Assembly: GCA_902565895.1 (NCBI GenBank)
Contig: CACFGV010000022.1
Span: forward strand, 1-33,149
Length of the DNA stretch: 33,149 bases
Origin: K189A clade bacterium
GTDB lineage: Bacteria > Pseudomonadota > Gammaproteobacteria > Pseudomonadales > Azotimanducaceae
Reading direction: 5' to 3'
Below the pieces are notes generated by a model. It ran no database searches and had not been told where the DNA came from. It saw nothing but the letters and a program-made list of their open reading frames with translations. The position numbers and the translations under genes were made by a program. Below are positions 1 to 33,149 of this stretch, piece after piece. Every line of letters begins with the position of its first letter. Position 1 is the stretch's first letter.

Positions 1-291
1 CAACTGTAGCTGAGTTTTGCCCAGGGTCAGGATGTCGGTAGATTGCACAGCCGTGTCGCTGACACTTTGTTTGCCGAGCTTACTGCCGTTTTCGGAACCT
101 AGATCTTGATAGGTCCAATCCCCAGACGAAGACACCACCAGCTGGCCATGATGCGGATCCACATAGGGGTCGTCGAGAATGACGTCATTATCAAAAGCAC
201 GCCCGATGGCGAGCACGCAGTCTGTAGATTGCGCAAAAGTTTGCAGCCGGGTTACCCGTGTGTCGCCAGTGATCTCAATAACCGGGCCCAC
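1..291 (-). CDS. FHA-domain protein, N-terminal part (cut by left edge)
   Basis: An open frame reads leftward from a GTG at 291-289 to the window edge (97 codons, no stop). It spells an almost complete forkhead-associated (FHA) domain. The core A-I-G-R strand, an N-D-V-I-L-D-D segment, a conserved H-H-G-Q-L, then D-L-G-S-E-N-G-S and a closing D-I-L-T-L-G strand are all visible. FHA domains bind phosphothreonine peptides. The usual Ser of the S-x-x-H loop is replaced by Asp (V-D-P-H-H), which may weaken phosphopeptide binding. The GTG overlaps the TAG stop of the upstream protease gene (TAGTG), so the two are very likely translationally coupled. No signal peptide is seen, so this end of the protein is probably cytoplasmic. 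The C-terminal part, and hence the full function, lies outside the window. Confidence 0.75.
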   Translation of the reverse strand, partial: MGPVIEITGDTRVTRLQTFAQSTDCVLAIGRAFDNDVILDDPYVDPHHGQLVVSSSGDWTYQDLGSENGSKLGKQSVSDTAVQSTDILTLGKTQLQL

Positions 292-1598
292 TACCAAGCC
301 CCCGCTTCTATAAACCGTTGGGTAAATTTTTGTGCCATTTCCTTTGTTGTGCCCGCCAAAGTGAAGTGAATCATGTGGGCTTCACGGTCGCGGCTGACAT
401 TGCCTTGCAAAAACAACACATCGTACAACCCAGGCATGTTGTCGTAGCCCCGAGCGCATAGCACTGCTTTCGTGGTGTCTGCCCTGGCGGCCACAAAGGC
501 GTTGTCACAAGACCAACGGCCTAGGTCTTCTTCAGTGCCGTCATTACCCGGCATAAAGCTTGAAAAGATCTGTTCATAGTGTTCGTAAAATTGCACCGAG
601 TTCAGGGTGTCTGTTTCGAGCCAGTAAAACTGAATCTCGATCTTTCCCGTAACCAAGTTCGAGCTTACATAAATGTTGTGGTCCGTTTGGCAACTGCGCT
701 GGGCCCAAAAAGGCATGTCGTCTAATTGCTGTTGTTGATTTTTTGAGTCCCCCCAACAGCGCAGAAAACTGGTGATCTCGTCCAAGGCTTGGGCGCGCCC
801 CAGAGGGACAAGTTGCCAGTTACCGGCCAGCATCTGTTCAATCATGCGTTCGCTGTTGCGCATGAGTTGCTGGCGCATGGTGTCTCTCAACTCCAGAGGC
901 TGATCGAGTGCGGTAGTGTCAAGGAGAGCTCTTAACCGCGCTGCGGGTACCAAAAAACTCACCTGATTACCGGCGGTGGCGACATTGATGCCAATGATCT
1001 GGCCCTCAGTATTAAATGCCGGACCGCCGCTCATGCCAGGATTCAGCGAGCCGGTAAAGTGCACCCGCTCGCTGGCGCTGTGGGGTGCTAAACCGTTGTA
1101 GGTGCCCGGAACGACGGTAACGCCAAGATCAAAGGGATAGCCAATGGCGTAAACGGTATCACCCTGGCGTGACCCTTCGTCGGCTAAGGCCAGGGCCGTG
1201 GTGCTTAGTGTGTCTACGGTCAACAACGCAAGATCGTTTACAACGTCGATATTCACCACCGTGGCCAAGTGCACCGTGGTCTCGTCCTCTTGCAGTATTT
1301 CAATACGATATTTGTCCGGTGTGTTTACAGCGCTTGAGACCACATGATAATTGGTGGCCACTAAGCCATTGGAGCTGACCACAAAGCCAGTGCCGGTGGA
1401 GGTTTTGTTGTTCGCTGCGGTGTCCATGACGCGAATCTGGTAGATCGCGTCATGGGTACGTTCGAAGGTGGTACGAGCCTCGGCCGCAGACAGAGCCAAA
1501 CCATGAGGCGTACTACACAACAGCCAAAGCCAAATACACCGTCGTGTTAAGTCTCGTAGACCGCGCAAGGGGTTCGGGAAAGTAGGCGAGTTGAACAA
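291..1598 (-). CDS. Secreted trypsin-like serine protease (S1C/DegP-like catalytic domain)
   Basis: This is a 435-residue protein with an N-terminal signal segment (basic residues around 12-20, then a Trp/Leu-rich stretch to about residue 38). A chymotrypsin-fold protease domain follows at roughly 45-230. The triad is readable: H85 in T-N-Y-H-V-V, D122 in N-D-L-A-L-L, and S190 in P-G-M-S-G-G-P-A-F. The layout resembles DegP/HtrA-type proteases, but no PDZ domain is recognisable. Residues 235-435 are an unassigned C-terminal region with four visible cysteines. No ATG is available; the TTG at 1598 has a weak AAAGG upstream and keeps the basic n-region, so I kept it. The gene is coupled to the FHA gene downstream, so the pair may form a signalling or envelope-stress module (inference). 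It is divergent from the P450 gene with about 160 bp between. Confidence 0.85.
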   Translation of the reverse strand: MFNSPTFPNPLRGLRDLTRRCIWLWLLCSTPHGLALSAAEARTTFERTHDAIYQIRVMDTAANNKTSTGTGFVVSSNGLVATNYHVVSSAVNTPDKYRIEILQEDETTVHLATVVNIDVVNDLALLTVDTLSTTALALADEGSRQGDTVYAIGYPFDLGVTVVPGTYNGLAPHSASERVHFTGSLNPGMSGGPAFNTEGQIIGINVATAGNQVSFLVPAARLRALLDTTALDQPLELRDTMRQQLMRNSERMIEQMLAGNWQLVPLGRAQALDEITSFLRCWGDSKNQQQQLDDMPFWAQRSCQTDHNIYVSSNLVTGKIEIQFYWLETDTLNSVQFYEHYEQIFSSFMPGNDGTEEDLGRWSCDNAFVAARADTTKAVLCARGYDNMPGLYDVLFLQGNVSRDREAHMIHFTLAGTTKEMAQKFTQRFIEAGAW

Positions 1599-1762
1599 TT
1601 GCCAAGCCTTTAGTTACGAAGTCGGTAAGACTGAAAGATAGTATAGGCACTTGTCAAAGAAACGATAGATATAAGTGGCAGGGTTATAAACAGCGCGACC
1701 ACTGGATTGCTGTGAGCTAGGCTCTGAACGATAATCTGGCGCAGTATCCAATGGAGGTCGTT

Positions 1763-2905
1763 ATGAGTGAAGCGTCAGAAACCTTAAACCCTTATGAGGG
1801 TTTCAAATTGCTGCGCGATCATGCGCCGGTAACGCAATTAGAAGCCGACGGCGGATGGCAGGTAGCCCGGCATGCAGACGTTCACGCCGTCATGCGCGAT
1901 CACGAAACCTTCTCCTCTGATGTGTCGCTACAGCCGCCAGAGGAGCGCGGCGCGCCCAGTATGTTGTTCAGCGATCCGCCCGAACACCATAGGTTGCGCA
2001 AGTTGGTAAGTGCTGCGTTTAAACCCAGCCAAATACAGAAACAAGAAGCGCAGATTCGCACCCGCTGTGGCGATATGCTGGACGAGCTTGCTACCGACAC
2101 CGAAGTGGATTTAGTACAAGCCCTGGCGGCGCCGCTGCCGGTAATGGTGATCGCCGAGATGTTGGGGGTCGAAGACGGCGACATGGCCACGTTCAAAGCA
2201 TGGTCAGACGAAATTTTTAGCAACATCGGTGAAATACTTTTTGGCACCGCGAGCCCAGAATCCGAGCGCGCTGCCGCAGAAATGAATGCCTACTTCCTAG
2301 CACGTATCAACGACATTCGGCGCCATCCGAAAAACCATTTATTAGGACAACTGGTGGCCATGGAGACCGAAGACGGCATGCTGGACGATGAGGAGCTGTT
2401 GAGTTTTTGTCGCTTGTTGTTGATCGCTGGCAATGAGACCACTACGGGTTTAATCACGGCCTCAGCCCGAATATTCCATGAGCAGCCAGAGACCTTGATC
2501 CAGCTCAAACAACAACCTCAATTAAGCGGGTCTTTTGTTGAGGAGGCGCTGCGCTATTACTCACCGTTTTCAGCCACTGTGCGACGCACCACCCGGGAAG
2601 TAGAGCTAGCCGGGCAGACCATTGCAGAAGGCGAACTCGTGGTGCCGTTGATAGCGTCAGCCAATCGCGACGAGCGGGTATTCGATGCACCCGACACCTA
2701 TAACATTCATCGCAGTCCGAACCCACACCTGGCCTTGGGCTTTGGCATTCATGTGTGTTTGGGGGCTCACTTAGCCCGGCTCGAGGGTAGGATCGTGGCG
2801 GAGCAGCTGGCAGAGCGGTACAGCCAGGTGGCGCTGGTTCACCCTGATACCACCTCAGTAGGGGACTTAGGCGGGCCCAAAGAACTCGCCGTCATCGTCC
2901 GTTAG
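1763..2905 (+). CDS. Cytochrome P450
   Basis: This is a soluble bacterial-type P450 of 380 residues. It should use a heme-thiolate iron and electrons from a separate ferredoxin system to hydroxylate a small lipophilic substrate. Family marks: the I-helix A-G-N-E-T-T at 222-227 (acid-alcohol pair E225/T226), the ExxR motif E261-R264, and the heme-ligand loop F-G-I-H-V-C-L-G with Cys332. An ATG at 1751 gives four extra residues, but GGAGGT at 1753-1758 lies inside that extension and fits the ATG at 1763, so I used the latter. It is first in a plus-strand run with a PhyH oxygenase, an HTTM-DCC protein and a hydrolase. No ferredoxin or reductase gene is nearby, so redox partners must come from elsewhere. 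The substrate cannot be read from the sequence. Confidence 0.93.
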   Translation: MSEASETLNPYEGFKLLRDHAPVTQLEADGGWQVARHADVHAVMRDHETFSSDVSLQPPEERGAPSMLFSDPPEHHRLRKLVSAAFKPSQIQKQEAQIRTRCGDMLDELATDTEVDLVQALAAPLPVMVIAEMLGVEDGDMATFKAWSDEIFSNIGEILFGTASPESERAAAEMNAYFLARINDIRRHPKNHLLGQLVAMETEDGMLDDEELLSFCRLLLIAGNETTTGLITASARIFHEQPETLIQLKQQPQLSGSFVEEALRYYSPFSATVRRTTREVELAGQTIAEGELVVPLIASANRDERVFDAPDTYNIHRSPNPHLALGFGIHVCLGAHLARLEGRIVAEQLAERYSQVALVHPDTTSVGDLGGPKELAVIVR

Positions 2906-2985
2906 CCTGCATGCACGTGCGGCGCTAACTTCCAGGGATAAATAAGGGTGCACACCTAGCAAACTTTTTGGGGAGGAATCGACAG

Positions 2986-3801
2986 ATGGCTATTCGCGCG
3001 GAAATACCGAGCTGCACAGTGGATGAAGCGCCAGACAAGATGTATACCACTCTGGCTGAAACCGGTTGTTTAGTGGTATCAGGAATGGCGTCCTCTGCCG
3101 AGTTAGACGCGGTTAAGTCCGAGCTGGATCCCTATCTGCAAGCGGCCAAGGTCGATCAAGACGACGCCGAAGACTTTTATCCTGGACATACACGCCGAGT
3201 GATCGCCCTGATGCATCGATCGCCTACCTTATGCAAGCTCATGACCCATCCAACCACAGAGCACTTGGGTGACCGTCATCTGTTGGAAAACTGTGTTAAG
3301 TGGCAGCTCAATGTCACCGCAGCGTTGCAAATCGGCCCCGGGGCCAGGGATCAGATTCTGCATCGAGAAGAAGATTTGTATCCGTATTGGACGCCACCGC
3401 GCCCTAATTTGATCCTCGCCTGCATGTGGGCGATATCTGAATTCACCGTAACGAATGGCGGTACGCAGATCGTGCCGGGAAGTCATCTATGGGAGGCTGA
3501 TCGCTCAGCTGAACCGGAGGAAATTGTGCGTGCCGAAATGCCGCCCGGATCGGTGCTTTTTTGGTTGGGGGGAACGTTGCACGGTGGGGGTGCCAATGTG
3601 ACTCGTGACGATTGGCGCTATGGCGTTATCTTCACCTATACCTTGGGTTGGCTGCGCACCGAAGAAAATCAACATCTGTCGATCCCCATTGCTGAAGCAC
3701 TGGCGTTGCCGGAAAAGACCCGTACACGGCTCGGGTTTGATATGGATCACAACGGCCGAGGTCTGGGGTTCTATGATCCCAGGATATTGGCGCCGCGGTA
3801 G
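2986..3801 (+). CDS. Phytanoyl-CoA dioxygenase (PhyH) family Fe(II)/2OG oxygenase
   Basis: A 271-residue PhyH-family protein. These enzymes hydroxylate aliphatic substrates using Fe(II), 2-oxoglutarate and oxygen. The likely facial triad is H126-R-E128 with the distal H199 (in L-H-G-G-G-A-N), and R211 is the likely 2OG-carboxylate ligand. The carboxylate is Glu instead of the usual Asp, a variant known in some enzymes of the superfamily such as clavaminate synthase. A strong GGGAGGA at 2971-2977 selects the ATG at 2986 over a TTG at 2968. It follows the P450 gene by about 80 bp, so the two oxygenases are probably co-transcribed and may act on one substrate (inference). A second PhyH protein lies at 7691-8653. 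Confidence 0.85.
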   Translation: MAIRAEIPSCTVDEAPDKMYTTLAETGCLVVSGMASSAELDAVKSELDPYLQAAKVDQDDAEDFYPGHTRRVIALMHRSPTLCKLMTHPTTEHLGDRHLLENCVKWQLNVTAALQIGPGARDQILHREEDLYPYWTPPRPNLILACMWAISEFTVTNGGTQIVPGSHLWEADRSAEPEEIVRAEMPPGSVLFWLGGTLHGGGANVTRDDWRYGVIFTYTLGWLRTEENQHLSIPIAEALALPEKTRTRLGFDMDHNGRGLGFYDPRILAPR

Positions 3802-3921
3802 TCGGTTTTCACAATTACGCCTGTTAACGGCTGCCTCACAATTTAACTAGGACCAACGGTCAATGGCTTTAATGTCAGTCGCACACCAAAGCAAACAGCG
3901 TCACTTACTTGTAGGGCCACC

Positions 3922-5817
3922 ATGACATCTCACTTTCTTGTGCCTGATTTGCGTTCCGCATTCACCGTCGATCTACGAGGGTTGGCGTTATTTCGCATTG
4001 CGCTTGGGTTCATTCTGCTGGCCGATCTTGTCATCAGAGTGCCGGAACTTGGCTTCTGGCTGAGTGATTCGGGAGTGGCACCGAGAGAGTGGATTATTCA
4101 ATGGAATCATGACTGGCGCTTCTCGCTGTACTTTGCCCATGGTCATTGGTTGTGGGCGGCTTTTTTAAACGCAGTAGCGGCATTGAGTGCTTTGGCTCTG
4201 ATGCTGGGATTACGTACACGTCTAAACACCATCATCAGTTTTTTGTTGCTGGTGTCGCTGCATTTTCGTGCGCCAATGCTGACTCAGGGCGGCGACATGT
4301 TATTGGTCGCCATGTTGTTCTGGAGCCTATTCTTACCCTTGGGTGCGCGTTACTCAGTAGACGCCACCCTAGTGCGTAACAGGGCTGCCCAGCCAACGTT
4401 GGCGAACCACTCGAATGGCTACCTTAGTGCGGCCACTGTGGCTATTTTGCTCCAAACCATGGCAGTGTATTTCTTCTCTGCGTGGCTAAAGACTGGGCCT
4501 GAATGGCAAACCGACGGTACAGCCATTTACTACGCACTGCATCTGGACGATATGAATACTTGGTTCGCTCAGCAATGGCGCGACTGGCACGCAGTGACGG
4601 TTCCGCTTACCCATTATGTTTGGTGGTTAGAGCTGTTGGGTCCGGTGCTGATTTTTTGCCCCTGGTTCAACTCAACATTCCGGTACGTTTTTTTCCTGGC
4701 CTTCGTCAGTTTAGAGGTGGGCTTTCTGCTTAACTTACAAATTGGTCTGTTTCCCCTTGTGTCTATTACGAGCCTGCTGTTGTTTTTGCCCACAAGTTTT
4801 TGGGATCGGCTGCAAACCGAGGTGTTTATACAGCGGCGGGCAAGAGCCCAGAAACTCACTATCTATTACGACCAACCCTGCTCGTTCTGTGAAAAAAGCT
4901 GCCATTTGCTGCGTACCTTTCTACTGTTAGATAAAGCCCACATATTGCCTGCCCAGAGCAAGGCCAACATTGCGCAGCTGTTAGAGCAAGAATTCAGTTG
5001 GGTGGTGGAAGATGGCCACGGTGTACTTGCGACCAAAACAGCAGCCTTGGTCACGCTGTTCAAAGCATCGCCGGTATTTTTTGTTTTTGCGCCGGTGATT
5101 CAGTTGGTGGTGCCCTTGGGTGATCGTGTGTACCGCTGGATTGGCACGCACCGGGAGGGTTTTGGACGCTTGTTTACCGTGGTGTTCCCTTGGCGCGATC
5201 AAGCCAAATTTCCAGGGCGGCTGTCACAATGGGTTGCAGCTGTCATGTTGGTGACCGTGCTGGCATGGAATGTTCAAACCATTCCAGCCTGGCGCACAGC
5301 GATAACTGAACAATTTGGTTGGGCACACAATGTGCGGTTACCAGCAGAGCCTGTGTTGCGGATGCTGGGCCTTACGCAGAACTGGAATATGTTTGCGCCC
5401 TATCCGCGGAAGAAAGATTCGTGGCTGCTCGTGCCGGGGCTGACCACACAGGGCGAATTGGTGTACTTAGAAACAGGATCGCCGGCGATGAGCGAAAAAG
5501 TAGAAACCGAGCTGAAGAACATTCAGGTGTTCGAAAACTACCGTTGGCGCAAGTATCTGCACCGCTTAATCGGTAAGGGTTATAAAAATTATCGTCAGCA
5601 CTATGGGCGTTGGTTGTGCGAAAACTGGCGCCACCCTCAACAACCCAATATCCGCTTGGCGGGTTTCTTTATGTACAACAAAACCCAGCTCACACCGTTG
5701 CCGGGACAGCCAGAAAATCTGGCGTTAGCCCGGCGCGTGCGACGTCATGCCTGTTCGGGCCATGCGCAAGACGACGTAAACGCACAATTGACTCAATTGT
5801 TGGGGTTGAGTGGTTAG
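3922..5817 (+). CDS. HTTM-domain membrane protein fused to a DCC (DUF393) thiol-oxidoreductase domain
   Basis: A 631-residue polytopic inner-membrane protein. Residues about 15-300 hold around eight hydrophobic segments of the HTTM type, a family related to vitamin-K-dependent gamma-carboxylase. A DCC/DUF393 domain follows, starting near residue 312 with Y-Y-D-Q-P-C-S-F-C, so C320 and C323 form a thioredoxin-like CxxC next to D317. One more hydrophobic segment lies near 440-460. A soluble tail contains the W-N-M-F-A-P-Y-P motif typical of HTTM proteins. The reaction is unknown; the CxxC suggests thiol-disulfide exchange at the membrane. The start at 3922 follows AGGG at a short spacing. It sits between the PhyH and hydrolase genes (42 bp to the latter), so it is probably part of the same operon. 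Confidence 0.8.
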   Translation: MTSHFLVPDLRSAFTVDLRGLALFRIALGFILLADLVIRVPELGFWLSDSGVAPREWIIQWNHDWRFSLYFAHGHWLWAAFLNAVAALSALALMLGLRTRLNTIISFLLLVSLHFRAPMLTQGGDMLLVAMLFWSLFLPLGARYSVDATLVRNRAAQPTLANHSNGYLSAATVAILLQTMAVYFFSAWLKTGPEWQTDGTAIYYALHLDDMNTWFAQQWRDWHAVTVPLTHYVWWLELLGPVLIFCPWFNSTFRYVFFLAFVSLEVGFLLNLQIGLFPLVSITSLLLFLPTSFWDRLQTEVFIQRRARAQKLTIYYDQPCSFCEKSCHLLRTFLLLDKAHILPAQSKANIAQLLEQEFSWVVEDGHGVLATKTAALVTLFKASPVFFVFAPVIQLVVPLGDRVYRWIGTHREGFGRLFTVVFPWRDQAKFPGRLSQWVAAVMLVTVLAWNVQTIPAWRTAITEQFGWAHNVRLPAEPVLRMLGLTQNWNMFAPYPRKKDSWLLVPGLTTQGELVYLETGSPAMSEKVETELKNIQVFENYRWRKYLHRLIGKGYKNYRQHYGRWLCENWRHPQQPNIRLAGFFMYNKTQLTPLPGQPENLALARRVRRHACSGHAQDDVNAQLTQLLGLSG

Positions 5818-5859
5818 CGTCGGCGGTTACTAGCAAGAACCTATGACCCAGCACAGACC

Positions 5860-6693
5860 ATGAGCGACTGGCAACAGAGCGACGTCTATTCAGATGGCGT
5901 AAGAGTCCACTTCTACCGAACAGGACAGGGTGACAAGCCGCCGTTGTTGCTGGCCCACGGCTTTAGTGACAATGGATTGTGTTGGACACCAACGGCGCAG
6001 GTGCTGATGGATGACTTTGACGTGGTCATGGTAGACGCCAGAAACCACGGCCAGTCTGGCGCTGGTGCTGCCGACATCAAGTCTTTGGCTGATGATCTGG
6101 CGGCGGTGGTGACGCAACTTAAGTTGGGTGCAGTAAGCGCTTTAGGTCATTCTGTGGGCGCCAGTGTGGTTACGGCTTTGGCGGCGGACTACCCGCACCT
6201 GGTAAATCGGCTGCTGTTAGAAGACCCACCCTGGCGGCAACCCCAGAGCAAAGACAGCATTCTGCGCAAAAAACGCAAATCAAACAAGGGCAGCGCGCGA
6301 CCGCGTGATGCGGCGTTTCGCAAGCTTGTGGCGCAGATGGCGCAATTTAGCGAAGCAAAAATGCTGCAACATGGGCACACCCAACACCCTACCTGGCAGG
6401 ACGCCGACTACGCGCCTTGGGGCCTGAGTAATCGCCAGGTGTCGGCAGATGCCATGGCGTTATTGGATATGAGCGGTTGGCAACAGTATCTACAGCGGGT
6501 GGCTTGCCCAAGTTTATTGATCTATGCCGATGCCCAGCGAGACGGCATTGTGACCCCAGCAACCGCCGCCTGGGTGCAGCAGATCAATCCGAACGTTGAA
6601 GCGACTCAGGTAAGCGACGCAGGGCACAATATACGACGAGAAAACTTCGTCGGCTTCATGTCTGTGGTCAAAGGTTTTCTAAGTGCGCCCTAA
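5860..6693 (+). CDS. Alpha/beta-fold hydrolase
   Basis: A 277-residue cytoplasmic alpha/beta hydrolase with no signal peptide. The oxyanion-hole segment is H-G-F-S-D-N at 33-38. The nucleophile elbow is G-H-S-V-G with S98. The likely acid lies in Y-A-D-A-Q-R-D after the last core strand, and the histidine in D-A-G-H-N near the end. A basic insertion around residues 135-150 (K/R-rich) sits in the lid region. It is the last gene of the plus-strand P450/PhyH/HTTM run and converges with the aldo/keto reductase, 13 bp away. The substrate (ester, lactone, epoxide or C-C bond) cannot be told from the sequence. Confidence 0.85.
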   Translation: MSDWQQSDVYSDGVRVHFYRTGQGDKPPLLLAHGFSDNGLCWTPTAQVLMDDFDVVMVDARNHGQSGAGAADIKSLADDLAAVVTQLKLGAVSALGHSVGASVVTALAADYPHLVNRLLLEDPPWRQPQSKDSILRKKRKSNKGSARPRDAAFRKLVAQMAQFSEAKMLQHGHTQHPTWQDADYAPWGLSNRQVSADAMALLDMSGWQQYLQRVACPSLLIYADAQRDGIVTPATAAWVQQINPNVEATQVSDAGHNIRRENFVGFMSVVKGFLSAP

Positions 6694-6706
6694 CCACGGC
6701 CTAAGG

Positions 6707-7669
6707 TCACCAAGCGTAGGCCTCGGGAGCGGCCCCGCAAGGTGGAAAGATGTTATCGATGTTGTCCAAAGTTTCTGCATTCAGCATCAAGTCCGGCACG
6801 CTTAAGGTGTTGGTTAGTTGATCAACGGTACCGGGTCCAATAATAGTTGCGGTCACGCCAGGCTGGTGCAGTAACCACGCCAGCGCCACATTGCTGGGGG
6901 TTTCTCCAAGATCCGCGCACAAGGCTTCGAACCCCTGCAATTGTTCCGCGCGCGTTCGACGTGCCTCTTGCACAGCATCGGATTGGCGCCTGCCCGGGGC
7001 GTTACTGCCGCCCGCTAACAATCCCCCAGCCAATGGACTCCAGGGAATCAACCCAACTCCGTACTGCTGACACGCGGGTAACACTTCTAACTCGGCGCGG
7101 CGTTCAATGAGGTTGTATAAACCTTGTTCACAGACCAAGCCCATGCGTTGCTGATTCAAAGCGCGCTCGTTGGCTTGAGCGATCGCCCAGCCCGGAAAAT
7201 TGCTAGAGCCGACGTAGGTAATTTTGCCCTGCTGGTACAGTCGGTCCATGGCCTGCCAGATCTCGTCGATGGGTGTGCTGCGGTCGATATGATGCATTTG
7301 GTACAGGTCAATATTTTCGATTTGTAGGCGTCTCAAGCTGGCTTCGCAGGCCTTTTGAATATGCCGTGCGGACAGACCGCGGTCATTTACTGCCTCAGAC
7401 ATGGGTTCGTGAACTTTGGTAGCAATCACCGCGTTGTGACGTCGGCTAGGGTCCTGGGCCAACCACTGACCCAGAATAGTCTCAGTGGTACCGACACCGG
7501 CGTCGCCACCGTATTGATCGGCGGTGTCGATAAAGTTAATGCCCGCCTCTGCCGCGCTGGACAAAATCGCAAAAGATTCTTCTGGCGAGGTACGTGAGCC
7601 AAAGTTCATGGTGCCCAAGCACAGAGCGCTGACCTTAAGACCGGAACGGCCCAATTGACGATATTGCAT
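6707..7669 (-). CDS. Aldo/keto reductase
   Basis: A 320-residue NADPH-dependent aldo/keto reductase, a full-length (beta/alpha)8 barrel. The catalytic tetrad is readable: D48 in F-I-D-T-A, Y53 in D-Q-Y-G-G, K85 in A-T-K, and H126 in Y-Q-M-H. It resembles the YdhF/Tas-like and potassium-channel-beta-like bacterial AKRs that reduce aldehydes or ketones; the real substrate is unknown. It starts 21 bp after the stop of the PhyH gene at 7691-8653, so the two form a minus-strand operon. An oxygenase followed by a carbonyl reductase suggests consecutive redox steps on the same compound (inference). Confidence 0.9.
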   Translation of the reverse strand: MQYRQLGRSGLKVSALCLGTMNFGSRTSPEESFAILSSAAEAGINFIDTADQYGGDAGVGTTETILGQWLAQDPSRRHNAVIATKVHEPMSEAVNDRGLSARHIQKACEASLRRLQIENIDLYQMHHIDRSTPIDEIWQAMDRLYQQGKITYVGSSNFPGWAIAQANERALNQQRMGLVCEQGLYNLIERRAELEVLPACQQYGVGLIPWSPLAGGLLAGGSNAPGRRQSDAVQEARRTRAEQLQGFEALCADLGETPSNVALAWLLHQPGVTATIIGPGTVDQLTNTLSVPDLMLNAETLDNIDNIFPPCGAAPEAYAW

Positions 7670-7690
7670 AAAGATTCTCTTGGTAGCGGA

Positions 7691-8653
7691 TTAAGGTGCG
7701 TGCAGGGTGGCACCCGTGATTAATTCTTCGTTCGAGTCGGCAACGCAAAATCGCGCCAGTTTTTGCGCATGACCAGACAGCTTCTTATAGTCCTTATAAC
7801 TTATACCCGGCACCATGGGCTCGCGAAACCACGGCGCATAAAACTCCAGGTTAGGTATAGAACGAGTGGCGTCAGACAAGTTAGGCGTACCGCCGTGCCA
7901 AGCGCGCACGTCGCGCAACAAAATGCCGCCAGCAGGTGCGGGGCACACCGTACTCAAGCGCATCCATTCGGGTTCCTCTTTGAGGCTTGGAATCGCCTGG
8001 CGTGCGTTTTGTGTGCCTGGGATTTGCCGGGTCGGACCATTTAATGGCGTGAGCTCCTGGGGCAGGAAATTGACACAAACATAAGGGCAGGGCAGATCCC
8101 TGATGGACATGGCGTTGGTTGGATCTATAAACGCGCTGAAAGGGGTCTGCTTGGCATCAACAAAGTCGCGAATGTCCGAATGCAATGGTTGATAGTACAC
8201 CGCGCCGGGTAAGCAAAAGTCACCGCTGGCCGCGCGCAGGGAATAGTCTTCGGAACCAAAAATAGCGGCGACCAAGCGATGCACGACGGGTATATCTAAC
8301 AACATCTGCCACTCGGGTCGGTGCAATTGGCTGCGCGTCAAGCTCGAGCCGCCAAAGGAATAACGATGGGTGCCACGGTTGCCGCCGTAGTCGTTATCTA
8401 AGGCAATAATCTCGGCAATCGCTTGATCGCATCCATGGGCTAAAAACTCGGTTTGCTCGTTGTTTAGAACATCTGCGACCACCACAAACCCATCGCGGCG
8501 AAACAGCGTGACGGCCTGTTCGATGTCCGATGGGCTGACCACGTCTAGACCCTTAATACCATTGTTGGCGATTAAGTGTTCGCGCAGCGCCAAGACCGAA
8601 GGATCGTCCTTAGGTTTAGTGGCCCAGCCGATGTCGTGTGCGGAATCGCTCAT
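7691..8653 (-). CDS. Phytanoyl-CoA dioxygenase (PhyH) family Fe(II)/2OG oxygenase
   Basis: A 320-residue PhyH-family oxygenase with a canonical facial triad: H158-S-D160 in L-H-S-D-I-R-D, and distal H253 in A-W-H-G-G-T-P-N. R264 is the probable 2-oxoglutarate ligand. The frame is open upstream to 8719, but AAGGA five bases before the ATG at 8653 makes that the better start. It is not a close copy of the PhyH protein at 2986-3801: it is longer, and its loops and triad acid differ. It is transcribed ahead of the aldo/keto reductase. It is divergent from the CaiB/BaiF gene across about 200 bp that contains a perfect palindrome at 8812-8825. Confidence 0.88.
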   Translation of the reverse strand: MSDSAHDIGWATKPKDDPSVLALREHLIANNGIKGLDVVSPSDIEQAVTLFRRDGFVVVADVLNNEQTEFLAHGCDQAIAEIIALDNDYGGNRGTHRYSFGGSSLTRSQLHRPEWQMLLDIPVVHRLVAAIFGSEDYSLRAASGDFCLPGAVYYQPLHSDIRDFVDAKQTPFSAFIDPTNAMSIRDLPCPYVCVNFLPQELTPLNGPTRQIPGTQNARQAIPSLKEEPEWMRLSTVCPAPAGGILLRDVRAWHGGTPNLSDATRSIPNLEFYAPWFREPMVPGISYKDYKKLSGHAQKLARFCVADSNEELITGATLHAP

Positions 8654-8811
8654 GCCAATCCTTATGTGCAAGCAGCCGAAGTGTAGGGATTTGGCATAGC
8701 AGAGGCCAGTTACGGCCAAGGCGATGACCGCTTAGGTTGTCGAGAGCAGCACAGCAGTCAGGTATTTCTCGTGACGTTGTCGTTGATCCTAGTCATTGGG
8801 AGCCAGTATGG

Positions 8812-8825
8812 TCTGTTGCAACAGA
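8812..8825. promoter_or_regulatory. 14-bp perfect palindrome, candidate operator
   Basis: TCTGTTGCAACAGA is a perfect inverted repeat with no spacer. It lies 32 bp upstream of the CaiB/BaiF start, in the space shared with the divergent PhyH/AKR operon. A weak promoter-like pair, TTGATC at 8783-8788 and TATGGT at 8807-8812 (18-bp spacing), would put the palindrome over the transcription start, as for a TetR- or GntR-type repressor site. The palindrome is seen directly; the operator role and the promoter are inference. Confidence 0.4.
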
Positions 8826-8856
8826 ATAGATTGGGCAACATCGGGGGGTAAACAAT

Positions 8857-10044
8857 ATGGCTCAGCCAAACAAGCCATTGGCAGGACTGAAGGTCATAGA
8901 CCTCACGCAGATATACCAAGGACCCTATGCGGCGTTTTTGTTTGCCATGGCCGGTGCTGAGGTCATTAAAGTAGAACCCGTGGCGGGGGAGCGGCTACGT
9001 GGCGCAGGTGGCGCCAAAACACCCCTTTCATTTGCCATGCTGAACTCGAATAAAAAGAGCATCACGCTGAATTTGCAGGACGAGCAAGGCAAAAACTTGC
9101 TGCGCGAGCTGGTGAAAGACGCCGACATTTTGCTAGAAAACTACGCGCCGGGGGTGATGGATCGCTTGGGTGTAGGCTGGGATGCGCTGCAACAAATCAA
9201 CCCACGCCTGATCTACGGGTCGGGTACCGGTTACGGCTTGTCAGGCCCAGACATGGACTTGCTCGCCATGGATCACACCATACAGGCGGCATCCGGGGTA
9301 ATGAGTGCTACCGGCGACGCCGACTCACCGCCCAGCCGATCAGGAGGCGCGCCCTGCGACATCATGGGTGGTATACACATATACGCAGGTGTTTTAGCTG
9401 CCCTACAAGGGCGCGAAAAAACCGGCCAAGGCACTCGGGTAGAAGTCTCCATGTTGGAGACCATGTACTTCACGCTATGCACCGAGTTGGCCATCCACCA
9501 CGAAACCGGCGAACTGCCACCACGCAACAGCGCCCGGTCGCCGTCTAATGTATGCCCCTATGGCCGCTATCCCTGTAAGGACGGATGGATCGTCATTATC
9601 TGTGTAGCCGAAACCCACTGGCACAGCGTATTAAAAGTGGTGGGCCGTACAGACCAACTCGACAACCACGGCTTCCGCAATTCCAGAGCCCGTAAAAAAC
9701 GTGAGCACCTGGTAGACGCCATGATCAATGCCTGGAGCGTTGAGCGCACCCGCGACGAAGCCTATAAAGAACTGCGCGAAAGCCGCGTCCCCGTGGCACC
9801 CATACGCACCGTTGACGAGGTCCGTAATGACCCGCACCTGCACGAGCGCGGCATGTTGCGATACCGCACCCACGAGCTATTGGGCGATATCGTACTGCCC
9901 ACCAGCCCTATCCGCTTTTCCGACTACGACATGACCGAACCTGAGTTCTTTCCAGAAGTCGGTGCCCACAACGAAGAAGTGTACGGCACCCTAGACCTAA
10001 GCCCGGAAGATCTGGAACGTTTGAAGGCGGGAGGGGTGATTTAG
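8857..10044 (+). CDS. CaiB/BaiF (class III) CoA-transferase family protein
   Basis: A 395-residue family III CoA-transferase, which moves CoA between carboxylic acids through an aspartyl-CoA thioester. Diagnostic parts are the N-terminal G-L-K-V-I-D-L-T segment, A-G-A-E-V-I-K-V-E-P near 33-42, L-L-E-N-Y-A-P-G-V-M-D near 92-102, and the catalytic aspartate D139 in L-A-M-D-H-T. The C-terminal V-P-V-A-P-I-R-T-V-D-E-V segment is also typical. The length is normal for the family (380-410). GGGGGG at 8844-8849 is the ribosome site. The family is often found in degradation of carnitine, bile acids, terpenoids and aromatic acids. Next to P450, PhyH and AKR genes it could activate an oxidised acid for CoA-dependent breakdown (inference). 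Confidence 0.92.
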   Translation: MAQPNKPLAGLKVIDLTQIYQGPYAAFLFAMAGAEVIKVEPVAGERLRGAGGAKTPLSFAMLNSNKKSITLNLQDEQGKNLLRELVKDADILLENYAPGVMDRLGVGWDALQQINPRLIYGSGTGYGLSGPDMDLLAMDHTIQAASGVMSATGDADSPPSRSGGAPCDIMGGIHIYAGVLAALQGREKTGQGTRVEVSMLETMYFTLCTELAIHHETGELPPRNSARSPSNVCPYGRYPCKDGWIVIICVAETHWHSVLKVVGRTDQLDNHGFRNSRARKKREHLVDAMINAWSVERTRDEAYKELRESRVPVAPIRTVDEVRNDPHLHERGMLRYRTHELLGDIVLPTSPIRFSDYDMTEPEFFPEVGAHNEEVYGTLDLSPEDLERLKAGGVI

Positions 10045-10131
10045 GCGCCGTAGATTTTACCAATAGGACTCTTCGTTTATCTCATCGGAGCGATGTGTAA
10101 AGGCGTTGAGTCTTGCGATGATACGAGGAGG

Positions 10132-10536
10132 TTAGCCCAGCTCTTCTTGTCGCCTCGCCTCCAACCACTTCTGATCAATCGGCAGCCTGGCGCTGACTTT
10201 GTCGCCCGGGGCGACCACCCGCCAGAAAGGTGTGATGTCTGCGGTTTTTGCGCCTTGCTCCAAGTGTTCCAACGCTGCCTCGGCAACGACGCGCAGGAAT
10301 ATTGCGGTAGAGACCGGGCAGGTGGCGTCGCAGTCATACTCTATGGCCAGGTCGGCGCGCAGTTCGGGCATGGTGATAAATCGGCCGTAAGGCATTTTGT
10401 TAATGAACTCGTCAACAATTTTTGGCGTGGCCACAAACATGCTGCTACCGGCCCGAATGCCCGCAAAGTCTTTTTCTAGAATTACTACTTTGGGTGACTT
10501 GGCTTTGTTCAGTCGTTCGATTGCGGTTTGTGCCAT
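10132..10536 (-). CDS. MGMT-fold, alkyltransferase-like (ATL-like) small protein without the acceptor cysteine
   Basis: A 134-residue protein. From about residue 45 it follows the DNA-binding domain of O6-alkylguanine-DNA alkyltransferases: M-P-Y-G-R-F-I-T-M for the P-x-G-x-x-x-T-Y turn, a helical segment at 75-93, then I-T-P-F-W-R-V-V at 101-108 for the usual I-P-C-H-R-V-V. The acceptor Cys is Phe104 and the His is Trp105, so methyl transfer is not expected. ATL proteins lacking the Cys flag alkylated bases for nucleotide excision repair; a similar role here is inference. The first 40 residues (Lys-rich, D-F-A-G-I-R-A-G) are an extension not found in classical ATLs. AGGA precedes the ATG. 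It follows the DsbA-fold gene by 68 bp. The fold match is by eye, hence moderate confidence. Confidence 0.6.
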   Translation of the reverse strand: MAQTAIERLNKAKSPKVVILEKDFAGIRAGSSMFVATPKIVDEFINKMPYGRFITMPELRADLAIEYDCDATCPVSTAIFLRVVAEAALEHLEQGAKTADITPFWRVVAPGDKVSARLPIDQKWLEARRQEELG

Positions 10537-10604
10537 GTGCGATCCTAATGCTTAAAAACGGTTTTTGGCTATTGAGCCAACGGTTGGCTGGTGTATGGCC
10601 AACA

Positions 10605-11267
10605 TCATCTCTCCTGCAGCCCTTCTTTTTGCAAGCGCCACAGCAGTACGTCTAGCCGATCTTGACCGAAGAAGGGTTCGCCGTTGTAGGTGCACGTGGG
10701 CACACCCCAATGGCCTGACTGGTCGTGGTCGCGTTGGTTATTGTCGATCACGGCGTCCAAGCGCTCGGCTTCGGCAACAATGCGCTCATCCATTTCCGCC
10801 AGATTCAATCCAGCTCTTGCCGCAGCTTGGGCCAGGTGATCGCCCTGATCCCATCCCTTGGTGCCACCCCAAATAAGCGCCGACACCTCATCAGCAAACT
10901 CAATGCCCTTACCCAGTTCCTCTGCCAACGCGCCGAGTCGGGTCAGACGGTAGATGTAGGGCTGCTCGCTGTCCGTGTGTCGGCGGCCGTCCGCATCGAC
11001 ATGTTGTATCACCGGGTCTGGTCGCGCTGCTGCGAAGGGCAGCTCTAGAAACTCAGCCACACGCCTTACGTCGGTAGCAAAGTACGAGAACCACTGGGGT
11101 TGTACTTGATCGAAGAATTCCGGCAGTCGAACGGCGATGGGGTACACCGCACGAAAATTCACTAGCAGCTGATACTTTGTTTGCCAGTCGTGCAGGCGCT
11201 TGGTCGCCAGATATGACCACGGGCTGCGGAACGACCAGAACACGTCTATCTCCATGGGTGCGCTCAT
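10605..11267 (-). CDS. DsbA-fold protein, 2-hydroxychromene-2-carboxylate isomerase-like
   Basis: A 220-residue protein starting with M-E-I-D-V-F-W-S-F-R-S-P-W-S-Y-L. This matches the kappa-GST/HCCA-isomerase branch of the DsbA superfamily, where the redox CxxC is replaced by Ser. Ser15, just before Pro16, is the likely glutathione-activating residue. The C-terminal segment G-H-W-G-V-P-T-C-T-Y-N-G-E-P-F-F-G-Q-D-R-L is the classic G-V-P-T-x(4)-G-x-x-F-x-G-x-D-R element of the family. HCCA isomerases perform a glutathione-dependent cis/trans isomerisation in naphthalene-type catabolism, but most homologues have unknown substrates. GGAGA seven bases before the ATG at 11267 supports this start over an open frame reaching 11336. 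Confidence 0.85.
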   Translation of the reverse strand: MSAPMEIDVFWSFRSPWSYLATKRLHDWQTKYQLLVNFRAVYPIAVRLPEFFDQVQPQWFSYFATDVRRVAEFLELPFAAARPDPVIQHVDADGRRHTDSEQPYIYRLTRLGALAEELGKGIEFADEVSALIWGGTKGWDQGDHLAQAAARAGLNLAEMDERIVAEAERLDAVIDNNQRDHDQSGHWGVPTCTYNGEPFFGQDRLDVLLWRLQKEGLQER

Positions 11268-11402
11268 TATTGTTCTCCAAACCTGGTAGCAATGGGTGAT
11301 TAGAAGGCTTCTTCGTTGCTCAGAGATTAACAGCAATGGCAGTGGTCAACACCGGGCAGTGCAGGTAAGTTTCGGCGTCAAAGATGTGCGTTAAGGAAGA
11401 CC

Positions 11403-12257
11403 ATGATTTGGATGAAAATGAACAGTCTGAGTGTTGTCCTAACCGTGTTGGGTTTGGTTTATCTGTCCAATGTTGCTGCGGAGACTGCGCAGTCCGTTGC
11501 GGCGGAGCAATCAGCGCGTCCGCTGTCGGCTTTCTTTGGGCTAGACAACAAACTGCCCTTTGGCGCCAATGTCCTGTGTTTAGGCGCGTCGGGTGAGGAC
11601 GGTATGCCGGTGGTTTTGAGCCACACCGTTAACCCAGATTCATTGCAAGCTGAAGACTTCAGTGTGGTCAGGCAGTCGGGAGCCACCAGCACGCCTATGT
11701 GTGCAACTCTTCGTCCAGCGGGCGACGTAGATGAAAATCGCACGGTTCTGCTGATTGGTGAATTTGGTAATGCTGACGATGATCCGCCGGTTAAGGTGTT
11801 GATCGTAGATGATCTGTTCTCCGATGCTACCGACAGCCCCCAGGTGAACTTCCGTGGCACCCAAGTCTTGGTTATTCCTCTCAACGCCGGCCCAGAGATT
11901 ATTTTAGCTGCGGCGGTGCCAAAGGAGATCTGGTCGCTGTCGGGTCGGGGAACGTCTTGCCCCAACGCCACCAAACAGGTGGTGCGGGTGACCTGGACCG
12001 GTGGTGTGAGATTGCCCAATCGAGACGAATTGGGTGATGCACAGAAATCCTTGTACCAGGTTACCGTGACCAGCGCAGACGGCTCCCAGTCTCAGGTGAG
12101 TCCGGCGGCATTGGCGGAGCTGGGGGATAACGATAACAATCACTTTCTGTGCCTTGATACGACCACCCCCGCCACTGCTGTGGCTTTTCCTGCCGGACAT
12201 CTAGTTGATCCAAACGGTGATCTGAACGCAGCGTCCAAGGTGATGGTTCGCAGATAG
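11403..12257 (+). CDS. Exported protein of unknown function
   Basis: A 284-residue protein with a clear signal peptide (M-K-M-N, then a Leu/Val core, cleavage near V-A-A-E-T around residue 27). The mature part is acidic and rich in Asp, Thr and Val, with five visible cysteines and no motif I recognise. Short beta-strand-like runs (V-K-V-L-I-V-D-D, T-Q-V-L-V-I-P-L) suggest a beta-rich periplasmic or extracellular protein. AAGGA precedes the ATG at 11403. It lies upstream of the DUF3604 lipoprotein on the same strand with about 147 bp between. The function is not known. Confidence 0.7.
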   Translation: MIWMKMNSLSVVLTVLGLVYLSNVAAETAQSVAAEQSARPLSAFFGLDNKLPFGANVLCLGASGEDGMPVVLSHTVNPDSLQAEDFSVVRQSGATSTPMCATLRPAGDVDENRTVLLIGEFGNADDDPPVKVLIVDDLFSDATDSPQVNFRGTQVLVIPLNAGPEIILAAAVPKEIWSLSGRGTSCPNATKQVVRVTWTGGVRLPNRDELGDAQKSLYQVTVTSADGSQSQVSPAALAELGDNDNNHFLCLDTTTPATAVAFPAGHLVDPNGDLNAASKVMVRR

Positions 12258-12273
12258 CTGAAAAAGCCTAGGT

Positions 12274-12294
12274 TGGCGGTGCAAAGAGCCGCCA
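12274..12294 (+). terminator. Hairpin after the exported-protein gene, possible weak terminator
   Basis: TGGCGG at 12274-12279 and CCGCCA at 12289-12294 form a perfect 6-bp GC-rich stem with a 9-nt loop, starting 16 bp after the stop at 12257. No T-run follows, so an intrinsic terminator is doubtful. It could instead be an RNA-stabilising stem between this gene and the DUF3604 gene. Confidence 0.25.
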
Positions 12295-12404
12295 GCGCCT
12301 GTTCCTATTGGGTGACGGTTGACTCGGGAATGCCGTGTTTGTTGCCGTTTAGTCGACAAGACGACTATCCTCTGGAGACCAAGTACGGTTTTGAGGGGAG
12401 CAAG

Positions 12405-14408
12405 ATGCAAAGCCGAGTCAAAAAGTTCAATGGTGCAGTAGCCGTTTGTTTACTGGCCACATTGCTTGCTGGCTGCGCTGAAACTGAGCGCACTGGAGCC
12501 GGTCAAGTCAGCGCCGCAGTTGAGCAACAAAACCCGCAATCGGTAACAGCCAAAACTGCGCAGGGCGAGGCAGGTAGTGCGCGAAACGCATACTTTGGTG
12601 ACCTGCATGTGCATACCACCTATTCAATGGATGCATTTCAGTTTGGCACCCTGGCCACACCTGACGACGCCTACCGCTACGCTCAGGGCGAGGCCATCAA
12701 GCACCCGGCGGGATTTGCTGTGCAGCTAGACAGACCGCTGGATTTCTATGCGGTAACAGACCATGGCTTTTTCCTCGGGGTGGTTCGTGCTGGGGCCGAT
12801 ACCTTAACAGCCATATCTAAGTACGCAGCAATGGCGCCAATCCATAATTTAAATGCCGCGAACAACCTAACGCTAGAGAGCATCCCAACTCGAAGATTCC
12901 GCGAATGGATTAGCGGCTTCGTGTTCGCCATGGCACGTTCTGAACCCCTACAGGCCGAGGTGGATAGCATCATGCGCTCAACCTGGGCGGATGAAATTGA
13001 GGCTGCCGATCGCCACTATCAGCCGGGTAAGTTCACGACCTTTGCCGCCTATGAATTCTCAACAACTAAGCCTGACGGCGGCAGTTTGCATCGTAATGTC
13101 ATTTTTCGTGACACCAACAACTTGCCAGCGGCGCCGTTCAGTCGGCTTGATTCACTTGATCCCGCCGACCTCTGGGATTGGATGGACAATTTACGAGAGA
13201 ACGGCGTTGCGAGTCTTGCGATTCCTCACAACTCAAATAAGTCGAATGGCCAGATGTTTCAACTGACCACTTGGGCTGGTGATCCAATGACGCTGGATCA
13301 TAATGAACAGCGCATTCGTAACGAACCGCTGGTTGAAATCACTCAGGTAAAAGGCACCTCGGAGACCCATCCGGCGTTGTCGTTAAACGACGAATGGGCG
13401 GGCTTCGAGATAGACCCCTACATTGCTGGTGGAGGCCCGTTAAGGTTAGCCAAGCCGTCGGGTGGTTATGTGCGTGATGCACTTAAGAATGGCTTGCAGT
13501 TAAGTGATCAGGGCTTGGGGAACCCCTTTAAGTTCGGTTTTATCGGATCGTCTGATACCCATACGGGCGCTGGATCTTTTGTTGAAGAAAGCTATTTTGC
13601 CAAGGTGGGCTTGCTAGACGCGACACCAGGGCTGCGTGGGTCGGTGCCTGTGAGCGACGCCGAGCTTGCTCGCTACGGCCTGGACAGTGAAACCGCGTCG
13701 CCCTTCTACGTAGCGCCGGATGGGCGACGCTACTTACAGCGCAGCTCGTCGGTTTATGGGGCTTCGGGTTTGGCTGCAGTATGGGCGGAGGAGAATACGC
13801 GCAATGGGATCTACGACGCCTTTCGTCGTAAGGAAACCTTTGCCACGTCAGGCCCACGAATACGCCTGCGTTTTTTTGCAGGCTATGGTTTTGAGCCGTC
13901 TATGCTGGAAAAGCAAGGCAGCTGGTCGCGCGCCTACACTCAGGGCGTAGCCATGGGTGGGGATCTAATAACCAGGGCTGAACAAGCACCGGAGTTTATC
14001 GTTTGGGCCGCTCGGGATGCGCTGTCGGCGCCGTTGCAGCGCGTGCAGATTGTTAAAGGTTGGGTTCAGGACGGCGAAACCCATGAGCGAGTCTTTGACG
14101 TGGCGTGTGCCGATGGTTTGCAAGTTGATCCGGCGACTCATCGTTGTCCGGACAACGGTGCAAAAGTGAATTTGGCGGATTGCGCGATTTCCGCCGACCG
14201 CGGCGCGGCGGAGTTGAAAACCCTTTGGCGCGACCCAGAGTTCGACGCCCAACAACAGGGCTTTTATTATGCGCGGGTACTGGAAAACCCCAGCTGCCGC
14301 TGGTCCACGTGGGATGCGCTGCGCGCTGGGGAACCGCCCCGACCCGACATGGCCGCAACCATTCAAGAGCGTGCCTGGTCCTCGCCCATCTGGTTTAACA
14401 GCCCATAA
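12405..14408 (+). CDS. DUF3604 lipoprotein with PHP-like metal-binding motifs
   Basis: A 667-residue protein of the DUF3604 family. The N-terminus is a lipoprotein signal ending in L-L-A-G-C (Cys24), so it is predicted to be anchored in the envelope. G-D-L-H-V-H at 65-70 (H68, H70) and V-T-D-H-G at 117-121 (D119, H120) resemble the first metal ligands of PHP-family hydrolases. I-G-S-S-D-T-H-T-G-A and A-T-S-G-P-R-I-R further on are typical DUF3604 blocks. The biochemical activity of the family is not established as far as I know; a metal-dependent hydrolase is the natural guess. The frame is open to 12273, but GAGGGGAG at 12393-12400 and the lipobox fix the start at the ATG at 12405. Cysteines near the C-terminus may form disulfides outside the cytoplasm. 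Confidence 0.85.
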   Translation: MQSRVKKFNGAVAVCLLATLLAGCAETERTGAGQVSAAVEQQNPQSVTAKTAQGEAGSARNAYFGDLHVHTTYSMDAFQFGTLATPDDAYRYAQGEAIKHPAGFAVQLDRPLDFYAVTDHGFFLGVVRAGADTLTAISKYAAMAPIHNLNAANNLTLESIPTRRFREWISGFVFAMARSEPLQAEVDSIMRSTWADEIEAADRHYQPGKFTTFAAYEFSTTKPDGGSLHRNVIFRDTNNLPAAPFSRLDSLDPADLWDWMDNLRENGVASLAIPHNSNKSNGQMFQLTTWAGDPMTLDHNEQRIRNEPLVEITQVKGTSETHPALSLNDEWAGFEIDPYIAGGGPLRLAKPSGGYVRDALKNGLQLSDQGLGNPFKFGFIGSSDTHTGAGSFVEESYFAKVGLLDATPGLRGSVPVSDAELARYGLDSETASPFYVAPDGRRYLQRSSSVYGASGLAAVWAEENTRNGIYDAFRRKETFATSGPRIRLRFFAGYGFEPSMLEKQGSWSRAYTQGVAMGGDLITRAEQAPEFIVWAARDALSAPLQRVQIVKGWVQDGETHERVFDVACADGLQVDPATHRCPDNGAKVNLADCAISADRGAAELKTLWRDPEFDAQQQGFYYARVLENPSCRWSTWDALRAGEPPRPDMAATIQERAWSSPIWFNSP

Positions 14409-14594
14409 CAAGCTCATAATGATCCGATTAATGGCGAGATAGCAGCGCGCTTTAACCCCCTGGGCAAACATTTAACTTGGTACGACGGCGAGCCGCGCTG
14501 ATGGCGATGTTGTACGCCGTGTGCGGTGCCTGTGTTGGATCGTCGCCAACGAACTCAGATGGCTAGGCACTGCAAGGACCAATAAGAGCAAGAA

Positions 14595-15536
14595 ATGATT
14601 GAGAAAAATTACCGTATTCCAAGTGCCTTGGAAGGCTACACGGTGCTATTGAGGAACAAGTACAGTGCGGAGGATTCCCAATATCAGTCCCGTGGCAGCG
14701 TTTTGTTTGTGCATGGCGCGACCTATGGTTCTACCTCCACGTTCGATTATCCAGTAGCAGGACAATCTTGGATGGATCACCTCGCGTCGAATCACTATGA
14801 CGTTTGGTGTTTGGATCTTCTCGGCTATGGGTTGTCTGACCGGCCATCGGTGATGGATCAGCCGGCGAGGGATCATGCGCCCATTGTCGACACAGCTCAC
14901 GCCAGAGTAGAAGTCGGGCATGCGGTAACCTTTATTCTTGAGCAGCGCCAAATCCCCAGGCTTAGTCTCATAGGCTACAGTTGGGGTACCGCAATTTGTG
15001 GCAGCTACAGCGCCCAATACCCTAACAACGTTTCTAAGTTAGTCTTGAGCGGTGCGTTGTGGTTGGAAGGTCTGCCACCCACCGAGGCGTTAAAAGACAA
15101 CCTAGGTGCTTACCGCACGGTTGATGTGGAGTCGATGATGCAGCGCTGGGCTGCTGGTCTGACGCAACATGAACTGGACCAAATTGTAAGCGCCCAGGAT
15201 CGGCTGAAGTGGTGTCAGCAAACCCTAGCCTGCGACCCCAAGTCCGCCGAGACGGGCGTGCTGCGTGCCCCAACTGGCGTGATTGAAGACTATATGCGGG
15301 TGCGAAACAGTGGTGAGGATTGGTATGACCCGGGTCAGATCACGGCGTCGGTATTAGTCGTTGTTGGTGAACTCGATGAAGAAACAACATCGGCCCAGGG
15401 TCAGCAATTGTTCACCCGCCTGACCGCAGCAGCAACCAAGGAGCTGTGTGTGATCGGACAAGGTACACACTCCATGTTACTTGAGAGGAGCCGGCATCAG
15501 CTGCATCGGGTGGTCGACGGATTCCTCGCCGACTGA
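14595..15536 (+). CDS. Alpha/beta-fold hydrolase
   Basis: A 313-residue alpha/beta hydrolase. The first core strand ends in V-L-F-V-H-G-A-T at 36-43 (oxyanion hole), the nucleophile elbow is G-Y-S-W-G with S129, the acid is probably in V-V-G-E-L-D near 257, and the histidine is in G-T-H-S-M near the end. D-L-L-G-Y-G-L-S-D-R-P at 74-84 is the conserved loop after strand 4. There is no signal peptide, so it should be cytoplasmic. It is not a close relative of the hydrolase at 5860-6693. The 186 bp before it hold no gene. The HupE-like gene follows 25 bp downstream on the same strand. The substrate is unknown. Confidence 0.85.
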   Translation: MIEKNYRIPSALEGYTVLLRNKYSAEDSQYQSRGSVLFVHGATYGSTSTFDYPVAGQSWMDHLASNHYDVWCLDLLGYGLSDRPSVMDQPARDHAPIVDTAHARVEVGHAVTFILEQRQIPRLSLIGYSWGTAICGSYSAQYPNNVSKLVLSGALWLEGLPPTEALKDNLGAYRTVDVESMMQRWAAGLTQHELDQIVSAQDRLKWCQQTLACDPKSAETGVLRAPTGVIEDYMRVRNSGEDWYDPGQITASVLVVVGELDEETTSAQGQQLFTRLTAAATKELCVIGQGTHSMLLERSRHQLHRVVDGFLAD

Positions 15537-15561
15537 CATGCAGTGTGTGGGGCGCAGCTGA

Positions 15562-16356
15562 GTGCTTGGTGCCGGCAAATGCCGCAGTTTGCAAGCGCTG
15601 GTGTTTTTATCTGCGCTGCTGTGCAGTGCCATGGCCCTTGGGCACCCAGAGGATGAGCTGTGTGACCCAAGCCGTGATGCCATGGATCCACAGCTTTGCG
15701 CCATGCTCGCACAGCTGAACAGCGCCGACGGTGCACTCAACCCTCAATCGCTATTGGGCGATACGGAGTTTGCAGACCGGGGCGTTTTGTCCACCGTGGG
15801 TCGATTCGTCGGCATTGGTGTTGGGCACATCTTACCCGGGGGCTTGGATCACATTTTGTTTGTGCTTGCGATCTTTTTGGCAGCCCGCCGCGCCGCCAGT
15901 CTGATTTGGCAAATCTCGGCATTCACTGTGGCGCATACGATAACCCTAGCCCTTGCCGCAGTAGGCTTAGTGGACTTACCCAGTAGCTTGGTGGAGCCGG
16001 TGATAGCGTTCACCATCGCATTTGTTGCTATCGAAAACCTGGTGTTTAAAGAGACTTTTAAATGGCGCCCTGGCGTCGTGTTTCTTTTCGGCCTGATTCA
16101 TGGGCTGGGTTTTGCGAGTTTCTTTGCCGACTTGGAACTGCCGACGAATTTGTTTTGGAGCGCGCTTATTGGTTTCAATATTGGCGTTGAGGTGGGCCAA
16201 CTCAGCGTCGTCCTGGCGGCGGCGGTGTTGGTGCGTCTGTGTTTGCACAAGCCAACCCAAGAGGCCGCCTACCGCAAGTGGGTGGTGCGGCCAGGCTCGG
16301 GCCTTATTGGGCTCTGTGGCTTATGGTGGGGCGTCAGCGCAATGTTGCAGCTCTAG
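15562..16356 (+). CDS. HupE/UreJ-like membrane protein
   Basis: A 264-residue membrane protein of the HupE/UreJ_2 type. A signal-like hydrophobic N-terminus is followed by a short extracytoplasmic part with two cysteines (C-D-P-S-R ... Q-L-C-A-M) and then six or seven transmembrane segments. The first carries the family motif G-H-I-L-P-G-G-L-D-H-I-L-F-V. Further His- and Glu-containing membrane motifs are A-H-T-I-T-L, I-E-N-L-V-F and G-L-I-H-G-L-G-F-A, followed by N-I-G-V-E-V-G-Q. Classical HupE/UreJ proteins are linked to nickel uptake; the role of this branch is uncertain. The GTG start at 15562 has no strong ribosome site and is the least certain start here. The stop abuts the stop of the convergent peptidase gene with no spacer. 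Confidence 0.8.
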   Translation: MLGAGKCRSLQALVFLSALLCSAMALGHPEDELCDPSRDAMDPQLCAMLAQLNSADGALNPQSLLGDTEFADRGVLSTVGRFVGIGVGHILPGGLDHILFVLAIFLAARRAASLIWQISAFTVAHTITLALAAVGLVDLPSSLVEPVIAFTIAFVAIENLVFKETFKWRPGVVFLFGLIHGLGFASFFADLELPTNLFWSALIGFNIGVEVGQLSVVLAAAVLVRLCLHKPTQEAAYRKWVVRPGSGLIGLCGLWWGVSAMLQL

Positions 16357-18513
16357 TTACGATTCGGGGTTAAAACCGCGACCCTCAAGCAGGGGTTCAA
16401 TGCTTGGGTCTTTACCGCGGAAATTGCGATACAGCTCGTCAGCGGGCTTAAGACCACCGGCCTCGTAGACCCACTTTTGCAGTCGCGCAGCCAGTTCTGG
16501 GTCCCAAATATCTTCGGCCTGCTTAAAGGCGTCAAAGCCATCGGCATCTAGAATCTCTGACCACAAGTAAGCGTAGTATCCAGCCGAGTAGCCACCAGCA
16601 AAGATATGGCTGAAATATTGAGAGCGGTATCGCGGCTCAATTTCGGGGATCAGTCCATAGCCTTCGAGCACCTGTTTTTCATAGGCGCGGGCATCGGTAA
16701 TTTTTGCCGCCTCGGTAGGCGTCAGCGAGTGCCACGCCAAATCCAATAATGATGCGGCCACATATTCTGTGGTGTAGAAACCTTGGTTGTGGTTTTTCGC
16801 TCGACGAATTTTTTCGACCAGCTCGGTGGGGATGACCTCACCGGTTTCGTAATGCGTTGCATACATCTCGAGCATTTCGGGCTGGCTCACCCAGTGTTCT
16901 AGAATTTGTGCTGGGAACTCGGTGTAGTCTCGCGGTCCGTCGACGCCCGAGAATGTGGGATAGTCGATTTTGGTCATCAAGCCATGCAGGCCGTGGCCGA
17001 ATTCGTGGAACAAGGTTTCTACATCGGAAAAGCGCATCAAGGTGGGCTCACCCGCAGGCGGCAGTGGAAGATTCATATTGTTAGTAATGAGTGGGCGGAT
17101 CGGATTGTCGTTTATATTTGAAGTGCCACGGTAACTGCTCATCCATGCGCCGCCTCGTTTTGAGTCCCGGGCGTACATGTCGGACATGAACAGCCCAAGA
17201 TGTTGACCCTCTCGATCTCTAACATCGAATGAAACCACCACTGGATTCCAGCCTTCGATGTCAGCTTGCTCGAAGCTCAAGCCAAAAAGTCGATTTGCCA
17301 TGGCAAAGGCGCCTTGTTGGACGTTCTCAAGTTGGAAATACGGTTTGGTGACATTTTCGTCCAGGTCGTACCTTGCCAGTCGCAATTTTTCCGCAAGGTG
17401 CCACCAGTCCCATGCGGCAAATTTGGTCTCACCCATTAACCCCTGCATATCAGCACGTTCGCGCTTTGCTTGAGCTAGACCAGGGCGCCAAACCCGTAGC
17501 AAGAAATCCTCAGCACCCTGTGGGGTTTTCGCCATGTTGTATTCAAGAACATAGTGAGCGTGAGATTGGTAACCCATCAAACTGGCGCGTTCGGCACGAA
17601 GCTGGGCAATTTCAATGGCAATAGGTCCGTTATCTCGTTCGCCTTGTGAAGCGCGTAGTCGATAACCGTTGAAAAGCTTTTGGCGCAGGGCACGGTTGGT
17701 GGACTGCACCATAAAACTCTCATAGGCCGACCGATTCAAACCGACAACCCAAGCGTCCTGCTCTGAATCGTATATCGCCGCCTTAAAGTCACGGCTTAGG
17801 CCAGCCGTTTCTTCTGGGGTTTTCAGTATTAGCTTAAAAGCCTTAGTTTCCAGCAACAGGTTTTGCGCAAACTGCGTGGTGAGTTTGGATATTTCTTCAT
17901 TGATGGCGGCGATCTGCTGCTTAACCGCCGGCGCTAAAGCAGCGCCAGCGCGAACAAAACCGCGATGGGTCAGTTCCAGCAGACGTGCCTCTTGTTCGTC
18001 TAGGTCGAGTGTATCGCGGGCGTCGAAAACTGCTTTTACGCGCTGATAAAGAGCATCGCTTAACCTGATCGCATCGGACTCACGGGTCAGCAGTGGGTAA
18101 ATTTGGGTCTGTAGCGCGCGTAACTCGTCATTGGTATCCGTACCGGTGATGTTGCGGAAGGTGTACGCCACTTTATCCAGACTGCCGCCGGACAGCTCTA
18201 AGGCCAATATGGTATTGGCAAAGGTTGGCGGCTCAGGATTGTTAACGATCACAGCAATGTCAGCACGCAGTTCCTGCAGCGCCTTCTTTACGGCAGGCAA
18301 ATAATCAGCGGTTTCGATTTGCGCAAAAGGCGGCACCCCAAAAGGTGTCTGCCACGTCTCACGGAATGGATTGCCTGCCAGTTCGGCGTCGCTGACGGCC
18401 AGATCGTCTGGCGCAGCCTGGGCTAATTCAGAACCGCTTTTAGAGTCGGATTGACCGCAAGCCACGGTCAAGATGGCAAAACATGCAACAACGAATAAAC
18501 GATGGGCGTTCAC
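16357..18513 (-). CDS. M3-family zinc metallopeptidase, lipoprotein (peptidyl-dipeptidase Dcp-like)
   Basis: A 718-residue thimet-oligopeptidase-family enzyme that cleaves short peptides. The zinc site is H503-E-F-G-H507, with E532 in D-Y-T-E-F-P as the third ligand. The C-terminal substrate-binding block Y-F-S-H-I-F-A-G-G-Y-S-A-G-Y-Y matches Dcp/OpdA proteins. The N-terminus has a hydrophobic core ending in L-T-V-A-C, a lipobox-like site, so it is probably an envelope lipoprotein, unlike the cytoplasmic E. coli relatives. An ATG at 18531 adds six residues, but GGAGG (complement of 18520-18524) lies inside that extension and sits six bases before a GTG at 18513, which I chose. It likely supplies di- and tripeptides in the periplasm (inference). 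Confidence 0.9.
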   Translation of the reverse strand: MNAHRLFVVACFAILTVACGQSDSKSGSELAQAAPDDLAVSDAELAGNPFRETWQTPFGVPPFAQIETADYLPAVKKALQELRADIAVIVNNPEPPTFANTILALELSGGSLDKVAYTFRNITGTDTNDELRALQTQIYPLLTRESDAIRLSDALYQRVKAVFDARDTLDLDEQEARLLELTHRGFVRAGAALAPAVKQQIAAINEEISKLTTQFAQNLLLETKAFKLILKTPEETAGLSRDFKAAIYDSEQDAWVVGLNRSAYESFMVQSTNRALRQKLFNGYRLRASQGERDNGPIAIEIAQLRAERASLMGYQSHAHYVLEYNMAKTPQGAEDFLLRVWRPGLAQAKRERADMQGLMGETKFAAWDWWHLAEKLRLARYDLDENVTKPYFQLENVQQGAFAMANRLFGLSFEQADIEGWNPVVVSFDVRDREGQHLGLFMSDMYARDSKRGGAWMSSYRGTSNINDNPIRPLITNNMNLPLPPAGEPTLMRFSDVETLFHEFGHGLHGLMTKIDYPTFSGVDGPRDYTEFPAQILEHWVSQPEMLEMYATHYETGEVIPTELVEKIRRAKNHNQGFYTTEYVAASLLDLAWHSLTPTEAAKITDARAYEKQVLEGYGLIPEIEPRYRSQYFSHIFAGGYSAGYYAYLWSEILDADGFDAFKQAEDIWDPELAARLQKWVYEAGGLKPADELYRNFRGKDPSIEPLLEGRGFNPES

Positions 18514-18642
18514 GGTGGGCCTCCACTTCATTTACGGGGTGCGCTGGTTCAGGGCGCTGTAGATTTCCCTGGAAGCTTATACACAGCCTTGGTGAAAGGC
18601 CACGAATAACCCGTTTTAGTGTACGGACCCGCGAGCGCAGGA

Positions 18643-19449
18643 CTAACGACCCTGATATACCGGCGGTCGCTTTTCAATAAAGGCACGCATGCCTTCTTGA
18701 GCGTCCTTGGTGCGAGAGCACAGCACCTGATTTCTATTTTCAACAGCAATAGCCGCTTCTAAACCTGGGGCGTCGATGGCTACGTTTAAGCCTTCCTTGG
18801 TTAGGCGCAAGCCCATTGGTGAAGCGAGCAACATTTCTTCAGCATAACGTTTGCCGGTCTCCAGCAAGGCATCTTCGGGCACCACTTCCGATACTAAGTT
18901 GGTGCGTAAGCATCGGTCGGCGTGAATGAACTTGCCGGTCAGCATCAGTTCTGAGGCTATGGAGGTGCCCACCAAACGTGGTAGGAAATAGCTGGTGCCC
19001 ATGTCACAGGCCGACAGCCCAAGCTTAATGAAAGCGGCGTTCATTTTTGCGGTGTCCGCCGCTATACGCACATCGCTGGCTAACGCAAAGGCAAAGCCGC
19101 CACCGCAAGCTGGCCCCTGAATCAGGCTGATAATTGGCTGGGGACAACGGCGCATTTTGATGTAGACCTCGGCCAAATAGCCTTGGAAGCCCATGCCGGC
19201 GCCGAAGGGCCGAGGCACCGAGGGATCGCTGGCCGATTTGATGTCCAAACCGGCGCAAAAGGCGCTACCTCGTCCGCCCAACAGCACCACTCGGGTCCGA
19301 TCGTTTTCGTACAGATGATCAAAGTAGTGCCGCAGTTCTGTCACCATTTGCGTTGTGATGGCATTCAGAGCCTCAGGCCGGTTCAACCAAAGCTTATCCA
19401 GTGCTCCGTCTCGCTCCACCGACAAGGTCTCGTATTGATCCAGTTGCAT
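18643..19449 (-). CDS. Crotonase (enoyl-CoA hydratase/isomerase) family protein
   Basis: A 268-residue crotonase-fold protein acting on acyl-CoA thioesters. The two oxyanion-hole segments are visible: S-A-F-C-A-G-L-D-I near 62-70 and A-C-G-G-G-F-A near 114-120. Both glutamates of classical enoyl-CoA hydratase are absent: Ala120 stands where G-G-G-C-E has Glu, and Phe140 takes the second position. Asp149 in S-A-C-D-M-G-T-S-Y lines up with the catalytic Asp of dienoyl-CoA isomerases (A-D-V-G-T). An isomerase or another crotonase reaction is therefore more likely than hydration. AAGGGGAG before the ATG is a strong ribosome site. The gene stands alone, downstream of the PRT gene at 19602 on the same strand. 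Confidence 0.88.
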   Translation of the reverse strand: MQLDQYETLSVERDGALDKLWLNRPEALNAITTQMVTELRHYFDHLYENDRTRVVLLGGRGSAFCAGLDIKSASDPSVPRPFGAGMGFQGYLAEVYIKMRRCPQPIISLIQGPACGGGFAFALASDVRIAADTAKMNAAFIKLGLSACDMGTSYFLPRLVGTSIASELMLTGKFIHADRCLRTNLVSEVVPEDALLETGKRYAEEMLLASPMGLRLTKEGLNVAIDAPGLEAAIAVENRNQVLCSRTKDAQEGMRAFIEKRPPVYQGR

Positions 19450-19601
19450 GATGTTCTCCCCTTAGATCGCAAAATCTTAGGTAGCTGGCTTAGGAATTGC
19501 CAGCCCGATCAAGTGCAATGGTGGCGCTGGGCGAGGTAGATGAGGCTAAATATCAGGAATGCCGATTGACGGCAAACGAGCCAGTTTGCGGTGCTGGAGC
19601 C

Positions 19602-20177
19602 CTAGGGGGACAGCATGTCCTGTAGAAATGGCTTATGGGTGCGTAATTGGTCCTCGCTGATCCCGCGCATTTCGTACGGCAGCACCACCCATTGATTGAC
19701 CTCGTGTAAAAAATAGTCGGGGTAGGGTGCCTTTGGGTTGGTGTGCTTCCACAGGGTAGCTACGCGTACTTGATGTGGCATGTTGCGGCGCAACCCGGTG
19801 CGCAATTGGTCTACCACGGCTCGGGTGTGGCGGCCGCTACGGTATACGTCATCGACAATCAGCAAGCGATCGTCGGCACTTAATGTCTGCAAAGCATAAC
19901 TTTTGCCATGCACTCGAATGCCCTCTTTGGTTTCGCTTGAGCGCTCGTATTGAGGCAAACCCTCGTAGGAGGTCCGGATGGTGGTGTGGTCTGTTGCAAC
20001 GCCCAGATAGGCCAAACACTCTTGAACCGCGAGGGCGACCGTGCTGCCGCCGCGCCACAAACCGACGATAAAGGTGGGCCGGTAACCGCTGGCGAAAATC
20101 CGAGCGCCTAGCCGGTAAGAGGCGGTAATATGATCTCGCTCTTTAACAAAGATTCTGTCGATGTGCGAAGTATTCAT
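19602..20177 (-). CDS. Phosphoribosyltransferase, hypoxanthine-type (COG2236), with altered PRPP loop
   Basis: A 191-residue type I phosphoribosyltransferase and a clear paralogue of its divergent neighbour at 20255-20821. They share the W-R-G-G loop, R-T-S, the H-G-x-S-Y segment and the T-H-K-P tail. The PRPP loop reads L-L-I-V-D-D-V-Y-R-S-G-R-H with D109/D110. Where the neighbour has the Asp that acts as general base in hypoxanthine-guanine PRTs, this copy has Arg113, and where the neighbour has Thr it has His117. It may have a different base specificity, low activity or a regulatory role in the manner of PyrR; these are inferences. A weak G-rich site precedes the ATG. The two genes share a 77-bp promoter region containing an 8-bp inverted repeat. 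Confidence 0.8.
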   Translation of the reverse strand: MNTSHIDRIFVKERDHITASYRLGARIFASGYRPTFIVGLWRGGSTVALAVQECLAYLGVATDHTTIRTSYEGLPQYERSSETKEGIRVHGKSYALQTLSADDRLLIVDDVYRSGRHTRAVVDQLRTGLRRNMPHQVRVATLWKHTNPKAPYPDYFLHEVNQWVVLPYEMRGISEDQLRTHKPFLQDMLSP

Positions 20178-20215
20178 ATTTAGCCTGCGCCTTATCTTTG
20201 TTTCTGCTCAGTTAG

Positions 20216-20238
20216 GCGTTGTCTTGTTTTGACAACGC
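20216..20238. promoter_or_regulatory. 8-bp inverted repeat between the divergent PRT genes, candidate operator or hairpin
   Basis: GCGTTGTC (20216-20223) and GACAACGC (20231-20238) are perfect inverted arms separated by 7 bases. The repeat lies in the 77-bp space between the two divergent PRT starts and ends one base before GGGGA (20240-20244), the ribosome site of the plus-strand gene. A weak promoter pair, TTGTCT at 20219-20224 and GATAAT at 20243-20248, overlaps it. It could be an operator for a dimeric regulator of both genes or an RNA hairpin limiting translation of one. The repeat is seen; its role is inference. Confidence 0.5.
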
Positions 20239-20254
20239 TGGGGATAATAACGCC

Positions 20255-20821
20255 ATGACAGACAAATACTACATTGACCCAGAGCAATTGCTCGCGGATT
20301 CCTTCAGGCTCGCCCAACAAGTGCATCGAAGCGGCTATGAACCCACGTTCATTATGGCGCTGTGGCGAGGCGGTGCGCCAATTGGTTTGGCTGTGCAGGA
20401 ATACTTTGCCTATCACAATATAGAAACTGATCACATTTTGGTGCGCACCAGTTCGTATCACGGCATCGACCAGCAGTCTCGAGACGTTAATATTCACGGC
20501 CTGAGTTACCTTGTAAAAAACCTTTCCGCTGAGGATCGAGTGTTGATCGTTGACGACGTCTTCGACACCGGTCAAACAATCAATGCAATTATCCAAACCA
20601 TGCGGGCGCAGTTAAAAAACAATTTGCCCCAAGATATTCGAGTGGCGGTGCCGTATTTCAAGCCCAGCCGCAACCAGACCGACCGACTACCAGAGTACTT
20701 TCTTCACGAAACCGAGGAGTGGCTTATATACCCGCACTCGGTAGAGGGGCTTACGCCAGAGGAGATTAAGACGCACAAGCCGCAGCTGTATGAGGTGCTG
20801 CACAAGTACATCGAGACGTAG
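20255..20821 (+). CDS. Hypoxanthine-type phosphoribosyltransferase (COG2236)
   Basis: A 188-residue type I PRT, expected to join hypoxanthine and/or guanine or xanthine to PRPP, giving the nucleotide. The PRPP-binding loop is canonical: V-L-I-V-D-D-V-F-D-T-G-Q-T with D100/D101, the general-base Asp104 and T105/T108. The W-R-G-G segment at 37-40 carries the pyrophosphate-binding loop. The frame is open to a TTG at 20219, but GGGG at 20240-20243 points to the ATG at 20255. It diverges from a paralogue with a degenerate loop and converges with the exported adenosine deaminase gene 5 bp away. In this setting it probably completes salvage of bases imported by the permease at 26427-27725 (inference). 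Confidence 0.88.
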   Translation: MTDKYYIDPEQLLADSFRLAQQVHRSGYEPTFIMALWRGGAPIGLAVQEYFAYHNIETDHILVRTSSYHGIDQQSRDVNIHGLSYLVKNLSAEDRVLIVDDVFDTGQTINAIIQTMRAQLKNNLPQDIRVAVPYFKPSRNQTDRLPEYFLHETEEWLIYPHSVEGLTPEEIKTHKPQLYEVLHKYIET

Positions 20822-20826
20822 GGTTG

Positions 20827-22395
20827 TTACGGCTGGAAAAAGCGAGCGGCAAAACGACTGAGCCGTGTCTCCAGTTCCCATTGCAAAGTGGCTTTTGGGC
20901 TTGCTGCTAAAAAGTCAGCGCAGCCTTTGTCGATCTCGCGCGAGCCCACAGACGTTGCCGCACAGGCGTCCACAACCGTTGCCGATAAGGTGGTGGAAAA
21001 CAAGGATGCGCCGGGCAGGAAGCTGTATTGCAAGGAGTTGCGTGCAAAGTAAAGTAATTGTTGGTAATTCAAGTCATAGGTGGTCACAGCGCGCTGGTAT
21101 TCGTGGGTCAAATCTATGCGCGAAACGCCTTCGTCATCCGTAGCAAGGGTAACGGGCACACCATATTCGAGGTAGGTAGGCAGCGGATGAGCGGCGTCCT
21201 TGATGCCCAAAATGACATCGTTACTGGTGAGATTGATTTCTACTAAAATATCCTTTAACGCCATCGACTTGAGCAGTTCATCCATATTGCTGTCGTAGGC
21301 AATGTCGATACCGTGGCCGATGCGGGTCGCCCCAGCTGTTTCAATAGCGTCGCGGATATGCCAACCCAGGTTCTCGGGTGGTACAAGCCCCAGCGTCAGT
21401 TCTCCCGCATGTAGGGTGATGCCAGCAGGTTCGGCGGGGAACGCGGCGCTCAGCTCTGCAACGAATTGCATATGTTGGTGATAGTCGCGTAGGGCGATGC
21501 GATGGTCCTCTGGGGCAACGAAATTTAGTGCCACCACACGAGCGTCGGCTTGCATAAGCTTGACCGCCAACAGCGTCTGGGCGTACACCTCGATTGGTGC
21601 AAACGTCCGCAGCACCTGGGCTTGGAATCTGACTGTAACGTCGCAACCTACGGCCGACGTTTGGCTTTGTTCGTTGCAGCCCAGCAGCCTTTGTTGGCGT
21701 GCTTCAATGGCATCGAATTGTGTTATGACCTGACTTACGATCTCATCGACTTTGGCGTGGTCAATGCGCTCGCCAAACGGCGCGTCCAGGCGTCCACTGC
21801 TTGCGGCCAATCGAATCACGTCCAACATGCCCAGGCTGATCATCAGCTCCAAATACAGCATATTTTGTCGGCCTGCACGCTGCCTTGCCTCTGCCACCAT
21901 GTCGCCAAAGCGACCCAGTGCGGCGGTTTGAAAGCGGCTGAAAGTCGCAAAGAATTGATCATGACCCGACACCGATCGGCGCTCGAAATTGCGCACGGAC
22001 AAGGCGTCAATAATCGGTTCCAGGGGCTGGGTTGAGCCGTCCGCCATGAGCTGTTTCAGCGAAATCGTTCCATCACAAGGCGGTGGCGTGATGACGTTTG
22101 TTTTTAGATCAATGCACTTGCCGTCTTCGCTGGCCCACTGCAAATACGATTCCGCATATACAGCGCCAGAAAGGTGGTTATGTAAGTCGCCGCCTTTGGG
22201 GAATTGTTGGAGAAACTGGCGTAGTTTAACGGGGTCCTGTTTGATTGATTCATAGTAGTCAGCGACAGCCGCAACGGACCCATGAGGGAGCACGATCAGC
22301 ACAGTCATGACCAGCAGCCTTTTGACTAAAGGCCGCAAGCTGCTTAGCCGACGGATGTTGGAAGCGATTCTTTTGGGAGCTACAGCCCTGCGCAA
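20827..22395 (-). CDS. Exported adenosine deaminase-like enzyme
   Basis: A 522-residue amidohydrolase of the adenosine/AMP deaminase family, converting adenosine (or a related aminopurine nucleoside) to inosine plus ammonia. The zinc and catalytic residues are all present: H72-N-H74, H329-A-G-E332, G-H361-G-I-D, and D420/D421 in A-T-D-D-E-G. A signal peptide (basic run near 21-26, hydrophobic core, cleavage near A-V-A around 45) predicts a periplasmic or secreted enzyme, as in the ADGF-like branch, unlike cytoplasmic Add. It is longer than Add (about 330), with an insert near 230-260. The start is the TTG at 22395, preceded by GGGGG; an ATG at residue 30 would destroy the signal peptide. It follows the NUP gene by 11 bp, so they are co-transcribed. 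Confidence 0.88.
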   Translation of the reverse strand: MRRAVAPKRIASNIRRLSSLRPLVKRLLVMTVLIVLPHGSVAAVADYYESIKQDPVKLRQFLQQFPKGGDLHNHLSGAVYAESYLQWASEDGKCIDLKTNVITPPPCDGTISLKQLMADGSTQPLEPIIDALSVRNFERRSVSGHDQFFATFSRFQTAALGRFGDMVAEARQRAGRQNMLYLELMISLGMLDVIRLAASSGRLDAPFGERIDHAKVDEIVSQVITQFDAIEARQQRLLGCNEQSQTSAVGCDVTVRFQAQVLRTFAPIEVYAQTLLAVKLMQADARVVALNFVAPEDHRIALRDYHQHMQFVAELSAAFPAEPAGITLHAGELTLGLVPPENLGWHIRDAIETAGATRIGHGIDIAYDSNMDELLKSMALKDILVEINLTSNDVILGIKDAAHPLPTYLEYGVPVTLATDDEGVSRIDLTHEYQRAVTTYDLNYQQLLYFARNSLQYSFLPGASLFSTTLSATVVDACAATSVGSREIDKGCADFLAASPKATLQWELETRLSRFAARFFQP

Positions 22396-22406
22396 GACAA
22401 CCCCCG

Positions 22407-23537
22407 CTACCTGCTGTTGCCTGGAACAGTCTTGGCATACTGGTCCCAGTTGCTCAGTAACTCGTCGATTACAATAGACCCAGTAATGTAGATGTTCTCC
22501 AATGACGCTTCCATACCTGCGTAGCCATCGTTCTCTTTCAACAGATTTTCTGCCGCGGTGACGCCTGGTGGCTGCATGGTGTAATTGCTCCCGCCGCGCA
22601 GCACTAGGAATCGGTCAACGTCGACTTTGTTGATCTTGTCGAGGTAATACAGGGCTTGATAGGTGCCAGTATCCTCCATGGCAGAGGTCACAAAGTCAGT
22701 CTCGCCGTCAGACCAATAGCTCACCCAACGATTGGCCCAGTCGTTCATCAATTTGCCGTGCCAAAAGGTCATGGCGGCGATATGACCGCCGGTCAGTACG
22801 AAGGGTGGTTTGCGGGCATTGGGGTGTTCGGTATATAGCGCTCGGGTTGCCGCCAGCGCCTCAGGATCGACCAACGGTGCGTCTTTGGTCAGCTCAAAAG
22901 CCCAGTCGCGCAGCCCAGCGTTTGCCTTAAACATTTCGCCAGTAGGCTCGGGTCGTGCTGGGTCGTAAGGAAATTTTGTATAGCGCGCAAAAAAGCCAGT
23001 GTCCCAATCCTCGGGTATTTCACGCGCATCGATTTCGTGACCAAGGTCGCCGTCCACCAAATATGAGGACCAAGCGACCGAACCTATGGATGCGTCTTCT
23101 GGATCAATGCCGGCAATGCCGGCCACCATCCAATAAGCTTTGGATAGATCAAAGCGGGGGTCTAAACCCAAAGCCATGGTCGCGGTGGCAGACTTTGCAG
23201 TGCCCATACCGGTGACCATGCCGAGTATCTGCGATTCGCTGTTGTAGAAGAGATCATGATGGGATTGGGGAAAGGGAATTCGCTCGTTGAGGTTGCGGCG
23301 CTCCTTCCACAGTTGGAACTCGCCAGCAGTATCACCCTCGTCCTCGCCAATTTCGAACATGGTGACAATCACTGCCTTTACCGGCAGCGGTGCCGGTGTT
23401 TTTGCCTCTGCAGTCAGTTCCGAGTTGGGAGCGCAGGCAGTGGTTACGGCCAGCAGTAGCAGCACACCACACAGTTTGCACCAAAGCGGCAGATTCTCGT
23501 GACGTGCTATACGAAGGCGTAATTTGGATTCGAGCAT
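22407..23537 (-). CDS. Purine nucleoside permease (NUP) family protein, exported; probably a nucleoside phosphorylase/hydrolase
   Basis: A 376-residue member of the NUP family (named after a Candida nucleoside permease). There is no set of transmembrane segments. The protein has one N-terminal signal ending in V-T-T-A-C, a lipobox-like site, then a globular domain with V-T-G-M-G-T-A-K-S near 110 and A-G-I-A-G-I-D-P near 137. S-A-M-E-D-T-G later resembles the M-E loop of nucleoside phosphorylases. The fold relation to that superfamily suggests that it binds or cleaves purine nucleosides in the periplasm instead of forming a channel (inference). AAGGA before the ATG at 23537 supports this start over one at 23573. 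It is the first gene of an operon with the exported adenosine deaminase and diverges from the TonB receptor. Confidence 0.8.
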   Translation of the reverse strand: MLESKLRLRIARHENLPLWCKLCGVLLLLAVTTACAPNSELTAEAKTPAPLPVKAVIVTMFEIGEDEGDTAGEFQLWKERRNLNERIPFPQSHHDLFYNSESQILGMVTGMGTAKSATATMALGLDPRFDLSKAYWMVAGIAGIDPEDASIGSVAWSSYLVDGDLGHEIDAREIPEDWDTGFFARYTKFPYDPARPEPTGEMFKANAGLRDWAFELTKDAPLVDPEALAATRALYTEHPNARKPPFVLTGGHIAAMTFWHGKLMNDWANRWVSYWSDGETDFVTSAMEDTGTYQALYYLDKINKVDVDRFLVLRGGSNYTMQPPGVTAAENLLKENDGYAGMEASLENIYITGSIVIDELLSNWDQYAKTVPGNSR

Positions 23538-23918
23538 TAGGGTTCCTTGTGTTGGCAAATCATGGAAAAGCACATGGCTGCAGTTTGTTTAGTTAGCCGC
23601 GCTTTTTCCAGCCCCAAACAGGGCTCAAGCAACAAAAATAGAAATTAGCCTCGCGCTTGGCGAAGCCTCTTTTGCATGGTGTTCAAACATGGTGCAGGTC
23701 CTGTGTTATTGCACAGCTGTGACTCATCAAAATATGCAATCTGTAGCGGATGCGTGTGAGTGCTGGCGGCACATTAATTGCACACAAATTGCACATACAG
23801 GGTGCTACAAGTTCTTGAGCAGAGACGGCGCAAAAGGGGCGGCCCTCGGACCGTTTAGACGGTACGCAAAAAATAGCAACAGAAACTTAAAACAGATTAC
23901 TCAACACAAGGGGACGGT
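23538..23918. promoter_or_regulatory. Divergent intergenic region between NUP and TonB-receptor genes, with ATTGCACA repeats
   Basis: This is the longest gene-free stretch in the window and must hold the promoters of the NUP/deaminase operon (leftward) and the receptor (rightward). ATTGCACA occurs three times: 23708-23715, 23777-23784 and 23788-23795, the last two exactly 11 bp apart, about one helical turn. This looks like a regulator or cAMP/CRP-like binding array, but no known consensus fits well. Two small hairpins are also present: AGCCC/GGGCT at 23610-23625 and ACCGT/ACGGT at 23850-23863. I saw no convincing -35/-10 pair and no credible small gene. Confidence 0.4.
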
Positions 23919-26408
23919 ATGCTTTTTCTCAAGTCACATTCACTCAACGCCATTGGTACTTCAATCGCTCTTAGCATTGCTGCGATAACGCCATTTATGG
24001 CAGCACAAGCTGAGACTGCCCAGGCAGATGGAGATTTAATCGAAGAAGTCGTCGTTACCGGAGACTTGAACAGTTTGCCCGGTGAAAACGTTGAATCGAT
24101 TTTCGGGTTTAACAAATCGATCTTGGAAACACCGCGCAGTGTATCCACCGTCAGTGAGGAACTGATGGATCGTATGAACATGCAGGACATCGACGAGTTG
24201 GTTACGGTATCGCCGGGCTCATTTACCCAATCCTTCTTTGGCGTGGCCGGCGGCCTAGACGTGCGTGGTACACCCGGCGAGACCTACTTCCGTGGCATTA
24301 GACGATTAGATAACCCCGGTAACTACCCAACGCCAATTGGCGCCTCGGATCGTGTAGATATTGTGCGGGGTCCAGCCTCGCCTATTTACGGACCCTCGAA
24401 AATCGGCGGCTACTTAAACTTCAATCCCAAGTCCGCTCGTATCGAAGAAACCGGTGCTTACATAGCTGAGAACATCGGTTCGATTGCCTACACCACGGGC
24501 AGCTGGAATAAAAGCATTCTTACCGCAGAAGTCGGTGGCCCTGCAGAGCTTGGTGGCAAGCCCATGGGTTTTTATTTGTATGGTGAGTTGGAGAATTCGG
24601 ACAGCTATTACACCAACGCGCCGGGCGTTGAGCAGTCGTTGTTGCAGGCCAGTTTCGATCTGGATCTTAGCGACCGGGTGCAGCTCCAGTTTGGCGGTAT
24701 GTATCACGATTACGCCGGCGCTCAGAATGCGGGCTGGAACCGCATTACCCAAGACTTGATAGACGACGGTACTTACATCACTGGAGCACCAACGCCACTG
24801 GACACCGATGGCGATGGCAAGATCTCCCATCAGGAATTTGATGTCACTGGTGATGGATTTACTGACCTCAATCCCTATGCGTTTTGGACTTTTGGGACCG
24901 GTGGCTTGACAGCGAACTCGCCACTCACCTATGACGACATTAGCGGTTTTTTTGACACGGATCTCATGGCGCTCACCGATGTGGGGACTACCAAACTGGA
25001 CCCTGCTGTCACCTTGATTGCGGCGGATGATCAATTGACCAATGAGGTCATGACACTTTACTTCGACGTTATTGTTGATATCGACTCTGGTTGGGAGCTG
25101 ACCAACCAAATGTTTTACGAGTCCTATGACAACCTTAATGAAAATGCCTACGGATTCTCGCAGTTCCACAAGACCTATGTATTTGAAGAAAAGCTGATCG
25201 TCGCAAAATCCTTTACCTTCGACAGCATGGTGGCCTCCTTTCAACTGTCACCCTCGCTGCGCTACACGAACTTTGAACACGCTGATGACTACACCAACGA
25301 GTACTTTCACCGGCGTGATCTGACTGGCCCGAGCACAGCGCTGGACGCGCGACTTCTGGCGACCCGCATAGACGACGACTACACCGAGTACTACATTGGT
25401 GAATACACTGACCTGGGGCTGGCGTTCTTAACTGATCTGGCGTGGGAAAACGGCTTGTCGTTGTTGCTGGGAGCACGCTACGACAGCATAGACATGGAGA
25501 GCCGCCAGCCGGTCGACAAGTTGCTGCTGGCGAGCTCGAACAACTTCTGCACCGACGGCAGTTGTATTGATGTTGCTGCGGATAACGAAGTGTCTGGTAC
25601 CTCGTGGACCGTGAGCGTGTCCTACGACGTTGCGGGTTCTGGGATCATCCCGTACGTCACTCTCTCCGAGCAGGCGACAGTTATTGCGGGTCAGGGTGCC
25701 GAGTTGACGGTAAGCAACGTAGCATCGGGCGAGGCTTTTGATGCTTCGGAACTGACAGAATACGGGATTAAAGGCGAACTGCTCGAGGATGATCGGCTGT
25801 ATTTTTCGTTGTCTCGGTATGAGCAAGAACGTACTGACTTCTCGGCCCAATCTATCGTAACTAACCAGGCCGTTCGTACCGAAGGTACTGAGTTTGAATT
25901 GCGCTGGGCGGTAAACGACGCGTTGTTCGTCGGTGCAACCTACACCAACGTAGAAGCGATCAATCTGAGCAGTGTTGCGGACGGCAATCGCTTCAGTTTC
26001 TACGGTGGCGATGACCTGCCGTTAGTGCCACCGCACTTAATCTTTGGTGGGCAAATTGGAGGACCTGTAAACGTTGCAGCTAGCGGCGGCCGTCGCGCGG
26101 GAATGCCAGAGAACATTTTATCAGCATACGGTACCTACTTATTTGATAACGGACTCACCATCAGTGCCAGCGTCACAGATGTAGAGTCGGCGCCCTCTGG
26201 TTTTTCTAACAGTGTAATTTTGCCGGCCTATACACTGTTGAATATGACCATCGGCTGGGAGTCAGAGTCCTGGAACGTGTCGTTAACCGGCAAGAACCTA
26301 ACGGATGAGCGTTACTTCCGATCCAATTTCCCCAATCTGTTTGGCAGTAACATCGTGCTACCTGAGTTACCTCGGCACTTCTTAGCCAAGGTGCAATACA
26401 CCTTCTAG
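23919..26408 (+). CDS. TonB-dependent outer-membrane receptor with embedded EF-hand loop
   Basis: An 829-residue TonB-dependent receptor. The signal peptide is cleaved near A-A-Q-A-E (about residue 31). I-E-E-V-V-V-T-G near 41-48 is the TonB box, the plug domain follows (T-P-R-S-V-S-T-V, R-G-I-R-R, D-R-V-D-I-V-R-G-P-A-S-P-I-Y-G), and the barrel ends in the aromatic V-Q-Y-T-F. Residues 295-306 read D-T-D-G-D-G-K-I-S-H-Q-E, a perfect EF-hand calcium loop, followed by a second acidic D-V-T-G-D-G-F-T-D stretch, in what should be an extracellular barrel loop. AAGGGGA precedes the start. The neighbours (exported deaminase, NUP protein, purine permease) suggest nucleosides or nucleic-acid breakdown products as ligand, not a siderophore; this is inference. 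Confidence 0.92.
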   Translation: MLFLKSHSLNAIGTSIALSIAAITPFMAAQAETAQADGDLIEEVVVTGDLNSLPGENVESIFGFNKSILETPRSVSTVSEELMDRMNMQDIDELVTVSPGSFTQSFFGVAGGLDVRGTPGETYFRGIRRLDNPGNYPTPIGASDRVDIVRGPASPIYGPSKIGGYLNFNPKSARIEETGAYIAENIGSIAYTTGSWNKSILTAEVGGPAELGGKPMGFYLYGELENSDSYYTNAPGVEQSLLQASFDLDLSDRVQLQFGGMYHDYAGAQNAGWNRITQDLIDDGTYITGAPTPLDTDGDGKISHQEFDVTGDGFTDLNPYAFWTFGTGGLTANSPLTYDDISGFFDTDLMALTDVGTTKLDPAVTLIAADDQLTNEVMTLYFDVIVDIDSGWELTNQMFYESYDNLNENAYGFSQFHKTYVFEEKLIVAKSFTFDSMVASFQLSPSLRYTNFEHADDYTNEYFHRRDLTGPSTALDARLLATRIDDDYTEYYIGEYTDLGLAFLTDLAWENGLSLLLGARYDSIDMESRQPVDKLLLASSNNFCTDGSCIDVAADNEVSGTSWTVSVSYDVAGSGIIPYVTLSEQATVIAGQGAELTVSNVASGEAFDASELTEYGIKGELLEDDRLYFSLSRYEQERTDFSAQSIVTNQAVRTEGTEFELRWAVNDALFVGATYTNVEAINLSSVADGNRFSFYGGDDLPLVPPHLIFGGQIGGPVNVAASGGRRAGMPENILSAYGTYLFDNGLTISASVTDVESAPSGFSNSVILPAYTLLNMTIGWESESWNVSLTGKNLTDERYFRSNFPNLFGSNIVLPELPRHFLAKVQYTF

Positions 26409-26426
26409 GCTTGGAGCGGCAAAGCG

Positions 26427-27725
26427 TTATAGGAAAATAAACTTGGCGGCGAACACTAGGGCTACTAACAGCACTGCGACAGGTACATCCCTAATTCGTC
26501 CAGTCATGAGTTTAATGGCCACATAACTGATGAAACCGACACCGATGCCGTTGGCGACCGAAAAGCTCAGCGGCATTACCAGAGCCGTGATGATGGCAGG
26601 CGAAGACTCGGTGATGTCTTGCCAATCAAGATCGACCAGACTCTGAGCCATAGCGGCAGAAACGAATAGCAACGCAGCCGCCGCTGCGTAGCTGGGAATG
26701 CTCTGTGCCAGGGGTGCGAGGACCAGACACATCAAAAAAGCGATTCCGATAACCACAGCGCTAAGGCCTGTGCGCCCGCCGCTCTCCACCCCAGCGGCGC
26801 TTTCAATGAACGAAGTTGTAGATGACGTGCCCAGCAACGCGCCGACTGCTGTGGCGCTGGAGTCTGCGATCAAAGCGCGCCCCAAGCGTGGGAGTCGACC
26901 CTCCGCATCCATCATTTTTCCACGGGTAGCGACTCCAACCAATGTGCCAGCAGTATCAAACACATCCACCAGCAATAGCGTGAGCACCACGCTTAGCATG
27001 GAAATGTCTAGCGCCGCTGCAATGTCCAATTGCAACATTACGGGTGCTGGGGAGGGCGGCGCGGACACGACGCCGATAAAGTCGGCTTGGCCACTGATCC
27101 AGCCGATCAGCGAAATTAAGACAATACCCAGGATGACAGCGCTGCGATAACCCATCGCGGCCATTGCGGTAATGGCAAAAAATCCCACTAACGCCAGTAG
27201 CGGTCCGAAGCTAACTAGGTCGCCTAAGCCTACGAAAGTAGCCGAATTGGCTTGAACAATGCCAGCGTTCTTCATGGCGATAAAAGCGAGAAAAAAACCG
27301 ATACCGGCGGCCATGCCTAGCTTCAGGTTTCTCGGTATCGAATTGATAAGCCAGGCGCGGATAGGCAGCAGACTGATCACTACAAATAAAATACCAGACA
27401 GGAATACTGCTCCCAGTGCAGTTTGCCAGGGGTGCCCTGACCCGACGACTACGGCGTAGGTAAAAAACGCGTTTTGACCCATCCCTGGGGCTAAGCCAAT
27501 AGGATAATTGGCAACCAGCCCCATGACTAAAGAACCTAAAGCTGCCGCTAAACAGGTAGCAACGAAGACTGCTCCGAAATCCATACCCGCGTCAGACAGG
27601 ATTAGCGGATTCACAACAGTAATGTAGGCCATGGCCAAAAATGTGGTGAGGCCGGCTGTGACCTCGCGAGACAGGTTGGTGCCATTCGCCGATAAGCCAA
27701 AGAAACGATCAACAGAACTGAGCAT
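26427..27725 (-). CDS. NCS2/AzgA-type purine-base permease (adenine/guanine/hypoxanthine)
   Basis: A 432-residue inner-membrane permease, probably a proton symporter of purine bases. N-P-L-I-L-S-D-A-G-M-D near 40-50, A-N-Y-P-I-G-L-A-P-G-M-G-Q-N-A-F-F-T-Y near 78-96, L-L-V-D-V-F-D-T-A-G-T-L-V-G near 250 and T-S-S-T-T-S-F-I-E-S-A-A-G-V-E-S-G-G-R-T near 300-320 are hallmark AzgA/PbuG-type blocks; the normal membrane-segment count is about 12-14. The frame is open to 27827, but AAGGA six bases before the ATG at 27725 gives the better start, where the family begins. The stop lies 18 bp from the stop of the convergent receptor. It would import the base released in the periplasm. Confidence 0.92.
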   Translation of the reverse strand: MLSSVDRFFGLSANGTNLSREVTAGLTTFLAMAYITVVNPLILSDAGMDFGAVFVATCLAAALGSLVMGLVANYPIGLAPGMGQNAFFTYAVVVGSGHPWQTALGAVFLSGILFVVISLLPIRAWLINSIPRNLKLGMAAGIGFFLAFIAMKNAGIVQANSATFVGLGDLVSFGPLLALVGFFAITAMAAMGYRSAVILGIVLISLIGWISGQADFIGVVSAPPSPAPVMLQLDIAAALDISMLSVVLTLLLVDVFDTAGTLVGVATRGKMMDAEGRLPRLGRALIADSSATAVGALLGTSSTTSFIESAAGVESGGRTGLSAVVIGIAFLMCLVLAPLAQSIPSYAAAAALLFVSAAMAQSLVDLDWQDITESSPAIITALVMPLSFSVANGIGVGFISYVAIKLMTGRIRDVPVAVLLVALVFAAKFIFL

Positions 27726-27983
27726 AAAAGTCCTTAGCGCTAGAGGCGGTAGTTTATTGCAACCTTGCAGGACACCGAAATTATTATCATTAGCTGCATC
27801 GTAGCAGCAGTCGATACCGCATCCCAAACGAGGGAAAGCCCCGATATTGGATCTACAGTTTCTTATAAGGGGTTAACTGATCACCTTCTAGGTTTCTTCG
27901 CCAACATCCGAATTGACGGCTTAGAGTCGTGAATCTAAATTTCGCACCTAATGCGACGTCTCGAAGAACGAACAATCCCGAGC

Positions 27984-28898
27984 TCACTTATGCACTTGTG
28001 AGTCCGCGATCTTCCTTTTCAGATATGTGCCTACCTGTACGGGAGCGAACCGACTGATGCGGTTGTTTTCAATACAGGTTGTCACGGGTTCGACGACTAC
28101 TTTGTCGTCGGGATCCATAAAAAAAGCGATTGAATACCGGTCTGTTCCGTTTGTTCTGGGCAACACACGATGTCTTGTTGAAGGAAACAAGCCGTTGGAC
28201 CATATTTCCAGCATGTCGCCAACGTTTACAATGGCGGCATCTTCTACTGCTGGGCAATCTCGCCATGTTTTGTTTGAGTCCAATATTTGTAAGCCGCCGA
28301 CACCTTGTTGAAACAAAAAAGTAATTGATCCGTAATCGCTGTGCGCTCCAGCGCCCATCTGACCGAGACCTAGCCTCGGATTGATACATGGGTAATGCAG
28401 GATCCGAAGGGTGGCGTTCTCGCCGGAGTGTGTGTCGCTAAAAAAATTTTCTTTTTGTCCAATTGCAACAGCGCAGACCTTTAGCAACTCAGTTGCGGCA
28501 GCAAAGCAAGACCGAAACAATGCTGTACTGATATCGCGAAACTCATCGCTTGGCCAAACATCCTCATCGTCCACTCGACCCAATACATTACGCATGGTGA
28601 AGGCTTCTTTCAGGTCCGGCAAGCCATCAGGTGCAAGAGCTTCTGATTCTGCGGCCTGGTATCCAAAATTGGATTGGGGTCCAGAAAAGTTATATTGCCA
28701 TTTCTTCTCAGAAGGGAGCGCAAATAAAGACTTACTACAGGCGAAGAGGTTATCTACAAGCGACGTTTGAAAACCCAAGTTTCTCGCCACCAAAAACCCA
28801 CTGCTCTTAAAAGCAGCATCTAAGAGGCCTGACATCCGTCGTATTTCTCCAGCATCGAACGCCTCAAAGTGCGCGAAATCTATCGTCTCAAGCTTCAT
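27984..28898 (-). CDS. Isopenicillin-N-synthase-like Fe(II)/2OG dioxygenase
   Basis: A 304-residue member of the isopenicillin-N-synthase/plant-2OG-dioxygenase family. The iron ligands are H186 and D188 in A-H-S-D-Y-G-S-I-T and H243 in S-T-R-H-R-V. R254 and S256 in D-R-Y-S-I-A-F-F form the 2-oxoglutarate (R-x-S) site. The N-terminal D-A-G-E-I-R and G-F-L-V-A-R-N segments are the usual DIOX_N part. The substrate is unknown. It lies close to the purine permease on one side and the ureide operon on the other, so a purine-derived substrate is possible (inference). It is not TauD-like, so it is not an obvious xanthine dioxygenase (XanA). AAGGA lies before the ATG. It diverges from the DUF1330 gene. 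Confidence 0.85.
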   Translation of the reverse strand: MKLETIDFAHFEAFDAGEIRRMSGLLDAAFKSSGFLVARNLGFQTSLVDNLFACSKSLFALPSEKKWQYNFSGPQSNFGYQAAESEALAPDGLPDLKEAFTMRNVLGRVDDEDVWPSDEFRDISTALFRSCFAAATELLKVCAVAIGQKENFFSDTHSGENATLRILHYPCINPRLGLGQMGAGAHSDYGSITFLFQQGVGGLQILDSNKTWRDCPAVEDAAIVNVGDMLEIWSNGLFPSTRHRVLPRTNGTDRYSIAFFMDPDDKVVVEPVTTCIENNRISRFAPVQVGTYLKRKIADSQVHK

Positions 28899-29035
28899 CT
28901 ATCTTGTCCTTTGCCCTGGAATATTCGAAACTCCAGAGGTGTTAGAGCAGAATCGGCCGGCCATCTAAGCACCGCCTCACAATAGTTGATTAAAGAAAAA
29001 CCGAGCGCAAACCATCAAATAGCTAGAGCATAACT

Positions 29036-29338
29036 ATGTCCGTTTACGTAGTTGTTGACAATGAAGTACATCAACCCGAAGAGTACGCCAAGTACTTAGA
29101 ACTTATTACGCCAACCGTTGCTGAATACGGTGGGGAATACGTTATTCGAGCCGGAGAGATTTTGTTAGCTGACTCTGATTGGCAGCCAGACCGTCTGGTG
29201 GTAATGGCTTTTCCGGATGCCAAAAGCGCTAAAGCTTGGGTTGAATCCGAAGAAGTGCGGCCGATCCACGAGATGAGGCGGAAATATGCGACATCGAAAC
29301 TGATTGTCATCGAGGGCGTTAAAACCGCCAAAAGCTAA
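29036..29338 (+). CDS. DUF1330 family protein
   Basis: A 100-residue protein with the dimeric ferredoxin-like alpha/beta fold of DUF1330. It starts Y-V-V-V-D-N-E-V-H, has E-Y-A-K-Y-L, G-G-E-Y-V-I-R-A-G-E and the R-L-V-V-M-A-F-P-D-A-K-S-A-K-A-W core near 60-75. The family is often found beside catabolic genes, but its role is not established. The ribosome site is weak. The stop lies one base from the stop of the convergent HpxK-like gene, and the gene is divergent from the oxygenase at 27984-28898 across 137 bp containing GGCCGGCC. Confidence 0.8.
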   Translation: MSVYVVVDNEVHQPEEYAKYLELITPTVAEYGGEYVIRAGEILLADSDWQPDRLVVMAFPDAKSAKAWVESEEVRPIHEMRRKYATSKLIVIEGVKTAKS

Positions 29339-29339
29339 A

Positions 29340-30635
29340 TCAGACTTCTTCGGTTCCCAAGGCGTAATCAATTATCGCGGTCATGAGAACTTCCATTGCA
29401 ACTTCTACGTCCTGCACCATTATAGACTCGGCTGGATGGTGACTTATGCCGTCCTTGCACCGAACGAAAAGCATACCTAAGGGAGTTATATTCTCCATTG
29501 CCATAGCGTCATGCCCTGCGCCGCTCGGGAGAGAAAGAACTTCCAAGTTGCAATCGGCTATTGATTTTTCAAGTGTTCGTTGCCACTTGCTAGAGCATGC
29601 AACCGAGGGAGCCTTATGTATCTCTTGCCAACTCATTGCCAGATCTCTTGAATTGAGTATCGAATCGAAACGATCGGTTAACCAAGCAAATGCCGCATCC
29701 CTAGTTTTATCTCGCGCGCTTCTGATATCGAGCGAAAATTGCACGTTGCCGGGAACCACGTTTACCGCACCAGGATGACAATTGATATCGCCCACTGTTG
29801 CCACAACGTCGTAAAGGTTAGCTGCTTTCTCGACTTCCTGTACGCAAAGGCAAGCGCCAACCAATGCATCCTTCCGCATTTCCATCGGTACGGTTCCTGC
29901 GTGACCCGATTCACCCTCTATAACAAAGTTGAATCTGCGAGCGCCGGCGATTGCCGTGACCACTCCCACTGGCAAATTCGCACGATCTAGAACGGGCCCC
30001 TGTTCTATGTGGACCTCGAGATATCCAGCCAAATTTTCTCGGGGGATCGCAGCATCCGACACTTTGGTGCTGTCCAGGCCAAAAGAGGTCATGGCTTCCG
30101 CGATCGACACTCCATTAACGTCCGTGAGATCCAACCAATCGTCCTTCCACCTATCAGCTATGGCATAACTTCCTAGTAAGGTAGCACCAAAGCGAACCCC
30201 TTCCTCGTCACAAAAACCGACAACGTCGATGTTGAACGGAAGGGCTATCCTCTGCGACCTGAGGAGATGGAGCAGCTCAACCGCCATCAGAACGCCTAGA
30301 ATGCCATCGTATTTACCAGCGTCGACAATGGTGTCCAGGTGAGATCCTAAGATAAGCGTTTTAGAGTCTGCATCCTGAGAGGGTAGGCGGCCCCAAACGT
30401 TACCTACTGCATCTTGCCAGTGCTCTGCTTTGGCCTCGGCGATCCAACCCTCAACGATAGCGTTAGCGCGTTTGTGTGAATCACTCAAATAGGTCCGCTC
30501 GATGTAATCGCGGCTTTCCGAAACTGCTGCTAAAGCTTCACAGCGGCGCATAACTCGCTCCGCTGAGGTTTTGAATAGTCGCTTGCGAACTGACTTCTCA
30601 ATCTGAAATTGAGGCTTCATATCTGCAGCTGTCAT
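29340..30635 (-). CDS. hpxK: Allantoate amidohydrolase-like M20-family Zn hydrolase (HpxK/AllC type)
   Basis: A 431-residue dinuclear metal hydrolase of the allantoate amidohydrolase / beta-ureidopropionase / N-carbamoyl-amino-acid hydrolase group. Ligands are readable: H99 in G-S-H-L-D-T, D110 in K-Y-D-G, E144/E145 in C-D-E-E-G, H209 in E-V-H-I-E-Q-G-P and the late H in G-A-G-H-D-A-M. The early R-C-E-A-L-A-A-V-S-E segment is typical of Hpx-type enzymes. The reaction would be allantoate to ureidoglycine plus ammonia and CO2. The frame is open to 30764, inside the upstream gene; the ATG at 30635 lies 7 bases after that gene's stop and gives the normal family length, though it has no strong ribosome site, so reinitiation is likely. 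The neighbours support allantoate over other ureido substrates (inference). Confidence 0.82.
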   Translation of the reverse strand: MTAADMKPQFQIEKSVRKRLFKTSAERVMRRCEALAAVSESRDYIERTYLSDSHKRANAIVEGWIAEAKAEHWQDAVGNVWGRLPSQDADSKTLILGSHLDTIVDAGKYDGILGVLMAVELLHLLRSQRIALPFNIDVVGFCDEEGVRFGATLLGSYAIADRWKDDWLDLTDVNGVSIAEAMTSFGLDSTKVSDAAIPRENLAGYLEVHIEQGPVLDRANLPVGVVTAIAGARRFNFVIEGESGHAGTVPMEMRKDALVGACLCVQEVEKAANLYDVVATVGDINCHPGAVNVVPGNVQFSLDIRSARDKTRDAAFAWLTDRFDSILNSRDLAMSWQEIHKAPSVACSSKWQRTLEKSIADCNLEVLSLPSGAGHDAMAMENITPLGMLFVRCKDGISHHPAESIMVQDVEVAMEVLMTAIIDYALGTEEV

Positions 30636-30642
30636 TTCGCGA

Positions 30643-31875
30643 TCAAGAAATGGTGGAGGCAGCATAGGTTCGCCGAGCTTCAGCAACAGCCGCGCCGGGC
30701 GGTAATTTGAATCCTTCGGACAATAGGCACTGTTCCAAGCATGCAAGCGTCTTGAGCACCGCATCCGGTCGGGCGTTGTAGCCCATGGTGCCGATGCGCC
30801 AAATTACTCCTTTCAGCGGACCAAAAGATGTACCTATTTCTATCCCGAATTCCAGCAACATTATGTGCCGTAGACGCTCCCCATCAATTCCTTCAGGGAT
30901 ATAAACCCCCACAACGTTGTGCATTCTATTATTTTGGTCACCGTAGAGCTTTAAGCCCATGCTAGTTAATCCACCAGCCAGCGCATGGCCATTTACACGA
31001 TGCCGTTGGATTGATTCTGTGAGGCCCTCTTCCAACAAGATCCTTGCGCATTCGTGCGAGCCGTATAGCATTGACGTAGCCTCTGTATGATGATTTAGCC
31101 GCATTTCGCTCCAGTAATCCATGATCATGGCCAAATCAAAATAGTTAGACGCTATGCGGCTTCCAGGGCCATCCACAATATTTTCATCGCGTATTCCAGC
31201 TTCTACATGTCGCCGCTCTTCAATAATTGTTACCGCACGCTCACTGAGGGTGATGGGTGCACTACCTGATGGCCCGCACAAGCATTTTTGTAATCCCACC
31301 GTTACAGCATCTAAATGCCAGGCATCAGTTTTTAGCTCGTTACCAGCAATCGATGCAGTCGCATCGCAGTAAAACAATACCCCCTCTTCGCGGCAGATTT
31401 CTCCGATTTCCTTCAGAGGTTGCAACATGGTTGTAGAAGTATCGCCCTGAACAATGGCTAACATCTTTGGCCGTGTGGATTTTATTTCTCGTTGAATAAC
31501 ATCGGGGGAGAATACGCTGCCCCATTCCGTGTTGATGGCACTTACTAGAGCTCCGCAGCGATCAGCGATTTCACACAACAAATGGCCAAACCTGCCGAAA
31601 ACGGGCACGAGCACTTTATCGCCAGGCTCCAGCAGGGACACCATTGCCGCTTCTATCGCGCCTCGAGACGTTGAGTCGATTAGGAATGTCCAGCGATTTT
31701 GAGTATCGAAAACCTGGCGATACAAAGCCATCGTCTCGTCCATACACTCGGTCATCTTGGGGTCGAATTGGCCTATTAGCTGGTTCGACATCGCCTTGAG
31801 AACGCGCGGGTCGGCATCGATCGGACCTGGTCCCATGAGCAGGCGAGCAGGAGGCAAAAAGGCGGGATAATTCAT
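30643..31875 (-). CDS. hpxJ: Ureidoglycine-glyoxylate aminotransferase-like class V PLP enzyme (HpxJ/PucG type)
   Basis: A 410-residue class V aminotransferase. It begins with a G-P-G-P-I block (15-19), has G-D-T-S-T-T-M-L-Q-P-L near 144-154, D171-A-T-A-S and the PLP lysine K197 in V-G-L-Q-K-C-L-C-G-P-S-G-S-A-P-I-T. The Q-K-C-L-x-G-P-S-G form and the T-T-M segment point to ureidoglycine-glyoxylate aminotransferase (HpxJ/PucG) instead of alanine- or serine-glyoxylate aminotransferase. It would convert ureidoglycine plus glyoxylate to oxalurate and glycine. Its ATG overlaps the TGA of the upstream HpxW-like gene (ATGA), so the two are translationally coupled, and the allantoate amidohydrolase follows 7 bases after its stop. 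Related AGXT activities cannot be excluded by eye. Confidence 0.85.
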   Translation of the reverse strand: MNYPAFLPPARLLMGPGPIDADPRVLKAMSNQLIGQFDPKMTECMDETMALYRQVFDTQNRWTFLIDSTSRGAIEAAMVSLLEPGDKVLVPVFGRFGHLLCEIADRCGALVSAINTEWGSVFSPDVIQREIKSTRPKMLAIVQGDTSTTMLQPLKEIGEICREEGVLFYCDATASIAGNELKTDAWHLDAVTVGLQKCLCGPSGSAPITLSERAVTIIEERRHVEAGIRDENIVDGPGSRIASNYFDLAMIMDYWSEMRLNHHTEATSMLYGSHECARILLEEGLTESIQRHRVNGHALAGGLTSMGLKLYGDQNNRMHNVVGVYIPEGIDGERLRHIMLLEFGIEIGTSFGPLKGVIWRIGTMGYNARPDAVLKTLACLEQCLLSEGFKLPPGAAVAEARRTYAASTIS

Positions 31876-33149
31876 CGAACGTTTCCCGATGCGACAGCCC
31901 AGCCGTCGCTCCGTGGGTCTGAGGCGGCAACGGGCTCGTGGGCACCGATGAAGTCTCGCAACATACCGGCGTGACCCATAAGCTCATTCAGTGGGGCAAC
32001 CGTACTAAAGGCTTGACCACGCTTTGACAGGTGCTCAGTGATGGTTTGGTCAATGTCCGCCTCAATCTTTAAGTCATTGGTGTCGTCGCCCCAGGTCCTA
32101 CCCAAAAGCCAACGCGGTGCACGGACTGACTGTTCGATTGACTGATCGAGATATAAATAACGGGCGATTAGTGCAGCTTGGGTTTGAGGTTGTCCCTCGC
32201 CTCCCATTGTCCCGTAGCTTATTCGATCGCCGTTTTTCATTAACATCATTGCGGGGTTAAGCGTGTGAAATGGTTTCGTCATTGGTATTAAATATCTTCT
32301 GTCTTTCTCTAGAAGAGAAAAGCTAGAACCTCGGTTATTCCACACTAAGCCATACTCCGGGACAACGACTCCGGATCCGAACTCCCAGAAAATACTTTGA
32401 ATAAAGCTCACCATCACACCGTTCTTATCAAGAGCGCCCATCCAGACGGTGTCGCCTGACTGTGCAGCGACTGGCCATGGCATAGAGGTTGAGAGATCGA
32501 TCTCTGCAACACGGGCCTTCAGAGCATCTTTAGATAAAAGATTTTGCAGCGACTCCGGCACTCTAGTCGGGTCTGCTAGGAGCTTATCTCGCTCGATAAA
32601 AGCGATTTTTGTACATTCGATTAGCGCATGAATGACCTCGCTCTCACTCCAACTTGGCTTGTATAGGCTATCAAAACAACCCAGCAGCATGAGAGATGCG
32701 AATCCCTGCGTTGGAGCGGACAAATTATATGCAGTACCGAAGCGGGTTTCTGCCTCTAGCACCAGCATGTCGGTGGCGACATAAGCCTCGAAGTCCTCTG
32801 GCGTGAGGGGAGATCCGACCGCTTGCAAAAATTCGCCGATATTTCGGCCAGTCGGACCTCGATAAAAACTGTCGAGCCCATCAGCGATTAAACACTCTAG
32901 TAGATGAGCTAGCCCGGGATTCTTGAACTCTTCTCCACAAGCCAAGGGCTTGCCAGAGCGAGTAAAAATTCGCTGATAGTATGGTGAGTCTTTCAATTCT
33001 TTTGCAACCTTGATCGACGCCATCTCGAGACTTTTTGTTACCGGTATGCCTTTCCTGGCTCGTTCCACCGCTGGACCCAGCAATACTTCTAAGGGCAAAT
33101 CTGGAGCTCTTCGAGACTCAGCAAGGGCATGCTCAGCGGCCCTTGATTT
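31872..33149 (-). CDS. hpxW: Oxamate amidohydrolase-like gamma-glutamyltransferase-family protein (HpxW type), C-terminal part
   Basis: The frame is open to the right edge (425 residues plus stop), so the gene's start is outside the window; full-length relatives have about 520-580 residues, so about 100 or more N-terminal residues are missing. It is a self-processing Ntn hydrolase of the GGT family. The nucleophile threonine is at codon 32450-32448 in S-G-D-T-V-W-M. Downstream are V-S-F-I-Q-S-I-F-W-E-F-G-S-G, N-N-R-G-S-S-F-S-L, P-F-H-T-L-N-P-A-M, G-T-M-G-G-E-G-Q-P-Q-T-Q and P-R-W-L-L-G-R-T-W-G. The last blocks match the HpxW branch, shown in Klebsiella to be oxamate amidohydrolase in urate breakdown, more than glutathione-cleaving GGT. 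It is the first visible gene of the ureide operon. Confidence 0.8.
   Translation of the reverse strand, partial: KSRAAEHALAESRRAPDLPLEVLLGPAVERARKGIPVTKSLEMASIKVAKELKDSPYYQRIFTRSGKPLACGEEFKNPGLAHLLECLIADGLDSFYRGPTGRNIGEFLQAVGSPLTPEDFEAYVATDMLVLEAETRFGTAYNLSAPTQGFASLMLLGCFDSLYKPSWSESEVIHALIECTKIAFIERDKLLADPTRVPESLQNLLSKDALKARVAEIDLSTSMPWPVAAQSGDTVWMGALDKNGVMVSFIQSIFWEFGSGVVVPEYGLVWNNRGSSFSLLEKDRRYLIPMTKPFHTLNPAMMLMKNGDRISYGTMGGEGQPQTQAALIARYLYLDQSIEQSVRAPRWLLGRTWGDDTNDLKIEADIDQTITEHLSKRGQAFSTVAPLNELMGHAGMLRDFIGAHEPVAASDPRSDGWAVASGNVR

Follow-up and report, generated by a model that had tools for sequence, protein, structure and literature searches.

A putative outside-in purine nucleoside acquisition locus, joined to salvage and purine-ring catabolism, in a K189A clade bacterium

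Introduction

In the known Hpx, Puc and Puu clusters, bases or nucleosides are taken up via inner-membrane carriers. In polysaccharide utilisation loci, a receptor, periplasmic trimming enzymes, an inner-membrane carrier and catabolic genes are found together. Among the Hpx proteins, HpxW is described as an oxamate amidohydrolase in PMC5270733. The "purine nucleoside permease" (NUP) is placed among transporters in PMC2847192. According to PMC9431476, the Candida albicans NUP carries purine nucleosides and thymidine in yeast and lets adenine-requiring yeast form colonies on adenosine. The authors attributed its lack of toyocamycin sensitivity to a transport selectivity narrower than that of CNT. 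In addition, PMC9870897 lists nucleosides among the compounds released by phytoplankton, as inferred from bacterial gene expression. In the literature searched, which covered few subscription journals and included PMC9870897, PMC10199937 and PMC7748154, no outer-membrane nucleoside receptor was found, and no paper joined "purine nucleoside permease" with "TonB-dependent".

Gene organization of the locus

The window analyzed here is the whole stretch of 33,149 nucleotides from the K189A clade bacterium (assembly GCA_902565895.1, contig CACFGV010000022.1, positions 1-33,149, forward strand). The host organism is a marine bacterium. The original prediction described six adjacent genes at 19602-27725, encoding two phosphoribosyltransferases (PRTa and PRTb), an exported adenosine deaminase (ADA), NUP, a TonB-dependent receptor (TBDR) and an AzgA-type permease. 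The open reading frame calls and the Pfam scores, all above the cut-offs, confirmed the six genes in this order. The NUP and receptor genes diverge from the intergenic region 23574-23918, where both promoters presumably lie. No Rfam element reached the gathering score in this gap, and no clear conserved operator was seen among seven weakly alignable sequences.

Conservation and linkage of the six-gene block

The whole order AzgA-TBDR-NUP-ADA-PRTb-PRTa was found in 7 of the 20 fetched regions, all from the same genus. The wider survey used the best 80 of 552 confirmed NUP loci, which are therefore the nearest NUPs and no random sample. Among these 80, a receptor or deaminase homologue lay within 10 kb of NUP in 65 loci, and neither was near NUP in 15. 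Where full flanks were available (51 of the 80), the receptor was present in 39 loci, the deaminase in 37 and both in 33. Furthermore, in 16 of the 20 genomes tested the best receptor match of the whole genome was the one next to NUP; only one to three receptor matches at E ≤ 1e-30 were obtained in 19 of these genomes and none in one. The Fisher p values, uncorrected for phylogeny, were about 2.5e-9 for NUP with TBDR and 1.6e-8 for NUP with ADA in 58 genomes, and about 1e-5 for each pair within the 37 genomes of the same genus. The conserved order, the linkage among the nearest loci and the receptor best matches indicate that the block is no chance neighbourhood, and the co-occurrence expected in related genomes was thus borne out.

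Partial sets were also found. Loci L040 and L041 carried NUP, AzgA and the PRTs without receptor and deaminase. The relatives G020 and G025 had the receptor and ADA with no NUP match, G043 had ADA at 34% without NUP, and in G033, again without NUP, the edge of a contig carried 70 residues of a receptor end that were 96% identical. In the class sample, PF06516 occurred in only 5 of 369 genomes, the bacterium's own genome included.

Deaminase and export signals

The deaminase gene (20827-22395, minus strand) encodes a predicted exported protein of the adenosine deaminase family, with a signal sequence and a PF00962 (A_deaminase) score of 89.1 bits against a cut-off of 27. The catalytic motifs HNH, HAGE, GHG and DD were all present, in agreement with the predicted intact deaminase residues. 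Among 52 homologues, HxH was retained in 49, HAGE in 49, GHG in 50 and DD in 52, and the PDB match was adenosine deaminase 6n9m (E 4.9e-14). The score on the NCBIfam aden_deam equivalog was below the cut-off (88.3 against 216.6), leaving adenosine as the presumed substrate.

Signal sequences had been predicted on both the deaminase and NUP. In the window, a hydrophobic segment ends in the lipobox-like LAVTTAC in NUP and in SVAAVA in ADA. Export was scored by the 12-residue mean hydropathy before the fold. Of 91 locus NUPs, 80 fitted the start pattern and 11 were unmatched. The segment reached at least 1.6 in 78 and at least 1.8 in 75 of the 80, and a lipobox was found in 50. A stricter start pattern scored 57 of 93 NUPs (36 missed) and gave counts of 54 and 32. 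For ADA, the segment was present in 46 of the 51 proteins scored (52 references, one unmatched). As controls, the first 75 residues were scored at thresholds of at least 1.6 and 1.8, giving 6/20 and 2/20 for PRTa and 6/23 and 2/23 for PRTb, while AllC (0/10) and AGXT (0/9) gave none. The shorter control over 35 residues was cleaner, with 0/20 for PRTa and 0/23 for PRTb. According to these counts, hydropathy alone is a fair, imperfect sign of export. By their signal segments the deaminase and NUP look exported, and a cytoplasmic location was not borne out for either.

Properties of NUP

NUP (22407-23573, minus strand) was assigned to PF06516 with 371.7 bits against a cut-off of 27. The sequence and profile of NUP had no relative among PDB sequences, with one chance match at E 0.71, and the fold was therefore taken from prediction. 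The AF2 model (pLDDT 87.4) has the PNP/MTAN superfamily fold. It is MTAN-type, since the best 50 of 611 Foldseek rows (E ≤ 0.001) were MTA/SAH nucleosidases or futalosine hydrolases, with E values from 9.9e-12 and TM scores by target of 0.58-0.77. A part in the menaquinone (futalosine) route was considered and rejected, because NUP is predicted to be exported and scored 23.1 bits against the futalosine hydrolase cut-off of 124.7.

The Pfam name would make NUP a true membrane permease, and the nucleoside transport reported for the C. albicans NUP in yeast favours that name (PMC9431476). However, the window NUP model consists of one N-terminal hydrophobic helix and a soluble alpha/beta domain, and not of the several transmembrane helices of a permease. 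Moreover, a secreted nucleosidase would equally allow cells to grow on adenosine without taking up 7-deaza analogues. NUP was rejected as a permease on the basis of its single helix, and a transport function of this kind is highly improbable.

In the NUP alignment, E74, E85, M299, E300, R326, S329 and N330 were each invariant (85/85), as were the M-E and R-x-x-S-N motifs. This alignment comprised 84 of 93 references; L048, L052, L069, L079, L109, L124, L128, L129 and L112, the one case of a fusion between NUP and an IU_nuc_hydro domain, were left out. The candidate active site is formed by E85 (or E74), M299-E300, R326 and S329-N330. No reliable register came from hhalign against single E. coli proteins, nor from a mixed PNP_UDP_1 profile. 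Only a 10-sequence MTAN profile produced a full-length register (9 of 17 fetched loci were dropped as they had no usable frame). In this register the M-E and R-x-x-S motifs of NUP and MTAN coincide and an invariant NUP Glu stands opposite E12 of MtnN, but the hhalign probability was only 1.7%.

The proposal that NUP cleaves nucleosides agreed with the superfamily fold, while phosphorolysis gave way to hydrolysis as the likelier reaction on the model. As a nucleoside phosphorylase, NUP would produce ribose 1-phosphate in the periplasm. The superfamily includes the PNPs, and 6-oxopurine phosphorylases, among them human PNP and E. coli XapA, have Asn at the place of residue 330. On the other hand, the best 50 of the 611 Foldseek rows were all hydrolases, the other 561 possibly including phosphorylases, and the low-probability pairing of the invariant Glu with MtnN E12 points the same way. 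In addition, the places of the phosphate-binding DeoD residues R87 and S90, assigned in NUP by motif, are hydrophobic in all 85 NUPs (V/I/F and I/V, respectively). A phosphorylase is accordingly quite improbable. The nucleosidase fold, the invariance of the M-E and R-x-x-S-N motifs and the replaced phosphate residues make NUP most likely an exported nucleoside hydrolase, as judged from the model, rather than a permease or a phosphorylase. Asn330 suggests a preference for 6-oxopurines, which would fit a deaminase acting ahead of NUP. If the Candida protein is alike, the data in PMC9431476 speak against a strict preference.

The TonB-dependent receptor

The receptor (23919-26408, plus strand; Plug domain 45.5 bits against 23.9) belongs to the NUP-linked orthologous group. 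Its fold is of the siderophore type, with FoxA, PiuA and FhuA as the closest solved structures; PqqU, which has a small non-iron ligand, came at rank 27 among the structure matches. The score on the TonB-dependent siderophore receptor model TIGR01783 was below the cut-off (104.5 against 223.5 bits). An EF-hand-like loop of 12 residues (295-306; 24801-24836, plus strand) is predicted to lie within a long extracellular loop. Residues D295, D299, G300 and E306 occurred in 51 of 51 aligned receptors, and D or N at position 297 in 46 of 51. The alignment comprised 50 of 52 references, L058 and L124 being left out.

The gene neighbourhood points to purine nucleosides as the compounds that this receptor may bring across the outer membrane. 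Some loci also carry a TonB-ExbB set: a DUF3450-ExbB-TonB-TPR set lies between receptor and NUP in L089, L091 and L100, and a DUF3450-ExbB-ExbB-ExbD-TonB-TPR set lies inside the catabolic cluster of L198, from the same genus. Free nucleosides are small enough to pass porins, which favours a larger or rarer purine compound as the ligand, such as an oligoribonucleotide, a nucleotide, NAD or a purine-bearing metallophore. This would be dismantled in the periplasm by exported phosphoesterases, ADA and NUP. The siderophore-type fold and the CpdB/5'-nucleotidase-type proteins in L089, L091 and L100 are in line with such a ligand. However, the six-gene block holds no nuclease, phosphatase or siderophore gene, and of the best 80 of 552 loci, only 4 have a CpdB-type match near NUP, one of these matches being at 22%. 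A larger ligand is therefore somewhat unlikely, and purine nucleosides are kept as the presumed substrates.

Permease and phosphoribosyltransferases

The permease gene (26427-27725, minus strand, from an ATG inside the frame 26427-27827) scored 178.3 bits against 27 for PF00860 (Xan_ur_permease). An AzgA-type base permease was thus found as predicted, with hypoxanthine as one candidate base. Identities to the E. coli carriers were 47% for AdeP, 44% for AdeQ, 37% for GhxP and 36% for GhxQ, so that the protein is not closest to the hypoxanthine/guanine branch, although the substrate does not necessarily follow the branch. Proximity to adenine carriers fits poorly with a hypoxanthine product.

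PRTa (19602-20177, minus strand; PF00156, 29.4 bits against 26.3) is predicted to be cytoplasmic and is 39% identical to PRTb (20255-20821, plus strand, from an ATG inside the frame 20219-20821; PF00156, 54.1 against 26.3). Both had been called hypoxanthine-type, a type that could not be established. The best NCBIfam match of PRTb was HGPRTase, at 40.8 against a cut-off of 150, and PRTa had no match to this model. By family they are type I phosphoribosyltransferases of unproved specificity. A PRTb homologue (51%) was also found in the Cellvibrio purine locus L097.

Purine-ring catabolic genes beyond the block

The predicted layout was retained as a conserved purine locus, and its six-gene extent had to be widened. 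The region from 29.3 to 33.1 kb forms the edge of a gene cluster for catabolism of the purine ring. It encodes an allantoate amidohydrolase (HpxK/AllC-like; 29340-30764, minus strand; NF006775, 533.9 against 479), a class-V aminotransferase (30643-31875, minus strand; PF00266), HpxJ/PucG-like by context and not by a curated model, and a gamma-glutamyltransferase-family protein (31872-33149, minus strand; PF01019), HpxW-like by context. The last gene runs off the contig at its 5' end and, cut in this way, scored 184.9 against the gamma-glutamyltransferase equivalog cut-off of 357.9; its counterpart in L198 is 87.5% identical. Between the permease gene and these lie a 2OG-Fe(II) oxygenase with DIOX_N and 2OG-FeII_Oxy domains (27984-28898, minus strand; PF14226, PF03171), a possible accessory that follows AllC in the relative L198 at 83% identity, and, between the oxygenase and AllC, a DUF1330 protein (29036-29338, plus strand; PF07045), a homologue of which is beside AllC in L064 too.

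A different contig of this genome carries XDH, XdhC, UraD, UraH, GuaD, PuuD and PuuE, and the bases may therefore be burned besides being salvaged. Near NUP (within 10 kb, best 80 of 552 loci, the query's own included), a cytosolic Add-type protein was found in 28 of 80 and a GuaD-type protein at 44% or above in 20. Ten further Add-type matches at 25-29%, which are weak or hit exported ADAs, and 16 further GuaD-type matches at 23-29% were set aside. Besides the CpdB-type proteins, PuuE was found in 8 of the 80 loci, an amidase in 9, PuuD in 2 and an IU nucleoside hydrolase in 3.

The block could also serve salvage alone, with unrelated catabolic genes next to it at 29-33 kb. In 16 of the 22 NUP-positive genomes, several of them incomplete MAGs, there was no aminotransferase match of at least 73% identity, and the fetched stretches L028-L032, L034 and L036 carried the block and PRTs without AllC, AGXT and GGT. 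However, all 6 of the 58 genomes with such a match (own included) carry NUP, and loci of Cellvibrio, Neiella, Vreelandella, Sessilibacter and Marinibactrum have catabolic genes no farther than 10 kb from NUP. Moreover, both gene sets occur on one contig of the same-genus genome G034, where PRTs, AllC, AGXT, GGT, PuuE, PuuD, GuaD, UraH, UraD, XdhC, XDH, ADA, NUP, receptor and AzgA lie at about 9.5-42.1 kb. A function in salvage only is thus unlikely.

Proposed pathway

The locus is probably a module that acquires purine nucleosides from the outside inwards, linked to salvage and, in this bacterium, to purine-ring catabolism. Purine nucleosides, or small compounds that yield them, would cross the outer membrane through the dedicated TonB-dependent receptor. 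In the periplasm, the exported deaminase, whose family and motifs were observed, would convert adenosine to inosine, and NUP, by its predicted fold, would hydrolyze 6-oxopurine nucleosides to base and ribose. The AzgA-type carrier would import the freed base. In the cytoplasm, PRTa and PRTb may rebuild nucleotides, and XDH, PuuD, UraH/UraD, PuuE, AllC, the aminotransferase and the GGT-type protein may break down the ring as a source of nitrogen and carbon. If this reading is true, what is commonly annotated as a "purine nucleoside permease" is an enzyme secreted by the cell, and a substrate, testable in culturable Sphingomonadales and Cellvibrio, can be assigned to a conserved group of receptors.

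More tentatively, an undescribed TonB-dependent purine nucleoside system, from EF-hand-bearing receptor to exported ADA and NUP, might be common to alpha- and gammaproteobacteria, and the whole of PF06516 might consist of secreted 6-oxopurine nucleosidases. In that case, the name "purine nucleoside permease" and the assignment of the Candida protein as a transporter would need revision.

Comparison with known systems

Compared with the Hpx, Puc and Puu clusters (Klebsiella HpxJ/K/W; PuuD/PuuE, UraD, UraH, XDH), this genome or genus also has XDH, XdhC, UraD, UraH, PuuD, PuuE, an allantoate amidohydrolase, a class-V aminotransferase and a GGT-family protein. Here, however, an outer-membrane receptor and an exported deaminase and NUP stand in front, and some loci have their own TonB-ExbB set. 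The C. albicans NUP shares the PF06516 family name and was likened by name and description; unlike it, the window NUP resembles a nucleosidase and is encoded in a TonB locus next to an exported deaminase. With the MTA/SAH nucleosidases and futalosine hydrolases, NUP shares the predicted fold and, in a low-probability register, the M-E and R-x-x-S motifs, but it is predicted to be exported, is about 100 residues longer without the signal, and carries Asn in place of the catalytic Asp of MtnN. The logic resembles that of the TonB-dependent polysaccharide utilisation loci. Here, purine nucleosides would replace glycans, the genes include those of a deaminase and a nucleosidase-like protein, and the receptor fold is of the siderophore type.

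Gene Organization and Conservation of the NUP Block

The original prediction assigned six adjacent genes to the uptake of purine nucleosides from outside and their salvage, and ORF calls and family profile searches bore out the positions and families of all six. The phosphoribosyltransferase PRTa (19602–20177), the adenosine-deaminase-family protein ADA (20827–22395), NUP (22407–23573), and the AzgA-type permease (26427–27725) were on the minus strand, and PRTb (20255–20821) and the TonB-dependent receptor (TBDR, 23919–26408) on the plus strand, giving a mixed orientation in which NUP and the receptor diverge from the intergenic stretch 23574–23918. Export of ADA and NUP, also predicted, was in agreement with the signal-like sequences on both proteins (sequence and hydropathy counts). 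The two PRTs shared 39% identity, and both were far from curated models. The genome assembly comprised 2.02 Mb and was 68.8% complete, the window being the entire contig C22.

A NUP match was present in 22 of 58 genomes when the source genome is counted, and 21 of these belonged to its genus. Among 20 regions around NUP (19 from the genus), the order AzgA-TBDR-NUP-ADA-PRTb-PRTa was complete in seven (L028–L032, L034, and L036, with AzgA of L028 cut by the contig), as expected if the genes co-occur. L028–L031 came from close relatives and hence were not independent cases. The flanks of L032 and L034 were unlike those of the other complete regions, indicating that the block is the conserved unit. 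The remaining 13 regions held partial blocks. L038 ran from PRTa through NUP to the contig end; L037, L039, and L045 had NUP and ADA without a PRT (L037 and L039 with the receptor, L039 and L045 at contig edges). ADA was 5.7 kb from NUP in L033 and L035. Both ADA and the receptor were missing from L040 and L041, which carried NUP together with AzgA and PRTs. Two NUPs flanked a distant ADA (28–30%) in L042–L044, L046 had NUP alone, and in L047 NUP was in pieces. The receptor (long matches, at least 45% identity) was present in 18/22 NUP-positive versus 2/36 NUP-negative genomes, a count leaving out fragments in G006 (NUP-positive) and G033 (70 residues, 96%, NUP-negative). For ADA (E ≤ 0.001), the figures were 18/22 and 3/36.

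Two side features of these regions were recorded. Trypsin-like, P450, PhyH, and HTTM-type genes (291–5817) were about 14 kb from PRTa in the window and directly adjoined it in L029–L031 and L036, suggesting that the segment at 6–19 kb was inserted or rearranged. Furthermore, the ADA-NUP interval of genome G034 (L035:4329-9456) contained oxygenase-like and ABC transporter-like ORFs together with a binding protein of NMT1/THI5-like type, all assigned by visual inspection of the sequence.

Fold and Predicted Reaction of NUP

No relative of NUP was found by sequence among PDB entries. The AF2 model (85 sequences, mean pLDDT 87.4) showed an alpha/beta domain with one low-confidence N-terminal helix outside it, and each of the best 50 of 611 Foldseek rows (E ≤ 0.001) was an MTA/SAH nucleosidase or a futalosine hydrolase. 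An HMM alignment of NUP to a profile of 10 MTAN sequences spanned the whole fold at a probability of only 1.7%; it paired E85 with MtnN E12, M299-E300 with M173-E174, R326 with R193, S329 with S196, and N330 with D197. Residues E74, E85, M299, E300, R326, S329, and N330 were each invariant (85/85). The phosphate contacts of DeoD, R87 and S90, correspond by motif to V150 and I153, positions hydrophobic in all 85 sequences. Because of these positions and the nucleosidase-type fold matches, hydrolysis is the better reading of the predicted NUP reaction. Asn in place of Asp at N330 presumably favours 6-oxopurines, after human PNP and XapA, and such a preference would explain a deaminase ahead of NUP.

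As reported in PMC9431476, the C. albicans NUP allowed a yeast adenine auxotroph to use adenosine, yet conferred no toyocamycin sensitivity, and its authors regarded it as a transporter of narrower selectivity. This phenotype can also be read as the action of a secreted nucleosidase, because cleavage that depends on N7 would be expected to spare 7-deaza nucleosides. Growth on adenosine, as described there, argues against a strict 6-oxopurine preference of the Candida protein.

Receptor and Permease

The receptor grouped with siderophore receptors by sequence and fold, scored below the curated siderophore receptor cut-off, and had a best sequence entry named only "TonB-dependent receptor". PqqU, whose ligand PQQ is small and non-iron, ranked 27 in the structure comparison. 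Residues 295–306 (24801–24836) formed an EF-hand-like loop, with D295, D299, G300, and E306 in 51/51 homologues. Judging by strand lengths in a structural model whose confidence was moderate (75.5), it lies in a long extracellular loop; it is a likely calcium site, and a calcium-dependent ligand site is possible.

The permease was nearest to AdeP/AdeQ. According to PMC11633122, P. aeruginosa carriers described as resembling hypoxanthine-guanine and adenine transporters were linked to the uptake of guanine and, with others, to that of hypoxanthine; thus, the permease branch does not settle the transported base.

NUP Loci in Other Genomes

A contig scan gave 552 confirmed NUP relatives, and the best 80 were surveyed. 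The closest named loci among them were from marine gammaproteobacterial MAGs (one OM182, two K189A clade). Within 10 kb of NUP (coverage at least 70%), the receptor was found in 53/80, ADA in 56/80, either in 65/80, and both in 44/80, many contigs ending early; for the 51 full-flank loci, the counts were 39, 37, 43, and 33, respectively. The lowest identities among these neighbours were 45% for the receptor and about 26% for ADA. Whether the neighbouring receptor stands out within its genome was tested in 20 of the 80 genomes: the NUP-adjacent receptor was the genome-wide best match in 16/16 genomes with a receptor at the locus. Of the four without, those of L083, L115, and L122 had a receptor of 50–63% identity elsewhere, and a genome-wide search of the L125 genome gave no receptor match.

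The neighbours in Cellvibrio (L097) were guanine deaminase, PuuD-type urate oxidase, allantoinase PuuE, exported ADA, receptor, NUP, and amidase, and further GGT-family, TauE-type permease, aminotransferase, cytosolic adenosine deaminase, allantoate amidohydrolase, and PRT genes. In Vreelandella (L091) and Neiella (L089, L100), a DUF3450-ExbB-TonB-TPR set (Pfam for L091 only) separated the receptor from NUP, and a phosphoesterase of CpdB type was encoded farther along. In a single case (L112:5952-7982), NUP and an IU_nuc_hydro domain shared one open frame of 677 aa.

Additional paralogues were also observed. A second signal-bearing PNP-superfamily protein adjoined NUP in Vreelandella (L091:19156-20007), with Asn in the column where nine MTAN-like proteins have Asp. 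A second NUP copy, 40–47% identical to that of the window, lay across exported ADA in L042, L043, L044, L063, L065, L068, L098, L101, and others; the copies may split two substrates between them.

Purine-Ring Catabolism Cluster

The window at 29.3–33.1 kb encoded an allantoate amidohydrolase (AllC) that scored above its cut-off, an aminotransferase of class V, and a GGT-family protein truncated where the contig ends. In the same genome, contig C17 carried a second receptor (L197:2393-4939, 33% identical), an NCS2 permease, and an amidase-like gene, then XDH (two subunits), XdhC, UraD, UraH, GuaD, PuuD, and PuuE, a run that stopped some 0.3 kb short of the contig edge. Lying near XDH and the NCS2 permease, the second receptor may serve another purine. 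Congener G015 had the same eight genes in the same order (74–90% identical), followed unbroken by DUF3450-ExbB-ExbB-ExbD-TonB-TPR-GGT-aminotransferase-AllC-2OG oxygenase, the last four 87, 91, 85, and 83% identical to those of the window. Genes of L197 and L198 were named by Pfam for 10 proteins and otherwise by similarity. C17 and C22 may accordingly be two ends of one cluster whose gap would hold a TonB set. A single contig of G034 carried catabolic genes and PRTs as well as the NUP block (about 9.5–42.1 kb). The aminotransferase was matched (at least 73%) in 6/58 genomes, 6/6 with NUP, and long PuuD matches occurred in 7 of the 15 NUP-positive genomes searched (15 of the 22). DIOX_N/2OG-Fe(II) oxygenases recurred near purine loci (window 27984–28898, L119, L120, L089, L100, L197, and L198), with 25–83% identity to that of the window.

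Taken together, gene presence is probably explained by a pathway in which purine nucleosides would be taken up, cleaved in the periplasm, imported, and salvaged or catabolized. The proposal that NUP is an exported nucleosidase instead of a permease is the most testable and most useful part of this reading. The families are known ones, and together they form an unusual, widespread system.
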